Position numbers and translations under genes: made by a program
NCBI GenBank assembly: GCA_937864925.1
Contig: CALMFH010000154.1
Location: forward strand, 1-64,000
DNA: 64,000 nucleotides
Reading direction: 5' to 3'
Source: an uncultured Alphaproteobacteria bacterium
Lineage (GTDB): Bacteria > Pseudomonadota > Alphaproteobacteria > Rhizobiales > Ancalomicrobiaceae
Shown: piece by piece, positions 1 to 64,000 of the stretch
Layout of the letters: each line of letters starts with the position of its first letter
Numbering within the stretch: position 1 is the stretch's first letter
Notes under the pieces: generated by a model
The model's input: only the letters and a program-made list of their open reading frames with translations
What the model was told of the DNA's origin: nothing
Databases searched by the model: none

Positions 1-794
1 TCTCCCAGTCGGGCGAGACCGCCGACACGCTCGCCTCGCTGCGCTACTGCAAGGCGCACGGCCTCGCCACCGCGGCGGTGGTCAACGTGCCGACCTCGAC
101 GATCGCGCGCGAGTCCGACGTCGTCTATCCGACGCTCGCCGGTCCGGAGATCGGTGTCGCCTCGACCAAGGCCTTCACCTGTCAGCTGGCGGTGCTCGCC
201 TCCCTGGCGGTGGCGGCGGGCCGCGCCCGCGGCATCCTCGCCGAGAGCGACGAGAAGACCCTGGTCCGCGCCTTCGCCGAACTGCCGGGACTGGTCTCGC
301 GTGCGCTGCGGCTGGAACCGGAAGTCGAACGGCTCGCCCGCCGGATCGCCAAGGCCAAGGACGTCATCTATCTCGGCCGCGGTTCGAGCTTCCCCCTGGC
401 TCTCGAGGGCGCTCTGAAGCTCAAGGAGATCTCCTACATCCATGCCGAGGGCTATGCCGCCGGCGAGCTCAAGCACGGGCCGATCGCACTGATCGACGAA
501 ACCATGCCGGTGATCGTCATCGCACCGCACGACCGGATCTTCGAGAAGACCGTCTCCAACATGCAGGAGGTGGCGGCGCGCGGTGCCCGCATCGTGCTGA
601 TCACCGACGAGAAGGGCGCGGCTGCAGCGGCGATTCCCACCCTCGAAACCATCGTCCTGCCGGACATGGCGGCGACGGTGACCCCCCTCGTCTACGCCGT
701 GCCGGTCCAGATGCTCGCCTATCACACCGCCGTGTTCATGGGCACGGACGTCGACCAGCCGCGCAATCTGGCGAAATCGGTCACGGTGGAATAG
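1..794 (+). CDS. glmS: Glutamine--fructose-6-phosphate aminotransferase (isomerizing), C-terminal part
   Basis: The reading frame is open from base 3, so the gene begins before the window. It is the 3' part of GlmS, which makes glucosamine-6-phosphate from fructose-6-phosphate and glutamine for peptidoglycan and lipid A. The visible segment is the isomerase half with two SIS folds: it starts at the sugar-phosphate loop SQSGETADTL, continues with PEIGVASTKAFT, then GRGSSFPLALEGALKLKEISY and AEGYAAGELKHGP, and ends in the family's typical DQPRNLAKSVTVE tail. The N-terminal glutaminase domain is missing only because of the window edge. In related Hyphomicrobiales glmS normally sits close to a DUF502 gene and recG; here two acyltransferase genes lie between. 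Confidence 0.97.
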   Translation, partial: SQSGETADTLASLRYCKAHGLATAAVVNVPTSTIARESDVVYPTLAGPEIGVASTKAFTCQLAVLASLAVAAGRARGILAESDEKTLVRAFAELPGLVSRALRLEPEVERLARRIAKAKDVIYLGRGSSFPLALEGALKLKEISYIHAEGYAAGELKHGPIALIDETMPVIVIAPHDRIFEKTVSNMQEVAARGARIVLITDEKGAAAAAIPTLETIVLPDMAATVTPLVYAVPVQMLAYHTAVFMGTDVDQPRNLAKSVTVE

Positions 795-797
795 TGA

Positions 798-817
798 CCG
801 GCCGAACCCTCGGCCGG
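798..817. terminator. Hairpin between glmS and the convergent acyltransferase gene
   Basis: CCGGCCGA (798-805) and TCGGCCGG (810-817) form a perfect 8-bp stem with a 4-base loop, starting 4 bases after the glmS stop. A second GC palindrome (around 828-840) and a short T-run follow. The hairpin could end transcription from both sides of this convergent junction, but there is no strong U-tract directly after the stem, so the call is tentative. Confidence 0.45.
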
Positions 818-963
818 CCGCGTCGCGCCGGCGCGGCCGTGTCTTTCCCGTCTCACGCGACGGCGGAAAGGGAGGTGGCGCGCCGAACCGTGTCGACGAT
901 CCGATCGCGGTCGCCGGTCGGGGGGGGCGGATCGTTCGCCGGCGAAGGATGACGGTGCTGTCG

Positions 964-2067
964 TCAGGCGGCGTCGGCGGCTCTGACGTCGCGGCGGCGA
1001 GGCCCGGCCGGATCGATCCAACGCTTCAACTTCTTGGCGATCAGGTTGCGGGCCAGCAGCAGGCGCAGCATGGCGGCGCCGCGCGGACCGAACTCCTCGG
1101 CGATCAGCCACATCGGTTCGGCGACGACACCGAAGGAGAACTTGTAGGGCTCCGAGCCGATGGTGAAATCGAATTCGCCGAGCCCGCGACCGGTCGCCCA
1201 GGCGATGGCGTCTTCGATCAGCAACAGGCCGGGCGACCAGTTCTTGAAGTGCTCGTCGTGACCGATGGCGAGCAGGCGGAAGGCGTCAGCCTCGACCAGA
1301 CCGAAACCGGCGGCGATCGGTTCGCCGTCGAGGGTGAGCCGGATCACCCGCGCCGGATCTCCGGCGGAGGCGAGACAGCGATAGAAATCGTCGATGGTGG
1401 GACGCTCGCCGTAGCGTTCGCCCCGCCACACGAGCAGCCGTTCGAGTGCCGGCGCCGCCGTCTCGCCGGTGTCGACGACGAATTCCAGCCGTCCCTTGCG
1501 GGAGAGCTTGCGCCGTTTACGGTCGAGGGAACGGGCCATGGTCTGGCAGAAACGGGTGGCGCGGAGCGTCGCGTAGTCGGCATCGAGGCGCAACGGATGA
1601 CGCACGACGTGCGATCGCCGCAGGCCGGGAAGGACGAGCAGCGGATCGACACGATCGCCGAGGGCAGCCGGGAGTTTGTCGATCATCAGGAAGGTGGCGT
1701 CGTCGGGCAGCGCCGCGACGATCCGGGTCCAGAGCGAGCGCATCTCCGTCGGAGACGGGCGGAAGTCGGGAGCGGCGAAAGAGGCGTTGTAGTCGCAGAC
1801 GCCGAGATCGAGCGGCGCCCAATAGGGGGTGGCGCCGAAGCTTTCGAGCATCAGCGGCAGAGCGAAGAGCGGTCGGCCGGTCGCCGCGCTCTCGACCAGC
1901 ACGACCACGGTCCGTCGCCCGGCGCGATCGCCCGCCGCCAGCCAGCAGTCGGTCCAGGTGGCGTGCTGGAAGGCGGTCGGACGCATGTCGTCGGGCAGTG
2001 CGGCGAGCACGTTCCGAACCGCAACGGCGCCGCTCACCACCCGAACCCGCGTTTCGATCGCGGTCAT
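964..2067 (-). CDS. GNAT-superfamily N-acyltransferase (Acetyltransf_6/BioF2-like), copy 1
   Basis: The 367-residue product resembles the FemAB/CelD-like branch of the GNAT superfamily (Acetyltransf_6). The C-terminal half carries the landmarks: a basic stretch MARSLDRKRRKLSRKGRL, a WRGERYGERP segment, LDGEPIAAGFGLVEADAFRLL and the acceptor-side motif FKNWSPGLLLIEDAIAWA followed by DFTIGSEPYKFSFG. The substrate cannot be read from sequence. It is a diverged tandem paralogue of the next gene (2196-3284): both share the DFTIGSEPYKF motif and the APDFRP block. Bacterial ceramide synthase (bCerS of Caulobacter) is also described as an N-acyltransferase-superfamily protein, so with sphingolipid-like genes 20-30 kb away a role in N-acylating a sphingoid base is possible, but this is speculation. 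No signal peptide is seen. Confidence 0.8.
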   Translation of the reverse strand: MTAIETRVRVVSGAVAVRNVLAALPDDMRPTAFQHATWTDCWLAAGDRAGRRTVVVLVESAATGRPLFALPLMLESFGATPYWAPLDLGVCDYNASFAAPDFRPSPTEMRSLWTRIVAALPDDATFLMIDKLPAALGDRVDPLLVLPGLRRSHVVRHPLRLDADYATLRATRFCQTMARSLDRKRRKLSRKGRLEFVVDTGETAAPALERLLVWRGERYGERPTIDDFYRCLASAGDPARVIRLTLDGEPIAAGFGLVEADAFRLLAIGHDEHFKNWSPGLLLIEDAIAWATGRGLGEFDFTIGSEPYKFSFGVVAEPMWLIAEEFGPRGAAMLRLLLARNLIAKKLKRWIDPAGPRRRDVRAADAA

Positions 2068-2195
2068 CCCATCTCTCCCCGATCGGCCGTCGGCCGGTCC
2101 GCCTCTTCGTCCCTAGTCGACGCATCCTGCCACAGGGGGCTGAACAGGTGGTTACGGAGCGGGAATGTCGACCGGTCGACGCGCTGCGCGTGTCG

Positions 2196-3284
2196 TCAGT
2201 CGCCGACCGGACCGAGCCGGGCGCGAGCTCGCGCGAAACCGGCGGCGGTGCCGCGCGCCAGACCGGCGGCCAGCCGGCGGGCGCCGAGGAGCCTCAGGAT
2301 CAACGAGCCGCGCAGCCGCAGGGACGACCGGATCTCCCACAGGCGTTCGCTCGCGACACCGAAATCGAACTTGTACGGCTCGGAGCCGATGGTGAAGTCG
2401 AAGACGTCGAGACCCTCGCAGCAGGCCCAGCCGATCATCTCGTCGATGGCGAGGAGGCCGGGTGACCAGTTCTTCCACTGCGTGTCGAAGGCGGTGACGA
2501 GGAGCCGGAGAGCCCCGTCGCAGACGATGGCGTAGCACCCGGCGACGGCCGTTCCGTCGAGGCGGAGCATGCCGACGCGGGCGAGATCACCGTCGTCGAG
2601 GAGGCGGCGGTAGAAATCGGTGGTGATCGGCCTGGTGTCGTAGCGGCGTTCGCGCCACCGCATCAGTTGCTCGAGATGGGGCGCCGCCCGTGCACCGGAA
2701 AGGACGATGAAATCGAGCGTGCCGCGCCGGCCGAGTTTGCGATGCTTGCGGGCGAGCGAGCGGCCCGCACGGTAGCGCGCGCGGACGGCGGCGAGGCCGT
2801 CGGCGAGCGCCAACGGGTGGCCGACGAAGCGCGACGGGCGCGGTCGAGCGAGGTCGAGCAGCGGATTGCGTCGGCCGGCGATCCGTTCGGGGATCTTCTC
2901 GAGGAAGATCATGTCGCCCAGCGGCAACCGTTCACGGACCTGCGCCCAGATCCGGCGCATGACCTGCGGCGGCGGCCGGAAGTCGGGAGCGAGCAGGGGG
3001 GCGTTGTAGTCCGAGACGCCGTCGTCGAGCGCTGTCCAACAGGGCACGCCGGAGCGCGTGTCGAGCATCAGCGGCAGAACGAAGAGGACGGCACCGGTCG
3101 ATGCGTCGGTCACCGTCACCAGCGCCAGAGTCGGCCGGGTCTCGGCATGGGCGGCGAGCCACGCACCGATCCAGCTCGCCTGCTGGAACGGCCCGCGCAG
3201 CAGCTCGGTCGGTAGCCCCCGCAACTGTTCTTCGACGGTGCGCACATCCGTTACAACGCGGACGCGATGGTCCATCGTCTGCAT
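2196..3284 (-). CDS. GNAT-superfamily N-acyltransferase (Acetyltransf_6/BioF2-like), copy 2
   Basis: This is a paralogue of the gene at 964-2067, in the same orientation and 128 bases upstream of it. The protein (362 residues from the ATG at 3284) aligns along its length with the neighbour: RVRVVTDVRTVEEQLRGLP at the N-terminus, APDFRPPPQVMRRIW, ARKHRKLGRRGTLDF, WRERRYDTRP and WKNWSPGLLAIDEMIGWA followed by DFTIGSEPYKFDFG. The frame stays open upstream to 3437, but the paralogue begins at the equivalent of residue 1-5 here, so I chose the ATG at 3284 (another in-frame ATG lies at 3275). The 209 bases to the divergent DUF502 gene are enough for a promoter. Substrate unknown; see the partner gene for the sphingolipid speculation. 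Confidence 0.8.
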   Translation of the reverse strand: MQTMDHRVRVVTDVRTVEEQLRGLPTELLRGPFQQASWIGAWLAAHAETRPTLALVTVTDASTGAVLFVLPLMLDTRSGVPCWTALDDGVSDYNAPLLAPDFRPPPQVMRRIWAQVRERLPLGDMIFLEKIPERIAGRRNPLLDLARPRPSRFVGHPLALADGLAAVRARYRAGRSLARKHRKLGRRGTLDFIVLSGARAAPHLEQLMRWRERRYDTRPITTDFYRRLLDDGDLARVGMLRLDGTAVAGCYAIVCDGALRLLVTAFDTQWKNWSPGLLAIDEMIGWACCEGLDVFDFTIGSEPYKFDFGVASERLWEIRSSLRLRGSLILRLLGARRLAAGLARGTAAGFARARARLGPVGD

Positions 3285-3493
3285 CGAACCGGATCCCCCG
3301 AGCCCCGCATTTCCAGATGCCACGCCATCAAATTGCACGAAACGCGGCGCCGAGGCGAGGGGCGGTCGGAGGAAACTGCGCGCCGTGGTTACGAACGCCT
3401 GCGGTGTCACGTCCCGGTCACATGGCGAACCACGCATTTGTCGCGATGCGAAAAGGCGATAGTCTCTCGCCGGCGAGGCGGCGGAGGGCCGTG

Positions 3494-4243
3494 ATGGACG
3501 ACAGGACCGACATACCCGCGTTGCAACCGACCTGGGCGGCGCGGCTCCGTAATCACTTCGTCACCGGTCTGGTGGTGGTCGGTCCGCTCGCCATCACCGT
3601 CTACATCGCGCGCGGATTCCTCGAATGGGTCGACGCCACGGTGAAGCCGCTGATCCCGTCGGCGTGGAATCCGGACAGCTACCTGCCTTTCGCCGTGCCC
3701 GGTTTCGGCCTGGTGGTCGCCCTCATCGGCCTCACCGCCCTCGGTGCCCTCACCGCCAGCCTGGTCGGCCGGACGCTTCTCTCCTACGGCGAGGACCTGG
3801 TCGGCCACCTGCCATTCGTCCGTCCGGTCTACAAGACCCTGAAACAGATCTTCGAAACCTTCGTTTCGTCGCGCGACCAGTCGTTCCGCGAGGTCGGCCT
3901 GATCCAGTGGCCGCGACCGGGGATCTGGTCGCTGGTCTTCGTCTCCGGGCCGACCAGAGCCGAGGTGGCGGCGCGGCTCAACGAGGTGCGGCCGGAGGTC
4001 GCGGTCGACGATTGGCTCACCGTCTTCATACCGACGACACCGAATCCGACCGGCGGCTACATCATGTTCCTGCCGAAGTCCGAGGTGCGCATCCTCGACA
4101 TGAACACGGAGGACGCCGCCAAGTTCATCATCTCGGGCGGCATCGTCACACCGGACTGGGTGCCGAGTGCGGACCCGGCGGGGCCGCTTCCCCCACCGTT
4201 CGGCGAAGCGGCGGAGCGGACCCGTTCGACCGCGGCCGGATGA
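3494..4243 (+). CDS. DUF502 family inner-membrane protein
   Basis: The 249-residue protein has two hydrophobic segments near the N-terminus (about residues 18-37 and 55-85) and a soluble C-terminal part with the family's conserved block: PFVRPVYKTLKQIFETF, then PRPGIWSLVFVSG and FIPTTPNPTGGYIMFLPKSEV. DUF502 proteins are widespread in alphaproteobacteria and plants (the COV group); their biochemical function is unknown. The ATG at 3494 is preceded by GGAGG (3482-3487). The frame is open far upstream, but that part lacks family similarity and overlaps the divergent acyltransferase gene. It converges on recG with only 12 bases between the stops, matching the usual glmS-DUF502-recG neighbourhood. 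Confidence 0.88.
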   Translation: MDDRTDIPALQPTWAARLRNHFVTGLVVVGPLAITVYIARGFLEWVDATVKPLIPSAWNPDSYLPFAVPGFGLVVALIGLTALGALTASLVGRTLLSYGEDLVGHLPFVRPVYKTLKQIFETFVSSRDQSFREVGLIQWPRPGIWSLVFVSGPTRAEVAARLNEVRPEVAVDDWLTVFIPTTPNPTGGYIMFLPKSEVRILDMNTEDAAKFIISGGIVTPDWVPSADPAGPLPPPFGEAAERTRSTAAG

Positions 4244-4255
4244 GGCGGTTCGCCA

Positions 4256-6367
4256 TCAGCCCGCTTTGATCAGGCGGACACCCTGATCCTGATCGAAGAG
4301 ATGGAGAAGGACACGCAGCGCCCGGCCGCGATCGCTGGTCAGATCGGGATCGCGGGCGAGGATCAGGCGGGCATCGTCGCGGGCGGTCTCCAGCAGATCG
4401 GCGTGGAGATCGAGCCGAGCGAGGCGGAAGCCGGGCAGGCCCGACTGCTTCGTCCCCAACACCTCGCCGCCACCGCGCAGTTTCAGGTCCTCCTCGGCGA
4501 TGAGGAAACCGTCCTCGGTCGCCCGCATGATCTCGAGCCGCGCCTTCGCCGTCTCGGTCAGCGGCGCCTTGTAGACGAGCAGGCAGGAGGACGCCTCCGA
4601 GCCGCGCCCGACCCGGCCGCGCAACTGGTGCAGTTGGGCGAGGCCGAAGCGTTCGGCGTGTTCGATCACCATGATCGTCGCATCCGGCACGTCGACGCCG
4701 ACCTCGATGACGGTGGTGGCGACCAGGAGCCGGGTCTCACCTTCCTGGAAGGCGCGCATCGCCGCGTCCTTTTCCTCCGCCTTCATCCGCCCGTGGACGA
4801 GGCCGACGACCGGCCCGAGGGTGCGGGAGAGATCCGCGAAGCGCGCTTCCGCCGCGGCGAGATCCAGCGTCTCGCTCTCCTCGACCAGTGGCGACACCCA
4901 GTAGACCTTCTGCCCCTCGGCGATGGCGCGACCGAGGGCATCGACGATCTCGCCCATACGATCGGCCGAGGCGAGGCGGGTGGCGATCGGTTGCCGGCCG
5001 GCCGGCTTCTCGGTCAGCCGCGACACGTCGAGATCGCCGAAGAAGCTCATCATCAGGGTGCGTGGGATCGGCGTCGCGGTCATCACCAGCAGGTCGGTGG
5101 CGCGGCCTTTGGCGGTCAGTGCCAGACGTTGGTGGACGCCGAAGCGGTGCTGCTCGTCGACCACGGCGAGACCGAGGTCGGCGAAGTCGACAGGCCCCTG
5201 GAAGAGCGCGTGGGTGCCGACCAACAGGCGGATGGTGCCGTTCGCCAGACCTTCGAGGACACGCTCGCGTTCTCTGCCCTTCTCGCGCCCGGTGAGGATC
5301 GCCCAATCGATGCCGGCGGCCTCCGCCAGCGGGGCGAGCGAGCGGGCGTGCTGGCGGGCGAGGAGGTCGGTCGGCGCCATGATCGCCGCCTGACCACCGG
5401 CTTCGATCGCCATGGCGCAGGCCAGAACGGCGACCAGGGTCTTGCCGGCGCCGACATCGCCCTGGAGCAGGCGCAACATGCGTTCCGGGGTGGCGAGATC
5501 GCGTCGGATGTCCTCGACCGCTGCCTCCTGCGACCCGGTGAGCCGATAGGGCAGCGCATCGAGGATGCGGTCGGTCAGCACACCCGTGGCGATCCGCGGC
5601 GTCTTGGTGGCGCGTTTGGCCGAGGCGCGGACCAGAGAGAGGGTCAACTGTTGGGCGAGGAACTCGTCGTAGGCGAGACGCGCCAGTGCCGGAGCGTCGG
5701 CCCCCTCGCCGGGGATGCCCTCCGGGTGGTGGACCGCCACGAGTGCGGCCCGGAAATCGGGGGAGCGGTGGCGGGCGAGCCAGTCGGGATCCTGCCATTC
5801 GGGGAGCCTCGGGCAATGATCGAGCGCCGCCTTCACGGTGCGGCCGATGGCGCGCGAGGTCAGGCCCTCGGTCTGGGGATAGACCGGTTCGACCAGCGGC
5901 AGTTTCTCGAACTCCGCCTCGGTCACCACGTGGTCGGGGTGAACCATCTGCGGCGCGCCGTTGAACCACTCGACCTTGCCCGACACCCAACGCTTTTCGC
6001 CCTCCGGCAGGAGCTTCGCCAGCCAGTCGGCGCGCGGCGAGAAATAGACGAGGGCGATCTCCCCGGTCTCGTCCCAGCCGTAGACCTTGTAGGGAGCGCG
6101 GGAATGGCGTGGCGGCGGGCGATGGCGATCGATGGTCAGATGCAGGGTGACGATCGCCCCTTCCGGGGCGCGGGCGACGCCGGGGCGCAGGCGGCGGTCG
6201 ACGATACCGGTCGGCAGATGGAAGAGCAGGTCGACCAGCCGCGCTCCGGCGCCCGCCTCGACCGCGACGCCGTCCAGCAGCCGGTCGTAGAGCGCCGCCG
6301 TCTTCGGTCCGACGCCGGGGAGGCCGGTCAACGAGGCGAAGAGGGGCGTGAGGATGTCGGGACGCAT
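4256..6367 (-). CDS. recG: ATP-dependent DNA helicase RecG
   Basis: The 703-residue protein is a full-length RecG, the helicase that remodels stalled replication forks and branch-migrates Holliday junctions. The N-terminal wedge/OB region begins with the helix-hairpin-helix-like LTGLPGVGPKTAALYDRLL (about 13-31). Walker A is GDVGAGKT at 303-310 and the Walker B box is DEQH at 404-407, followed by RFGVHQR, TATPIPRTL, and the C-terminal helicase motifs HGRMKAEEKD, ATTVIEVGVDVP and QLRGRVGRG. The C-terminal LKLRGGGEVLGTKQSGLPGF is diagnostic for RecG. The start is the first ATG with the conserved N-terminus. It lies 79 bases downstream of the ThDP-enzyme gene on the same strand. Confidence 0.97.
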   Translation of the reverse strand: MRPDILTPLFASLTGLPGVGPKTAALYDRLLDGVAVEAGAGARLVDLLFHLPTGIVDRRLRPGVARAPEGAIVTLHLTIDRHRPPPRHSRAPYKVYGWDETGEIALVYFSPRADWLAKLLPEGEKRWVSGKVEWFNGAPQMVHPDHVVTEAEFEKLPLVEPVYPQTEGLTSRAIGRTVKAALDHCPRLPEWQDPDWLARHRSPDFRAALVAVHHPEGIPGEGADAPALARLAYDEFLAQQLTLSLVRASAKRATKTPRIATGVLTDRILDALPYRLTGSQEAAVEDIRRDLATPERMLRLLQGDVGAGKTLVAVLACAMAIEAGGQAAIMAPTDLLARQHARSLAPLAEAAGIDWAILTGREKGRERERVLEGLANGTIRLLVGTHALFQGPVDFADLGLAVVDEQHRFGVHQRLALTAKGRATDLLVMTATPIPRTLMMSFFGDLDVSRLTEKPAGRQPIATRLASADRMGEIVDALGRAIAEGQKVYWVSPLVEESETLDLAAAEARFADLSRTLGPVVGLVHGRMKAEEKDAAMRAFQEGETRLLVATTVIEVGVDVPDATIMVIEHAERFGLAQLHQLRGRVGRGSEASSCLLVYKAPLTETAKARLEIMRATEDGFLIAEEDLKLRGGGEVLGTKQSGLPGFRLARLDLHADLLETARDDARLILARDPDLTSDRGRALRVLLHLFDQDQGVRLIKAG

Positions 6368-6446
6368 CGCGGCTCGCCGGCGTTCGGGATCGAGGTTCCT
6401 CGAACCGGTTGTAGCAGGCGGCCGGCACCGCGGGGAGGGGTGCGTC

Positions 6447-8144
6447 TCAACCCATCCACTGAGAGACGGGGGCGGCGGCGTCCTGCAGCGGTTGGCTGAT
6501 CACGTCGAGGAGGACCGGCCCGTCGTGGGCGAGGGCCTTCGCCAGGGTCGAAGGCAGTTCGCGCGGATCCTCGACGCGGAACGAGGTCACGCCGTAGGCG
6601 GCCGCGATGCGGGCGTGATCGGTGCGCTCGAAGTCGACCGAGAAGTAGCGGGCGCCGTAACCGGCACGCTGGCTCGCCTTGATCCAGCCGAACACCGCAT
6701 TGGAGACGACGATCATCGTGACCGGCAGCTTCAGGCGGGCGAGCGTCTCGAGTTCGCCGACGGTGAAGCCGAAGGCGCCGTCGCCCATGACGGCCACGAC
6801 GCGGGCGTCGGGGCGGCCGATCTTGGCGCCCGCCGCCGCCGCCATCGAATAGCCCAGAGCTCCGTGGGCGCGGTTGGTGACGAAGTGGCGGCCGGGGCGG
6901 CGCAGTTCGAAATAGGCCGAGACATAGGGGCAGGGCGTCCCGGGGTCGGCGACGACGATCGCGTCGTCGGGGAGCGCCGCGGCGAGGTCGCGGATCAGCC
7001 GTTCCGGCCGGATCGGCGTGGCGTCGTCGGCGGCGAGCAGACCGAAGGCCGCCCATTTCGACCGTTTGGCCTCGGCCACCGACGCACGGCCGGCGCCGTC
7101 GCGCTCCGGCCGTCCGGCGAGGCGGTCGGCGACCGCGAGGTCGAGGGCTTCGAGGGCGAGGCGGGCGTCGCCGACCAGGGCGACCTCGGTCGGGTAGTTG
7201 GTGGCGATCGCCGCCGGATCGACGTCGATGTGGACGATCGGCACGGTCGGCGCCGGGTGGCGCCAATGTTCGGTCGAGGTCGAGCCGGCGCGGCAGCCGA
7301 CGATCACCACCAGATCGGCGGCGTCGATCACCGCGCGGGTGGCGAGAACGCCGCCGTTCGAGCCGACCACGCCGGCACAGAGCGGATGGGTCTCGGCCAG
7401 CGCCCCCTTGCCGCTCACCGTGGTGGTCACCGGCGCGTCGAGCCGTTCGGCCAGCGCCATGAGCGCCTCGCTCGCCCCGGCCGCGATCACCCCGCCACCG
7501 ACCAGGAACACCGGCCGGCGAGCGGCGACCAGTCGATCCGCGGCGCGTTCGACGTCTTCGGCCGCCGGGGCCGAGCGCCACGACGGGGCGCGGCCGTGCT
7601 CGGCCTGGGTCCAGATCTCGCTCGCCGGCACCACGCCGGTCTGGACGTCGAACGGCAGGCCGATGTGGGCCGAACCGGGCTTGCCGGTGGTCATGGCGCG
7701 GAAGGCGGCGCGAACCGCACGCGGCAGGTCGGCCGAACGGTCGAGAACGGTGTTCCACTTGGTCAGCGGCCGATAGAGGCCCCGCTGGTCGAGTTCGGTC
7801 AGCGGAAAGCGGCCGCGCGCCGAGACCGAGACGTCGGAGGTGATGCCGAGCACCGGGACCGAGCTCTCGTTGGCCTCGACGATGCCGGGCAGCAGATAGG
7901 TGGCGCCGCCGCCGCTCGGCCCCTCGCAGACGCCGACCCGGCCGGTCACCCGGGCATAGCCGTCGGCCATGTAGGCGGCCGAGCGCTCGTCGCGAGTGAG
8001 CACGTGGCGGATGCCGCGACCGTCGCGGAAGAAGGCGTCGTAGAGCGGCAGCGAGGTGTCGCCGCACAGGCCGAAGACGGTGTCGACGCCATGGAGCTCG
8101 AGCATCCGCAGTAGAGCTTCGGCGCCGGTGAGTTCGTTGCTCAT
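6447..8144 (-). CDS. Thiamine-diphosphate-dependent enzyme of the acetolactate synthase/benzoylformate decarboxylase superfamily
   Basis: The 565-residue protein has the three-domain plan of this superfamily: PYR domain (about 1-170) with the activating glutamate E53 in RDERSAAYMADGYAR, a central Rossmann-like domain (about 195-340), and a PP domain (about 380-540) with the ThDP-binding motif beginning GDG at 454-456 and ending in VVSN, where most relatives have NN. The GPSGGGATYLLPGI loop is conserved. No acetolactate small subunit (ilvN) is nearby, so anabolic acetolactate synthase is unlikely. It could act on a 2-oxoacid, glyoxylate or sulfoacetaldehyde-type substrate; sequence alone does not decide. 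Its neighbours are transporters on the same strand, suggesting a catabolic role. Confidence 0.85.
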   Translation of the reverse strand: MSNELTGAEALLRMLELHGVDTVFGLCGDTSLPLYDAFFRDGRGIRHVLTRDERSAAYMADGYARVTGRVGVCEGPSGGGATYLLPGIVEANESSVPVLGITSDVSVSARGRFPLTELDQRGLYRPLTKWNTVLDRSADLPRAVRAAFRAMTTGKPGSAHIGLPFDVQTGVVPASEIWTQAEHGRAPSWRSAPAAEDVERAADRLVAARRPVFLVGGGVIAAGASEALMALAERLDAPVTTTVSGKGALAETHPLCAGVVGSNGGVLATRAVIDAADLVVIVGCRAGSTSTEHWRHPAPTVPIVHIDVDPAAIATNYPTEVALVGDARLALEALDLAVADRLAGRPERDGAGRASVAEAKRSKWAAFGLLAADDATPIRPERLIRDLAAALPDDAIVVADPGTPCPYVSAYFELRRPGRHFVTNRAHGALGYSMAAAAGAKIGRPDARVVAVMGDGAFGFTVGELETLARLKLPVTMIVVSNAVFGWIKASQRAGYGARYFSVDFERTDHARIAAAYGVTSFRVEDPRELPSTLAKALAHDGPVLLDVISQPLQDAAAPVSQWMG

Positions 8145-8231
8145 GGTCCCTCATCGGAAGCGGATCGGGCGGCGGTCGGGTTCGGGATCAGGCTAGTGCA
8201 CCGGCTCGGTCCGACGCAACCGGCCACGGGC

Positions 8232-9185
8232 CTATCGGCCGGCGCCCCCGATCCGGCGATAGAAGCCGCCGAGCAGCAGCGGCGTCAGGTACATCGGCAA
8301 CTGGTAGCAACCGACGAAGAGCATGATCGGTTCGATGATCGTATCCGGCAGCGCCGTCATCAGCAGGATGAAGTTGCGGTTGCCGCTGGCGATGCCGATC
8401 GCGGCGGCGGCCCGCGTGGCGCCGGCGCGGGCGGTGAGGGCGGCGCCGATGATCTGGAGGACGAAATTGGCGGCGAAGGCGGCGACCGTGGTCACGGCGA
8501 CGAGCCCGGGATCACGGCGGATCTCCAGCGCGATCGCCTCCATCACGCCGATGACGACGACGGCGAAGACCAGGGTCGACAGCCCGTCGATCACCGCGGT
8601 GCGGGCGGGCGAGAGGTCGGGCGACAGACGGGCGCGGGCGAGGAAGCCGACCGCAGCGGCGGCGCCGATCAGGCCGGCGAGGCGGAGCGCGGCGGGCGCC
8701 ACCGCGGCGGGATCGCCGAGGTCACCGGAGGCGAGGAAGACCGGCACCACCGTCACAGGCAGGAGTGCGGTCGAGATTACGACGATCCGCAGTGCCGGGG
8801 CGGGGTCACCGCCGACCAGGATGGTGAGGTTGGGTGCGCCGGCGATCGGGGCCGTCGTGGTCATGATCAGCAGCGCCAGAGCGAGCGGTCCGGTGAGGCC
8901 GAAGCCGCGTTCGACGGCGAGCACGCCGAGCGGTACCGCGATCTGCAGGAGGGCGACGAGCAGAAGCGTCGAGGCCATCGCCGCCAGTGCCCCCCAGGCC
9001 GCGCGCGCCCCGATGCGGAAGGCGGCGATCGCCAGGAGGATGGCGATGAGGGTGCCGATGTGCGGCCGGATCGCCCCGGCGAGACTCGGCGAGACGATGC
9101 CGGCGGTGAGTCCGACGACCAGCACCGCCCGGCCGTGGCGGGCGACGGCGGCGAGTGGGATCGCGAGGCCGGCTTCCCGGCTCAT
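8232..9185 (-). CDS. Bile acid:sodium symporter (BASS/SBF-like) family transporter
   Basis: The 317-residue protein is almost entirely hydrophobic, with about nine or ten membrane segments. It carries the SBF-type cross-over region TTAPIAGAPNLTILVGGDP (about residues 103-121) and a second conserved stretch ASGNRNFILLMTALP near the C-terminus. BASS relatives take up organic anions or 2-oxoacids with Na+; the substrate here is unknown. The ATG at 9185 overlaps the stop of dctM in an ATGA arrangement (9182-9185), so translation is probably coupled to the TRAP operon. The frame continues open upstream to 10634, but that stretch is the antisense-frame shadow of dctM and is not counted. Confidence 0.8.
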   Translation of the reverse strand: MSREAGLAIPLAAVARHGRAVLVVGLTAGIVSPSLAGAIRPHIGTLIAILLAIAAFRIGARAAWGALAAMASTLLLVALLQIAVPLGVLAVERGFGLTGPLALALLIMTTTAPIAGAPNLTILVGGDPAPALRIVVISTALLPVTVVPVFLASGDLGDPAAVAPAALRLAGLIGAAAAVGFLARARLSPDLSPARTAVIDGLSTLVFAVVVIGVMEAIALEIRRDPGLVAVTTVAAFAANFVLQIIGAALTARAGATRAAAAIGIASGNRNFILLMTALPDTIIEPIMLFVGCYQLPMYLTPLLLGGFYRRIGGAGR

Positions 9186-10492
9186 CCCGGTGCCAGGGTG
9201 AGGTGGGTCGGCAGCCAGGTGGCGAGCTCGGGGAAGAGCAGCATGATGAAGACCATGAGGTTCATGATCAGGAACATCGGGAATGCCGATTTCGCCACGA
9301 AGCCCATCTGATGGCCGGTCATCCCCTGCATGACGAAGAGATTGAAGCCGACCGGCGGAGTGATCTGCGCCATCTCGACGACCAGCACGATGAACACCCC
9401 GAACCAGATGACGTCGATGCCGACGTCGCGGATCATCGGTTCGACGATCGAGATGGTCAGCACCACCGAGGAGATACCGTCGAGGAAGCAGCCGAGGATG
9501 ATGTAGAAGACCAGGAGCGCCATGATCAGTTGGAACTTGGTCAGATGCAGCGAGCCGATCCAGTTGGCGAGCGTCCGCGGCAGGCCGGTGAAGCCCATCG
9601 ACAGCGACAGGAAGGCCGCGCCGCACAGGATGAGGGCGATCATCGCCGAGACACGGGTTGCGCCGAGCAGACTGTCGAGGAACGACTTGAAGGTCAGCGA
9701 CCCCTGCGCCGCGGCCAGCACCAGCGAGCCGAGGACGCCGATGGCAGCGGCTTCCGTCGCGGTGGCGAGGCCGGCGTACATCGAGCCGATCACCGCCAGG
9801 ATGAGCAGGATCACCGGGATCAGGAAGCGCGAGCGCGCCACCCGTTCGGCGAATGTCATCGGCGGTTCCGGGGTCGGGGCGTAGTCCTTCGACATCTTCA
9901 CCCAGATCACCAGATAGCCCATGAACAGGGCGGCGAGCACCAGGCCGGGGAAGATGCCGGCCATGAACAGCTTGGTGATCGATTCGTTGATGGTCACGCC
10001 GTAGACGATCAGGGTCAGCGACGGCGGGATCATCAGTCCGAGGGTGGCGGCGCCGGCGAGCGTGCCGATCACCATCCGCTCGGGATAGCCGCGCTTCTGC
10101 AACTCCGGCACGGTCATCTTGCCGACGGTGGTCAGCGTCGCGGCGGAGGAGCCGGAGACCGCGGCGAAGATGGTGCAGCCGACGATGTTGGTGTGGAGGA
10201 GCCCGCCCGGCAGCCGCGCCATCCACGGCGCCAACCCCTTGAACATGTCCTCCGACAATCGTGTTCGGAACAGGATCTCGCCCATCCAGATGAACAGCGG
10301 CAGCGCGGTCAGCGACCACGACGAGGAGGTGGACCACATGGCGGTGATCATCGCGTCGCCGACCGGACGGGCGGTGAACAACACCATTCCGACCCAGGCG
10401 ACGCCGGCCAGCGCCAGACCGATCCACACACCGGTGCCGAGCAGGAAGAACAGCACCACCAGGAAGAGAAGGGTGAACTCGAGCTGTTCCAT
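9182..10492 (-). CDS. dctM: TRAP transporter large permease subunit
   Basis: The 436-residue membrane protein is the DctM-type subunit of a tripartite ATP-independent periplasmic transporter, which drives uptake with a Na+ gradient. Typical features are visible: 12 or so hydrophobic segments, the N-terminal ...ALPLFIWMGEILFRTRLSEDMF..., the conserved GSSAATLTTVGKMTVPELQKRGYP block, and MIPPSLTLIVYGVTINESITKLFMAGIFPG. The C-terminal part has ...ITPPVGFNLFVMQGM..., another family hallmark. It lies 6 bases after dctQ and overlaps the BASS gene by 4 bases, so the order of transcription is dctP, dctQ, dctM, BASS. The ligand is not predictable from this subunit. Confidence 0.95.
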   Translation of the reverse strand: MEQLEFTLLFLVVLFFLLGTGVWIGLALAGVAWVGMVLFTARPVGDAMITAMWSTSSSWSLTALPLFIWMGEILFRTRLSEDMFKGLAPWMARLPGGLLHTNIVGCTIFAAVSGSSAATLTTVGKMTVPELQKRGYPERMVIGTLAGAATLGLMIPPSLTLIVYGVTINESITKLFMAGIFPGLVLAALFMGYLVIWVKMSKDYAPTPEPPMTFAERVARSRFLIPVILLILAVIGSMYAGLATATEAAAIGVLGSLVLAAAQGSLTFKSFLDSLLGATRVSAMIALILCGAAFLSLSMGFTGLPRTLANWIGSLHLTKFQLIMALLVFYIILGCFLDGISSVVLTISIVEPMIRDVGIDVIWFGVFIVLVVEMAQITPPVGFNLFVMQGMTGHQMGFVAKSAFPMFLIMNLMVFIMLLFPELATWLPTHLTLAPG

Positions 10493-10498
10493 GCCGGT

Positions 10499-11029
10499 TC
10501 ACTCCACCTGGACGGTATCTTCGGCGCCCGAGCCGATGCCCGAGGTGCCGGTGACGAGGTAGCGGACGAAATTGTCGACGAAGGCGACGGCGAACAGCAC
10601 CGCGCCGACCGCCATGGTCATCTGCGGGATCCACAGCGGCGTGGCGTCGAGACCCTGGCTGAGATCACCGAGCTTCCACGACCAGTAGACCGCCTTGCAG
10701 GCGAACCAGGCGATGTAGCCGGAGATGGCGCAGCCGACGGCGAGCGCCCAGATCTCCAGCGGCCGATGCAGGCGCGGGAAGATCTCGTGGATCATCGTCA
10801 CCCGGATGTGCGAACCGCGGTTCAGCGCCGCGGCGAAGGCGAGGAAGGACGAGGCCGCCATCAGGTAGCCGGCATAGTCGGTCGAGCCGCGCAGCGACAC
10901 CCCCGACCAACGGGCGACCATCTGCGCGACGATGATGGTGAAGACGCCGAGGAGGGAGAGCGCCGCCATGGCGCCGGCGACGAGATAGAGCGCGTCGAGT
11001 ACGGCGCGCAGGAGACGGGCGATCGCCAT
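10499..11029 (-). CDS. dctQ: TRAP transporter small permease subunit
   Basis: The 176-residue protein has four hydrophobic segments, as expected for DctQ, the small membrane subunit that pairs with DctM. Conserved points include the N-terminal LLRAVLDALYLVAGAMAALSLL segment, SFLAFAAALNRGSHIRVTMI, and the C-terminal LWIPQMTMAVGAVLFAVAFVDNFVRYL. I chose the ATG at 11029 (MAIARLL); the frame is open to 11143, but the extra arginine- and proline-rich residues cover the dctP-dctQ intergenic hairpin and the end of dctP. The stop is 6 bases before dctM. Confidence 0.92.
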   Translation of the reverse strand: MAIARLLRAVLDALYLVAGAMAALSLLGVFTIIVAQMVARWSGVSLRGSTDYAGYLMAASSFLAFAAALNRGSHIRVTMIHEIFPRLHRPLEIWALAVGCAISGYIAWFACKAVYWSWKLGDLSQGLDATPLWIPQMTMAVGAVLFAVAFVDNFVRYLVTGTSGIGSGAEDTVQVE

Positions 11030-11056
11030 CGCAGGATCCGAGCGGGAGGGAGGGGG

Positions 11057-11081
11057 ACGCGGGCACCGGTCACGCCCGCGT
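11057..11081 (-). terminator. Intra-operon hairpin between dctP and dctQ
   Basis: ACGCGGGC (11057-11064) and GCCCGCGT (11074-11081) form a perfect 8-bp stem with a 9-base loop, 19 bases after the dctP stop in the direction of transcription, followed by a C-rich tract rather than a U-tract. Stem-loops at this position commonly let the periplasmic binding protein be made in excess over the permeases, by partial termination or by protecting the upstream mRNA end. Function here is inferred. Confidence 0.55.
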
Positions 11082-11099
11082 CCAGGTCGCGGATGCCGA

Positions 11100-12080
11100 T
11101 CACTTCGCCTCGTAGGCGTCGACGATCGCCTTGCCGCCGGCACCGGCCTTGGCCGCCCATTCGGCGGTCATGGTCTTGCCGTAGGCGTCGAGTTCGGCCT
11201 TGAGGGTGGCGTTCGGCTTGCCGACCGTCATCTTGTTGGCGGCGAGCGCGTCGATGTACTTCTGGGTCAGCGCCCGAGACTTGGCGAGGCCTTCGGTCGC
11301 GGCCTGTTCACCGCACTTCAACATCGCCGCCTGATCGGCCGCGGAGAGCTTGGCGAAGGCGTCCTTGTTGGCGAAGACGACGTTGCGCGGCAGCCAGGCG
11401 TCGACCTCGTAGAAGTGGGTCATGTATTCCCACGCCTTGACGTCGAAGCCGGTCGAGCCGGAGGAGATGAAGCTGTCGGCGACGCCGGTGGCCAGTGCCT
11501 GGGACAGGTCGGCCGCCTCGATCTGCACCGGGATCATGCCGGCGAGCTCGGCGATACGGGCGGTGGCGACCGAGTAGGAGCGGAACTTGACACCCTTGAG
11601 GTCGGCGACCGAGTTCACCGCCTTCTTGGTGTAGAGGCCCTGCGGCGGCCACGGCACGGCGTAGACGTAGACGAGGTTCTGGCTGGCGAAGAGCTTCTCG
11701 AGCTCCGGCCGCGCCGCCTTCCACAGCTTCTCCGAGGCGTCGAAGCTCGACGCCAGGAAGGGGATGGAGTCGACGCCGAACAGGGCGTTCTCGTTGGCGT
11801 GCGCCGAGATCAGGCGCTCACCGATCGGCGCCTGCCCGGTCTGGACGGCGCGCTTGATGTCGTTGCCCTTGAACAGGGCGCCGTTGGGATGGACGGTGAC
11901 GTCGACGCGACCGGCGGTGGCGCCTTTGACGCAGGCGCCGAAGGCGACCGCCGTCTCGGTGTGGAAATTGGTCGCGGGATAGGCGGCCGGCAGATCCCAG
12001 TTCTCTGCGAGGGCCGCGCCGCTCCCCAGACCCGATGCCGCCGCCGCGATCGCCGCAAGAACCGTCTTCGAAACCTTCAT
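11100..12080 (-). CDS. dctP: TRAP transporter substrate-binding protein
   Basis: The 326-residue protein begins with a Sec signal peptide (MKVSKTVLAAIAAAASGLGSGAALAE, given here in parts: basic MKVSK, hydrophobic LAAIAAAASGLG, cleavage near ALA-E). The mature part has the DctP landmarks: YPATNFHTETAVAFGACV, a conserved LISAHANENALFGVDSIPFLA stretch, and GLYTKKAVNSVADLKGVKFRSYSVATARIAELAG, which contains the arginine (in KFRSYS) that normally pairs with a ligand carboxylate. The ligand is thus probably a carboxylate. The start ATG at 12080 follows AAGGAG with good spacing; the longer frame to 12233 lies in the promoter region. It is the first gene of the operon. Confidence 0.94.
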   Translation of the reverse strand: MKVSKTVLAAIAAAASGLGSGAALAENWDLPAAYPATNFHTETAVAFGACVKGATAGRVDVTVHPNGALFKGNDIKRAVQTGQAPIGERLISAHANENALFGVDSIPFLASSFDASEKLWKAARPELEKLFASQNLVYVYAVPWPPQGLYTKKAVNSVADLKGVKFRSYSVATARIAELAGMIPVQIEAADLSQALATGVADSFISSGSTGFDVKAWEYMTHFYEVDAWLPRNVVFANKDAFAKLSAADQAAMLKCGEQAATEGLAKSRALTQKYIDALAANKMTVGKPNATLKAELDAYGKTMTAEWAAKAGAGGKAIVDAYEAK

Positions 12081-12416
12081 GTCGACCACTCCTTCGAAAC
12101 CGTCGGTCTGCGCCGACCTCGTGCCGTCCGGGTCTTCGGCTCGGTTCCCGGAACCCCGGCCATCGGAAAAAATCGTGTTCGTAGACACGCGTAAGCGGAT
12201 CATGCGGTAAACGAAGGGGCGGTCAAGCGGCAATTTTTCGCTCTGCCGAGGGTCACGGTGCAGCCCGGTGAGGGGTGCGGCGCGGGTGAAGCGGCGCGAC
12301 CGACGGGCGCGGCGAGAGGGATTGCAACATCGTCGGAATTGCCGTCATCTCGGGGAACATTCGCGGGCGAACGGCGGTCGAGCGACACGGACGCGACCGC
12401 TCGGGGAGGTCTCCAC
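12081..12416. promoter_or_regulatory. Divergent promoter region between the TRAP operon and the flavoenzyme/racemase genes
   Basis: This 336-base region must hold the promoters of dctP (leftward) and of the amino-acid dehydrogenase (rightward). No convincing small gene is present. An inverted repeat CGTGT-N6-ACACG lies at 12174-12189 inside an A-rich patch and could be an operator for a local regulator; no regulator gene is adjacent. The sequence around 12228-12245 (CAATTTTT) is the most AT-rich part. Confidence 0.45.
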
Positions 12417-13706
12417 ATGGGCGAGCGGGTCGTGGTCGTCGGCGCAGGGGCGGTCGGGGCGGCCGCGGCGATCGAAGCGGTGCGTCGCGGCTTCGACGTC
12501 GCCCTGGTCGAACCCGGAGATCCCGGTGGCGATCAGGCGGCGAGCTACGGCAACGCCGGCTGGCTGTCGGTGCAGTCGGTGATCCCGCCCTCCGAACCGG
12601 GGGTGTGGAAGAAGATCCCCGGCTATCTCCTCGATCCGCTCGGCCCCCTCGCCATCCGGCCGTTCCACCTGCCCGGCATCGCGCCCTGGCTCGTCCGCTA
12701 CATGGCCTCGGGCTGGACACGGGCACGGATCCGCGCCATCGCCGGCATGTTGCGGCCGCTGCTCGCCGAGGCCCCCGCGCTCAACAAGGCGGCGGCGGAA
12801 GAGGCTGGCGTTCCCGATCTCGTCGTCGCCGACAGCGGCCTCGCCCACGTCTTCCGCGACCGCGCCGCCTTCGCCGCCGAAACGAGCTGGGCGACACGCG
12901 CCGCGGTCGGCATCCGTTGGGACGAGGTCGAGGGTGCGGCGGTGGCCGATCTCCTCCCGGAGATCGATCCGGCCTATCGCTTCGCCGTACTGGTGCGCGA
13001 GGGCGGTCACTGCCGCGACCCCGGCGGCTTCGTCGCGGCGCGGGTGCGCCACGCCGAGCGGCTCGGGGTGAGAGTGATCCGGGCACGGGCGCTCGACTTC
13101 GCCTTCTCCGTCGATCGGCTCTCGGGTGTCGTCACCGACGCCGGCACGATCCCGGCCGATCGCGCCGTCGTCGCCGCCGGCATCCGCTCGAAGCCGCTCG
13201 CCGATCGGCTGCGGCTGCAGGTGCCGATCGAGAGCGAGCGCGGATACCACGTCGAGATCGACGGACTCTCCGCCGGCCCGGGGATCCCGATGATGATCCA
13301 GGATCGCAAGGTGGCGATCACCCGCATGGCCAAGGGCCTGCGTGTCGCCGGACAGGTGGAGCTCGCCGGGGTCGAGGCCGAGGCCGATTGGCGCCGCGCC
13401 GAAGTGTTGAAGACCCATCTCCTCGGCGTCTTCCCCGGACTCGCGCCTGCGATCCGCGACGGCGCGGCGCGGATGTGGCTCGGGCATCGACCGAGCACCC
13501 CGGACGGACGGCCGGTGATCGGTCGATCGCCCCATCCGGACGTGCTGGTCGCCTATGGCCATGGCCACATCGGGCTCGCCACCGGCCCGCGCACCGGCCG
13601 CATCGTCGCCGACCTTCTCCTCGGCCGCGCCCCCGAGATCCCGATCGAGGGCTTCGCCCCGGATCGCTTTCGCGCCTACCCCACCGCCGGAGCCGGACCG
13701 ACATGA
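12417..13706 (+). CDS. FAD-dependent oxidoreductase, D-amino acid dehydrogenase (DadA)-like
   Basis: The 429-residue protein starts with a Rossmann FAD-binding motif GAGAVG (9-14) followed by an acidic LVEPG residue pair, as in the DAO/DadA family. The N-terminal ASYGNAGWL segment and the C-terminal block GHRPSTPDGRPVIG...AYGHGHIGLATGPRTGRIVADLLLG are characteristic of DadA-like dehydrogenases, which oxidise D-amino acids to 2-oxoacids and pass electrons to the respiratory chain. The ATG at 12417 has the ribosome site GGGGAGGT just upstream. Its stop overlaps the start of the racemase gene (ATGA, 13703-13706), so the two act together, for example converting an L- to a D-amino acid and then oxidising it. 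Substrate not determined. Confidence 0.87.
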   Translation: MGERVVVVGAGAVGAAAAIEAVRRGFDVALVEPGDPGGDQAASYGNAGWLSVQSVIPPSEPGVWKKIPGYLLDPLGPLAIRPFHLPGIAPWLVRYMASGWTRARIRAIAGMLRPLLAEAPALNKAAAEEAGVPDLVVADSGLAHVFRDRAAFAAETSWATRAAVGIRWDEVEGAAVADLLPEIDPAYRFAVLVREGGHCRDPGGFVAARVRHAERLGVRVIRARALDFAFSVDRLSGVVTDAGTIPADRAVVAAGIRSKPLADRLRLQVPIESERGYHVEIDGLSAGPGIPMMIQDRKVAITRMAKGLRVAGQVELAGVEAEADWRRAEVLKTHLLGVFPGLAPAIRDGAARMWLGHRPSTPDGRPVIGRSPHPDVLVAYGHGHIGLATGPRTGRIVADLLLGRAPEIPIEGFAPDRFRAYPTAGAGPT

Positions 13707-14455
13707 GTTCTCCCTCGACCGCCGTCGGCCCGATCGCGCGCGGTGGCAAGGCGATCTACGGCGCGCCGCTCGGCATCCTCATGCTCGAGGCGCGGTTTCC
13801 CCGCATCTTCGGCGACATGGGCAACGCCGAGACCTGGCCGTTTTCGGTGCTCTACCGGGTGGTGCGGGGGGCGAGCCCGGAGAAGGTGGTCCTGAAGGGG
13901 GCCGCGGGACTTCTGCCCGACTTCGTCGAGGCTGCCCGCGACCTCGTCCGCCTCGGCGCCGAGGCGATCACCACCAACTGCGGCTTCCTGGCGTTGTTCC
14001 AGCAGGAGCTGGCGACGGCGGTCGGAGTGCCGGTCGCCACCTCGTCGTTGATGCAGGTGCCCTGGGTCCAGGCGACACTGCCGCCGGGCCGGCGGGTCGG
14101 CATCGTCACGGTCTCGGCGGCGACGCTGACTCCCGCCCATCTCGCCGCCGCCGGTGTGCCGCTCGACACGCCGATCGCCGGCACCGAGGGCGGCTGCGAG
14201 TTCTTCCGCGTCCTGATCGGCGGCGAGACGGAAGACATGGACGTCGGCCTCGCCGAGCGCGACATCCTCGACGCCGGCCGCGAATTGGTGGCGCGCCACC
14301 CGGAGGTCGGTGCGGTGGTGCTCGAATGCACCAACATGCCCCCCTATGCCGCCGCACTCGCCCGCGCCATCGGCCGGCCGGTCTACGACATCTACTCGAT
14401 GATCACCTGGTTCCACGCCGGGCTCAGACCACGCCGGTTCCGGCAGGAGGGGTGA
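13703..14455 (+). CDS. Aspartate/glutamate racemase superfamily protein
   Basis: The 250-residue protein has the two catalytic-type cysteines of the cofactor-independent Asp/Glu/hydantoin racemase superfamily: C93 in TTNCGF and C209 in LECTNMP, one from each half of the pseudosymmetric fold. Other family members are hydantoin racemase and maleate isomerase, so the exact reaction is open. Start and stop are clear: the ATG overlaps the upstream flavoenzyme stop by 4 bases, indicating translational coupling. Co-location with a DadA-like dehydrogenase and a TRAP transporter suggests catabolism of an amino acid or an amino-acid-like carboxylate. Confidence 0.85.
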   Translation: MSSPSTAVGPIARGGKAIYGAPLGILMLEARFPRIFGDMGNAETWPFSVLYRVVRGASPEKVVLKGAAGLLPDFVEAARDLVRLGAEAITTNCGFLALFQQELATAVGVPVATSSLMQVPWVQATLPPGRRVGIVTVSAATLTPAHLAAAGVPLDTPIAGTEGGCEFFRVLIGGETEDMDVGLAERDILDAGRELVARHPEVGAVVLECTNMPPYAAALARAIGRPVYDIYSMITWFHAGLRPRRFRQEG

Positions 14456-14477
14456 CGCCCCCCGTACCGACGCGCGC

Positions 14478-15101
14478 TCACGGTTTCGGCGTCGCTCCCT
14501 CGCCCGGCGCCGGCGTCACCTCCTCACGCAGCAGGTTGCGTAGCTCCTCGAGCCGGGTGCGATAGCCGTCCGCGTCGCCGTATTCGAGGAAGCCGAGGTA
14601 ACGGCGGTGCGGATCGGTGGTGCGCAGGGCGTGCTTGATCGGGCACCAGTACTGCTCGGTGCGCGAGGCGATCTCGCGGACGAAGGCGACGACGCCGTTG
14701 GCGTAGGAGCAGTAGAGGCAGTTCGCCGCCTCGATCCAGTTGAGATAGGCGAGCCGGGCCCGATCGAAGACGACATGGTCGGCGCGGCGGACCCGCGGGA
14801 TGCCGTAGGCGCGGAAACAGACCTGTTGGTAGAGGTTAGCCCACAGGTCGAGGAGCGCGATCGGAACGATCAGCGAATAGATCAGCGGCGAGGTGAGGAT
14901 CGAGGCGAGCGAGGACTCGGCGAGGAAATGCCGGACCGAGGTGCGCAGACGCCGGTGTTCGGCCGCGATCCCGTCCTCGAATTCGACGAAGCGTTCGCGC
15001 AGCCGCCAGCCGAAGGCTTCGCGCCGCTTGTCGATCTCGGCCTCGAGTTCGCTCTGGAGCCGGAGGATCTCGCCGATCAGGTCCTGCATGTGCTGCGTCA
15101 T
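14478..15101 (-). CDS. Uncharacterised protein with coiled-coil N-terminus and one or two membrane segments
   Basis: I do not recognise a family with certainty. The 207-residue product has a helical, charged N-terminus (LIGEILRLQSELEAEIDKRREAFGWRLRERF is typical of a coiled coil, residues about 6-36), then a hydrophobic segment SLIVPIALLDLWANLYQQVCF (about 80-100) and a C-terminal part with four cysteines: CLYCSYANG at about 125-133 and YWCPIKHA at about 148-155, the latter a pattern seen in small proteins that bind iron-sulfur or metal. The ATG at 15101 follows GGAGGG; upstream in-frame codons are arginine-rich and not included. It converges on the racemase gene with 22 bases between the stops. 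Confidence 0.7.
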   Translation of the reverse strand: MTQHMQDLIGEILRLQSELEAEIDKRREAFGWRLRERFVEFEDGIAAEHRRLRTSVRHFLAESSLASILTSPLIYSLIVPIALLDLWANLYQQVCFRAYGIPRVRRADHVVFDRARLAYLNWIEAANCLYCSYANGVVAFVREIASRTEQYWCPIKHALRTTDPHRRYLGFLEYGDADGYRTRLEELRNLLREEVTPAPGEGATPKP

Positions 15102-15500
15102 CGGGGCGGCCCTCCGTGGCTGAACGGGTTTCGCGAGGATGCTGCACGAACGGTCGCGTCTGCGCCAGCGCGGATGGCTGCCGATCCGGGCCGCGCGGTC
15201 GGCGCGGCCGTCTACCGGCGCCGGTGTTCGTCGCCCTCGGCCTCGTCCACCGCGACTGCGGGCGGGGTCGACGACGCGACCGGGGGCGGGCATCGCCGCC
15301 ATGTGCGCCGCAAGAAAATTTGAGCGCGGTGCAAAGAAAAAATATCACCGCACCGAGCGATGTGTGCGGTCGAAACGGCGGTTTCGATGCGACGCCGACG
15401 CTGACGTTGATCTGGGTCATGGCCATTTTCAAAGAAATATCAAGAATAGATCTCGTTCGGACATGCCGACCCGGCGCCATGACCAGGGAAGGAGATGGGC
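15102..15500. promoter_or_regulatory. Divergent intergenic region upstream of acsA, with inverted repeats
   Basis: This 399-base stretch holds no convincing gene. It contains an unusually AT-rich patch for this genome (about 15311-15345 and 15420-15445). Two inverted repeats are visible: GCGGTG-N14-CACCGC (15326-15351), with an A-rich spacer, and TCGAAAC-ggcg-GTTTCGA (15370-15387), a 7-bp perfect stem with a 4-base loop. Either may be an operator for the acsA/2-oxoacid dehydrogenase operon, whose promoter should lie here. The ribosome site AAGGAG (15489-15494) precedes acsA. Confidence 0.45.
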
Positions 15501-17251
<1,751 letters not shown>

Positions 17252-17255
<4 letters not shown>

Positions 17256-19255
17256 GCGACACGTCCCCGAAGCCGCACGTCGACCGTGCGCACGCGCTCG
17301 ACCTCCTCGGTCAGATGATCCGCATCCGCCGGTTCGAGGACAAGTGCGCCGAACTCTACACCCGGGAGAAGATCCGCGGCTTCCTACACCTCTACGATGG
17401 CGAGGAAGCGATCGCGGTCGGCATCCTGCACTGCCTCGGGCCGACCGACCGGGTGGTCGGTACCTACCGCGAACACGGTCACGCGCTGGCGCGCGGCGTG
17501 CCGATGGGCGAGGTGATGGCCGAGATGTACGGCAAGGCCGAGGGCTGCTCCGGTGGCCGCGGCGGCTCGATGCATCTGTTCTCGGCGGCGGTGAATTTCT
17601 ACGGCGGCAACGCCATCGTCGGTGGTGGGCTGCCGCTCGCCGTCGGCCTGGGGCTCGCCGACAAGATGCGCCGGGAGGACCGGGTCACCGCTTGTTTCTT
17701 CGGCGAAGGAGCGGTCGCCGAGGGCGAGTTCCACGAGAGCCTCAATCTGGCGGCGCTGTGGAAGCTGCCGGTGCTCTTCGTCTGCGAGAACAACGGCTAC
17801 GCCATGGGCACCGCACTGACCCGTTCGGAGGCCGAGGTCGACATCCACAAGAAGGCGGAAGGCTACGCCATCCGCGCGGAAGTGGTCGACGGCATGGACG
17901 TGCTGGCGGTGGAACGGGCGGCGCTGCGCGCCCTCGAGGCGATCCGCCGAGACGGTGTGCCGTTCTTCCTCGAATGCCGCACCTATCGTTTCCGGCCGCA
18001 TTCGATGTTCGACGCCCAGCTCTACCGCGACAAGGCCGAGGTCGAGGCGTGGCGCAAGAAGGGGCCGATCCACCGCTTCCGTGACTGGTTGATCGACACC
18101 GGTCTCGTCCATCCCGCCGATGTCGAGCATCTCGAGGCCGAGATCGCGGCCGAGATCGAGGCGGCGGTGGCCTTCTCCGAGGCCGCGACGCTGGAACCGC
18201 TCGACGGGCTCGGTCGTCACGTCGTGGCGGCGGAGCGCCCGGCGCCGCCGGTTGCCCCCGCGCCCGCGGCCGAGACGGTCGAAGTGACCTATCGCGAGGC
18301 GGTGAAGATGGCCATCGTCGACGCGTTGGAGCGCGACGAACGTGTCTTCCTGATGGGCGAGGACGTCGGCCTCTACGGCGGCTGCTACGCGGTCACCAAG
18401 GGCCTCTTCGCCGAGTTCGGACCGGAGCGGATCCGCGACACGCCGCTGTCGGAATCGGGCTTCACCGGCGCCGGCATCGGCGCGGCGATGGCCGGGATGC
18501 GGCCGATCGTCGAGGTGATGACCGTCAACTTCTCGATGCTGGCACTCGACCAGATCCTCAACACCGCGGCGACGGTGCGCCACATGTCGAACGGCCAGTT
18601 CGGCGTGCCTGTGGTGATCCGTATGGCGACGGGTGCCGGCCGTCAGCTGGCGGCGCAGCATTCCCACAGTCTCGAGGGCTGGTACGCCCACATCCCCGGT
18701 ATCCGGGTGCTGGTGCCGGCCACCCTCGAGGACGCCCGCGGCATGCTGTGGACGGCGCTCCAGGATCCCGACCCGGTGCTGATCTTCGAGAACGTCATGC
18801 TCTACAACCGCGTCGGCAAGCTCGCGGTGAACGCCGGGCCGGTCGACATCGATCGCGCGGCGATCCGCCGGCCGGGTCGTGACGTGACGCTGGTCACCTA
18901 CGGCGGCTCGCTCTTCAAGACGCTCGATGCGGCGGAGGAGCTGAGCGAGGCCGGCATCGAGGCGGAGGTGATCGATCTCCGCACCCTGCGTCCGCTCGAC
19001 GACGCGACCATCCTCGCCTCGGTCGCCAAGACCCACCGTCTGGCGATCGTCGACGAGGGATGGAAGACCGGTAGCCTCGCCGCCGAGATCGCCATGCGGG
19101 TGGTCGAGGCCGGCTTCTACGATCTCGACGCACCGATCCGCCGGGTGTGCAGCGAAGAGGTGCCGATCCCCTACGCCAAGCATCTCGAGGACGCCTCCAT
19201 TCCGAGCCCGGCGAAGATCGTCGTGGCGGTGAAGGCGATGATGGGCAGGACGTGA
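17252..19255 (+). CDS. 2-oxoacid (pyruvate/acetoin-type) dehydrogenase E1, alpha and beta subunits fused
   Basis: The 667-residue protein joins both E1 subunits in one chain. Residues about 10-320 are the alpha part, with the ThDP motif starting GEG at 151-153 and ending in NN at 180-181, and the [12 protein letters not shown] and [10 protein letters not shown] loops. A proline/alanine-rich linker (about 328-342) leads to the beta part (about 345-667), with [44 protein letters not shown] and the transketolase C-terminal domain. It decarboxylates a 2-oxoacid and reductively acylates the lipoyl group of E2. In most bacteria these parts are separate genes. Acetoin and pyruvate dehydrogenases cannot be told apart here. 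It is coupled to acsA upstream; E2 starts one base after its stop codon. Confidence 0.93.
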
Positions 19256-19256
19256 G

Positions 19257-20567
19257 ATGAGCGAATTCCGCATGCCCTCCCTCGGGGCCGACATGGACGC
19301 CGGCACGCTGATCGAATGGACGGTGGCGCCGGGAACCGTGGTGAGACGCGGCGACATCGTCGCGGTTGTCGAGACCCAGAAAGGGGCGATCGAGATCGAG
19401 GTGTTCGAAGACGGTGTCTTCGAGCGGCCCTTGGTCGAGGTCGGCACCAGAGTGCCGGTCGGCCTGCCGATCGCGGTGATCACCCCTGCCGGTGAAGTGG
19501 CCGTCGCCCCCCCGCAAGTGCCCATGCCTCCATCGGACGGGGCCACGTCGTCGGTCGCCGTGGCTCCGGGTTCGACCGCCGCCGTCGCGGCGGAACCGGT
19601 GCCCGTACCCGAACCGGCCGAAGCGGTGCCTCCGCCTCCGCCCGTCGCACCGGCCACATCGTCCCCCGCCCCGACCTCCGCCATCGGCGCGACCGCCGGC
19701 CGTCCGCACGCCACCCCGGCGGCACGACGGCTGGCCGAGACCGCTGGCGTCGACCTCGCCCACCTCTTCGGCAGCGGGCCGGCGGGCGAGATCGTCCTCG
19801 CCGATGTCGAGGCGCGGATCGCAGCGAAGGTTTCGGCCGTGTCGGTCGCCGCTCCGGCGCCCTCGGCCGCGTCGCCGGTGGCTGCTGCCGGTCGCGGCAT
19901 CGATCCGGCCGCGATGCGGGTGGCGATCGCCGCGGCGATGACCCGGTCGAAGCGCGAGATCCCGCACTACTACCTCGCCCACACCGTCGATCTGACCGCG
20001 GCGGACGCCTTCGTCACCGCGCACAACGCCGGCCGCGAACCGGCGGATCGACTACTTCTCGGCACGCTGTTCGTCGCCGCGGTTGCCCGCGCGGTGAAGA
20101 AGTACCCGGAACTCAACGGTCATTTCGTCGACGGGACGTTCCGGCCGAGCAGGGCGGTGCACGTCGGCATCGCCGTCAACATCCGCGGCACCGGACTGGT
20201 CGCCCCGGCCATCCACGACACCGACCGGCTCGGTCTCGACGAGCTGATGACGGCGATGCGCGATCTGGTGATGCGGGTACGTGCCGGCCGCTTCCGCTCG
20301 TCCGAACTCACCGACCCGACGATCACCGTGTCGAGCCTCGGTGAACGCGGCGTCGAGGCGCTCTATGGTGTCATCTACCCGCCGCAGGTGGCGATCGTCG
20401 GTTTCGGCACGCCGCAACTCAGGCCCTGGGCGGTCGACGGCATGGTCGGGGCGCGCCGGACGGTGGCGATGACCCTCGCCGGCGATCACCGGGTGAGCGA
20501 CGGCCACCGCGGCGCCCTCTTCCTCCACACCGTCGAAACCCTCTTGCAACAAACGGAGGCCCTATGA
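19257..20567 (+). CDS. 2-oxoacid dehydrogenase E2, dihydrolipoyl acyltransferase
   Basis: The 436-residue protein shows the E2 domain order: one N-terminal lipoyl domain with the lipoylated lysine K42 in VVETQKGAIEIEV (the usual DK is QK), a long Pro/Ala/Val linker (about 82-145), a peripheral-subunit-binding domain (about 150-188; HATPAARRLAETAGVDL...GPAGEIVLADVE), and a C-terminal acyltransferase domain (about 213-436) ending in the active-site signature HRVSDG with H411 and D415. It transfers the acyl group from lipoyl to CoA. No E3 (dihydrolipoamide dehydrogenase) is encoded in the window, so a shared E3 must serve. Its stop overlaps the ACP start (ATGA, 20564-20567). Confidence 0.93.
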   Translation: MSEFRMPSLGADMDAGTLIEWTVAPGTVVRRGDIVAVVETQKGAIEIEVFEDGVFERPLVEVGTRVPVGLPIAVITPAGEVAVAPPQVPMPPSDGATSSVAVAPGSTAAVAAEPVPVPEPAEAVPPPPPVAPATSSPAPTSAIGATAGRPHATPAARRLAETAGVDLAHLFGSGPAGEIVLADVEARIAAKVSAVSVAAPAPSAASPVAAAGRGIDPAAMRVAIAAAMTRSKREIPHYYLAHTVDLTAADAFVTAHNAGREPADRLLLGTLFVAAVARAVKKYPELNGHFVDGTFRPSRAVHVGIAVNIRGTGLVAPAIHDTDRLGLDELMTAMRDLVMRVRAGRFRSSELTDPTITVSSLGERGVEALYGVIYPPQVAIVGFGTPQLRPWAVDGMVGARRTVAMTLAGDHRVSDGHRGALFLHTVETLLQQTEAL

Positions 20568-20815
20568 GCGCGACCGAACCGAGAGCCGTACTCATCGAGG
20601 AACTGGGCCGCATCGCCCCCGACGTCGACGTCGCCAGCATCGACGAGAGCGCCGATCTGCGTGAGGAATTCGACATCGATTCGATGGACTTCCTCAATCT
20701 GGTGACGGCGTTGGCCAAGCGTTTCGCCATCCCCGTCCCGGAGGCCGACTATCCGCGGTTGGCCAGTTTCACCGAGGCGGTGGCCTATCTCGGCGAGAAG
20801 ATGGCCGCCGGTTGA
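20564..20815 (+). CDS. Acyl carrier protein, translationally coupled to the E2 gene
   Basis: The 83-residue acidic protein is an ACP: EEFDIDSMDFLNLVTAL carries the phosphopantetheine attachment serine S40 in the DSMDF motif, flanked by the expected helices. It starts inside the E2 stop codon (4-base overlap), so it is made together with the 2-oxoacid dehydrogenase. An ACP is not part of classical pyruvate dehydrogenase complexes; it may accept an acyl group made by this operon or by a partner elsewhere. It differs from the two other ACPs in the window (24742-25041, 40713-40994), each of which is coupled to a ketosynthase. Confidence 0.9.
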   Translation: MSATEPRAVLIEELGRIAPDVDVASIDESADLREEFDIDSMDFLNLVTALAKRFAIPVPEADYPRLASFTEAVAYLGEKMAAG

Positions 20816-20857
20816 TCGCGTTGCGGGATCGGCGGGGGGAGGGCGCCGTCGATCGGC

Positions 20858-21766
20858 TCACCTCGCGTGGGCGACGATGACGGCGAGCGCTTCGGCGAGG
20901 TCAGCGCGATTCTGCGGCCGCATCAGTGAGCCGCCGAAACGCGGATTGATCTCGAAGACGACGATGCGCCCGTCGCCGGTCCGCTTGTAGTTGACGTTGC
21001 ACGGGCCGCTGAAGCCGGTCGGCTCGAGAAAACGAGCGAGTGTGGCGAGGTCCGTCTCTCCGATGTCGGTTCGTTCCATGGTTCCGGCCCGTTTCGAGGT
21101 CCGGACGGACACGCCTCCGGCCAGTTCGTAGCGGTAGGTCCGGTGCCAGAGGACCCGTCCCGTCTCGCAGACGAGATGGGTGACGAATTCGGCATGACCG
21201 TCGATCCAGCTCTGAAGCACGACGTCGTGGCCGTGCCACGGGCGACGAGCGAGATGTCTCGCGAGGCTCTCCGCCGAATCGATCCGGGCGACGCCGACAC
21301 CGTTGCGCAGATCCAGCCGCTTCAGCACGCAAGGGTAGGGGATCGGCCCGGACAACGGAATGTCGCCGGCGGCGACGTCGTCGAGCCCGTGTGCGGCGAT
21401 GAAGGCGGCGAAACGCCGCTTGTCGGCGTAGACGTCGACCGTGTCCACCGTCGGTGCGAGGCGCCGACCCGTCGCCGGACAGCGACGGATGTCGACTTCG
21501 GTGAGCGGGATCACCACGGTCGAGGCCGATGCCGAGGCCGTACCGAGGATCGAGGTACCGAAACGTTCGGGCAGGATGGTGACGCGCGCGACATCGGGGA
21601 TGGTCCGCCAGACCGGCGATCGCGGCGAGAGCGAATTGCGCCAGTGATGGCCGAGCAGCGTGCCGTAGAGCACGACGTGTAGCCCGTCGGTCGCGGTGCC
21701 GACGCGGCGGTCTCGCCCCGTGAGGGCCAACCAGGCTTCGATCAGGGACTTCGATACGCGCGCCAC
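20858..21766 (-). CDS. ATP-grasp family protein of unknown substrate
   Basis: The 302-residue protein looks like an ATP-grasp ligase. The metal- and ATP-binding end FEINPRFGGSL is typical (E in FEINPR and the asparagine coordinate Mg2+), and YPCVLKRLDLRNGVGVARI matches the lysine- and glycine-containing ATP lid region. ATP-grasp enzymes join a carboxylate to an amine, thiol or similar via an acyl phosphate. No substrate-specific domain is recognised. I prefer the GTG start at 21766, preceded by GAGAGG, over the ATG at 21868, which lacks a ribosome site. It converges on the ACP gene (42 bases between stops) and is divergent from the PimA-like glycosyltransferase, so it may belong with either. 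Confidence 0.75.
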   Translation of the reverse strand: MARVSKSLIEAWLALTGRDRRVGTATDGLHVVLYGTLLGHHWRNSLSPRSPVWRTIPDVARVTILPERFGTSILGTASASASTVVIPLTEVDIRRCPATGRRLAPTVDTVDVYADKRRFAAFIAAHGLDDVAAGDIPLSGPIPYPCVLKRLDLRNGVGVARIDSAESLARHLARRPWHGHDVVLQSWIDGHAEFVTHLVCETGRVLWHRTYRYELAGGVSVRTSKRAGTMERTDIGETDLATLARFLEPTGFSGPCNVNYKRTGDGRIVVFEINPRFGGSLMRPQNRADLAEALAVIVAHAR

Positions 21767-22197
21767 CGGCCAAACCTCTCGCGCCCCGGCCGATCCGTCA
21801 CCTGCGGAGCCCACGAATTCCGAACTCGCCCGGAACACACCGGAGCGGCGGCCCCGAGCGGCCGCCATCCGTTAGGATCTGCGCCGGGGGGCGGGGCTTC
21901 GAGCCGACCGTTTCTTTCCCTTCGTCCGTCATCCGCAGCTTCGTCGGGTCACGGCGAACGATACAATGCGACAGAGCGGTGCGCGACGGCTTTACACGGC
22001 GGGCGGCATCGGACGCGGTCGACGATGGTGGCGGCGGCGCAGGTGACCTATACAGGATGCCACCACGACGAAGGAGAGGTCACCACCGTGGCCGCGTTTC
22101 CGCCGCCTCCATCCTCACGATCGACGCGCCCGGTCCGCCTTCTGGAGGTATCGGTGCCGTGGGGCGAGCCGGGCGGCGCGTCACCCGGAGGGCGCCG
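21767..22197. promoter_or_regulatory. Divergent intergenic region between ATP-grasp and glycosyltransferase genes
   Basis: These 431 bases contain no gene I can support. Promoters for both flanking genes must lie here. The frame upstream of the glycosyltransferase is open from 21979, but it lacks any family similarity. The ribosome site GGAGG at 22187-22191 fits the start at 22198. No clear operator was seen. Confidence 0.4.
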
Positions 22198-23370
22198 ATG
22201 AGGATTCTCCAGGTCTCTCCCTACGCGATGGAACGGCGCGGCGGGGTACAGAACCACGTTCGCGACATGGCGCGCTGGCTCTCCGACGAAGGCCACGATG
22301 TGACGATCGTCGCGCCCGGACCCGGGCCGGGGGGCTCGGGCGGAGACGGTCGGGCAGAAGACGCCGGTCGTGATCCCGCCGTCGTTCCGCTCGGGCGTCA
22401 CATCAGCATCGGCCTGTCGGGAACTCGGTTCGAAATCACCTGGGTCGGAGGACGCGAACTCGGCGCGGCGGCACGGCGGCTCGATGTCGCCTCGATCGAC
22501 CTCGTTCACCTACACACGCCGTTCGTGCCGCTGCTGCCGCTCCGCCTGTGGCGGGCTTTCCGCCGACCGACGGTGGCCACTTTCCACGCCACCCTGCCGC
22601 CGCACGATCGCGTGCTCGCCGCGGTGCTCTCTCCGGTCGCCAGGGCGATGCGGGATCGGGCCGAAGCGGCGATCGCCGTGTCGACGAGCGCAGCGGCGCT
22701 GCTCGAGCCGGCACGGCCGGATCGGCTGGTCGACCTCCTGCCGCCGGCGATCGATCTTTCGGCGTGGCGGGAGGCCGGGCGCCGCGCGGTGCCGCGTCGG
22801 CAAGGGCCGCGGCGTCTGCTCTTCCTCGGGCGTTTCGAGGAACGCAAGGGCCTCGGAGTGTTGGTCGAGGCCTGGCCCGAGATCGTACGGCGCGGGGGAT
22901 CGTCGCCGCCGGAGCTGATCATCGCCGGAGGGGGCGAGCTGGCGCCGCTCGCCACGGCATTGGCGTCGCGGGACCCCGGACGGGTGACCATCGTGCCGAC
23001 ACCGGACGATGCGACGGCGCGCCGGCTCGTCGCCGATGCCGACCTCATGGTGGCGCCCGCGCCGTGGGGCGAGAGCTTCGGGCTGGTGCTGATCGAGGCG
23101 ATGGCGGCAGGAACGCCGGTGGTCGCCGCCGCCAATCTCGGTTACGCCGGGGTGCTGACCGGGCCCGGCGAGACGGCGTTGGTCCCGCCGAACGACGCCG
23201 GCGCGCTGGCGCGGACGGTCGGCGACCTCCTCGCCGATGCGGACGGTCTGGCGAGGCTCCGCGCCTGGGGCTGCGATCACGTCAAGCAGTTCGACGTCGC
23301 CGCCGTCGGGCCGCGCCTCCTCGACGTCTATCGGCGGGTGACGATGGGGTTGCGGCCGGTGCGCGGCTGA
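22198..23370 (+). CDS. GT4-family glycosyltransferase resembling phosphatidylinositol mannosyltransferase PimA
   Basis: The 390-residue GT-B protein matches actinobacterial PimA in key blocks. The N-terminus MRILQVSPYAMERRGGVQNH has the acceptor-side GGVQ loop at 15-18. VATFHATLP (about 126-134), LLFLGRFEERKGL (about 207-219) and the donor-phosphate motif with E292 and E300 in GESFGLVLIEAMAAGTPVVA (EX7E) follow. PimA transfers mannose from GDP-mannose to phosphatidyl-myo-inositol at the inner face of the cytoplasmic membrane. Other GT4 enzymes share part of this pattern, so the acceptor is inferred, but inositol-3-phosphate synthase and a CDP-alcohol phosphatidyltransferase in the same locus support an inositol lipid. 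The start follows GGAGG; the protein lacks membrane segments and is probably peripheral. Confidence 0.82.
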   Translation: MRILQVSPYAMERRGGVQNHVRDMARWLSDEGHDVTIVAPGPGPGGSGGDGRAEDAGRDPAVVPLGRHISIGLSGTRFEITWVGGRELGAAARRLDVASIDLVHLHTPFVPLLPLRLWRAFRRPTVATFHATLPPHDRVLAAVLSPVARAMRDRAEAAIAVSTSAAALLEPARPDRLVDLLPPAIDLSAWREAGRRAVPRRQGPRRLLFLGRFEERKGLGVLVEAWPEIVRRGGSSPPELIIAGGGELAPLATALASRDPGRVTIVPTPDDATARRLVADADLMVAPAPWGESFGLVLIEAMAAGTPVVAAANLGYAGVLTGPGETALVPPNDAGALARTVGDLLADADGLARLRAWGCDHVKQFDVAAVGPRLLDVYRRVTMGLRPVRG

Positions 23371-23401
23371 ACCGCCGGCATCGAACACCACCGATGGCGG
23401 T
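23371..23401. terminator. Imperfect hairpin at the convergent end of the glycosyltransferase gene
   Basis: ACCGC (23371-23375) pairs with GCGGT (23397-23401) and CATCG (23379-23383) with CGATG (23392-23396), with a 3-base bulge and an 8-base loop. It starts directly after the glycosyltransferase stop and could act as terminator at the junction with the convergent ketosynthase gene. There is no U-tract immediately after it. Confidence 0.4.
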
Positions 23402-23527
23402 CCTCACGCGGATTTCTCGTGCCTCTGAAACACCCATGGTCCGAAGCAACCGCGAAATAACGGTGTCCTCGAAGACCGGGTGCGACGGCACCTTCACCGT
23501 TCGGTGCGCGTTCGCGCGATACGGCGG

Positions 23528-24742
23528 TCAACCTTCGGCGCGGCCGAAGACCAGCGAGACGTTGAGACCGCCGAAGGCGAAGGAGTTGGACACCGCCACC
23601 TCGATCGCCGCCGGACGTGCCACGTTCGGGGTCGGATCGAGATCGACGTCGGGGTCGGGACCCAGATAGTTCATGGTCGGCGGCACCAGACCGTGCTCGA
23701 GCGCCGCGATGGTGGCGATCGCCTCGATCGCTCCGGAGGCGCCCATGGCGTGGCCGACCATCGACTTGGTCGAGGAGACCGGCACCTGCTCGCCACGTCC
23801 GCCGAAGACGGCACGGATCGCTGCGGCTTCGGCGCGGTCGTTGGCGACCGTGCCGGTGCCGTGGGCGTTGACGTAACCGACGGCCTCGGGCGCGAGGCCG
23901 GCGTCGGCGAGGGCATGGCGGATCGCCGTCTCCATGCCGGACGGATCGGGGGCGACGAGGTCGCCGGCATCCGAGCTCATGCCTCCGCCGAGCAGGCGGG
24001 CGCGGGGTCGGGCACCACGAGCGGCGGCGCGACCGGCACGCTCGAGCACCAGGATCGCCGCACCTTCTCCGACGATCAGACCCTTCCGGCCGATCGAGAA
24101 CGGCCGGCAGGTGTCGCCCGCGACGACCCGCAACGCGTCCCAGGCGCGCAGGTATCCTTCGGAAAAACAGGAATCGGTCCCTCCGGCGACCGCGACGTCG
24201 ACGAGGCCGGCGCGGATCATCGAGGCGCCGACCAACATGGCGTGCGCCGCCGAGGCGCAGGCGCTGGTGATGCCGAAGACCGGACCGCGAGCGCCGATCT
24301 CGCGGGCGATGCGGCTCGCCGGCGCGCTGCCCATGGTCTGGGGGATCGTGAGCGGCGGGATGCGGGCGCCGGTCTTGAAGATGCGACGGAAGCCGTCGTC
24401 GAGGATGTCGATCCCGCTGTTGGCGGTGCCGACGATGACGGCGATGCGGGTCGGATCGACGGTATCGCCGTCGAGCCCGCTCTCCGCCCAGGCCTGACGC
24501 GCCGCCACGGTGGCGTACTGAGCGAACCGGTCGAGCATCGACAGATTGCGATCGTCGAAGTGAGCCGCCGGATCGAAGTCGCGGATCGGCGCGGCATGGG
24601 GAAAACGCAGCGAGAAGGCGAGACCTTCGAGCGCGACGATCGCCGAGCGGCCCTCGAACTGGGCGCGGGTGAAGCTCTCCACCGACTGACCCAGGCTCGA
24701 AACGATGCCCCGCCCGGTGACGTCCAGCGACAGGGCGCTCAT
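23528..24742 (-). CDS. Beta-ketoacyl-ACP synthase (FabF/KAS II type), module 1
   Basis: The 404-residue thiolase-fold protein has a complete Cys-His-His active site: C162 in GITSACASAAHAM, H294 in NAHGTGTVAND and H331 in STKSMVGHAMGASG, with the conserved lysine K326. It condenses malonyl-ACP with an acyl chain. It is separate from the usual fabD-fabG-acpP-fabF fatty-acid operon and coupled to its own ACP: its ATG at 24742 shares one base with the ACP stop (TGATG; a GTG at 24745 is an alternative). A second KAS of similar size lies at 39502-40716. Together with the divergent serine-palmitoyltransferase-like gene this suggests a dedicated acyl chain for the lipid made by this locus. Confidence 0.9.
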   Translation of the reverse strand: MSALSLDVTGRGIVSSLGQSVESFTRAQFEGRSAIVALEGLAFSLRFPHAAPIRDFDPAAHFDDRNLSMLDRFAQYATVAARQAWAESGLDGDTVDPTRIAVIVGTANSGIDILDDGFRRIFKTGARIPPLTIPQTMGSAPASRIAREIGARGPVFGITSACASAAHAMLVGASMIRAGLVDVAVAGGTDSCFSEGYLRAWDALRVVAGDTCRPFSIGRKGLIVGEGAAILVLERAGRAAARGARPRARLLGGGMSSDAGDLVAPDPSGMETAIRHALADAGLAPEAVGYVNAHGTGTVANDRAEAAAIRAVFGGRGEQVPVSSTKSMVGHAMGASGAIEAIATIAALEHGLVPPTMNYLGPDPDVDLDPTPNVARPAAIEVAVSNSFAFGGLNVSLVFGRAEG

Positions 24743-25041
24743 CACGAGCCGCGCCGTTCTGCGGGGATGAAGGAGATCAGCGTGTCGATCAGATCACCGA
24801 CGGTCTCGAATTTGGCATCCGGTGTCAGATCGATCTCGACGTCGAACTCCTCCTCGATGGCGAAGACGACGTTGACCACGTCGATCGAGTCGATCGCCAC
24901 CTCGTCACGCCGGGTGTCGCGGGTCAGGACCACCGACTTGTCCTGAATCTCCTTCTGGATGAAGGCGATGATCCGGCTTTCGACATCCGACGCCTGTCCG
25001 TCCGTCTGCTTCACGGTCGCGCGTGCCGCCATGTCCGACAT
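24742..25041 (-). CDS. Acyl carrier protein, module 1
   Basis: The 99-residue protein carries the phosphopantetheine motif at S52 (EVAIDSIDVVNVVFAIEEEF) within a four-helix ACP fold; a 20-residue N-terminal extension precedes it. It is the first gene of the ACP-ketosynthase pair and is transcribed away from the serine-palmitoyltransferase-like gene. In Caulobacter an ACP gene lies next to the serine palmitoyltransferase gene and is needed for ceramide synthesis, so this ACP may deliver the acyl chain to the PLP enzyme. The ATG at 25041 follows GAGG at 10 bases spacing; an ATG at 25032 is an alternative. Confidence 0.9.
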   Translation of the reverse strand: MSDMAARATVKQTDGQASDVESRIIAFIQKEIQDKSVVLTRDTRRDEVAIDSIDVVNVVFAIEEEFDVEIDLTPDAKFETVGDLIDTLISFIPAERRGS

Positions 25042-25482
25042 GTATTCATACCCTCGGGCGCCCCGGACGTCCCCGTCGCCTTCGGCCGCAGTCGCGGGGT
25101 GGACGGAACGAGGACGTGCCCCTTCCGGCGTGTTTCGCCGGATGAAGATCGTGTCGTGCCGCGTATCACGAACCGGTCGCCCCGTGAAGGGAAGTTGGTG
25201 AAATTCCTCATGGTCTTCCGGGTCGGTGACCGCGGAGATGCGCTGTCTCCGCGTGTTCTGCGGCGTGTCGTCGATCGAAGGTCGAAGCGGCTCCGGCGAT
25301 GGCGCGAGCCGTAGGACTGCGAGGGTGACCGGGGGCCGAGGCCGCGATATATACGGCTTATCCGCCGCGGAAGGGTGGCCACGGAGCGACGGCGCCGGAC
25401 GCATCGTCGAAGTGGGGCCTTCCGAGCCGTGACAGGAAGCCGCGCCCGACCTTCGCCGTATCGATCAGCCGATCAGGTGGTC
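25042..25482. promoter_or_regulatory. Divergent promoter region between ACP/ketosynthase and PLP-enzyme operons, with a perfect hairpin
   Basis: These 441 bases separate the two divergent operons and contain no supportable gene. A perfect 8-bp inverted repeat, CGCGGAGA (25231-25238) and TCTCCGCG (25246-25253), lies near the middle and may be a regulator site or an RNA hairpin in a 5' leader. The AT-rich GATATATACGG at about 25345-25356 is a candidate -10 region for the rightward operon. Confidence 0.45.
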
Positions 25483-26670
25483 ATGCCCTCGCTCACTCCC
25501 TTCGAAACCTTCGTGAAGCGACGGGCGCGGCTCGCCGGCCAGTTCTTCCTCGAGGGGCTGGGGAACGCCAATCCCTGGTTCGTCCAGGTCGACGGCCTGC
25601 AGGAGGTGGTGGAGGCGCGCGGCGATCGGTTCGTCAGTTTCGGCAATTACGACTATCTCGGACTGTCGCATCATCCGGCGGTGCGCGAGGCGGCGATCGC
25701 GGCGGTGCGGGAGCACGGCACCGGTGTCAACGGCTCGCGTCTGGTCGGCGGTGAGCGCAATTTCCACCGCGCCTTCGAAGCCGAACTCGCCGATTTCGTC
25801 GGTGCGGAGGCGGCGGTGACGCTGGTCAGCGGCTATCTCACCAACCTGTCTCTGATCCCGCATCTTCTCGGCGGCGACGACCTTCTGATGGTCGACCAGC
25901 TCGCTCACAACAGCATCATGATGGGCGCCCGCTCCACCCGCGCGACGGTCAAGAGCTTCCGCCACAACGATCTCGATCACCTCGATCACCTGCTCGGCGA
26001 GTCTCGGGCGAAGCATCGCAACTGTCTGGTCGCGGTCGAGAGCCTCTACAGCATGGACGGCGACCACGTCGATCTGCCGCGCCTCCTCGACCTTCGGGAC
26101 CGACATGGCTGCTGGGTGATGGTCGACGAGGCGCATTCCTTCGGCGTCATGGGGGCGACCGGGCGCGGCATCTCGGAGCACTACGGCGAGGACCCCCGAC
26201 GTATCGACCTGATCATCGGCACGCTGTCGAAGACGCTCGCCTCCTCCGGCGGCTTCGTCTGTGCGCACGGTCTGGCGATCGAATGGCTACGCTTCACGCT
26301 GCCGGGCTTCGTCTACAGCGTCGGCCTGTCGCCGGCGGTCACGGCCGGGGCACATGCCGCCTTGACGGCGTTGAAGGCCGAACCGGAGCGCGTGGCGCGT
26401 CTCGGGGCCAATTCCCGGATGTTCGTCGCCAAGGCTCGGGCCGCCGGGCTCGACACCGGCGCGGCGACGGGTTGCGCCATCGTTCCGGTGCTCTTCTCCG
26501 ACTTCGGCACCACCCTCGACAAGGCCGCGGCGCTGTTGCGGGAGGGGATCTACGCTCCACCGGTGGTCCAGATCGGCGTGCCGCAGGACGCACCACGCAT
26601 CCGCTTCTTCCTGTCGGCCGATCACACCGAAGCCGACATCGACCACGCCATCCGCGTCCTGGCGGCGTGA
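25483..26670 (+). CDS. Alpha-oxoamine synthase family PLP enzyme, probable serine palmitoyltransferase
   Basis: The 395-residue fold-type I aminotransferase-like protein belongs to the alpha-oxoamine synthases (SPT, KAPA synthase, KBL, ALAS). The PLP lysine is K250 in GTLSKTLASSGG; D215 and H218 in VDEAHSFG bind the PLP ring, and H142 stacks on it. FGNYDYLGLSHHP and GSRLVGGERNFH are typical substrate-side blocks. SPT condenses serine with an acyl thioester to 3-ketosphinganine. BioF is the main alternative, but no biotin genes are near, whereas a ketosphinganine-reductase-like SDR (33962-34792) and an ACP are. The start ATG at 25483 is weakly supported by AGG upstream. Transcribed with the kinase and CDP-alcohol transferase genes downstream. 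Confidence 0.82.
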   Translation: MPSLTPFETFVKRRARLAGQFFLEGLGNANPWFVQVDGLQEVVEARGDRFVSFGNYDYLGLSHHPAVREAAIAAVREHGTGVNGSRLVGGERNFHRAFEAELADFVGAEAAVTLVSGYLTNLSLIPHLLGGDDLLMVDQLAHNSIMMGARSTRATVKSFRHNDLDHLDHLLGESRAKHRNCLVAVESLYSMDGDHVDLPRLLDLRDRHGCWVMVDEAHSFGVMGATGRGISEHYGEDPRRIDLIIGTLSKTLASSGGFVCAHGLAIEWLRFTLPGFVYSVGLSPAVTAGAHAALTALKAEPERVARLGANSRMFVAKARAAGLDTGAATGCAIVPVLFSDFGTTLDKAAALLREGIYAPPVVQIGVPQDAPRIRFFLSADHTEADIDHAIRVLAA

Positions 26671-26790
26671 TCCCCACGCAGTGTGGCATCTCGCCGGGGC
26701 GACGTGACCGACCTGCCGCCGGCCGGAACTTGCACGGCTCGGGCGCGACGGCGTAGAAACGGCTCGCGAAACGACGGCGGAACCGAAACG

Positions 26791-28401
26791 GTGGACACAC
26801 GACGAGCCCCGGAGGGAGGGGCGCCGACCTACGTTCTGACCGCGGATTTCGGCACCGGCGGCGTCAAGGTCGGGATCGTCGATCGCACCTCCACGCTCGT
26901 CGCCGTCACCGTCGAACACTATCCGCTGGCGCGGCCGGCACCGATGCACGCCGAGCAACGGCCGAGCGACTGGTGGTCGGCCTTCGTGCGCGCGGTCGGC
27001 GACCTCCGGGTACGTGTGCCGGATCTGGCGGAACGGATCGGCGCCATCGCGTTCTCGGCTCAGATGTGCGGTGTGGTCTGCGTCGACGGCACCGGCCACC
27101 CGTTGCGTCCCGCGATCATCTGGCTCGACAAGCGTGCGGCCGACATCACCGGCACGATCGTCGGCGGCTTCCCCGCTTTCTACGGTTACAACATCCCGAA
27201 GGCGATCGCCTGGCTCACCATCGCCAACGGCGGACCGCCACGGAACGGCATGGACCCACCGAGCAAGATGGCCTGGGTGAGGGCGCACGAGCCGGAGATC
27301 TGGGCGGCGACGGCCAAGATCCTCGACGTGCGCGACTGGCTCGTTCACCGCGCCGTCGGCCGTTTCGTCACCACGGCGGACACCGCCAACCTCACCTGGC
27401 TGATGGACACGCGACCGGGACGCGAGGGCTGGTCGGAACGGCTGTGCGGCTTCGTCGGCGTACCGCGCGACCTCCTTCCCGAGATCGTCGACGGTGCCGA
27501 CGTCGTCGGCGGGCTGACGGCGCGGGCCGCCGCCGAACTCGATCTGCCGCAGGGCGTGCCGGTGGTCGCCGGTTGCGGCGACGTGACGGCGACGGCGCTC
27601 GGATCGGGCGCGGTCGAACATGGCGAACTGCACGTCTGTGCCGGCACCAGCTCCTGGGTCGGCGGCTTCTTTCCCGATCGCAGAGTCAGCCCGCGCCATT
27701 CCTACGCGACGGTCGCCAGCCCGGTGCGATACCGGCCGTTGTTGATCGCCACCCAGGAGATCTGCGGTGGGGCCTTCCACTGGGCGAGCGAACTGCTCGC
27801 CGGGCACGGCGGCCATCGGGAAGAGGACATCGGCGCCTTCCTGGCGAGCGCCGCGAAGCGCGATCTCGACGATCCGCTGTTTCTCCCCTGGCTCGCCGGC
27901 GAGCGCTGTCCGATCGACGATCACCGATTGCGCGGCACGCTTCTCGGTCTCCGCTTCGGTCACACACGGGAGACGGTGATCCGTGCGGTGATCGACGGAA
28001 CCGTGCTCAACCTGTGTTGGGCTCTGGAGGTGGTCGGACGGGAACGCGGCGTCCGCCACGATCCCCCGCTGTCTCTGGTCGGTGGCGTCGGTCAGAGTCC
28101 GGATTTCGCTCAGGCACTCGCCGACGCGACCGGGCGCACCGTGGTGGTGTCGACGCCGCGGTTCGCCGGCCTGATCGGGGCCGCGGCTTTCGCCGCGCCG
28201 GCGTTGGGCTGGGCACCCGATCCGCTCGCGGCGATCCGTGCCGCGGTGAGATCGGATCGGCGGGAGTATCGTCCCGATCCGCGCGAGAAGCGGTTCTTCG
28301 ATCTGCGCCGGGCCGAATTCGCCGCGGCGCGACGGTGGGTGGTGCCGTGGTCGCGTCAGCGGTATGCCGGGACGAACGGTTTCGGAGGGGGCGGACCATG
28401 A
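26791..28401 (+). CDS. FGGY-family carbohydrate/polyol kinase
   Basis: The 536-residue protein has the actin-like ATPase fold of FGGY kinases: an N-terminal phosphate loop LTADFGTGGVKVGIVD (about 14-29), IIWLDKRAADI, the second phosphate block CGDVTATALGSGAVEHGELHVCAGTSSWVGG, and the adenosine motif LVGGVGQSPDFAQALADATG near the C-terminus. Members phosphorylate xylulose, glycerol, ribulose and other polyols; the substrate here is unknown. Its stop overlaps the start of the CDP-alcohol phosphatidyltransferase (ATGA, 28398-28401), so the kinase may make the phosphorylated head group used by that enzyme, possibly inositol or another polyol phosphate. I chose the GTG at 26791; the frame is open to 26683 but that part is not conserved in character. 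Confidence 0.83.
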   Translation: MDTRRAPEGGAPTYVLTADFGTGGVKVGIVDRTSTLVAVTVEHYPLARPAPMHAEQRPSDWWSAFVRAVGDLRVRVPDLAERIGAIAFSAQMCGVVCVDGTGHPLRPAIIWLDKRAADITGTIVGGFPAFYGYNIPKAIAWLTIANGGPPRNGMDPPSKMAWVRAHEPEIWAATAKILDVRDWLVHRAVGRFVTTADTANLTWLMDTRPGREGWSERLCGFVGVPRDLLPEIVDGADVVGGLTARAAAELDLPQGVPVVAGCGDVTATALGSGAVEHGELHVCAGTSSWVGGFFPDRRVSPRHSYATVASPVRYRPLLIATQEICGGAFHWASELLAGHGGHREEDIGAFLASAAKRDLDDPLFLPWLAGERCPIDDHRLRGTLLGLRFGHTRETVIRAVIDGTVLNLCWALEVVGRERGVRHDPPLSLVGGVGQSPDFAQALADATGRTVVVSTPRFAGLIGAAAFAAPALGWAPDPLAAIRAAVRSDRREYRPDPREKRFFDLRRAEFAAARRWVVPWSRQRYAGTNGFGGGGP

Positions 28402-29066
28402 TCGACGGCCTGTTCAAGACCCACATCGATCCGATGTGGGAGCGGCTCGCCCGGCCTCTGGCCTCGGCCGGGTTGACCCCCAATCAGGTGACGTTGATCG
28501 GGCTCGTCCTGGTAGCGGTGAACGTCGCCGCCTTCTCGGTGCATCGATCGGTGGCCGTCCTCGGCCTGGGCCTGGTGGTCGCATTCGCCTTCGACGCGCT
28601 GGACGGCGCGGTGGCGCGGATCCGGGGGCTGTCGACCCGGCGCGGCGGCTATCTCGACGCGGTCGTCGACCGCTACCAGGAACTGGCGATGATGGCCGCA
28701 CTCGGTTGGGCGAGCGAGGCCTGGCCGGCGGCATTGCTCGGGCTGGCCGGGGCCTACCTGACGAGCTACGCCAAGGCACGGACCGCGATCGAGATCCCGG
28801 TCGACAACGACCGTTGGCCAGACCTCTTCGAGCGACAGGAGCGGATCATTTTTCTCTGCGCGCTGATGATCCTCGCCGGGGCAGCGTTCGGCCCGATGGG
28901 GCTCGAGCGGCCGGTGTTGGTCGGCGGACTGTGGCTCTATGCCGCGCTGACCAATTTCACGGCTCTCCAGCGGGCGGCGCGGGCCTGGGAGATGCTGCGC
29001 CGGGTCGACGAGAGCGATCCCCTGCCGCCCCGCCGGCCGCGCCCGGCCGATGAGGGCCGGGTCTGA
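28398..29066 (+). CDS. CDP-alcohol phosphatidyltransferase, candidate phosphatidylinositol-phosphate synthase
   Basis: The 222-residue membrane protein has the complete CDP-alcohol phosphatidyltransferase signature: D66-x2-D69-G70-x2-A73-R74-x8-G83-x3-D87-x3-D91, with the four aspartates that bind the two metal ions. About six hydrophobic segments follow the family pattern. These enzymes move a CDP-activated lipid phosphate to an alcohol such as glycerol-3-phosphate, serine or inositol-3-phosphate. With inositol-3-phosphate synthase (34797-35900) and a CdsA-like gene in the locus, transfer to inositol-3-phosphate, as by mycobacterial PgsA1, is the favoured guess; the head group cannot be read from sequence. 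Translationally coupled to the FGGY kinase. Confidence 0.88.
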   Translation: MIDGLFKTHIDPMWERLARPLASAGLTPNQVTLIGLVLVAVNVAAFSVHRSVAVLGLGLVVAFAFDALDGAVARIRGLSTRRGGYLDAVVDRYQELAMMAALGWASEAWPAALLGLAGAYLTSYAKARTAIEIPVDNDRWPDLFERQERIIFLCALMILAGAAFGPMGLERPVLVGGLWLYAALTNFTALQRAARAWEMLRRVDESDPLPPRRPRPADEGRV

Positions 29067-29083
29067 CCGGTCGTCACGGACCG

Positions 29084-29920
29084 TCAGGAGACCGGGTTGA
29101 GGGCCACGGCCTCCTCGGCCACCGCATCCGCCGCCACGCCCGCCCGCCCGCCGGCACGGCCACGCAGGAAACGGGCGACATCGACGAAATACGCCGAGAG
29201 ATAGGCGAGGAAGACCAGGATCAGGATGGTCTCGAGCTCGACGTAGGCGGTGATCACCCAAGGGGTCAGGACGCCGAGATCCATCGACTTCACCCGGAAG
29301 ATCACGCCGTAGGCGACCGCGGCGGCGACCACGGCATAACCGGCCCGCGCTCGCCAACGCGCCGGGAAGAAGGCGGCCTCGAGCGGGGTGCGTGCCGGGG
29401 CGATCAACGCGTGATAGACGGCGGCGAGCAGGATCGTCGCCGCCTGACCGCCGAAGAACACGTAACTGCCGAGCATGTGCAGTCGGTTGGTCGCAACTTC
29501 GCCGCCGAGCCGGTATTGGGCGAGCATCACCATGCCGACGCAGGTCGCGGTCATGGTCGCCCACATCGCCGGCCAAAGGCCGCGAGCGATGCGGTCGCGG
29601 GTCGGCGCGAGAGCCGTACGACGAGGATGCTCGGCGATGAACATCCACAGGATCGAATGGACGGAGGCCCACAGGATGGCCGCGGCGAGCGTCACCCAGA
29701 CCGCGAAGGGCTCGCCGACGCGCGGATCGGAGATGGCGCGGCTGATCGTCAGATAGATGCGCGGATCGGCGTCGGGATGAAGCTGGTGGAAGGTGTAGCG
29801 CGCCCACAGGATGGCGGGCACGACGATCACCGGCACCGTGACGATGCCGAACACGGGCAGGAAGGCGATCCACGGGCGTGACGAGCGATCGCGCAGCCGG
29901 GTCGGGTGAACCTTCGCCAT
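29084..29920 (-). CDS. Six-TM membrane protein resembling the Frag1/DRAM/Sfk1 family
   Basis: The 278-residue protein has about six membrane segments (near residues 18-42, 68-92, 108-130, 143-165, 183-203 and 214-238). The spacing and some residues, such as ISRAISDPRVGEPFAVWVTLAAAILW after the first segment, HMLGSYVFFGGQAATILL and YVELETILILVFLAYLSAYF, recall the Frag1/DRAM/Sfk1 family. Eukaryotic members act on GPI-anchor lipid remodelling (PGAP2) and plasma-membrane phosphoinositide or lipid asymmetry (Sfk1). The match is by eye and tentative. The ATG at 29920 was preferred to a GTG at 29956. It converges on the CDP-alcohol transferase gene (17 bases between stops) and follows the LptF/G-like pair, 220 bases downstream of it. 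Confidence 0.6.
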   Translation of the reverse strand: MAKVHPTRLRDRSSRPWIAFLPVFGIVTVPVIVVPAILWARYTFHQLHPDADPRIYLTISRAISDPRVGEPFAVWVTLAAAILWASVHSILWMFIAEHPRRTALAPTRDRIARGLWPAMWATMTATCVGMVMLAQYRLGGEVATNRLHMLGSYVFFGGQAATILLAAVYHALIAPARTPLEAAFFPARWRARAGYAVVAAAVAYGVIFRVKSMDLGVLTPWVITAYVELETILILVFLAYLSAYFVDVARFLRGRAGGRAGVAADAVAEEAVALNPVS

Positions 29921-30140
29921 TCTTCGCCGTTCTCTTTTCCATCGTCGGCATGTCACCGCGTCGCGGCGACACGCCCTTCCCGATTAGAACAGGGCATCGA
30001 GCCTGTCCAGCGCCGGGGCCGTCCGGTACGACCGGCCTCGCTCCTCCGACCGAAGCCGGGAGGTGACGAGCTCATGTCGCGCCCGTGGGCGCCGCCGTGC
30101 CTCGGCCGCGGAAGTGGCTCCGTCGATCGCGTCGCGTCGC

Positions 30141-31325
30141 TCAAGCTCGCCACCGGCGCCCGGCCGCCGCCGTGACGGCGATGACCACGCCGCCGAGCGC
30201 GACGGCGATCGGGATCCAGGCGGCGGCGAACGGGGTCAGGATCTTCAGTTCGCCGGCGGCGATGAAGACGCGGATCGCGACGTGGATGGAATACCCGGCG
30301 AAGACGCATCCCGCCAACACCGGCAGGCTCGGCCGGCGGGCACCTGCGAGCAGCGAAACGCTCGCCGCGAGCAGCGCCATCGCCAGCGGCATCAACGTGT
30401 TGGCGCGTCTCACCTCGAGCCAGACGTGGTGATCGGCGCCGACCAGCATGTCGGTGCCGGAGGCGACGATGGTCCGCAGATCGTTCTCCGGAATGTATTT
30501 CGCCGGGACCCCCATGTAGGTGACGGCGAGCGGATGCAGCGGGATGGTGAGAACCTCCTCGCCCGGTTGTTTCGAGACCCGCATCGCCGACGGCGAGGCG
30601 GGATCGCGGCTCCAGTGGGTGGCGTCGCGGAAACGCCAGACGTCGCGCTCCCCGGTCGGATCGGCGCGCGTGGCGCGGATCACCTCGCCCACCCGCCCCA
30701 TCGCGTCGAGCCGGTAGATGTCGACGTCGACCAACTCGGCGGGCGGACCGAAGCGGGCGTCGGCGTGGACCAGACGGTCGCCGGACATGAACCACACCGG
30801 GCTCGGCGGTCGCTCGCGGGCGTAGCGTTCGCCGTAGGCGCCGAGTTTGGCGGCGGCCTGTATCAGCACCGCCTCCGGCCGCCAACGGGTCTCCAGCACG
30901 AATTGGAGCGGCGCCAGCGTCAGGCCGACGGCGAGTGCCGGCATCAGAACACGCAACGGATGGCGACCGGAGATCCAGTGGATGGCACGACGGCGGGTGA
31001 GGATCGACCATAGTTCGAAGGCGAGTACGCCGACGAAGACGGCGATCGACAGCAACCGGGTCACCATGTCGACGATGCGCAGACCGAGATACCAGGCGAG
31101 CAGGGCGGCGCGATCGAACGCGCTACCGCCCGCCGCCGAGGTCACCTGATCGAAATAGCGGGCGAGGTCGATCGAGATGGCGACGAGCAGCAGCACCAGT
31201 TGCACGATGACGACGAACAACAGATGCCCGCGATAATCCTGCCGCGCCATGATGCCCGGCAGCCCGAAGGGGTGGAAGAGTCCGCGGCGGTGGGGATGGG
31301 CGGGGGAGGGCGCGAGATCGGTCAC
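30141..31325 (-). CDS. LptF/LptG-family (YjgP/YjgQ) lipid-export permease, second gene
   Basis: The 394-residue protein has the LptF/G plan: three N-terminal membrane segments (about 28-48, 75-105, 118-140), a large periplasmic beta domain (about 150-290) and three C-terminal segments (about 300-390), here ANTLMPLAMALLAASVSLLAG, LPVLAGCVFAGYSIHVAIRVF and PFAAAWIPIAVALGG. LptF and LptG form the transmembrane part of the exporter that pushes lipopolysaccharide to the LptA bridge, with LptB as ATPase. It starts with GTG inside the stop of the upstream gene (GTGA, 31322-31325), so the two are co-translated. It is the more diverged of the pair. The usual lptF/lptG neighbours (pepA or lptD) are absent, so a role in exporting another lipid is likely. 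Confidence 0.8.
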   Translation of the reverse strand: MTDLAPSPAHPHRRGLFHPFGLPGIMARQDYRGHLLFVVIVQLVLLLVAISIDLARYFDQVTSAAGGSAFDRAALLAWYLGLRIVDMVTRLLSIAVFVGVLAFELWSILTRRRAIHWISGRHPLRVLMPALAVGLTLAPLQFVLETRWRPEAVLIQAAAKLGAYGERYARERPPSPVWFMSGDRLVHADARFGPPAELVDVDIYRLDAMGRVGEVIRATRADPTGERDVWRFRDATHWSRDPASPSAMRVSKQPGEEVLTIPLHPLAVTYMGVPAKYIPENDLRTIVASGTDMLVGADHHVWLEVRRANTLMPLAMALLAASVSLLAGARRPSLPVLAGCVFAGYSIHVAIRVFIAAGELKILTPFAAAWIPIAVALGGVVIAVTAAAGRRWRA

Positions 31326-32473
31326 GAGCGACCTCCGCGCGGTGCCACCACGCCGGGATAGCGCCACACCAGCGCCGCGGCGAGGACGACGAGGAGGCAG
31401 GTGACCGCCGCGGCGCCCTGGGCGAGGCCGGTGGTGGCGCCGGTGGCGCCGAAGCTGCGCACCATGCGGACCAGGGCGAGGTCGAACACCACCATCGTCG
31501 CGCCGGCGATCGGCAAGGCGAAGAAGCGACGGCGACCGTCGGCGAAGGAGACGGCGATCGCCGCCATCAACACCGCGGCGAGTGACAGCCAGGCGCGGGT
31601 GATGATCTCGGCGGCACGCAGGCCCTGAGCCTTGCGCGCGGCCTCGCTCACCGCCGTCCGCACCAGGGCGACGAGATTGCGGTATTCCGGCAGGTCGGCG
31701 AGGGCGGGTTCGCGCAGTGCCTTGTCGAGGTCGATGTCGCGAGCGACGGTTCCGAGCCGGAAGCCGGAGCCGCCGAGTGGCGGATTCTCGGCATCGTCGA
31801 GTTGCGGAGCCCTGAGCGCGAGATCGGAGACGGTGACATCGCGCAGGCGCAGGTGGTAGCGGCGCTCGCTCTCGATCTCCGTCAGTTCGTAGTCGGTGGC
31901 GGCGACGATCCGTTCCATCCCGTCGGCGCGGGGCAGGAAGACCAGGAGGCGGCGGCCTTCGGAGTTCCCCGAACTCGGCGAGACGAAGGTGTAACCGTTC
32001 AGCGTCTCGACCTTGTCACGGGAGAGCCCGTTGCGGACCGCCTCCAGCACCATCTTGCGGCCGGCGTCGAGGAACAAACGGTCGCGGGTGGCGCGAGCGA
32101 GCGGGTCGATCCAGCCGGCGACGAAGACGACGCCGACGACCGCCACGACACCGAAGCCGATCAGGCTCTTCATCAGGCCCCAGGGGCCGACCCCGGCGCC
32201 GGCCAGCACCACCGTCTCGCCGCCGTCGCGGGCGTCGAGGAGGGCCCTGAAGATACCGATCAGCAGGGCCAGGGGCATCGCGGTGATGACGATCTCGGGC
32301 GCGGTCAGGGCCAGCACCAGCGGCAGGTCGGAGAGCGGCGCGTCGCGCTTGATCAGCATCTCGACCAGGGTGGTCAACCGCTCCGCCAGGAAAACGACCA
32401 GCACGAGGCCGAGCGTCGCGCCCAGCGCTCCGAGACAGCGTCGGATCAGATGGAGACCATAGGTCCGCGCCAT
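31322..32473 (-). CDS. LptF/LptG-family (YjgP/YjgQ) lipid-export permease, first gene
   Basis: The 383-residue protein is a clear LptF/G-family permease. The N-terminal part MARTYGLHLIRRCLGALGAT leads into the first membrane segment, followed by LALTAPEIVITAMPLALLIGIFRALLDARDGGETVVLAGAGVGPW, which carries the coupling-helix region that contacts LptB (E in GGETVVL). A periplasmic beta-jellyroll-like domain (about 135-270) precedes three C-terminal segments. It is transcribed from a short 85-base divergent region shared with the PgpA-like gene and is translationally coupled to the next permease gene. No LptB-like ATPase is encoded with it; the chromosomal LptB would have to be shared. Context suggests transport of the lipid built by this locus. 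Confidence 0.88.
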   Translation of the reverse strand: MARTYGLHLIRRCLGALGATLGLVLVVFLAERLTTLVEMLIKRDAPLSDLPLVLALTAPEIVITAMPLALLIGIFRALLDARDGGETVVLAGAGVGPWGLMKSLIGFGVVAVVGVVFVAGWIDPLARATRDRLFLDAGRKMVLEAVRNGLSRDKVETLNGYTFVSPSSGNSEGRRLLVFLPRADGMERIVAATDYELTEIESERRYHLRLRDVTVSDLALRAPQLDDAENPPLGGSGFRLGTVARDIDLDKALREPALADLPEYRNLVALVRTAVSEAARKAQGLRAAEIITRAWLSLAAVLMAAIAVSFADGRRRFFALPIAGATMVVFDLALVRMVRSFGATGATTGLAQGAAAVTCLLVVLAAALVWRYPGVVAPRGGRS

Positions 32474-32558
32474 GCCCGCGCAGCCTCTCGAGGCGAGGGA
32501 ACACCGAACGTCGATCGTCGCCCGACCGGACTCGTCCGCGGACGTGGAATCATATCTG

Positions 32559-33074
32559 ATGGCGGCCATGGTCAAAAGTGTCGAAGCCACCGTCCGTCCG
32601 ACCATGCGTTTCGTCTGGTCGCACCCCGCGCACGTCGTTTCGTTCTCCGCCGGCCTCGGCCTTGCGCCGGGTTGGCCTGGAACCGTCGGCGCGGCGGGTG
32701 CCGTCGTGCCGGCGTGGCTGCTCCTCGGGCTCGGTTGGGCGTGGCTCGCGCCGATCTTCGTCGCCACCTTCGCGCTCGGGGTGTGGGCGGCCGACGTCAC
32801 CGAGCGGGCGCTCGGGGTCGACGACCCGGGCTGTGTGGTCTTCGACGAGACCTGGGCGATGGCGCTGGTCTTCCTGGCGATCCCGGTCGATCCGTGGTGG
32901 TGGCTCGCCGGCTTCGCCGCCTTCCGCTTCTTCGATATCGTCAAGCCGCAGCCGATCCGGGCGGTGCAGGACGGTTTCGCGGGTGGGCTCGGCGTGATGG
33001 CCGACGATTTTGCCGCGGCGATCGCCTCGATCGCCGTCGTCGATGCCGTCGCTTGGGCGCTCGGGCGGATCTGA
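32559..33074 (+). CDS. PgpA-like lipid phosphatase (phosphatidylglycerophosphatase A family)
   Basis: The 171-residue protein aligns with E. coli PgpA over its length: FSAGLGLAPGWPGTVG (about 29-44), VDDPGCVVFDETWAMALVFLAIP (about 88-110), FRFFDIVKPQPIR (about 122-134) and GGLGVMADDFAAAIA (about 142-156). The paired acidic residues D88-D89, D96-E97 and D149-D150 of the active site are kept, but the usual DEFIGM stretch reads DETWAM. PgpA removes the terminal phosphate from phosphatidylglycerol-phosphate; here it may dephosphorylate phosphatidylinositol-phosphate (or its ceramide equivalent), the step after the CDP-alcohol transferase. The start is one of two close ATGs (32559 or 32568). It converges with the CdsA-like gene (6 bases between stops). 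Confidence 0.83.
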   Translation: MAAMVKSVEATVRPTMRFVWSHPAHVVSFSAGLGLAPGWPGTVGAAGAVVPAWLLLGLGWAWLAPIFVATFALGVWAADVTERALGVDDPGCVVFDETWAMALVFLAIPVDPWWWLAGFAAFRFFDIVKPQPIRAVQDGFAGGLGVMADDFAAAIASIAVVDAVAWALGRI

Positions 33075-33080
33075 GATCGT

Positions 33081-33965
33081 TCAGACGACCGACGTCACCA
33101 CGGCGAGGGCCGGGGCGGTGACGATCCAGGCGTCGGCGATGTCGAGGACGCCGCCCTGAACGGCATGGATCGGCGGAAAGTCCTTCACCCCGGCGCGGCG
33201 CTTCAGCCACGACGCGACGAGATCGCCGGCGACGGTCGTGACCGCGGAGCTCGCGGTGACGACGAGGATGCGGCCGAGCGACCAACCCATGACGGCGAAC
33301 CCGAGCACCGCCGTGGCGGTGGCGACGGCGGTGGCCCCGGCGACGAGGCCCTCCACCGTCTTGCGCGGGCTGAGCCGGGGAAATGCCTTGTGACGGCCGA
33401 ACAGGCGGCCACCGAGGACGGCGGCGCTGTCCATCGTCTCCACCAGCAGGAAGGCGAGAAGCAGCACCGCGCCGCCGCCGGGACGCGCCGCCACCAGGGC
33501 GAAGGCGGTCACCGCGGCGAGCGGAAAGGCGAAGAGCACGACGGCATCGGCCGGACGTGGCGGCGGAACGAGGCGGACCGCGGCCGCCGTCGCGATGGCG
33601 GAAAGCAGCAGCCCGGCGGCGACACCACTGACACCGGCGACCGTCGCGAGGATCGCCGCCGCCGCCGCCGTACCGCCGAGACCGAGCGCCACGGTCGGCC
33701 GATCGCCGCCGGGCGCGAGGACGACGCTCGCCGCCTCGAAGCCGCAACGCCCGGCGAGAAGTGCGACTCCCGTCGCGGTGACGACGCCCCCCGGCACCAC
33801 GAAACCGAGGGCGACGGCGACGATGACGATCTCCGAGATCATCACCGGCCACAATCCGCGCGCCTTTTCGGCGGTCACCGGCACGAGCGACAGAAACCCG
33901 ACGAGCACGAGGGCGACCGCGACGAAAACCCCGACGAGCAGGGCGAGGGCGGTCATCTCGGTCAT
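33081..33965 (-). CDS. Phosphatidate cytidylyltransferase (CdsA)-like protein with altered signature
   Basis: The 294-residue membrane protein has about eight hydrophobic segments and the CdsA blocks GGRLFGRHKAFPRLSPRKTVEG (about 185-206) and a C-terminal signature beginning SWLKRRAGVKDFPPIHAVQGG (about 252-272) and ending VLDIAD. In canonical CdsA the final part reads HGGxxDRxD; here Q270 stands for the histidine and DI for DR. CdsA makes CDP-diacylglycerol from phosphatidic acid and CTP. The changes suggest a different lipid phosphate, for example ceramide phosphate, or a non-housekeeping role. It is the third gene of the operon inositol-3-phosphate synthase, SDR, CdsA-like; its ATG overlaps the SDR stop (ATGA, 33962-33965). 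Confidence 0.83.
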   Translation of the reverse strand: MTEMTALALLVGVFVAVALVLVGFLSLVPVTAEKARGLWPVMISEIVIVAVALGFVVPGGVVTATGVALLAGRCGFEAASVVLAPGGDRPTVALGLGGTAAAAAILATVAGVSGVAAGLLLSAIATAAAVRLVPPPRPADAVVLFAFPLAAVTAFALVAARPGGGAVLLLAFLLVETMDSAAVLGGRLFGRHKAFPRLSPRKTVEGLVAGATAVATATAVLGFAVMGWSLGRILVVTASSAVTTVAGDLVASWLKRRAGVKDFPPIHAVQGGVLDIADAWIVTAPALAVVTSVV

Positions 33966-34792
33966 GGGCGACGCCGGTCGAACGATCGGACGATACGGCG
34001 CTGGTGCCAGCGCAGCAGCGGCGCGACCAGCGAATGGAGCCGGGCGAGCACGGTCAGGGTGAACCCGGGCGCCACCAGGAAGCGCCCGGCGAGCGCCGCG
34101 TCGATCGTCGCCTTCGCCACCGCCTCGGCCGACCACACGCCGCTGCCGGCGGTGATCGCCTTGGTCGCCTCCGGCTTCGTCCGCGTCTCCGCGGCGAGCT
34201 GAGGCGTTTCGGTGTCGGGCGGGTAGGCCAGGGTCACCGTGATGTCGTCACCGGCGAGTTCGACCCGCAGAACCTCGGCGAGGCCGCGAACGGCGAATTT
34301 CGACGGGGCATAGGCGGCATAGCCGTAGATGCCGAAGAGGCCGGCGCCGGAGGAGACGAGGACGATCCGGCCACCGCCGCCGGCGCGCATCGACGGAACG
34401 ACGGCGTGAACGGCGGCGAGAGTTCCCAGATAGTTGATCTCCATGTGGGTGCGATGGGCATCGAGGGGCTGCTCGACGAAGAGGCCGGGCTCGGCGATGC
34501 CGGCGGACGCGACGAGCCAGGCGATCGGGCCGTACTCGGTCGCGATCGCCGCGATCACGGCAGCGAGGGCGGCGGGATCGCGGACGTCGACGGCGTGGGA
34601 CGAGACCACGGCACCGGGGATCGCCGCCCGGATCTCGGCCGCCGCGTCGGCGAGGACGTCGGGGCGCCGGGCGAGAAGGGCGACGGGATGGCCGAGGCGG
34701 GCGAGACGCAGCGCTGCGGCCCGTCCGATGCCGCTCGAGCCGCCGGTGACGACGGCCGGCCCCGGACGGGTGTCGGTCGCGTCGGCCGCCAT
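33962..34792 (-). CDS. Short-chain dehydrogenase resembling 3-ketodihydrosphingosine reductase (KDSR)
   Basis: The 276-residue SDR has TGGSSGIG (16-23) for NAD(P)H, the serine pair S147-S148, and the catalytic Y161-x3-K165 in YAPSKFAVRGLAE. Its C-terminal half carries YPPDTETP at 190-197 followed by ETRTKPEATKAI; the near-identical string YPPDTDTP with downstream ENRTKP is the hallmark of eukaryotic KDSR (FVT1/Tsc10), which reduces 3-ketosphinganine to sphinganine. A hydrophobic C-terminal stretch (FTLTVLARLHSLVAPLLRW) ends in a basic tail, also as in KDSR, which is membrane-bound. It lies 4 bases after inositol-3-phosphate synthase and overlaps the CdsA-like gene. This is the strongest single sign that the locus makes sphingolipids. 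Confidence 0.87.
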   Translation of the reverse strand: MAADATDTRPGPAVVTGGSSGIGRAAALRLARLGHPVALLARRPDVLADAAAEIRAAIPGAVVSSHAVDVRDPAALAAVIAAIATEYGPIAWLVASAGIAEPGLFVEQPLDAHRTHMEINYLGTLAAVHAVVPSMRAGGGGRIVLVSSGAGLFGIYGYAAYAPSKFAVRGLAEVLRVELAGDDITVTLAYPPDTETPQLAAETRTKPEATKAITAGSGVWSAEAVAKATIDAALAGRFLVAPGFTLTVLARLHSLVAPLLRWHQRRIVRSFDRRRP

Positions 34793-34796
34793 CGCC

Positions 34797-35900
34797 TCAA
34801 TCCTCGGGTTCGCCGTTCGCGAAATTCAGCATGGTCTCGAGGCCGGCCTCGTCGTCCACCTGCATCGGCGGGTGCTTGAACAGGAAGCTCGCCACCGAGC
34901 CGAGATCGCCCGAAAGGCCGCGGTCCCTGGCGATCTTGGCGAGGCGGATGGCGATCAGGGCCATCGCGGCGGCGTTGGGTGAATCCTCGACCGAGACGCG
35001 CGCCTCGATGTCCATGCGCACCCCGCCGAACAGGCGTCCCTCGAGCCGGATGTAGGCGATCTTGTTGTCGTTCAGCCACGGCACGTAGTCGGACGGGCCG
35101 ATCCGGATCTGCTGATCCTCGAGGCGGTCGACCATGGCCGTCTGCACCGCTTCGGTCTTCGACAGGCGCTTGGTCAGCAGCCGGTCGTGATCCATCATGT
35201 TGAGGAAGTCGGTGTTGCCGCCGACGTTCAACTGATAGGTGCGGTCCATCTTGACGCCGCGCATGTCGAAGAGGTGCGACAGGGTGCGGTGGACGATGGT
35301 GGCGCCCATCTGCGCTTTGAAGTCGTCGCCGAGCACCGGCACCCCGCCGGCGCGGAACTTCGCCGACCACTTCGGATCGCTGGCGATCAGCACCGGAATG
35401 CCGTTGACCAGCGCGCAGCCCGCTTCGATGGCGCACGAGGCATAGAATTCGACCGCTTCCTGCGACCCGACCGGGAGGAAGTTGATCATCACCTCGACCT
35501 CGCGCTCGCGCAGATGGGCGACGATCGCGGCGCGGTCCAGGGCTGGGGCGTCGGAGACGACGAAGGAGCGTTCGGCCATCTGATTGCGCATGAAGGCGGA
35601 GACGCCGTCGAGATCGGGGCCGCGTTGCACCGTCACCCCGGTCTTCGGCACGTCGCGGTGGAAGACCGCGGTGCAGTTCGGCGCCCGGAAGATCGCCTCC
35701 GAAATGTCGAGCCCGACCTTGCGGGCATCGACGTCGAAGGCGGCGACGATCTCGATGTCGCCGGGCCGCCATCCGCCGAGAACCGGGAAGGGCACGCCGA
35801 TGGCCGCCTCGCCCTCGGCGCGGCAATAGGCCACGCCCTGCACCAGCGAGCTGGCGCAGTTCCCGAGACCGACGATGGCGGTACGAATTCTCCGCGACAT
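34797..35900 (-). CDS. ino1: Inositol-3-phosphate synthase (myo-inositol-1-phosphate synthase)
   Basis: The 367-residue protein is an Ino1/MIPS of the compact prokaryotic type. It converts glucose-6-phosphate to myo-inositol-3-phosphate with bound NAD+. Motifs: VGLGNCASSLVQGV (10-23) for NAD, NFLPVGSQEAVEFY, NGIPVLIASDPKW (166-178), the catalytic block GDDFKAQMGATIVHR (191-205) and GGNTDFLNMMD (227-237). The ATG at 35900 follows AGGAA; the longer frame to 35990 is not needed. It is first in an operon with the KDSR-like and CdsA-like genes. MIPS is usual in Actinobacteria and Archaea but uncommon in Proteobacteria, and this one links inositol supply directly to lipid genes. Confidence 0.95.
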   Translation of the reverse strand: MSRRIRTAIVGLGNCASSLVQGVAYCRAEGEAAIGVPFPVLGGWRPGDIEIVAAFDVDARKVGLDISEAIFRAPNCTAVFHRDVPKTGVTVQRGPDLDGVSAFMRNQMAERSFVVSDAPALDRAAIVAHLREREVEVMINFLPVGSQEAVEFYASCAIEAGCALVNGIPVLIASDPKWSAKFRAGGVPVLGDDFKAQMGATIVHRTLSHLFDMRGVKMDRTYQLNVGGNTDFLNMMDHDRLLTKRLSKTEAVQTAMVDRLEDQQIRIGPSDYVPWLNDNKIAYIRLEGRLFGGVRMDIEARVSVEDSPNAAAMALIAIRLAKIARDRGLSGDLGSVASFLFKHPPMQVDDEAGLETMLNFANGEPED

Positions 35901-36202
35901 GGCTGTTCCTCGACAGGTCTGCGTCCGTCGTTCCACACGCCCGCGGGCTTCATCGGCCGTCGCCGCGGCTCGTGGGATCCGCCGGTTCAATAGCCTCGTC
36001 GACGTCCACAGGGAAGCCGTCGGGTGCGGAATTACGGATGGTGAGGGGCGTTACGGACGTCGGACGCGCCGGTTCGCCGCCGCATCGGGCCGATTTCGGT
36101 GGCGATCGGTCGCATTCCGGCGGGGCGAATACCTTGTCAATGCCGGCTTTCGGGATGAAGATCCCGTCTCCGGAAAGCCCTCGCCAGGGACGTCACACCA
36201 CC
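35901..36202. promoter_or_regulatory. Divergent promoter region between inositol-3-phosphate synthase and DUF4833-like gene
   Basis: This 302-base region contains no supportable gene. The heptamer TTACGGA occurs twice as a direct repeat, at 36032-36038 and 36051-36057, 19 bases apart, near two helical turns; it may be a regulator half-site pair. No match to the IolR-type motif found in region 57.9-60.0 kb was seen here. Confidence 0.4.
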
Positions 36203-36865
36203 ATGATCGGCTCGTCGCATACGCCGTCGACCTCGTCGCCGAGCGGCCCTTCATGCTTCATCCCGTCTCGTCGTTTCGTTCTCGGTCTGGCACTCGCCGC
36301 TGTAGGTGGAACCGGTCTCGTCGGTCGAGCGCGGGCCGAACCGCAGATCGTCCTGCCGAAGATGCGCTCCGAGTTCCAGACCTTCGCCGATCTGCCGGTC
36401 GTGCGGCCACAGCACGTGCCGCAGGACGAGGGGATGCTGTTCTACGTGCAGCATTCGATCAACGCCAACGTCATCGTCTATGCCGCCCGGCGCGGCGCCG
36501 ACGGCCGATTGGACCCGCGCGATCCGATCGAGGTGTTCTGGCGACGCTACGCCTCCACGGGACGCCGGCGCGAACTCAGTTTCTTCGAGCGCGTGTTCGC
36601 TTTCGGCGTCTCGGCGCTGCCGGTCGGCGACGGACGTTGGTCGGTCGGCCTCGTGAGTTTCCAGGAGCGTGAAGGTTCGCTCGACATGGGGCCGGACGGC
36701 AAGCCGCGCCTGCTGGTGCCGGTCGACAAGCGGCCGATGCGGCCGGTCTACGTCTACGCGGAGGCCATCGCCGGGACCTTCATCCCGACCATCCGCCACA
36801 TCGATCTCTTCGCCGCGATCGACGGCGAGAAGGGGTATCTGCGCGAGCGCGTTCACTTCGGTTGA
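36203..36865 (+). CDS. DUF4833-like exported protein with Tat-type signal
   Basis: The 220-residue protein begins with a twin-arginine-type signal: SRRFVLGLALAAVGG, followed by a cleavage site near RARA-EP (about residue 46). The mature part resembles DUF4833: MLFYVQHSINANVIVYAARRGADGRLD, PIEVFWRRYASTGRRRELSFFERVFAFGV and, at the end, RHIDLFAAIDGEKGYLRERVHF. The family has no established function. Secretion by Tat would place the folded protein in the periplasm or at the membrane. It is divergent from inositol-3-phosphate synthase and 189 bases ahead of the ABC exporter on the same strand, so it probably takes part in handling or moving the lipid product. Start choice is moderately sure. Confidence 0.7.
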   Translation: MIGSSHTPSTSSPSGPSCFIPSRRFVLGLALAAVGGTGLVGRARAEPQIVLPKMRSEFQTFADLPVVRPQHVPQDEGMLFYVQHSINANVIVYAARRGADGRLDPRDPIEVFWRRYASTGRRRELSFFERVFAFGVSALPVGDGRWSVGLVSFQEREGSLDMGPDGKPRLLVPVDKRPMRPVYVYAEAIAGTFIPTIRHIDLFAAIDGEKGYLRERVHFG

Positions 36866-37054
36866 GTGCGAACTGCGTGTCTCGGAGCGGCGGAGGCCGG
36901 TGCCGGCCGCCGGCCGCGTCCTTTTTCGGCTCGCCTCGACCGCGTCGTGCCTGTATGAGAGCGGGCGCCGGGCCGGCAGGGGGCCTCCGGGCCGGCGCCG
37001 GGACGACGGATGCACCGTGGCATCCGCTGCCGGACGCGTCGCCGAGGGGGGCCG

Positions 37055-38707
37055 ATGTTCGGGAAGATGTTCTCCTTCCTGTGGCGCAACGCGCCGAAGG
37101 GGATGGCGTTACCGGTGATCGGCTTGGCGATCGTCACCGGTCTGTCGCGCAACGTCCTCCTCCACGTCATCAACGCCGCGGCGAGCGACGTGGGCACTCC
37201 CGGCTTCTTCCGCCTGTGGTTGCCGGTGTTCCTGGCGACGCTCGTCGTCTATGCCGTGCTGAGCGTGGTCTATCCGGTGATGGCGCAGTCGCTGGTGGCG
37301 CGGATGGCGGCGACGCTCCGGGCGCGGCTGACGCGCAACATGTTGAAGGCGCCGCCGCTCTTCGTCCAGAGCCACGAGCACGGCGGACTCTACCACATCA
37401 TCACCACCGACGTTCAGGTGGTGACCGCGATCAGCCGTACCATCATCGAAATCCTGCCGGCGGTGATCTTCCTCGTCCTGGCGACGCCGCAGGTGCTGGC
37501 GCTGTCGCCGGCGGTCGGTGGCTTCGCGCTTCTGGTGATGGTCGGTGGTATCCTCGGCTACTACCTGCAGCGGCGTGCCATTTCCGGGCTGACGAAGCTC
37601 ATCCGCTCGGTCGAGATCGACTACTTCGAGCGCGTGTCCGACATCATCGGTGGTTTCCGCGAACTGAAGCTGCACCGCCCGCGGCGGCGCGACCTCGAGG
37701 ACGAGATCGCTCATACCGTCGACGAGATCCGCGACGTCACCATCCGCATGGAACAGCGCTACGCCGCCAGCGAAGTGGTGATGCAGTCGCTGAAGTTCGT
37801 CCTGGTCGGCGGCATCGTCTTCATCGTACCCTGGCTCGGGGTCGGCGACAGCACCGTCGTCTTCCAGTTGCTCACCGTGGTGCTGTTCTCGCTCGGCCCG
37901 TTCGAAGGGGTGATCAAACAGATCCCGGCGCTGCTCCGAGCGATGGTGTCGTTCCGCCGCATCGACGAACTCGATGCCGAACTGAAACAGTTCGAGGGCC
38001 TGGACGAGGGCGATCGGCCGCCACCGGGACCATTCTCTCGGCTCTCTCTCGAAGGGGTGCGTGCGCGCTATCCGCTCACCGACGGCTCCGGTTTCGAACT
38101 CGGGCCGCTCGATTTCGAACTGTCGCGCGGCGAGATCGTCCTCGTCATCGGCGACAACGGGTCGGGCAAGACGACGTTCCTCAACGTCCTGGCCGGTCTC
38201 CTCGACATCGACGACGGCCGCATCACCGTCGACGGTACACCGGTCGAGGACCGCGACATGGTCGCCTACCGCGACCGTTTCTCCGCCATCTTCACCGTCT
38301 TCCACCTGTTCTACCGGCTGTTCGGCCTCTCCAGGATCGACCCCGACCATGCCCGCAGCTTGTTGAAGCGGCTGCAGCTCGACGAGGTCACCGACTATGC
38401 CGAGGGTCGCTTCACCCAGTTGAATCTCTCCTCGGGCCAGCGTCGGCGACTGGCGCTGGCGGTGGTGCTGCTCGAGAACCGCGACATCGTCATCCTCGAC
38501 GAGTTCGTCGCCGATCAGGATCCGGGCAAGCGTGAGTTCTTCTTCCGCACCCTGCTGCCGGAACTGAAGGCGGCGGGTAAGACGGTGGTCGTCACCACCC
38601 ACGACCTCGCCTGGGTGCCGTTCTGCGACCGGGTGGTGCGCTTCTCGGGCGGCCGCATCGTCGCGATCGAACGACCGACGGTCGACGAGACCGCGCTCAC
38701 GGACTGA
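37055..38707 (+). CDS. ABC exporter, fused membrane and ATPase domains (PvdE/SyrD-like)
   Basis: The 550-residue half-transporter has six membrane segments in residues 1-300 (for instance ALPVIGLAIVTGL, LVVYAVLSVVYPVMAQSLV, IIEILPAVIFLVLA) and an ATPase domain in 330-550 with Walker A GDNGSGKT (366-373), signature LSSGQRRR (458-465) and Walker B VILDE (479-483). The string DEFVADQDPGKREFFFRTLLPELK after Walker B is typical of the cyclic-peptide/siderophore exporter branch (PvdE, SyrD), which moves amphipathic products out of the cytoplasm. Here it may flip or export the lipid of this locus. The ATG at 37055 follows GAGGGG. Its stop lies 4 bases from the convergent MaoC gene. Confidence 0.9.
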   Translation: MFGKMFSFLWRNAPKGMALPVIGLAIVTGLSRNVLLHVINAAASDVGTPGFFRLWLPVFLATLVVYAVLSVVYPVMAQSLVARMAATLRARLTRNMLKAPPLFVQSHEHGGLYHIITTDVQVVTAISRTIIEILPAVIFLVLATPQVLALSPAVGGFALLVMVGGILGYYLQRRAISGLTKLIRSVEIDYFERVSDIIGGFRELKLHRPRRRDLEDEIAHTVDEIRDVTIRMEQRYAASEVVMQSLKFVLVGGIVFIVPWLGVGDSTVVFQLLTVVLFSLGPFEGVIKQIPALLRAMVSFRRIDELDAELKQFEGLDEGDRPPPGPFSRLSLEGVRARYPLTDGSGFELGPLDFELSRGEIVLVIGDNGSGKTTFLNVLAGLLDIDDGRITVDGTPVEDRDMVAYRDRFSAIFTVFHLFYRLFGLSRIDPDHARSLLKRLQLDEVTDYAEGRFTQLNLSSGQRRRLALAVVLLENRDIVILDEFVADQDPGKREFFFRTLLPELKAAGKTVVVTTHDLAWVPFCDRVVRFSGGRIVAIERPTVDETALTD

Positions 38708-38711
38708 CCCC

Positions 38712-39497
38712 TCACACGGGAGTGAGGAAGCCGAGATCGGCGACGGCGGTGGCGCGGTCGCCGACGAGGAAGAACAGCCGCAGATCGCGCCGCCCGGTCG
38801 CGGCCCCCTCCGCCGGCCGCTCGCGAACCCGTGTCGCCACCGCCGTGCCGATCGCGATCGGCGCCATGAACCGCATGTTGAGACGGACGAGCGTGGCGTC
38901 GGGGCCGGCCCCGGCGAGGACTTCGGCCGCAGTGGTGAGGAGCGCCCCGGGAACCACCGGTCCGGACAGACCGAGCGCGGTGGCATGAGCGGTGTCGCTG
39001 TGGATCGGATTGACGTCGCCGACGAGGTGGAGCCAGCGATCGACCGGATCGGACCCGAGCGGGCGGGTGGTGGCGCGCTCGACGAGATCGGGTGTCGGCG
39101 CCATGGGCAGCCCGGTGGCGGCCGCGAGGCCCGCCGCTTCGATCGGGCGGATCGAGGTGCGGATCGCGGCGACGGTCGTGCCGCCGCGGTCGACCAGATC
39201 GGCCTCGATGCGGAAGGCTGCGGTGTCGCCCGCCGGCTCCCCGAAGCGGAAATGCACGCCCACCGGTTCGCCGGCGGTGAGGCGGCCGGTCGCTTCGATC
39301 GCGAGTTGTTCCTGCACCAGGATACGGCCGGGGCGTGGCGCGAAGAGCGCGTCGCGACGGGCGTCGTCGAGGCGGGAGAAGAACAGGAGCGGCGCGGCGA
39401 AGGGCACGGCCGGTCCGTCGCCGATCCCGGTGATGTCGCCGACGAGCCGCCTCAGCTCGGCGATCTCGTCCGGCGTCGGCGTGATCGTCTCGGCCAT
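38712..39497 (-). CDS. MaoC-like hot-dog dehydratase
   Basis: The 261-residue protein ends in a MaoC-type hot-dog domain with the catalytic pair D161 and H166 in GDVNPIHSDTAHATALGLSGPVVPGALL, the usual D-x4-H hydratase motif. The N-terminal half (about 1-140) contains a second, degenerate hot-dog-like fold (RPGRILVQEQLAIEATGRLTAGEPV). MaoC enzymes hydrate or dehydrate 3-hydroxyacyl/enoyl thioesters. As third gene after ACP and ketosynthase it could supply the dehydration step of a small acyl-chain-making module. It follows the ketosynthase with 4 bases between stop and start. Confidence 0.83.
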   Translation of the reverse strand: MAETITPTPDEIAELRRLVGDITGIGDGPAVPFAAPLLFFSRLDDARRDALFAPRPGRILVQEQLAIEATGRLTAGEPVGVHFRFGEPAGDTAAFRIEADLVDRGGTTVAAIRTSIRPIEAAGLAAATGLPMAPTPDLVERATTRPLGSDPVDRWLHLVGDVNPIHSDTAHATALGLSGPVVPGALLTTAAEVLAGAGPDATLVRLNMRFMAPIAIGTAVATRVRERPAEGAATGRRDLRLFFLVGDRATAVADLGFLTPV

Positions 39498-39501
39498 GAT
39501 C

Positions 39502-40716
39502 TCACCCGCGTCCGGGCAGGGCCACGACCAGCGCGGCGTTGATGCCGCCGAAGGCGAAGGAATTCGACATGGCGGCGTCGGCGGTGAAGGGGCGTGCGAC
39601 GTTCGGCACCGGCTCGAAACCGAGCTTCGGATCGAGTCCGAGCCAGTTGATGGTCGGCGGCGCGATCTGGGCGCGTAGCGCCTCGACGGTGATGATGAAC
39701 TCGAGCGCCCCGCCGGCACCGAGCGCGTGGCCGTGGATCGGTTTGGTCGCGGAGATCGCCAGACCGTCGAAGGCGTCGCCGAAGACCGCGCGCAACGCGT
39801 TGGTCTCGGTGAGATCGTTGGCGACGGTACCGGTGCCGTGGGCGTTGACGTAGCCGATCCGCGACGGCTCGAGGCCGGACGATTCGACCGCTTTGCGGAT
39901 GCAGGTGGTGACGCCGGCGAGATCGGGCCGGAGCAGGTCGGAGGCGTCGGCGTTGGTGGCGTAGCCGACCAGCTCGGCGAGGACTTCGGCGCCGCGCGCT
40001 TTCGCCGCCTCCATCGATTCCAGCACCACGACGCCGGCCCCTTCGCCTAGCACCATGCCGTTGCGCTCACGCGAGAACGGGCGGCAGCGGGTGGTGGTCA
40101 TGACGTGCAGCAGTTCCCAGGCGGCGAAAGCGACATCGACGAGCAGCGCCTCGGAACCGCCCGCCAGACAACGATCGACCACGCCGGCGCGGATCAGATC
40201 GGCGGCCAGCCCGATCGACTGGGTGGCCGACGAACAGGCGGTGGAGATGCACAATGTCGGCCCGGTCGCCCCGACGTCCATGGCGATCCACGAGGCTGTC
40301 GAATTGGCCATCAGCTTGGGGATGGCCATGACGTCGCCGCGCTGGGCCGGTGTTTCGAGGTAGCGGATGTAGCCGGTCTCGATCGTCTCGGCACCGCCGA
40401 GGCCGGAACCGACCACCACGGCGCAGCGCTCGCCGAAGTCGTCCGGACCGAGCCCGGCCTGGGTGATCGCCTCTCGGGCCGCTGCGACGCCGATGATCGC
40501 GGTGCGGTCCTGGAAGCGTGGCTTGGCGTCGGGCAGGAGGATCTGCAGGTCGGCGTCGGAGATTCGTGCCGCCTGTTTCACCTGCTGCTGGTGGATCCGC
40601 GGAAAGACGACATCGTGGACCGCCGTGCGACCGTCGCGTGCGGCCGACCACAGCGCGTCGGCGCCGATGCCACAGGCGGTGACGGCGCCGTACCCGGTGA
40701 TCGCGACGGGGATCAA
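39502..40716 (-). CDS. Beta-ketoacyl-ACP synthase (FabF/KAS II type), module 2
   Basis: The 404-residue ketosynthase has an intact active site: C161 in ISTACSSATQSIG, H293 in NAHGTGTVAND and H330 in ATKPIHGHALGAGG. It resembles the KAS at 23528-24742 in length and motif spacing but is clearly distinct (for example the segment FPRIHQQQVKQAARISDADLQ has no counterpart there). The start overlaps the ACP stop by 4 bases (ATGA, 40713-40716). The order ACP, KAS, MaoC forms a compact operon. Missing from it are a ketoreductase and an enoyl reductase, so either those of housekeeping fatty acid synthesis are shared or the product keeps an unsaturation or oxygen function. Confidence 0.92.
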   Translation of the reverse strand: MIPVAITGYGAVTACGIGADALWSAARDGRTAVHDVVFPRIHQQQVKQAARISDADLQILLPDAKPRFQDRTAIIGVAAAREAITQAGLGPDDFGERCAVVVGSGLGGAETIETGYIRYLETPAQRGDVMAIPKLMANSTASWIAMDVGATGPTLCISTACSSATQSIGLAADLIRAGVVDRCLAGGSEALLVDVAFAAWELLHVMTTTRCRPFSRERNGMVLGEGAGVVVLESMEAAKARGAEVLAELVGYATNADASDLLRPDLAGVTTCIRKAVESSGLEPSRIGYVNAHGTGTVANDLTETNALRAVFGDAFDGLAISATKPIHGHALGAGGALEFIITVEALRAQIAPPTINWLGLDPKLGFEPVPNVARPFTADAAMSNSFAFGGINAALVVALPGRG

Positions 40717-40994
40717 GAGGCCACCTGTCGACGGTGCTCGTCGATGTGGCGGGTGACGACGTCGAGCAGTTCGCCGACGGTCTTGGCTTCGGTGAGGTTC
40801 TCGTCGACCGGTATGTAGACGCCGAACTTCTCTTCGATCGCCATGAGGATCATCACGAAATCGGCCGATTCGATCCCGAGTTCGTCGAGCCGGGTGGCGG
40901 CTTCGAGTTCGCGGTCCTTGATCATGCCTTCTTCGACGACGATCGCCAGCAGCTGCCTATGCAGATCCTCGTCCCGAGCGGCCACTTCGGCCAT
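40713..40994 (-). CDS. Acyl carrier protein, module 2
   Basis: The 93-residue protein is ACP-like, with the predicted phosphopantetheine serine S43 in LGIESADFVMILMAIEEKF. The residue before the serine is E instead of the nearly universal D (DSL), which is unusual but seen in some dedicated carrier proteins. It is first in the ACP-KAS-MaoC operon and overlaps the KAS start. The ATG at 40994 was chosen over upstream codons that reach 41075 because family similarity begins there. Confidence 0.87.
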   Translation of the reverse strand: MAEVAARDEDLHRQLLAIVVEEGMIKDRELEAATRLDELGIESADFVMILMAIEEKFGVYIPVDENLTEAKTVGELLDVVTRHIDEHRRQVAS

Positions 40995-41304
40995 GAGACA
41001 CACTCCGTCTGGGCGCCTTTGGCGCCGTCCACTCCCGTTGTTTACGCCAATGCCCTGTCTTTGCAAAGAACGCAAGGATACCGTCCGCTATCCTACACGG
41101 CCTGCGGTGGCGAGACGGGGCAACATTTCGTCGCGTCACCGCGAGCCCCCGAGGAAGCCGCGATCCGGGCTGTTTCGCATTGGTCGCGGAAGGGTGCCGT
41201 GCTAGGAAATCGAGCGGCCGGGGCTCGGTGGGCCTCGACCCGGGTGAACGACGGATCGACTGCCGGAGCGGCGGTCGAAGGGCGGGCAGCGCCGGGGCCG
41301 GAAC
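40995..41304. promoter_or_regulatory. Divergent promoter region with a TCTTTGCAAAGA palindrome
   Basis: This 310-base region separates the ACP-KAS-MaoC operon from the PlsC-like gene and holds no supportable gene. The 12-base perfect palindrome TCTTTGCAAAGA lies at 41058-41069, 64 bases before the ACP start, in an otherwise GC-rich setting, a likely operator position. A GGCGCC-ttt-GGCGCC inverted repeat (41012-41026) lies between it and the ACP gene and could form an RNA hairpin in the leader. Confidence 0.45.
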
Positions 41305-42075
41305 TTGAAACGAAGCACGATCCTCGTCAGATCGGTTCTGTTCCATCTCGCTGCCGTGGCGTTGCTGCTGCCGTTCGCGCCGGTCGCGCCGCTGCTGTTC
41401 GTCCCGAATCGCCGCATGATGGCGCCGTTCGTCCTCGCCTATCTCCGGGCGTTGGCATGGCTGCTGCGGGTGATCTGCGGCATCGACCACCGCATCGAGG
41501 GAGCGGAGAATCTCCCGAAGGCGCCCTTTCTCCTCGCCTCGCGGCACGAGTCCGCCTGGGAGGTGTTGTTCTACCCGTTGTTCTTCGACGATCCCGTCGC
41601 CTTCGCCAAACGGGAGATCTTCGCCTATCCGCTCGGCGGGCGGATCGCACGGCGCGGCGGACACATCGCCATCGATCGTGACGGTGATCTCGCCGGGCTG
41701 CGCGTGGCCTTCGAACGGGCGCGGGAGGCGGTGGCGAGCGGTCGCAACATGTTGATCTTCCCCTCCGGCACCCGTCACGTCGGTGGCCGCGACCGCATCC
41801 AGAGCGGGGTGTCGGCACTCTACGATCTGCTCGATGTACCCTGCGTGCCGGTGGTCGTCGATTCCGGCCGCTGCTGGCCACCGGACTCGTGGCTGAAATA
41901 TCCCGGCACCATCCGGGTGCGGATCGGCGAACCGATCGCGCCCGGGCTCGACCGGCGGCACTTCGTCGAGGTGTTGCGCCAGCGGCTCGGCCTCGCCGCG
42001 ACGGCCGGTGTGGTCGCGGACCCGTCGCGCGGCGTGCCCGATACACCCGAGGCGGTGACCCGCCCCGACGCCTGA
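41305..42075 (+). CDS. PlsC-like 1-acyl-glycerol-phosphate acyltransferase family protein
   Basis: The 256-residue protein has an N-terminal membrane segment (about 5-33) and the acyltransferase motifs H81-x4-E86 in SRHESAWEVLF (the alphaproteobacterial variant of HX4D), FAKREIFAYPLGG, and FPSGTRHVGG (152-161), followed by VPVVVDSGRCWPP. PlsC adds the second acyl chain to lysophosphatidate at the inner membrane. Position at the end of the lipid locus allows a dedicated role, for example acylating the glycolipid product. The start is taken as TTG at 41305 because it keeps the whole membrane segment; no good ATG precedes the motif region. Convergent with ugpC, with two long palindromes between. 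Confidence 0.83.
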   Translation: MKRSTILVRSVLFHLAAVALLLPFAPVAPLLFVPNRRMMAPFVLAYLRALAWLLRVICGIDHRIEGAENLPKAPFLLASRHESAWEVLFYPLFFDDPVAFAKREIFAYPLGGRIARRGGHIAIDRDGDLAGLRVAFERAREAVASGRNMLIFPSGTRHVGGRDRIQSGVSALYDLLDVPCVPVVVDSGRCWPPDSWLKYPGTIRVRIGEPIAPGLDRRHFVEVLRQRLGLAATAGVVADPSRGVPDTPEAVTRPDA

Positions 42076-42081
42076 TACCGG

Positions 42082-42117
42082 GCTCATGAAATTCGGACTC
42101 GTCCGAATTTCATGAGC
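42082..42117. repeat. Perfect 36-base palindrome (16-bp stem, 4-base loop)
   Basis: GCTCATGAAATTCGGA (42082-42097) is the exact reverse complement of TCCGAATTTCATGAGC (42102-42117), with loop CTCG. It starts 6 bases after the stop of the PlsC-like gene. It is AT-richer than its surroundings. Most likely it is a bidirectional terminator for the convergent PlsC-like and ugpC genes; an alternative is a member of a dispersed palindromic repeat family, which needs other copies in the genome. I saw no second copy in this window. Confidence 0.8.
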
Positions 42118-42158
42118 GTTACGGCCCGATCGGCCGACGCCCGTTCGGGCTCGCCTTC

Positions 42159-42195
42159 GTTCACGAAGTGTCGTACAGGTCGAAACTTCGTGAAC
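42159..42195. repeat. Second inverted repeat, 11-bp perfect stem, in the same convergent gap
   Basis: GTTCACGAAGT (42159-42169) and ACTTCGTGAAC (42185-42195) are exact reverse complements with a 15-base loop. It lies 68 bases before the ugpC stop, so it probably ends the leftward ugp transcript, while the first palindrome serves the rightward gene. The stem sequences of the two repeats differ. Confidence 0.65.
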
Positions 42196-42263
42196 TCGGT
42201 GTGAGATCGGCATTCCGCGACGCGTCCCGCCGGGTCGCGGATCCCACTGTCCGGCCGCCGGGT

Positions 42264-43349
42264 TCAGTGCGCGATACGGCGGCCGGTCGCGAGATCGAAC
42301 AGATGCAGATGCTCGCGGCGGGCGGTGAAGGTGCGGGTCGTGCCGGCCGGCAGCAGCACCTTGCCGTGCTCGCGCGCGGCGATCATCTGACCGTCACCGC
42401 CGAGCCGGCCGTGGATGTAGGTCTCCGCACCCACCGCTTCGACCGCTTCCACGGTGAGGGCGAGACGGACGTCGCCGGGACGCGTTTCGATCCGCGCGTC
42501 GCCATCGATCTCGACGCCGAGATGTTCCGGCCGGATGCCGAGGCGCGCACCGGCCGCCGGCAGCGGCAGTCCGGCGACCCCGTCGAGCCCGGCGGGTAGG
42601 CCCTTCGTCGGCGTCAGTTCGATCATGTTCATCGGCGGAGCGCCGATGAACTGAGCGACGAAGACGGTCTCCGGCCGCTCGTAGAGATCGAGGGGCGCGC
42701 CGATCTGCTCGACGACGCCCTGGTTCATCACCACCAACATGTCGGCCAGCGTCATCGCCTCGAGCTGGTCGTGGGTGACGTAGACCGCGGTCACCCCGAG
42801 ATGACGCTGGAGCTTCTTGATCTCCACCCGCATGGCGCCGCGCAGCTTGGCGTCGAGGTTGGAGAGCGGCTCGTCGAACAGGAAGACCTGAGGCTTTCGG
42901 ACGATGGCGCGGCCCATGGCGACGCGCTGGCGCTGGCCACCGGAGAGTTCGCGCGGCCGGCGCTTCAGGTAGGGCTCGAGCTCGAGGATGCGAGCGGCCT
43001 CCGCGACCCGGGCGGAGATCTCGGCCTCCGGCGTCTTCCGGTTCCTGAGGCCGTAGGCCATGTTGTCGTAGACGCTCATGTGCGGGTAGAGGGCGTAGTT
43101 CTGGAACACCATGGCGATGTCGCGATCCATCGGCTCGACGGTGTTGACCACCCGATCGCCGATGCGGACTTCGCCCATGGTGATGGTCTCGAGGCCGGCG
43201 ATCATGCGCAGCAGTGTCGACTTGCCACATCCCGACGGGCCGACGAGGACACAGAAACCACCGTCGGGAACGGTGAAGGAGATGTCCTTCACCGCCGGCA
43301 CGGACCCGGCGTAGATCTTGCCGACCGATGTGAGGCGCACGTCTGCCAT
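42264..43349 (-). CDS. ugpC: ABC transporter ATP-binding protein, UgpC/MalK type
   Basis: The 361-residue ATPase has Walker [10 protein letters not shown] (37-45), signature LSGGQ (134-138), Walker B FLFDEP (155-160) and the C-terminal MalK-type regulatory OB domain (from about 235: [17 protein letters not shown]). It powers the carbohydrate-uptake (CUT1) importer formed with UgpA, UgpE and UgpB, which takes up sn-glycerol-3-phosphate or glycerophosphodiesters. The ATG at 43349 lies 5 bases after the ugpE stop. It is the last gene of the ugpBAEC operon. Confidence 0.93.
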
Positions 43350-43353
43350 CGGG

Positions 43354-44202
43354 TCATTTCTCCGTTTCGGTGAGGCCGCGGACGAAGAGCTTCTGCATCG
43401 CCACCACCACCACCACCGGCGGCAGCATGGCGAGGATGGTGGTCGCCATCGCCAGTTGCCATTCGGTGAGAGCATCGGTGACGTAGAGCATCTTCTGGAT
43501 GCCGATCACGATCGTCTGCATATCGTCGCGGGTGGTGATCAGCAGCGGCCAGAGATACTGGTTCCAGCCGTAGATGAACTGGATGACGAACATCGCCGCG
43601 ATCGAGGTCATCGACAGCGGCAGCAGCGTGTCCTTGAAGAACATCCACGGGCCGGCCCCGTCTATCTTCGAAGCTTCGAGCAGCTCGTCCGGCACAGTCA
43701 TGAAGAACTGACGGAAGAGCAGCGTCGCGGTGGCCGAAGCGATGAGCGGGATGGTCAGTCCGGCGTAGGTGTCGAGCATCCCGAGATCGGCGACGATCTT
43801 GTAGGTCGGGTAGATGCGCACCTCGACCGGCAGCATCAGGGTGAGGAAGATCACCCAGAAGGCGGTGTGGCGGAAGGGAAAGCGGAAATAGATGATGGCA
43901 AAGGCCGAGATCAGCGAGATGGCGATCTTGCCGATCGAGATGATCAGCGCCATCACCAGCGAGTTGAACAGCGGCACGATCATCGGCTGCTTGGTCGATC
44001 GCTCGGTGCCCTGGAACAACACCTTCCAGTAGTTCTCGAACAGGTGGCCTTCGGGAATGAGACCGAGCTGGCCGTTGGCGATCGTGGTCGGATCCGAGGA
44101 CGAGGCGACCAGCGCCAGATAGACCGGGAAGGCGACGATGGCCACGCCGGTGATCAGGATCAGGTGCGAGACCAGATTGGCGAGGGGGCGGTTCTCGACC
44201 AT
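43354..44202 (-). CDS. ugpE: sn-Glycerol-3-phosphate ABC transporter permease UgpE
   Basis: The 282-residue protein matches the length of E. coli UgpE (281) and has six membrane segments. The permease loop [23 protein letters not shown] is the EAA motif that docks on the ATPase. [32 protein letters not shown] and [21 protein letters not shown] are typical UgpE blocks. Its ATG shares one base with the ugpA stop (TGATG), so translation is coupled. Confidence 0.93.
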
Positions 44203-45083
44203 CAGTAGTTGACCTTGCGCTCGATGAAGCGGAACTGAACGGCGGTCAGCGCGATGACGATCGCCATCAGGATCACCGACTGGGCGGCCGAGCCGCCGAG
44301 ATCGCCGCCGGCACGACCATCGTTGAACACCTTGTAGACCAGCGTCGTGGTGGCACCGGCCGGGCCGCCGTGGGTGACGGCGTGGATGATACCGAAGGTG
44401 TCGAAGAAGACGTAGACGATGTTGACGGTGAGCAGGTAGAAGGCGGTCGGCGACAGCAGCGGGAAGATGATCGTCCAGAAGCGTCGCGTCGGCCGCGCCC
44501 CGTCGATCGCCGCTGCCTCGATCAGCGATTTCGGGATCGCCTGCAGCCCGGCGAGGAAGAACAGGAAATTGTAGCTGACCTCCTTCCACGCCGCCGCCAG
44601 CACCACCAGGGTCAACGCGTCGCCGGAATTGAGATAGGGGTTCCAGTCGACGCCCATGCGGCGCAACCCGCCGGCCACCATGCCGAGCGACGGCTGGAAC
44701 ATGAACAGCCACAACACGCCGGCGACGACCGGCGCAACGGCATAGGGCCAGATCAGCAGCGTCTTGTAGATGCCGGCGCCCCTGAGGCTCTTGTCGGCCT
44801 GGACCGCGAGCAGCAGCGCCGCCGACAGCGACAGCGTGGTGACCGCCACCGAGAACACCGCCGTCACCGTCATCGCCTGATAGTAGCCGGGATCGGACAA
44901 CAGCAACTGGTAGTTTTCGAGCCAGACGAACTGGGTCGACATGCCGAAGGCGTCCTGCAGCAGGAACGACTGATAGACCGCCTGGCCCGCCGGCACGTAG
45001 AAGAACACGATCGTGACGAGGAGCTGCGGCATCAGCAGCGCATAGGGCAGGAGCTTTCCGGCGAAGTAGGAGCGCTTTTCCAT
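44202..45083 (-). CDS. ugpA: sn-Glycerol-3-phosphate ABC transporter permease UgpA
   Basis: The 293-residue membrane protein resembles UgpA (E. coli 295). It has six membrane segments; the docking loop is [24 protein letters not shown]. Other hallmarks are [35 protein letters not shown] at the N-terminus, [41 protein letters not shown], and [17 protein letters not shown]. It lies 205 bases after ugpB, a gap with a GC-rich hairpin (45184-45197), which fits the usual excess of binding protein over permease. Confidence 0.93.
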
Positions 45084-45288
45084 GAGCCGACCCGATCCGA
45101 GGGATGGTCACCGCCGCCGGCCGAGCGGTCGGCGGATCGGCTTTTCGGGCAGGACCACGGTGGCCATGCGGAGGCGGAAGACTGCGCCCGAGGGCGCGGC
45201 GGTCCGCGTCTACACCGGCTCCGTGGCGGCCGACGGCCCGAGGGCGGGGCGAGCCGGATCACCGACGCCCCACCCCCCTGACGAGGCC

Positions 45289-46602
45289 TCACTTGGCGGT
45301 GCGCTCGAACTGACGCAGCACCTGGTTGCCGCGCTCGGCGGCGGCGTCGAGGGCGGCCTGAACCGGCTTCTTGCCGGTCAGCGCCTGTTCGATCTCCTCG
45401 GCCCAGATGTCGCGGATCTGCACCAGGTTGCCGAGACGCAGGCCGCGCGAGTTCTGGGTCGGCTCCTTGTTGGTGATCTCCTTGATGGCGATCTCTGCCG
45501 CCGGGACCTTGTCGAAGAAGCCCTGCTTCTTGGAGTACTCGTAGGCCGCCGGGGTGATCGGCAGATAGCCGGTCTCCTGCGACCACCACGCCTGGACGGC
45601 GGGGCTGGACAGGTAGGTCATGAACTTGGCGACGCCCTTGTACTCGGCCGCCGGCTTGCCGCTCATCACCCACAGCGAGGCGCCGCCGATGATCGAGTTC
45701 TGCGGCGCGCCGGCCACATCCGGGTAGTAGGGCATCGGCGCGGCGGTGTAGTCGAACTTGGCATTGGCCTTGACGTTGCCATAGAAGGCCGACGAGGTCA
45801 GGAACAGCGGGCATTCACCCGAGGTGAAGCGACCTTCGCCCTCGTTGGTGCGACCAGCGTAGTCGTAGATCTTGTCCTTCTGGTACTTCACCAGATTCTC
45901 GAAGTGCTTGACCACCGCAGCACTCTTGTTGAACGCGATCTCGGTGTCGAAACCGTCGAGGCCGTTCGCCTTGGTCGAGAGCGACTGGTTGTGCCAGGCC
46001 GAGAAGTTCTCGATGTTGACCCAGGTCACCCAACCGGTCGAGACGCCGCACTTGTCGAAGCCGGCGGCGCGCAGCTTGGTGGCGGCGTCGAAGGTCTCGG
46101 GCCAGGTCGCCGGGATCTTGTCGACACCGGCCTTCTTCAGCGCGTCCTTGTTGACCCACATGACGACGGTCGACGAGTTGAACGGGAAGGACAGCATGTC
46201 GCCCTTCGACGTCGAGTAGTAACCGGTGACCGCCGGCAGATAGGACTTGGAATCGAAGGGCTCGCCGGTCTCGGCCATCAGCTGGTGGACCGGCTTGATG
46301 GCGCCCTTGGCGGCCATCATCGTGGCGGTGCCGACCTCGAACACCTGCAGGATGTGCGGCGCACCACCGGCGCGGAAGGCGGCTATGCCGGCGTTCATGG
46401 TGTCGGCATAGGACCCCTTGAAGGATGGAACGACCTTGAACTCACTCTGTGAGGCATTGAAATCGTTCGCGATCTTGACGATGCGGTCACCATTGGCGCC
46501 GCTCATCGCATGCCACCACTGGATCTCGACCTGGGCCGATGCCTGGAGCGAGGTGAAGGTGAGCAGTGCGGACCCGACGAGAATGGATTTCAGCGTTCCC
46601 AT
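45289..46602 (-). CDS. ugpB: sn-Glycerol-3-phosphate ABC transporter substrate-binding protein UgpB
   Basis: The 437-residue protein has a Sec signal (about residues 1-23, ending ASA-QV) and the UgpB-type mature sequence: EIQWWHAMSGANGDRIVKIANDFN at the N-terminus, GAPHILQVFEVGTATMMAA, PFNSSTVVMWVNKDALKKAG and SIIGGASLWVMSGKPAAEYKGVAKFMTYLSSP. It binds sn-glycerol-3-phosphate or glycerophosphodiesters in the periplasm. Glycerol phosphates are phospholipid turnover products, so the importer is a plausible neighbour of the lipid locus, though it has its own operon. Confidence 0.94.
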   Translation of the reverse strand: MGTLKSILVGSALLTFTSLQASAQVEIQWWHAMSGANGDRIVKIANDFNASQSEFKVVPSFKGSYADTMNAGIAAFRAGGAPHILQVFEVGTATMMAAKGAIKPVHQLMAETGEPFDSKSYLPAVTGYYSTSKGDMLSFPFNSSTVVMWVNKDALKKAGVDKIPATWPETFDAATKLRAAGFDKCGVSTGWVTWVNIENFSAWHNQSLSTKANGLDGFDTEIAFNKSAAVVKHFENLVKYQKDKIYDYAGRTNEGEGRFTSGECPLFLTSSAFYGNVKANAKFDYTAAPMPYYPDVAGAPQNSIIGGASLWVMSGKPAAEYKGVAKFMTYLSSPAVQAWWSQETGYLPITPAAYEYSKKQGFFDKVPAAEIAIKEITNKEPTQNSRGLRLGNLVQIRDIWAEEIEQALTGKKPVQAALDAAAERGNQVLRQFERTAK

Positions 46603-46994
46603 GATTACCTCCCTGAGAGGGCGACCTGCCGGCGGCCGGCGATGGATCCGGCGTTATTCGTTCGTCGTGAAGGTCTCGTGACGGCACGTCACGGTCGACA
46701 ATAACCGCCGGCAGGGTGAAATCAATCTCCTACACGGGCGTTCGAGAGGAGAAACTTCTCCCGCCACCGCCCGGCCGAGAGGAATGAATCGCCGGGCCGC
46801 GGCGAGCGCGTGCCGGCCCGGCACCATCGAATTCATGTCGAACTACAAGAAAGCCCGGCAACAGAGTACCGTACAACGCTTATCAGGCGGTCGCGAGGTC
46901 GATCGAGAACCGCTTGTCAGATCGTTTGCCGATGCGAGATCGAAGGATCTTCGAGGCGGCATCCGTCGATCGGACACCGCCTCCCGATCCCGGT
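46603..46994. promoter_or_regulatory. Intergenic region upstream of the ugp operon and downstream of metAA
   Basis: The 392 bases contain no supportable gene. The ugpB promoter must lie here. An inverted repeat GGAGAA-ac-TTCTCC sits at 46748-46761, 146 bases before the ugpB start, and may be a regulator site. No convincing Pho box (tandem 11-mers) was found, although ugp operons are often PhoB-controlled. The metAA 3' side has only a weak CGAAG-atc-CTTCG hairpin (around 46938-46952). Confidence 0.4.
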
Positions 46995-47912
46995 TCAGCG
47001 ACCGATCCCGGAGAGGTCGAACGGCGTGGTCTGGTAGGCCTGGTTGATCCAGTTCGAGAACAGCAGATGGGCGTGACTGCGCCAGTGGTTGCGCGGCCGA
47101 CGGGTCGGATCGTCGTCGGGGAAATAGTTGGCGGGCAGGGCGATGCGCTCGCCACGATCGATGTCGCGGAAATATTCCTGTGCGAGCGAATCCGAGTCGT
47201 ACTCGATGTGATTGAACATGTAGAGGGCGCGGTGTGGCGTGTCCTCGACCAGACACAGGCCGACTCCGGGCGAATCCATCAGCACCTCGAGACCGTCGAT
47301 GCCGGCGATGTCCTCGCGCCGGACCTCGGTCCAGCGCGACACGGGGATGGCGAAGTCGTCGGAGAAGCCGCGCAGATAGGGCGAAGCCGGCGCGAGGTTG
47401 CGGTGGCTGTAGACGCCGAAGCACTTGCTGGCGAGCGCGTGTTTCGGCACGCGATGGAAGTGGTGGATCGCCGCCTGCGCCCCCCAGCAGATGTAGAAGG
47501 TCGAGTGGACGTGGGTCTGCGTCCAGTCGAAGATCTCGCAAAGCTCGTCCCAATAGGTGACTTCCTCGAAGGGCATCTTCTCCACCGGCGCGCCGGTGAC
47601 GACGAAACCGTCGAAGCGCTGCGAGCGAACCTCCGCCCAGGGGCGATAGAACGCCTCCATGTGATCGGTCGAGGTGGTGCGCGAGACATGGTCGGTCATC
47701 TTGACCAACGTGAGCTCGACCTGCAGCGGCGTGGCGCCGAGCAGTCGGGCGATCTGGGTCTCGGTGCGGATCTTGTTGGGCATCAGGTTGAGCAGCCCGA
47801 TACGCAGCGGGCGGATGTCCTGACGCACGGCGTCGGTCTCCCGCATGACCATCACGCCCTCGGCACGGAGCGCGGTGAAAGCAGGCAGGTCGTCGGGGAT
47901 CTTGATCGGCAT
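46995..47912 (-). CDS. metAA: Homoserine O-acetyltransferase, MetA type
   Basis: The 305-residue protein is of the MetA family, which acylates homoserine as first step to methionine. The active-site cysteine is C142 in FYICWGAQA, and H/E of the triad are in [11 protein letters not shown]. Residue 111 is glutamate ([12 protein letters not shown]); in this family Glu111 goes with acetyl-CoA and Gly111 with succinyl-CoA, so an acetyltransferase is predicted despite the common succinyltransferase label. The ATG at 47912 begins the conserved [11 protein letters not shown]; the frame upstream to 48065 is not conserved. It stands alone, with an approximately 217-base leader region to the next gene. 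Confidence 0.95.
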
Positions 47913-48129
47913 CGCGGCTCTTCCTTCGGCGTTCGGCACGTCGAGTGGAGCGGGATGCGATCTCTCGAAATGGCTGTCCCGTTGGTTGCCGGTCAGGCCA
48001 CATCCTCCTCTGCCGAGGAGCGCCACCTTGCCGGGTGCAGCAGGTTGGCGTTGAGCGTCGCTCAACTCTCGATGCGAGATCCGATGTACACGCGGTCGCC
48101 GGACTTGGCAACCGGATCATCGAACCGGT

Positions 48130-49074
48130 TCAACGAACCCCGGCGCCGACCAGCCACAGCACCGTCGACAGGGTGAAGAACGAGGCGACCGTCGCCATCA
48201 CCAGCGCGGCGGCACAGATCGGCTCGCGCCCGTAGGGGCGGCCGAGCAGCGCATAGATGGTCAGCATCGGCGCCGCGGTGAAGAGCTGCAACGACAGGCC
48301 GAGATCGGGAGAGGCGACCGGCAGCACCGTCAACGCGGCGGTGACCGCGAGCGGGTGGAGCACCAGTTTGGCCGAAACCGGCAGCAGCGCCTCGCCGGCG
48401 ACGGCGCGCGGATCGGTACCGGCCAGCGCCCCGCCGATGACGATGAGAGCGGTCGCGCCGGAGGCGGCCGCCAGCATGTCGATCGGTTTCGCCAACACCG
48501 CCGGCAGACCGACCCCGGTCGCCGAGATCACCATGCCGACGGCGATCGCCAGGATCAGCGGGTTGCGCAGCAGACGCCGGCCGACCTCGGCCACCATCCG
48601 GGCGAAGGGCGTGTCGGCATGGGCCTCGGTTTCGGCCACGGCGAGAGCGAGCGGGATGACGACGACGTTCTCGACCGTCATCGCGAGGGCGAGAGCCGTC
48701 GCCGCGGTGGTCGGGCCGACCACCATCGCGGCGACGGGAAAACCGACGAAGCCGCTGTTGGGCGCCGCCGCACCGAGGCCGTGAACGGCACTCGCCGCGA
48801 TACCGCGCCTCAGGCCGAAGCGCGCCACGGCATAGACCACGGTGAAGACCGTGAGCGAGGCCGCGGCATAGGCGAGGAGGAAGCGGACATCGAAGACGTC
48901 GCGCAAGGGGCGGGAGGCCAGCGCGTGGACGATCAGCGCCGGCAGGGCGAATCGGACCACGAAGGTGCCGAGCGAGCGCACGTCTTCGCGCCCCAGTGCG
49001 CCCCAGCGGGTGGCGAGGAAGCCGAGCAGGATCAAGAGGAAGATCGGCGTGGTGATGCCGAGGACGGCGAGCAT
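48130..49074 (-). CDS. AEC-family (auxin efflux carrier-like) transporter
   Basis: The 314-residue protein has about ten membrane segments in two repeats of five, as in the AEC/Mem_trans family. Typical points: MLAVLGITTPIFLLILLGFLATRWG at the N-terminus, the repeat-end block NSGFVGFPVAAMVVGP (with the NSGF/GFP cross-over), and SAKLVLHPLAV in the second half. Bacterial members carry malonate, malate or other carboxylates; the substrate is not predictable. It shares a 218-base divergent region with the AGE-family gene. Confidence 0.88.
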   Translation of the reverse strand: MLAVLGITTPIFLLILLGFLATRWGALGREDVRSLGTFVVRFALPALIVHALASRPLRDVFDVRFLLAYAAASLTVFTVVYAVARFGLRRGIAASAVHGLGAAAPNSGFVGFPVAAMVVGPTTAATALALAMTVENVVVIPLALAVAETEAHADTPFARMVAEVGRRLLRNPLILAIAVGMVISATGVGLPAVLAKPIDMLAAASGATALIVIGGALAGTDPRAVAGEALLPVSAKLVLHPLAVTAALTVLPVASPDLGLSLQLFTAAPMLTIYALLGRPYGREPICAAALVMATVASFFTLSTVLWLVGAGVR

Positions 49075-49292
49075 GGGGGAGGAGCCTCCGCTTGCGAATC
49101 CCGGCGTACCAGGCGATCCGCCGGAGAATGCGCCGACACGGAGACGGAGACCATCGCCGTTCCGCGCCCGCCGCCCACCGTTCGGCGAGGCTCGGGCGCC
49201 GAATGTTCGAGCGGTTTCGCGATCGCCGCCGACGCGCTAGCGTGGCATCCGTCGAGGCGGTGCTGGCTCGCCTGCGGCAGAGGAGGTGGCAG

Positions 49293-50558
49293 ATGGCATC
49301 GCTGGCTCTCGAAGTCCCGTTGCGGCGCTGGGTCGATCGCACCGGCCATCGACTGTGGCTCCTCGCCGAAGCCGGGCGCATCCTCGACTTCTTCGAACGC
49401 CATGCCCGCGATCCGGCGGGCGGCTTCCACGAACTCGACGCGGCCGGCCGGCCGCTCGCCGCCGAATTCTTCCCCTTCGGTGCGCCTGCGCGGGCGTTGC
49501 ACCTGACGGCGCGGGCCGTGCACGGCTTCGCCATCTCCCATCTCCTCGGTCGTCCCGGAGCCGATGACCTCGTCGATCACGGCATGGCGTTCCTGTGGCA
49601 CGGCCATCGCGATTCCCGCCACGGCGGCTACCTGTGGTCGATCGGCACCGACGGGCCGGTGAACGCCACCAAGCAGGCCTATGGCCATGCCCATGTGCTG
49701 CTCGCCGCGGCGAGCGCCAAGGTGGTCGGCCACCCCGACGCCGATCGCCTGCTCACCGACGTCGCCACCGTGCTCGAGGAGCGCTACTGGGAGGCCGATC
49801 ACGGTGCGGTGGCCGAGGAATTCGCTCGCGATTGGACGCCGCTCGGCAGCTATCGTGGCCAGAATTCCAACATGCACCTGTGCGAAGCGGCGATGGCCGC
49901 CCACGAGGCGACCGGCGAACACGGCTTCCTGGTGATGGCCGAGCGGATCGCCGAGCGCATCATCCTCGCGAACGCCGAGGATGCCGGCTGGCACGTCCCC
50001 GAACATTTCGACGCCGATTGGACGTTCGATCGCGATTACGACGGCGACCCGATGTTCCGCCCCTACGGCACGACGCCGGGTCATGCGCTCGAATGGTCGC
50101 GCCTGCTGGCACAGCTTTGGGAGCTGGCCGGTCGACGCAACGACTGGATGATCGAGTCGGCGCGGCGACTGTTCCGCCGCACCGTGGCCGACGGTTGGGA
50201 CGCCGCGAAGGGCGGGTTCTGGTATACCCTCGACTGGGACGGGCGGCCGCGCATCCGCGATCGCTACTGGTGGCCGTGCTGCGAGGGTATCGGCGCGGCC
50301 GCCGTCCTCGGCGCGATCGACGGCGATCCCTTCCACGAGGACTGGTATCGGCGGATCTGGGGCTTCACCGCCGCGTGCTTCGTCGACCCCGACGCCGGCG
50401 GCTGGTTCCCCCAGCTCGACGACGATCTGCGCCCGAACGCCTTCCCCTTCTACGGCAAGCCGGACATGTACCACTCGCTCCAGGCCTGTCTGATCCCGCT
50501 CCTGCCGACCGACGGTTCGATCACCCGCGGGCTCACCACCGTCGGCGTTCGCCTATGA
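49293..50558 (+). CDS. AGE-family sugar epimerase/isomerase (mannose/sulfoquinovose isomerase-like)
   Basis: The 421-residue protein has the alpha/alpha-barrel pattern of the N-acylglucosamine 2-epimerase family. The string YRGQNSNMHLCEAAMAAHEATG (about 188-209) matches the RGQNxNMH block of mannose isomerase ManI and sulfoquinovose isomerase YihS; KQAYGHAHVLLAAA (about 128-141) holds a catalytic histidine, as do GHALEWSRLL and the C-terminal KPDMYHSLQA. Hence it probably interconverts an aldose and a ketose such as mannose and fructose. The ATG at 49293 has AGGAGG upstream; in-frame codons back to 49092 are arginine-rich and excluded. It converges with the hybrid kinase gene. Confidence 0.87.
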   Translation: MASLALEVPLRRWVDRTGHRLWLLAEAGRILDFFERHARDPAGGFHELDAAGRPLAAEFFPFGAPARALHLTARAVHGFAISHLLGRPGADDLVDHGMAFLWHGHRDSRHGGYLWSIGTDGPVNATKQAYGHAHVLLAAASAKVVGHPDADRLLTDVATVLEERYWEADHGAVAEEFARDWTPLGSYRGQNSNMHLCEAAMAAHEATGEHGFLVMAERIAERIILANAEDAGWHVPEHFDADWTFDRDYDGDPMFRPYGTTPGHALEWSRLLAQLWELAGRRNDWMIESARRLFRRTVADGWDAAKGGFWYTLDWDGRPRIRDRYWWPCCEGIGAAAVLGAIDGDPFHEDWYRRIWGFTAACFVDPDAGGWFPQLDDDLRPNAFPFYGKPDMYHSLQACLIPLLPTDGSITRGLTTVGVRL

Positions 50559-50574
50559 GGCACGGGCCGGTGGG

Positions 50575-52503
<1,929 letters not shown>

Positions 52504-52602
52504 CCCGCTCGCTCGCGTTTCTCCCGGGCGTGCGTTCCGACCGGGTCGCCGCCGATCCTAGAGCGGATCACGCCGCCCGTGCAGCCGTTCGACGCCACGA
52601 CG

Positions 52603-53691
52603 TCACGCGACTTGACCGTCGCGCGGCACCAGGGCGACGCCCTCGTGGCGGAAGGTGGCCCAGGCGCTCGACCCCGGCGGGACCGGCGTCTCGGATGTCG
52701 GGTCGACGACGAAGAGTTCACCGGCGGAGCTGTCGAGCACGTATTCGAGATGCGAACCGAGATAGGTCGCCTTGCGCACCGTCACCGGTAACCGGTCCGG
52801 TCCGGGTTCGGTCGCGAGGCGGATCGCCTGCGGCCGGATCGCCACGGTGATCTCGTCGGCCCTGGTGATCGCCGTCTCGGGAAGGTCGAGCACCGCCTCG
52901 CCGAAATGCGCCGTCACGCGACCCTCGGCGCGCCGGGTGACGGTGCCGTCGAGCAGGTTGGAGATGCCCATGAAATCGGCGACGAAACGCGACACCGGGC
53001 GGCGGTAGAGGTCGGCCGGCGTTCCCTCCTGAGCGATGACGGCGCGGTTCATCACGATGATCCGGTCGGAGACGGCGAGCGCCTCCTCCTGGTCGTGGGT
53101 GACGTAGACCGAGGTCAGGCCGAGTTTCGACTGCAATTCGCGGATGTCGTCGCGCATCTTGCGGCGGAGTTTGGCGTCGAGGTTGGAGAGCGGCTCGTCG
53201 AACAGCAGTACCTCCGGTTCGAGCACCAGGGCGCGGGCGACCGCGACGCGCTGCTGCTGGCCGCCGGAGAGCTCGCTCGGCAGGCGGGTCTCGAAGCCGG
53301 CGAGGCCGACCATGGCGAGGCCGGCCATCGCCTGTTCCTCGCGTTGCACCTTGGGAACGCCGGAGACCTCGAGGCCGAAGGCGACGTTGTCGAGGACGTT
53401 CATGTGGGGGAAGAGCGCGTAGCTCTGGAACACCATGGTGACGTCGCGATCGGTGGCCGGCAGCAGCGTCACGTCGCGACCGCCGATCAGGATCTGCCCC
53501 TCGCTCGCCGCTTCGAGCCCGGCGATCATACGCAACGTCGTCGTCTTGCCGCAGCCCGACGGCCCGAGCAGCGTCACGAGCGTTCCCGGTTCGACCTTGA
53601 ACGAGATGGCGTCGACCGCCGTCACCTTGCCGTAGCGGCGGCTCACCGAGCGGAATTCGACGCCACCGATCTTCTGGTCGGTTCGAGTCAT
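52603..53691 (-). CDS. ABC transporter ATP-binding protein, AfuC/FbpC/PotA type
   Basis: The 362-residue ATPase has Walker A GPSGCGKTT (43-51), signature LSGGQ (141-145), Walker B LLFDEP and a C-terminal TOBE domain (about 280-360). It serves the importer of the two genes upstream. The start ATG at 53691 overlaps the permease stop by 4 bases (ATGA, 53688-53691). The minus-strand frame remains open beyond the start through the permease gene to 55722, but that part is a shadow of the permease in another frame and is not counted. Confidence 0.93.
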   Translation of the reverse strand: MTRTDQKIGGVEFRSVSRRYGKVTAVDAISFKVEPGTLVTLLGPSGCGKTTTLRMIAGLEAASEGQILIGGRDVTLLPATDRDVTMVFQSYALFPHMNVLDNVAFGLEVSGVPKVQREEQAMAGLAMVGLAGFETRLPSELSGGQQQRVAVARALVLEPEVLLFDEPLSNLDAKLRRKMRDDIRELQSKLGLTSVYVTHDQEEALAVSDRIIVMNRAVIAQEGTPADLYRRPVSRFVADFMGISNLLDGTVTRRAEGRVTAHFGEAVLDLPETAITRADEITVAIRPQAIRLATEPGPDRLPVTVRKATYLGSHLEYVLDSSAGELFVVDPTSETPVPPGSSAWATFRHEGVALVPRDGQVA

Positions 53692-55865
53692 GCGGCGACC
53701 TCCTGTGGCCGGGCGGCGGGGGCATGGGGGGTGGGTCGGGCGATGCGACGCTCGCCGACGATCCATTGGATGAAGATGATGGCGAGGCCCATCAGCACCA
53801 CCAGCACCGAGGAATAGGCGATGGCGAGGCCGAAGTCGCCGATCTCGACACGTCCGACGATGTAGGACGTCGCCATGTCGTGGCGGGCCGAGACCAGGAA
53901 GATGACGGCGCTGACCGAGGTGATGGCGCGCACGAAGGAATAGACCAGCGCCGCGACGATCGCCGGCCTGAGCAGCGGCATGATCACCCGGCGGATGGTC
54001 TGGGCGCTGTTGGCGCCGAGCGTCAGGGCGCATTCGTCGAGGTTCTTGTCGAGCTGGCTCATCGCCGCGACACCGGCGCGGATGGCCACCGGCATGTTGC
54101 GGAAGACGAAGCAGACGACCAGGATCGCCGCCGTGCCGGTCAGTTCCACCGGCGGTTGGTTGAAGGCGAGGATGTAGGCGACGCCGATCACCGTACCGGG
54201 AATGGCGAAGCTCAGCATGGTCATGAATTCGAAGGTCGCCTGACCGGTGAAACGCTGCCGCACCAGCAGGTAGGCGGTGATCAGCCCCATCGCCGCGGTC
54301 AGCGGGGCGGAGACCGCCGAGACTTCGAGGGTGGTGAAGAGCGAGTTCCACGCCCGCCCGGTCCACAACAGGCCGTACTGGTTCCAGTCGAGGCCGAAGG
54401 CGGTGACGTAGTGGCGCAGCGTGAAGGTGTTGTTGCGGCCCCAGTTCTCGACGAAGCCGCCGTAGAGGATCAGGCCGTAGAGCAGGAAGGTGAAGGCGGC
54501 CCAGGGCAGCGCGGTGGCGTAGACCGCGTTCTTCAGCCAGCGCGGCAGTTCGGCCGGCGTGCCGGCGAAGCCTTTGCCGCCGACCGTGGTGTAGGAGCCG
54601 GTGCCGACCCACCGCCGCTGCACCAGGAAGGCGCCGATGCACAGCGCCAGCAGCACGATCCCGAGCGCCGCGGCGCGGCCCGGGTCGTTCTGGGCGCCGA
54701 CCACCGCATAGAAGATCTTGGTGGAGAGCACCTCGTAGCCGCCGCCCATCACCAGCGGATTGCCGAAGTCGGCGAGGCTCTCGATGAAACCGACCAGGAA
54801 GGCGTTGGCGAGGCCGGGCCGCATCAGCGGCCAGGTGACTCGTCTGAAGGTCTGCCAGCGGCCGGCGCGCAGGGTCTGCGCCGCCTCCTCCATCGACGGG
54901 GCGATGCCCTGGACGACACCGATCAGCACCAGGAAGGCGATCGGCGTGAAGGCCAGCGTCTGGGTGAGCAGGATGCCGGGCAGGCCGTAGATCCAGCGCG
55001 TCGCGGTCAGCCCGAAGTTCTCGGCGAGGAACAGCGTGACCGTACCGTTGCGGCCGAAGAGCAGGATGACCGCGAGGCCGATGACGAAGGGCGGGGTGAT
55101 GATCGGCAGCACCGACAGAAGACGCAACAGGCGCTGATAGGGGAAGGTGGTCCGCGTCGCGACCAGGGCGAAGGCGAGACCGAGCACCGTGGTGATGACG
55201 CCGCACAGTGTGCCCAGCACCACCGAGTTCCAGACGACGCCGCAGCGGGTCGTACCGGTGACGCAGCCGAGCGACCAGATGTCTTTGGCGGTCAGGCGGT
55301 GGATCAGCGCCGCCGGGCCGGACATGTCGGCGTCGGGCAGCATCGCCTGGGAGAACACCGTCGACACCGGCCAGAAGACGAAGAGCGAGATCGAGGCGAC
55401 GAGCAGCCCGATGGCGCCGGTGGTGAAGCGGTCGCCCTTCATGGCACCACGGGCGGCGAGCCCCATGGTGAGGAAGAACAGGAAGGCGAGGGCGGTGGCC
55501 ATCGCTCCGAAGCCCATGCCGGGTTGTCCGGCGGCGATTGGGCCGAAGAGATCGGCGAGGAAGGGCCATGCCCAGCCCTTGTGGATGATCGCCACCCCCT
55601 GCAGCATCATCCAGCCGAGGCCGCCGGCACCGGCGACGACCAGCGCCGGCCCGACGAGACGCGATCGCGTCGCGACGAAGGGAACGGGCAGGGCGAGGAA
55701 CAGGCCGAGCGGCAGGAGCCACGGCGCGTCGTCGAGACCGGCGAGGAGGCCGGAGGCCGGCCAGCCCCCGAGGATCGGCTGACGCGACGAGGCGAAGCCG
55801 TACCAGGGCGCGATCGTCCAGGCGATCCAGCCGACGATCAGCCAGAGGAGATGCGAGCGGAACAT
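53688..55865 (-). CDS. ABC transporter permease with two fused permease domains (AfuB/FbpB type)
   Basis: The 725-residue protein has about 14 membrane segments and two EAA-type docking loops: EEAAQTLRAGRWQTFRRVTWPLMRP in the first half and DECALTLGANSAQTIRRVIMPLLRP in the second, showing that two permease domains are fused, as in AfuB/FbpB-type importers. Long hydrophobic N-terminal extension (about 1-180, with three or four extra segments) is common to the large form of this family. Substrates of this family include ferric ion, hexose phosphates, phosphoglycerate and aminoethylphosphonate. Confidence 0.9.
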   Translation of the reverse strand: MFRSHLLWLIVGWIAWTIAPWYGFASSRQPILGGWPASGLLAGLDDAPWLLPLGLFLALPVPFVATRSRLVGPALVVAGAGGLGWMMLQGVAIIHKGWAWPFLADLFGPIAAGQPGMGFGAMATALAFLFFLTMGLAARGAMKGDRFTTGAIGLLVASISLFVFWPVSTVFSQAMLPDADMSGPAALIHRLTAKDIWSLGCVTGTTRCGVVWNSVVLGTLCGVITTVLGLAFALVATRTTFPYQRLLRLLSVLPIITPPFVIGLAVILLFGRNGTVTLFLAENFGLTATRWIYGLPGILLTQTLAFTPIAFLVLIGVVQGIAPSMEEAAQTLRAGRWQTFRRVTWPLMRPGLANAFLVGFIESLADFGNPLVMGGGYEVLSTKIFYAVVGAQNDPGRAAALGIVLLALCIGAFLVQRRWVGTGSYTTVGGKGFAGTPAELPRWLKNAVYATALPWAAFTFLLYGLILYGGFVENWGRNNTFTLRHYVTAFGLDWNQYGLLWTGRAWNSLFTTLEVSAVSAPLTAAMGLITAYLLVRQRFTGQATFEFMTMLSFAIPGTVIGVAYILAFNQPPVELTGTAAILVVCFVFRNMPVAIRAGVAAMSQLDKNLDECALTLGANSAQTIRRVIMPLLRPAIVAALVYSFVRAITSVSAVIFLVSARHDMATSYIVGRVEIGDFGLAIAYSSVLVVLMGLAIIFIQWIVGERRIARPTPHAPAARPQEVAA

Positions 55866-55946
55866 GGCGCCGTCTCCGGTCCCGAACCGACGGGGAGAGC
55901 GGCCTCCCGGGTCACCCGGGAGGCCGGACGGGGTCGTCCGCGGTGA

Positions 55947-56978
55947 TCAGCGCAGGTTGCCGATCTCGTTGTCCCAGCGCGAGAGCAGGCGCTTGCGCTC
56001 GGCCGCCGAGCCGAACTTCTTGAAATCGTAGTCGATCAGCTTGACCTTCTCCAGTCGCGGCGCGTGCGGGGAGAGCGGCGTGGCGACATTGGCCTGCACC
56101 TGGTAGCTCTTCGCCTGATCGGCGGTCTCCTGCGCCTTGGGGGTCAGAGCGAATTCGTAGAACTTCTTGGCGAGGTCCGGGTTCGGGCCGCCCTTGATGA
56201 TGCCCATCGAGCCGACTTCGTAACCGGTGCCTTCGCAGGGGGCGACCACCTTCACCGGGAAGCCGTTGACCGTCTGGGTGACGCCGTCGTGCATGAAGAC
56301 GATGCCGATCGAGGCCTCGCCCCGCCCCGCCGCCACCGCCGGGGCGGCGCCCGATTTGGTGTACTGCGAGATGTTGCCGTGCAACTGCTTCATGAAGTCG
56401 AAGGCCGGGTTCTCGCCGAAGATCTGGACCAGGGTGGCGAGCGTCGCATAGGCGGTGCCGGAGGAGTTCGGATTGGCGATCTGGATCTCGCCCTTGTACT
56501 CCGGCTTCACCAGATCGGCCCAACAGGCCGGCTCCGCGACCTTCTTCTTGGCCAGCACCTCGGTGTTGACGGCGAAACCGAGGCCGCCGGCGTAGATGCC
56601 GACGGCGCGATACTGCGCGTCCGCCGCCTGACGTTGGGCCCAGGGATGGAGCTCGGCGAGCTTCGGCGACTTGTATTCCGAGAGCAGGCCGTCCTCGGCC
56701 GCCTGGAGGAAGGCGTCACCGGTGCCGCCCCACCACACGTCGCCCTTCGGGTTGGAGCCCTCGGCCTTGACCTGGGCATAGGTCTCGCCGGCGCTCTTGC
56801 GCGTCATGGCGACCTTGATGCCGGTCTCCTTGGTGAAGGCGTTCATCATCGCCTGGCACCACTCTTCCTGGACGCCGCAGTAGACGACGAGGTCGGCGGC
56901 GTTCGCCGAGGCCGCGCCGAGTGCGAGACCGAGGAGAGCCGTCGTGGCGAAGGCGAGGCGGCGGGTGGCGAGCGTCAT
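55947..56978 (-). CDS. ABC transporter periplasmic substrate-binding protein, AfuA/FbpA type
   Basis: The 343-residue protein begins with a Sec signal (about residues 1-27, cleavage near ANA-AD) and is a class-D/F-type binding protein: LVVYCGVQEEWCQAMMNAFTKETGIKVAMTRKSAGETYAQVKAE, GDVWWGGTGDAFLQAAEDGLL and GLGFAVNTEVLAKKK. Tyrosines typical of iron-binding FbpA (a YY pair near the C-terminus) are not evident, so an organophosphate such as a sugar phosphate is a better guess than Fe3+. The ribosome site GGAGGAAAAC precedes the ATG at 56978. First gene of the importer operon. Confidence 0.9.
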   Translation of the reverse strand: MTLATRRLAFATTALLGLALGAASANAADLVVYCGVQEEWCQAMMNAFTKETGIKVAMTRKSAGETYAQVKAEGSNPKGDVWWGGTGDAFLQAAEDGLLSEYKSPKLAELHPWAQRQAADAQYRAVGIYAGGLGFAVNTEVLAKKKVAEPACWADLVKPEYKGEIQIANPNSSGTAYATLATLVQIFGENPAFDFMKQLHGNISQYTKSGAAPAVAAGRGEASIGIVFMHDGVTQTVNGFPVKVVAPCEGTGYEVGSMGIIKGGPNPDLAKKFYEFALTPKAQETADQAKSYQVQANVATPLSPHAPRLEKVKLIDYDFKKFGSAAERKRLLSRWDNEIGNLR

Positions 56979-57192
56979 GTTTTCCTCCATCGGACCCGCC
57001 GTCGTTCGTTGCGGCGTCATGGGCGCCGGGTCGACGGTCGGATCGTTTCGAAACGCGATCCCACCCCGTCCGGACGAGCCGGAACGGGTCGGATGGCACT
57101 GTCGGCCGACGACGTGAACGGGGGATTTCGGACGGACCACGTCTCGCTGTAACATTGTTCACAGAAGCGACGGCCGAAGGGGGAGAGGACGC

Positions 57193-57939
57193 GTGACGTC
57201 GAACGCCGGTCACAGGATGCGGATCGCCGTCGTCGACGACGACGAGGCGGTGCGCGCCGCCGTCGTCGACACGGTCGCCTCGGAAGGGTTCGAGGCGATC
57301 CCCTGCCGCGACGCCGCGGCGCTCTTCGCCGCATTGGCCGCCGGCCGCGTCGATCTCGTGGTGCTCGACCTCCGGCTTCCCGACCGCGACGGCTTCTCGG
57401 TGGCCGCGACCATCCGGGCGTCGAGCGCGGTGCCGATCATCATGGTGTCGGGACGCGGCGGCGATCTCGACCGCATCATGGGCCTCGAGATCGGTGCCGA
57501 CGACTACGTGGTGAAGCCGTTCAACAGTCGCGAGCTGCTCGCTCGCATCAAGGCGGTGCTGCGGCGCACCGGCCGCGATGGCGGCATCGTCGCTCGCCCG
57601 GTGGTGCGCCGGGGCTGGCGCTTCGACGGCTTCGAGATCGACCTCGACCGGCGCCGTGTCTGCGGCCCCGACGGCGTGGCGATGGCCCTGACGGTCGCCG
57701 AATTCGATCTGCTCGTCGCCCTGGTCGGGGCGGCCGGGCGGGTGCTGTCGCGCGATCACCTGCTCGATCTCACCCACCGGGCCGGCGGCGAGGTGTTCGA
57801 CCGTACCGTCGACGTGCTCATCCTCCGGCTCCGCCGCAAGATCGAAGCGGATGCGACCAACCCGCGCTTCATCCGTACCGAACGCGGCCACGGGTATGTC
57901 TTCGACGTACCGGTCGAGGCGATCGACGTCGGCGGATGA
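57193..57939 (+). CDS. OmpR/PhoB-family response regulator
   Basis: The 248-residue protein has a receiver domain (about 10-122; acidic cluster D15-D17, phospho-acceptor D59 in VVLDLRLPD, lysine in DDYVVKPFN) and a winged-helix DNA-binding domain (about 145-240; LTVAEFDLLVALVGAAGRVLSRDHLL, VDVLILRLRRKIE, IRTERGHGYVF). It starts with GTG at 57193 behind a GAGAGGA site and is divergent from the importer operon, whose promoter it probably controls. The likely partner kinase lies on the far side of that operon. Confidence 0.93.
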   Translation: MTSNAGHRMRIAVVDDDEAVRAAVVDTVASEGFEAIPCRDAAALFAALAAGRVDLVVLDLRLPDRDGFSVAATIRASSAVPIIMVSGRGGDLDRIMGLEIGADDYVVKPFNSRELLARIKAVLRRTGRDGGIVARPVVRRGWRFDGFEIDLDRRRVCGPDGVAMALTVAEFDLLVALVGAAGRVLSRDHLLDLTHRAGGEVFDRTVDVLILRLRRKIEADATNPRFIRTERGHGYVFDVPVEAIDVGG

Positions 57940-57966
57940 CGAGAACCTGCTGTGATCGTTGAAAAC

Positions 57967-57980
57967 GGAAGAAACGTTCC
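57967..57980. promoter_or_regulatory. IolR-type operator GGAA-N6-TTCC upstream of iolR
   Basis: GGAAGAAACGTTCC matches exactly the GGAA-N6-TTCC motif reported for the RpiR-type inositol regulator IolR of Sinorhizobium meliloti (established knowledge, recalled). It lies 58-71 bases before the chosen start of the RpiR-family gene, where it would allow autoregulation. Two near-matches stand in the iolG/iolC promoter region (59976-59989 and 60006-60019). Confidence 0.7.
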
Positions 57981-58037
57981 ATTCCGTCGCCGCTCCGTTC
58001 TAGAATGACGCGACCCGTCATCGCGGAGTGGGACGAG

Positions 58038-58874
58038 ATGAGCGACGAGCCGACGGTACCGCGCGACTTCGAGGGGCTGAAGGCCCATCTCGGCGTAGCC
58101 CATAACGCACTGCCGAAGCGGCTGAAACAAGCAGCGGATTTCGCGCTGCGCCATCCCGACGACGTCGCCTTCGGCACGGTGGCCGAGATCGCCGTCAAGG
58201 CGGGGGTGCAGCCTTCGACCCTGGTGCGGCTGGCCCAGGCCATCGGTTACGGCGGCTTCTCCGACCTGCAGCAGGTGTTCCGCGCCCGGCTCAAGGCGGG
58301 CTGGCCGGATTATCACACACGGCTCGAGGCGCTGAAGGCGGTGGGGCCCGAGCCCCATCCCGGTCTCCATCTCCATGGCTTCTCGCAGGCCGCCATCGCC
58401 TCGCTCGAACGGCTCGGCGCGACGCTCGACCCACATCGGCTCGATGCGGCGGTCGACCTGCTCGCCGGCGCCGACACCATCCATCTCCTGGGCGCGCGGC
58501 GGGTTTTCCCGGTCACCGCCTATCTCGCCTACGCCTTCGCCAAGATGGGAGTGCGGACGCAACTCGTCGACAACGTCGGCAGTCTCGGGGGTGAGCAGAT
58601 CGCCGCGGCACGACCGGGCGACGTGGTATTGGCGGTGAGTTACGCTCCCTATACCCGCTCGACCGTCGATCTCGCCGCAACGGCTGCGGCCGCGGGCGTG
58701 CCGATGCTGGCGATCACCGACTCCGCCTTCTCGCCGTTGGTCTCGATGGCACGGGTCTGGCTCGAAGTGGCGGAAGCCGACTACGGTGCCTTCCGCTCGC
58801 TCGCCGCCAGCTTCGCCCTGGTCATGGCCCTCGCCGTCTCGGTCGGCGAGAAGCGCGAGGCCGGGCAGGGGTGA
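58038..58874 (+). CDS. iolR: MurR/RpiR-family transcriptional regulator, probable inositol-catabolism regulator IolR
   Basis: The 278-residue protein has an N-terminal RpiR helix-turn-helix (about 5-80; FGTVAEIAVKAGVQPSTLVRLAQAIGYGGFSDLQQVFR) and a SIS sugar-phosphate-binding domain (about 120-255; LLGARRVFPVTAYLAYAFAKMG and AISYAPYT-like AVSYAPYTRSTVDLA). In rhizobia the RpiR-type IolR represses iol genes and responds to an inositol-derived phosphate. I chose the ATG at 58038, which has GGAG at 58025-58028; an ATG at 58005 without a ribosome site is possible. It converges with iolG. A GGAA-N6-TTCC site precedes it. Confidence 0.87.
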   Translation: MSDEPTVPRDFEGLKAHLGVAHNALPKRLKQAADFALRHPDDVAFGTVAEIAVKAGVQPSTLVRLAQAIGYGGFSDLQQVFRARLKAGWPDYHTRLEALKAVGPEPHPGLHLHGFSQAAIASLERLGATLDPHRLDAAVDLLAGADTIHLLGARRVFPVTAYLAYAFAKMGVRTQLVDNVGSLGGEQIAAARPGDVVLAVSYAPYTRSTVDLAATAAAAGVPMLAITDSAFSPLVSMARVWLEVAEADYGAFRSLAASFALVMALAVSVGEKREAGQG

Positions 58875-58886
58875 GCCGAACGACGA

Positions 58887-58911
58887 CGCCCGGCGCGGGC
58901 GGCGCCGGGCG
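58887..58911. terminator. Bidirectional hairpin terminator between iolR and iolG
   Basis: CGCCCGGCGC (58887-58896) and GCGCCGGGCG (58902-58911) form a perfect 10-bp stem with a 5-base loop, in the 64-base gap between two convergent genes. It is well placed to end both transcripts, although no T-run follows either side. Confidence 0.6.
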
Positions 58912-58938
58912 AGGGGTCGTGACGGGCGCCGCCGTGGT

Positions 58939-59925
58939 TCAGACGCGCACCGGCTCGCCGGTCTTCCACGACGCCGTCGCGGCGTCGGCGAGGCGTTGAG
59001 CGGCGAGGCCGTCCTCGCCGCTCGGCGTCGGGGCGATGCCCTTCTCGACGCTGTCGACGAAGGTGGCGAGTTCGGCGCGATAGGCTTCGGCGTAGCGCTC
59101 CAGGAAGAAGTGCTGCACCGGATCGGCGCGGAAACCGTCGCCCGACGCCAGTTCCACCGTCGACTCGTGGACGTTGCCGGCGCGCAGCATGCCCTTCGAC
59201 CCGTGCACCTCGATGCGCTGGTCGTAGCCGTAGGTGGCACGGCGCGAATTGGAGATCTGGCACAGCCGCCCGGACGCGGTCCGCATGGTGACCACGGCGG
59301 TGTCGGCGTCGCCGGCCGCGCCGATCTCGGGATCGACCAGCGCCGAGCCCATGGCGTGGACCTCGATCGGCTCGTCGCCGCAGAGGAGGAAACGAGCCAT
59401 GTCGAAGTCGTGGATCATCATGTCACGGAAGATGCCGCCGGAGGTGGCGACATAACTCGCCGGCGGCGGTGCCGGATCGCGCGACAGGATGGTGACGATC
59501 TCGGTCTCACCGATCGCACCGGCGGCGAGACGGCGACGCAATTCGGCGAAGTTCGGGTCGAAGCGACGGTTGAAGCCGATCATCAGCGGCACGCCGGCCG
59601 CTTTCACCACCGCCAGGCAGGCGACGATGCGCTCGGCGGAGAGATCGACCGGCTTCTCGCAGAAGATCGCTTTGCCGGCGCGAGCCGCCTTCTCGATGAA
59701 GTCGGCGTGGGTGGTGGTCGGTGTACCGATGATGACGGCGTCGACGTCACGTCCCTCGATGGCGGCGTCGATGTCGCGCACCTCGGCGCCGGTGGCGGCG
59801 GCCAACTCCTCGGCCGAAGGCCGATGCGGGTCGGCGACCGCGACGAGCTTCACGCCGGGCCGACCGGCGACGTTACGGCCGTGGATCTTGCCGATGCGAC
59901 CGGCGCCGAGAACCGCGATTCTCAT
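58939..59925 (-). CDS. iolG: Inositol 2-dehydrogenase
   Basis: The 328-residue Gfo/Idh/MocA-family protein oxidises myo-inositol to 2-keto-myo-inositol (scyllo-inosose) with NAD+, the first step of inositol catabolism. The N-terminal nucleotide motif is GAGRIG (8-13 region), E90-K91-P92 is the family's EKP with the catalytic lysine, and IFRDMMIHDFDMARF contains the catalytic Asp/His pair. Length matches IolG (about 330). The ATG at 59925 begins the family sequence; the frame upstream to 60123 covers the promoter. It is divergent from iolC. Confidence 0.94.
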   Translation of the reverse strand: MRIAVLGAGRIGKIHGRNVAGRPGVKLVAVADPHRPSAEELAAATGAEVRDIDAAIEGRDVDAVIIGTPTTTHADFIEKAARAGKAIFCEKPVDLSAERIVACLAVVKAAGVPLMIGFNRRFDPNFAELRRRLAAGAIGETEIVTILSRDPAPPPASYVATSGGIFRDMMIHDFDMARFLLCGDEPIEVHAMGSALVDPEIGAAGDADTAVVTMRTASGRLCQISNSRRATYGYDQRIEVHGSKGMLRAGNVHESTVELASGDGFRADPVQHFFLERYAEAYRAELATFVDSVEKGIAPTPSGEDGLAAQRLADAATASWKTGEPVRV

Positions 59926-59975
59926 GTGTCGTCTCCTCGCTGGGTCGACCGCACGTTCCGCGACTCGACCGATGA

Positions 59976-59989
59976 AGAACATATATTCC
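59976..59989. promoter_or_regulatory. Candidate IolR operator (AGAA-N6-TTCC) in the iolG-iolC promoter region
   Basis: AGAACATATATTCC differs by one base from GGAA-N6-TTCC. It lies 51 bases before the iolG start in the most AT-rich patch of the divergent region. A second near-site begins exactly 30 bases further (60006), about three helical turns away, on the same face of the DNA. Confidence 0.6.
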
Positions 59990-60005
59990 GAATTGACTTC
60001 ATCAT

Positions 60006-60019
60006 AGAACGGAAGTTTC
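60006..60019. promoter_or_regulatory. Second candidate IolR operator (AGAA-N6-TTTC)
   Basis: AGAACGGAAGTTTC matches the IolR motif with two mismatches. Its spacing of 30 bases from the first candidate site suggests cooperative binding between iolG (leftward) and iolC (rightward). Confidence 0.45.
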
Positions 60020-60161
60020 ATATCGACAACGATCGTCGGTGACGCCGTCGCGCGAGTCGACGGGTTTCCCCGGTCCGGGCCGCGCGGACGAGGCCCGACG
60101 AAGGCCGAGGCGACCCCATCCACGGCCGCGCCGACGGCAGAGGTTTTCGGGAGGACGCAGG

Positions 60162-62087
60162 ATGACCGCAGCGGCCGTGACCGAACCGCGTCTCGACGTC
60201 GTCACCATCGGCCGCTCCTCGGTCGACCTCTACGGCCAGCAGATCGGCGGGACGCTCGAGGACATGGCGAGCTTCACCAAGGCGGTCGGCGGCTGCCCCT
60301 CCAACATCGCCATCGGTTCTGCCCGGCTGGGGCTGAAGTCGGCGGTGATCACCCGCGTCGGCGACGAGCAGATGGGGCGTTTCATCCGCGAGCAGTTCGT
60401 CCGCGAGGGCGTCGAGGTCGCGGGCGTGACGACCGACCCACAGCGGCTGACCGCGTTGGTGCTGCTGGCGGTGCGCGATCGCAAGACCTTTCCGCTGATC
60501 TTCTATCGCGAGAACTGCGCCGACATGGCGCTGGAGCCGGCGGACGTCGACGAGGGTCTCGTCGCCTCCGCCGCCGCGGTGCTGGTCACGGGCACGCATT
60601 TCTCGCGCCCCAACACAGCCGCGGCGCAGAAGCGCGCCATCGAAATCGCCCGCACCCACGGCCGCAAGGTGGTGTTCGACATCGACTATCGCCCCAATCT
60701 CTGGGGGCTCGCCGGCCACGCCGCCGGCGAAGAGCGCTACATCCGCTCCGACGCGGTCACCGCCCATCTCGCACCCGTCCTGGCGCTCTGCGATCTGGTC
60801 GTCGGCACCGAAGAAGAGCTCTTCATCGCCTCCGGACATTCGGAGATCATCGACGCATTGCGCGAAGTCCGCCGGCTGGCGCCCGCCGCGACGATCGTCT
60901 GCAAGCGCGGACCGATGGGCTGCGTCGTCTTCCCCGGCGACATCCCCGACAGCGTCGAGAAAGGCATCCGCGGCCCCGGTTTCCCGGTCGAGGTCTACAA
61001 CGTGCTCGGTGCCGGCGACGCCTTCATGTCGGGCTTCCTGCGCGGCTGGCTGCGGGGCGAGCCGCTCGCCACCTGTGCCACCTGGGCCAACGCCTGCGGC
61101 GCCTTCGCGGTGTCGCGGCTGCTGTGCTCGCCGGAGAACCCGACCTGGACCGAGCTGCAGCATTTCCTCGGCTTCGGCAGCCGCCACCGTGCCCTGCGCT
61201 TCGACGCGGCGCTCAATCATCTCCACTGGGCCACGACCCGCCGGCCGCAACCCGCGACGCTGATGGCCTTCGCCATCGATCACCGCGCCCAACTCGAGGC
61301 GATGGCCGACGAGATCGCTGCCGATCGCGCCCGCATCGCCGATTTCAAGGTGCTGGCGGTCGAGGCGGCGGCACGGGTCGCCGATGGTCGGCCCGGCTAC
61401 GGCATGTTGCTCGACGGCACCTACGGGGCGGAGGCGCTGTTCCGCGCCACCGACCATGGGTTCTGGATCGGTCGGCCGATCGAGGCGCCGGGATCGCGGC
61501 CGCTCGACTTCGACCGGATGTCGAGCCTCGGCGCCCATCTCGTCGAATGGCCGGTGCATCACACCGTGAAATGCCTGTGCTTCTACCGGCCGGACGATCC
61601 GGAGGAGTTGAAGGCGCGACAGGAGCGCGAGCTTCTCCGCGTCCACGACGCGGTGCGCACCCTCGGGCGCGAATTGCTCCTGGAGATCATCGCCGGCGTC
61701 CACGGCCCCCTCGCGCCGGACACCATCCCGGCGGTTCTGGAACGTATCTACGACCTCGGCATCCATCCCGACTGGTGGAAGCTCGAGCCGCAAGCCGATC
61801 CGGGCGCCTGGCAGGCGATCGGCGACGTGATCCGCCGCCACGATCCGTTCTGCCGCGGCATCGTCCTGCTCGGTCTCGACGCACCCGAGGTGGAACTCGC
61901 CGCCGCCTTCGCCGCGGCGCGCAGCGAGCCGCTGGTCAAGGGCTTCGCCGTCGGTCGCACCATCTTCGCCGATGCGGCGCGGGCCTGGCTCGCCGGCCGT
62001 ATCGACGACGCGACGGCGGTCGCCGACATGGCGGCACGGTTCGAACGGTTGACGCGAGCCTGGAGCGGTTGCGCGCCTCCCGCCTGA
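60162..62087 (+). CDS. iolC: Bifunctional 5-dehydro-2-deoxygluconokinase / DUF2090 (aldolase-like) protein
   Basis: The 641-residue protein fuses IolC with a DUF2090 domain. Residues about 10-335 are a PfkB-type sugar kinase: VTIGRSSVDLYG at the start, GGCPSNIAIGSARLGL, and the catalytic base region NVLGAGDAFMSGFLRGWL (aspartate in GAGDAF). Residues about 350-630 are DUF2090, a TIM-barrel-like domain related to class I aldolases, beginning MAFAIDHRAQLEAMADE. The kinase phosphorylates 5-dehydro-2-deoxygluconate; the second domain is thought to cleave the product, as in the fused form common in rhizobia. The ATG at 60162 is 10 bases after GGGAGG. Confidence 0.94.
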   Translation: MTAAAVTEPRLDVVTIGRSSVDLYGQQIGGTLEDMASFTKAVGGCPSNIAIGSARLGLKSAVITRVGDEQMGRFIREQFVREGVEVAGVTTDPQRLTALVLLAVRDRKTFPLIFYRENCADMALEPADVDEGLVASAAAVLVTGTHFSRPNTAAAQKRAIEIARTHGRKVVFDIDYRPNLWGLAGHAAGEERYIRSDAVTAHLAPVLALCDLVVGTEEELFIASGHSEIIDALREVRRLAPAATIVCKRGPMGCVVFPGDIPDSVEKGIRGPGFPVEVYNVLGAGDAFMSGFLRGWLRGEPLATCATWANACGAFAVSRLLCSPENPTWTELQHFLGFGSRHRALRFDAALNHLHWATTRRPQPATLMAFAIDHRAQLEAMADEIAADRARIADFKVLAVEAAARVADGRPGYGMLLDGTYGAEALFRATDHGFWIGRPIEAPGSRPLDFDRMSSLGAHLVEWPVHHTVKCLCFYRPDDPEELKARQERELLRVHDAVRTLGRELLLEIIAGVHGPLAPDTIPAVLERIYDLGIHPDWWKLEPQADPGAWQAIGDVIRRHDPFCRGIVLLGLDAPEVELAAAFAAARSEPLVKGFAVGRTIFADAARAWLAGRIDDATAVADMAARFERLTRAWSGCAPPA

Positions 62088-62138
62088 GGCCGACACTCGC
62101 GACCGCCGGCCCGACCCTCTTCGGAAGGATCGAACACG

Positions 62139-63986
62139 ATGAAGACCCTCCGCCTCACCACCGCTCAGGCGCTCGTGCGCTTCCTCACCGCGCAGAAGAC
62201 CGAGATCGACGGCGAGATGGTGCCGATCTTCGCCGGCTGCTGGGCGATCTTCGGCCACGGCAACGTCGCCGGCCTCGGCGAGGCGCTGTGGCACGCCCGC
62301 GACGCGCTCCCCACCTGGCGCGCCCACAACGAGCAGGCGATGGCCCTCGCCGCGGTCGCCTATGCCAAGCAGATGCGGCGGCGGCGGATGATGATCGCCA
62401 CCAGCTCGATCGGCCCCGGCGCCACCAACATGATCACCGCCGCGGCGGTCGCCCATGTCGATCGCCTGCCGGTGCTGCTGCTGCCCGGCGACGTCTTCGC
62501 CTCGCGCCGACCCGATCCGGTGCTGCAGCAGATCGAGGACTTCGGCGACGGCACGGTGTCGGCAAACGACTGCTTCCGCCCGGTGTCGCGGTATTTCGAT
62601 CGGATCACCCGGCCGGAGCAGATCGTGCCGGCGCTGACCCGCGCCATGCAGGTGCTGACCGATCCGACCGACTGCGGGCCGGTGACGCTCGCCATGTGCC
62701 AGGACGTGCAGACCGAGGCCTGGGACTTCCCCGAGACTTTCTTCGCCGAGAGGATCTGGACGCCGCGCCGCATCCGCCCCGACGAGACCGAACTCGCCGC
62801 CGCCGCCACCGCGTTGCGCGGCGCCCGCCGGCCGATGATCGTCGCCGGCGGCGGGGTGCTCTATTCGCAGGCCGAGGCCGACCTCCTCGCCTTCGCCGAG
62901 CGCTTCGGCATTCCTGTCGGCGAGACTCAGGCGGGCAAGGGCGTGATGCCGGTCGACCATCGCCTCGGTCTCGGCGCCATCGGCGTCACCGGCACGGCCG
63001 CGGCCAACCAGCTCGCCCGCGAGGCCGATCTGATCCTGGCGGTCGGCACCCGGCTGCAGGACTTCACCACCGGCTCGTGGTCGCTCTTCGCCGATCCCGG
63101 CCGCCGCATCGTCGGGCTCAACACCCAACTCTTCGACGCCGGCAAGCATCGCGCCGAACCGCTGATCGCCGATGCCCGTGCCGGCCTCGCCGAACTCGGT
63201 GCCGCGCTCGGGGCGTGGCGGGCGCCGGAGGTGTGGGGGGCGAAGGCCGCCCGCGCCGTCACCGCCTGGACCGAGACCGCCGAGCACCATACCGCCGCCG
63301 CCAACGACGGTCTGCCGAGCGACGCGCAGGTGATCGGCGCGGTGCAGCGCAAGGCGCGCGCCACCGATGTGCTTGTGTGTGCCGCCGGTGGTCTGCCGGG
63401 TGAGCTGCACAAGCTGTGGCGGCCCGGCGCGGCGGGCGGCTACCACCTCGAATACGGCTATTCGTGCATGGGCTACGAGATCGCCGGCGGTCTCGGGGTG
63501 AAGCTCGCCGAGCCGAACCGCGACGTCACCGTGATGGTCGGCGACGGCTCCTATCTGATGATGAACTCGGAGATCGCCACCTCGGTGATGCTCGGGCTCA
63601 AGCTCACCGTCGTGGTGCTCGACAACCGCGGCTTCGGCTGCATCAACCGGCTGCAGATGGCCTGCGGCGGGGCGAACTTCAACAATCTGCTGGAGGACGC
63701 CCGCCACGAGGTGCTGCCGGAGATCGACTTCGCCGCCCATGCCGCCGCGCTCGGGGCGATCTCGGGCAAGGTCTCGACCATCGCCGAACTGGAGGCGGCG
63801 CTCGACGAGGCCCGTCTCGCCCCCCGCACCGCGGTGATCGTCGTCGAGACCGATCCGCTGATCACCACCGAGGCCGGCGGCAACTGGTGGGAAGTGGCGG
63901 TCCCGGAAGTATCGGAGCGGACGGAAGTCCGCGCCGCGCGGGCGGCCTACGAGGCGGCGCTCGCCAACCAGAGAGTCGGAGACTGA
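62139..63986 (+). CDS. iolD: 3D-(3,5/4)-trihydroxycyclohexane-1,2-dione hydrolase
   Basis: The 615-residue ThDP enzyme opens the ring of the diketo-inositol derivative in the iol pathway. Domains follow the acetolactate-synthase plan: PYR domain with ALPTWRAHNEQAMALAAVAYAKQ containing the active-site glutamate, a central domain, and a PP domain with GDGSYLMMNSEIATSVMLGLKLTVVVLDNRGFGCIN as ThDP motif. The sequence LEYGYSCMGYEIAGGLGVKLA and ANNGG-like NWWEVAVPEV near the C-terminus are typical IolD. It lies 51 bases after iolC and 2 bases ahead of the next start. Confidence 0.95.
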   Translation: MKTLRLTTAQALVRFLTAQKTEIDGEMVPIFAGCWAIFGHGNVAGLGEALWHARDALPTWRAHNEQAMALAAVAYAKQMRRRRMMIATSSIGPGATNMITAAAVAHVDRLPVLLLPGDVFASRRPDPVLQQIEDFGDGTVSANDCFRPVSRYFDRITRPEQIVPALTRAMQVLTDPTDCGPVTLAMCQDVQTEAWDFPETFFAERIWTPRRIRPDETELAAAATALRGARRPMIVAGGGVLYSQAEADLLAFAERFGIPVGETQAGKGVMPVDHRLGLGAIGVTGTAAANQLAREADLILAVGTRLQDFTTGSWSLFADPGRRIVGLNTQLFDAGKHRAEPLIADARAGLAELGAALGAWRAPEVWGAKAARAVTAWTETAEHHTAAANDGLPSDAQVIGAVQRKARATDVLVCAAGGLPGELHKLWRPGAAGGYHLEYGYSCMGYEIAGGLGVKLAEPNRDVTVMVGDGSYLMMNSEIATSVMLGLKLTVVVLDNRGFGCINRLQMACGGANFNNLLEDARHEVLPEIDFAAHAAALGAISGKVSTIAELEAALDEARLAPRTAVIVVETDPLITTEAGGNWWEVAVPEVSERTEVRAARAAYEAALANQRVGD

Positions 63987-63988
63987 TC

Positions 63989-64000
63989 ATGCTACGCATC
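63989..64000 (+). CDS. Start of the next iol-operon gene (cut by the window end)
   Basis: An ATG at 63989, two bases after the iolD stop, opens a frame reading M-L-R-I before the window ends. The position fits iolE or iolB, which follow iolD in many alphaproteobacteria, but four codons do not allow an assignment. Confidence 0.5.

Follow-up and report, generated by a model that had tools for sequence, protein, structure and literature searches.

The LptF and LptG permeases of the lipopolysaccharide (LPS) exporter each carry a glutamate in the coupling helix, and Escherichia coli LptG needs this residue, the substitution E88R being lethal (PMC5082905). The positions K34, K40, K41, R136 and R301 of LptG and R33 of LptF are described in PMC6744409, where R301 contacts the nucleotide. 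A related set of proteins is represented by LptC2, LptF2 and LptG2 of Caulobacter crescentus (CC_1168, CC_1156 and CC_1155), a proposed phosphosphingolipid exporter (Olea-Ozuna 2024, PMC11324152); neither "inositol" nor "Hyphomicrobiales" occurs in the main text of that paper. In Bacteroides thetaiotaomicron, an inositol-lipid cluster is formed by BT_1522-1526 (Heaver 2022), in which the PgpA-family protein BT_1525 acts as an inositol-lipid phosphatase (PMC9246714). Among the literature matches listed, no paper deals with the LptFG class described below.

The window (the whole stretch of DNA analysed, 64,000 nucleotides) contains two genes on the reverse strand that encode an LptF-like permease (31325..32473) and an LptG-like permease (30141..31328). 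Both proteins belong to the LptF/LptG permease family (PF03739, cutoff 27.9): the ORF 30141-31367 of the LptG-like protein scores 72.0 bits over profile positions 9-347 of 353, and the ORF 31322-32473 of the LptF-like protein scores 67.9 bits over positions 2-353 of 353. The NCBIfam profiles designate the downstream gene as LptG-like (87.6 bits, equivalog cutoff 240) and the upstream gene as LptF-like (74.0 bits, equivalog cutoff 230), so that the pair stays far under both cutoffs of the LPS-exporter equivalogs TIGR04407 and TIGR04408. The two genes form an operon through a GTGA stop/start overlap at 31325-31328, as the initial annotation had described, and the overlap is found at the same place in two homologous loci (GTGA in L011, TTGA in L012). 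The alignments with these two loci reveal identities of 78% and 72% for the LptG-like protein and of 77% and 75% for the LptF-like protein, respectively. The second gene had been considered the more diverged one; the profile scores do not bear this out, since they display no clear difference, although the coupling helix of the LptG-like protein is unusual. The secondary structure in the AlphaFold models of both proteins would fit the order of three helices, a periplasmic beta domain and three helices, but with a mean pLDDT of 41 and 45 these models are of too low a quality to be relied upon. A search of plasmid records gave no match.

The pair is surrounded by genes of lipid metabolism. On one side of the pair, a PgpA-family phosphatase (32472..33074, forward strand; PF04608, 113 bits) is divergent from the lptF-like gene, its real start lying probably about 90 bases further in. 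It is followed on the reverse strand by a CTP_transf_1 family protein (CdsA-like; 33081..34136; PF01148, 112.9 bits), a candidate for making a CDP-activated lipid, by a short-chain dehydrogenase (SDR; 33962..34792; PF00106), a putative 3-ketosphinganine reductase, and by a myo-inositol-1-phosphate synthase (INO1/MIPS; 34797..35990; PF01658, 115.7 bits for a cutoff of 27; TIGR03450, 399.6 for a cutoff of 638). Next come, on the forward strand, a DUF4833 protein (35972..36865; PF16117, 83 bits), which is probably periplasmic because it has a Tat-like signal (SRRFVLG...), and an ABC exporter that combines permease and ATPase in one protein (37010..38707; PF00005/PF00664), a candidate flippase whose best NCBIfam match is a cyclic-peptide export family (277.7 bits, cutoff 286.2). 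DUF4833 was considered as a hidden LptC or LptA and rejected, as there is no similarity and the single PDB match has an E value of 0.58; no mention of "DUF4833" was found in the literature searched. Further along are a MaoC-like dehydratase (38712..39719; PF01575), a second ketoacyl synthase (39502..40716; PF00109/PF02801) and a second acyl carrier protein (40713..41075; PF00550), all on the reverse strand, and a PlsC-type acyltransferase (41305..42075, forward strand; PF01553), a candidate N- or O-acyl transferase.

On the other side, a membrane protein (29084..29956, reverse strand) has no Pfam match itself, and its homologue in L012 matches Frag1/DRAM/Sfk1 weakly (23.5 bits, below the cutoff of 30.3). 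The neighbouring CDP-alcohol phosphotransferase (28398..29053, forward strand; PF01066, 51.4 bits for a cutoff of 22) contains the motif DxxDGxxAR...GxxxDxxxD, and its gene shares an ATGA overlap with that of an FGGY-family kinase (26683..28401, forward strand; PF00370/PF02782). Its best NCBIfam match is archaetidylinositol phosphate synthase (124.5 bits, cutoff 180), before PIP synthase (78 bits, cutoff 170); as these scores are below the cutoffs, its inositol role is a putative one. Further out are an alpha-oxoamine synthase (25375..26670, forward strand; PF00155) nearest to serine palmitoyltransferase (SPT) and carrying the motif GTLSK, an acyl carrier protein (24742..25404, reverse strand; PF00550), a ketoacyl synthase (KS; 23528..24745, reverse strand; PF00109/PF02801) and a GT4 glycosyltransferase (21979..23370, forward strand; PF13692/PF00534), a candidate for headgroup glycosylation. 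The ORF of the acyl carrier protein is probably too long at the 5' end, and its homologues of 99 amino acids are 73% (L011) and 71% (L012) identical. The window thus holds a MIPS, a CDP-alcohol transferase that is putatively of the inositol-phosphate kind and a PgpA-type phosphatase, all above the Pfam cutoffs, and these together constitute an inositol-lipid cluster.

A canonical locus, pepA followed by lptF-lptG-lptD-surA, is present on another contig (C183) of the same genome. Its LptF and LptG score 209 bits each with the Pfam profile and pass both NCBIfam cutoffs (234.6 and 285.6 for TIGR04407 and TIGR04408). The window pair is therefore a paralogue, as had been proposed, and not the only LptFG of the genome, a situation in which the initial annotation would have taken it for the LPS exporter. 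A further LptFG-like match, on contig C283, was examined as a third LptFG and is actually an FtsX/MacB permease. The genome contains one LptC-family protein (PF06835), one LptA-like protein and one LptB, all encoded on contig C169, and one LptD, encoded on C183; no LptC, LptA or LptD dedicated to the window pair was found in this genome. The remark that lptD, pepA and lptA/B/C are lacking around the pair is in agreement with these positions.

Divergent pairs similar to that of the window were detected in 12 carriers, each of which has exactly two LptFG pairs above the Pfam cutoff. Phylogenetic trees of LptF and of LptG both show that these divergent pairs constitute one clade (support 100/100), hereafter INO-type, which is distinct from the LPS-type pairs, comprising all the LptD-linked ones, and from the pairs linked to SPT in a Caulobacter-like setting, the latter being labelled from gene context and an earlier tree. 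The tree of both pairs that had been suggested as a check thus places the window type apart from the LPS exporters, and the sequences assign the window pair to a third LptFG class. Rows labelled UNK were excluded from the trees and from the residue counts, most of these rows being duplicates of genomes that figure under another label. Matches below 25 bits and ten sequences spanning less than 250 residues (eight SPT-type, one unknown and one canonical) were removed from the LptF alignment, and the LptF tree consequently has 15 SPT-type rows versus 23 in the LptG tree. Topologies were compared by the AU test for LptG only: neither the union of INO-type with SPT-linked pairs (p 0.62) nor that of INO-type with LPS-type pairs (p 0.25) was rejected. 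The constrained tree uniting INO-type and SPT-linked LptG scores 5.19 log units above the free tree, which indicates that the free search missed it. That the window pair is a Caulobacter-type LptF2G2 is rejected as the simplest reading, since it falls in its own clade, a deeper union with the SPT-linked pairs being compatible with the LptG test.

Concerning the distribution of these classes, the 20 LptFG places that were fetched comprise one INO-type, four with LptD and PepA and 15 others, among which SPT matches eight, GNAT matches 13 and neither matches one. For the eight later places in that set (L152-L159), both are matched in six and neither in two. One of the GNAT-type proteins matches PF00583, and those of L043 and L155 match no Pfam family; the GNAT-type gene beside the SPT-linked pairs is presumably what is named "CerS-like". 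Among 101 relatives (the same genome, genus, family and order), 11 possess an INO-type LptG. INO1 is present in 24 of the 101, including 10 of these 11 carriers (Fisher p 1e-6, kinship ignored), and DUF4833 in 13, including nine of the 11 (Fisher p 2e-8, kinship ignored).

These data allow the INO-type pair to be weighed as a spare or specialised LPS exporter, serving for example a variant lipid A or certain growth conditions. The protein family is the same, an LptB is available in the cell and nine of the 11 relatives that carry the pair have LpxC, all of which would suit such a role; the trees, where the clade is separate from every LptD-linked pair, speak against it. Moreover, two carriers (G050 and G091) possess the pair with neither an LpxC match nor an LPS-type LptFG, and there the INO-type pair is therefore very unlikely to export LPS. 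The gene context points in the same direction: inositol and/or sphingoid-lipid genes recur around the pair in all 12 carriers, and LptD or PepA is found in none of the 12 stretches. We consider this explanation highly improbable.

The conservation of the cluster was estimated from tblastn matches (E 1e-5) within stretches around the pair in the 12 carriers, including the window. Matches were obtained for the SDR in 11 stretches, for the SPT-like enzyme, INO1 and PgpA in 10 each, for the KS, the CTP-transferase and DUF4833 in nine each, and for the CDP-alcohol enzyme and the FGGY kinase in eight each. The placement of the pair among lipid enzymes, already pointed out in the initial annotation, therefore extends to 12 genomes with varying completeness. 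No SPT-like match was found in the stretches of G013 (a short contig) and G050, and no INO1 anywhere in the genome of G005 (86% complete). In the stretches of G033, G078 and G005, neither the CDP-alcohol enzyme nor the CTP-transferase of the window type gave a match. The variation of the inositol set between carriers speaks against the assignment of the cargo proposed below.

The nature of the lipid anchor is the less firm part of the assignment. The best PDB matches of the alpha-oxoamine synthase are SPTs (204.9 bits), the next kind being KBL (197.2 bits), and the enzyme is under all three NCBIfam SPT cutoffs (287.9/500, 286.6/640 and 208.2/670) and passes no NCBIfam cutoff. Not being cleanly an SPT and being nearly as close to KBL, it could give an anchor other than a sphingoid one. 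The pair might then export another product of the locus, either a phosphatidylinositol built on glycerol, glycosylated or not, since the CdsA-like, CDP-alcohol and PgpA-like enzymes suit ordinary PI chemistry, or a lipid of the acyl-amino-acid or polyketide-like kind that the synthase would produce, an idea favoured by a PKS-like ORF of 2209 amino acids that separates the pair from the SPT-like gene in G091. We judge such a cargo unlikely, considering the SPT matches in the PDB, the closer SPT encoded in the cluster of G033 (467 bits, cutoff 500) and a desaturase in the cluster of G050 that weakly matches the sphingolipid Delta4-desaturase (PF08557, 20.3 bits, below the cutoff of 23).

The glutamate of the LptF-like coupling helix (E86 in the window) is conserved in all 12 INO-type proteins. 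At the equivalent LptG-like position, the residue is Glu in six, Arg in four, His in one and Gln in one of the 12, and it is Arg113 in the window, so that the window pair has the coupling Glu in one subunit, whereas the LPS exporter has it in both. This Glu is conserved in 24 of 24 LPS-type and 23 of 23 SPT-linked LptG sequences (E. coli excluded from the counts). The initial annotation had the pair borrowing LptB: the single LptB of the genome is what this idea requires and fits it, whereas the Arg argues against simple borrowing in this genus. G033 and G078 encode a second LptB about 2 kb away from the pair and G005 one at about 7 kb, located between the permease genes and the SPT-like one. 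These second LptBs are 56-60% identical to the LptB of the window genome, and each of the three genomes also holds an LptB that is 80-83% identical to it; that of G033 passes the LptB cutoff TIGR04406 (326.8 versus 240). The residues LptG 34/40/41/136/301 and LptF 30/33/212/223, where we take LptF 30, 212 and 223 to be cavity positions, display no clear pattern. At LptG position 34, nearly all alphaproteobacterial sequences have Asp, whichever class they belong to. Arg is found at the R301 position in none of the 12 INO-type sequences versus 24 of 24 and 21 of 23 in the other two classes; as an Arg or Lys lies within four residues of this position in all 12, the apparent loss may be an alignment shift and is not claimed as a trait of the class.

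The replacement of the LptG-like Glu by Arg in this genus, at the position where E. coli LptG does not tolerate it, could also mean that the pair no longer exports and instead assists the synthesis enzymes in a structural or regulatory role, or that it moves lipid inward (retrieval). The Glu kept in every LptF-like and in half of the LptG-like proteins, the additional LptB that three carriers encode in the region of the cluster and the good conservation of both proteins up to L011 and L012 make this very unlikely.

We propose, with a probability of about 0.6, that the pair is the transmembrane half of a non-LPS LptB2FG-type transporter, which most likely carries the inositol-phosphate lipid of the cluster, probably with a sphingoid anchor, toward the outer membrane. 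Judging from the protein families, the KS and acyl carrier protein, the SPT-like enzyme and the SDR would make the sphingoid base, and the acyltransferase would complete the anchor. By analogy with BT_1523/1525/1526 of Bacteroides, INO1 would supply inositol phosphate, the CTP-transferase would activate the lipid, the CDP-alcohol enzyme would join both and PgpA would strip the extra phosphate. The GT4 enzyme may add a sugar to the headgroup, and flipping of the lipid may fall to the fused ABC exporter. The LptF/LptG-like pair would then pull the lipid from the inner membrane, presumably with the single LptB of this genome as its motor, and pass it to an Lpt-type bridge. LPS presumably uses the same bridge, as a single match each was found in the genome for the LptC family, for an LptA-like protein and for LptD. 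Cargo, direction and LptB use are predicted from sequence, and any path past the inner membrane is guesswork, dedicated components not having been found. We give even odds to a broader reading, according to which a third LptB2FG-type class for inositol-headed sphingolipids, with an altered LptG coupling helix and sometimes its own LptB, works even in Hyphomicrobiales that have lost lipid A, where the outer leaflet would be built, by way of a retained LptD, by two sphingolipid exporters, namely the SPT-linked and the INO-type one. Genomes with LptD and such pairs and no LpxC would be a natural test of whether the Lpt bridge transports glycolipids in general or LPS only, and the replacement of Glu by Arg in the coupling helix of LptG poses a sharp biochemical question.

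Compared with the canonical LptB2FG of E. coli and of contig C183, the window pair has in common the Pfam family, the co-translation of F then G and the LptF coupling-helix Glu. It differs by a Pfam score of about one third (72 and 68 versus 209 bits for C183), by scores below the NCBIfam cutoffs, by the lack of lptD and pepA neighbours and by belonging to a class in which the LptG-like Glu is replaced in six of 12. The Bacteroides cluster BT_1522-1526 likewise groups a MIPS, a CDP-alcohol PIP synthase and a PgpA-type phosphatase; in contrast to the window cluster, LptFG is not mentioned for it in the accessible part of PMC9246714, and its AUR1-like PI-DHC synthase has no counterpart recognised among the annotated genes of the window. 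The CDP-alcohol enzyme of the window scores higher with the archaetidylinositol type (124.5 bits) than with the BT1523 type (57.9 bits). Caulobacter LptC2F2G2 likewise includes a second LptFG pair within a sphingolipid cluster, and Lpt-like export to the outer membrane is already in print as a proposal for it (PMC11324152). It has an LptC2, whereas the window genome has only the LptC-family match of C169, which is encoded next to LptB and the LptA-like protein. The alphaproteobacterial pairs neighboured by SPT and GNAT-type genes, the setting described for Caulobacter, group separately in the trees, and the INO-type is a different, third class. The presence of a second, very different permease pair in the cluster of this Siculibacillus-like bacterium for an inositol-headed, probably sphingoid lipid suggests that, in some bacteria, such lipids reach the surface through an Lpt-type machine of their own, and provides a second testable case besides Caulobacter.

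The own genome of the window (4.15 Mb in 290 contigs, 97% complete) contains an LptF-like gene (31325-32473) and an LptG-like gene (30141-31328), which are co-directional on the minus strand and joined by a GTGA overlap, as described in the initial annotation. The two proteins match the Pfam family LptF_LptG with 67.9 and 72.0 bits and miss by far the NCBIfam cutoffs for LPS exporters (74.0 of 230 for LptF-like and 87.6 of 240 for LptG-like). A second, canonical pair, above both NCBIfam cutoffs, was found on contig C183 in the gene row pepA (divergent), lptF, lptG, lptD and a surA-like gene. One LptC-family match and one LptA-like match are adjacent on contig C169, where the single LptB (288.6 bits; next ATPase 144.5) is also located, and the genome has one LptD as well as LpxC. 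An LPS export set is therefore present without the window pair, which is a paralogue, as had been proposed, and not the only lptF/lptG pair of its genome. Among the relatives assigned to a named genus, Siculibacillus sp. MAG9 (L012; Ancalomicrobiaceae, Hyphomicrobiales) is the nearest, and the window is Siculibacillus-like.

Phylogenetic trees were obtained with FastTree (93 and 127 sequences) and IQ-TREE (60 rows and 5 outgroup sequences for LptG, 50 and 5 for LptF). Both programs separated each subunit into three sets: the LPS-type, the SPT-linked type (pairs beside SPT and GNAT-type genes) and the window class. The window class is supported at 100/100 in both IQ-TREE trees, and the other two sets at 48/46 and 71/68 for LptG and at 90/84 and 99/97 for LptF. 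Neither grouping of the LptG window class was rejected, whether constrained with the SPT-linked set (p 0.62, 5.19 log units above the free tree) or with the LPS-type set (p 0.25), so that the window and SPT-linked classes may or may not share a sphingolipid-linked ancestor.

In 101 relatives, the LptG-like profile cleanly separated 11 genomes (at least 143 bits) from the next match (50.8 bits). A wider profile, run on 387 genomes sampled from the class, exceeded 200 bits in the own genome and one other (G118) only, the next match being 116. The number of LptFG pairs that exceed the Pfam cutoff is exactly two in each of the 12 carriers of a window-type pair. The stretches around the divergent pairs, three of them cut by contig ends (L011, L050 and L046), were searched with tblastn at E 1e-5. 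The absence of lptD and pepA noted initially for the window extends to the other stretches, LptD and PepA matching in 0/12. The genes detected are SDR (short-chain dehydrogenase, 11/12), SPT-like, INO1 (myo-inositol-1-phosphate synthase, MIPS) and PgpA (10/12 each), ketoacyl synthase (KS), CTP transferase and DUF4833 (9/12 each), and CDP-alcohol enzyme, FGGY and GT4 (8/12 each); weaker GT4 matches were obtained by blastp in L043, L044 and L046. INO1 is present in 24 of the 101 relatives, including 10 of the 11 carriers among them, and DUF4833 in 13, namely 9/11 carriers and only four of the other 90 genomes (Fisher p for co-occurrence with the LptG-like gene of 1e-6 and 2e-8, respectively, kinship ignored). 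Two results count against strict links: INO1 was not found in the carrier G005, and the three stretches of the carrier G050 around its window-type pair gave no SPT-like match, one such match of this genome being located at its other LptFG pair, on C30.

The window cluster comprises an alpha-oxoamine synthase nearest to SPT, two KS/ACP sets, MaoC, SDR, a PlsC-type acyltransferase, INO1, a CdsA-like CTP transferase, PgpA, an FGGY kinase, GT4, DUF4833 and a fused ABC exporter. It also contains a CDP-alcohol phosphotransferase (28398-29053), absent from the composition-based gene call, in which the family motif is present. Among the NCBIfam families, this enzyme scores highest against archaetidylinositol-phosphate synthase (124.5 bits, short of the cutoff of 180), followed by PIP synthase (78.0), the BT1523 type (57.9) and PgsA models (21.1 and 19.7). 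The genes of the FGGY kinase and of this inositol-type enzyme overlap by ATGA (26683-29053) and occur together in 8/12 carriers. Just before the cluster (15495-20567), an AMP-binding enzyme gene precedes E1 and E2 2-oxoacid dehydrogenase genes, whose products might supply acyl starters. The DUF4833 protein (35972-36865) displays a Tat-like signal and may be active in the periplasm; no similarity to LptA or LptC was found, nor any mention of DUF4833 in the open-licence PubMed Central papers searched. G050 has a second DUF4833 gene outside the cluster (G050:C49:52514-52927).

The carriers fall into two cluster types. In G033, G078 and G005, a putatively CerS-like GNAT-type gene and a second LptB (at about 2, 2 and 7 kb, respectively) lie near the pair; each genome also retains another LptB, which shares 80-83% identity with that of the own genome. 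The window's CDP-alcohol, CTP, FGGY and GT4 enzymes found no tblastn match in these three stretches; the headgroup chemistry must therefore differ there or depend on other enzymes. The CDP-alcohol/FGGY/GT4 set is present in eight of the other nine carriers, the exception (G013) having a short contig. At E 1e-50 or better, a single LptB was found in each of these nine, except G050, where a second LptB piece (78%) at a contig edge may be contamination (tabulated as 8%). The second LptB near the pair in three carriers and the single LptB in most others support an LptB-driven machine, which would borrow its LptB in most carriers, including the window.

The coupling helix complicates this reading. 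In E. coli, its glutamate (LptF E84, LptG E88) matters for work with LptB; LptG E88R is lethal and E88A viable with defects, with suppression by changes of LptB R91 (PMC5082905). This glutamate is retained in 12/12 LptF-like proteins; the LptG-like proteins have Glu in six, Arg in four (window, L011, L012 and G013), His in one and Gln in one, compared with Glu in 24/24 LPS-type and 23/23 SPT-linked proteins. The IFRG stretch is identical in 13 of 15 LptB sequences tried (own and 14 loci), L170 and L175 (second LptB of G005) being unread and L172 outside the set. A dedicated LptB does not explain the change to Arg, because the second-LptB carriers are not the Arg carriers. The change may indicate either that the LptG side works differently or that LptB is not simply borrowed.

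No LpxC match (PF03331, E 1e-3, the sole lpx gene covered) was found in 15 of the 101 relatives (G018, G028, G036, G049, G050, G051, G060, G064, G068, G075, G079, G081, G090, G091 and G100), seven of which are 99-100% complete. LptD is retained in 12/15. SPT-linked LptFG occurs in nine, those for which the pair type was worked out (labels from the FastTree sets); two of them, G028 and G036, gave no SPT or GNAT match in the stretch read. This type also coexists with LpxC in G020 and G070. The 15 relatives are possibly Hyphomicrobiales that lack lipid A, are coated with sphingolipid and continue to use LptD. Two of them, G050 (98% complete, 8% contaminated) and G091 (99%, 4%), have both an SPT-linked and a window-type pair. 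Since LpxC matches and, as checked in these two genomes, LPS-type LptFG pairs are missing, the window-type pair is very unlikely to be their LPS exporter. The G050 cluster contains a fatty acid desaturase (L045, 12159-13265) whose match to the sphingolipid Delta4-desaturase family PF08557 is weak, at 20.3 bits for a cutoff of 23. In G091, a PKS-like ORF of 2209 aa (L049, 10637-17266) lies between the LptG-like and SPT-like genes, so that a polyketide synthase may be the source of the lipid chain.

The results establish the paralogy of the window-type pair, its separate class, the cluster and the LptB counts. We infer its cargo, its use of LptB, the direction of transport and a shared bridge and LptD; the initial annotation had read the pair as an exporter of an inositol or sphingolipid product. 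No literature on an inositol-linked LptFG class was found among the matches listed from open-licence PubMed Central papers. In Bacteroides, PI lipids are abolished by each deletion of MIPS BT_1526, CDP-alcohol PIP synthase BT_1523 and PgpA-family phosphatase BT_1525, complementation being successful for BT_1523 and BT_1525 and unsuccessful for BT_1526 (PMC9246714). Genes of these three kinds also occur together in the window. By this parallel and the CDP-alcohol family match, an inositol headgroup is well grounded for the predicted window lipid; a sphingoid anchor is only probable. In Caulobacter, a second LptFG set was proposed as a sphingolipid carrier, with support from mutant cofitness, an idea that its authors describe as not investigated further in that work (PMC11324152).
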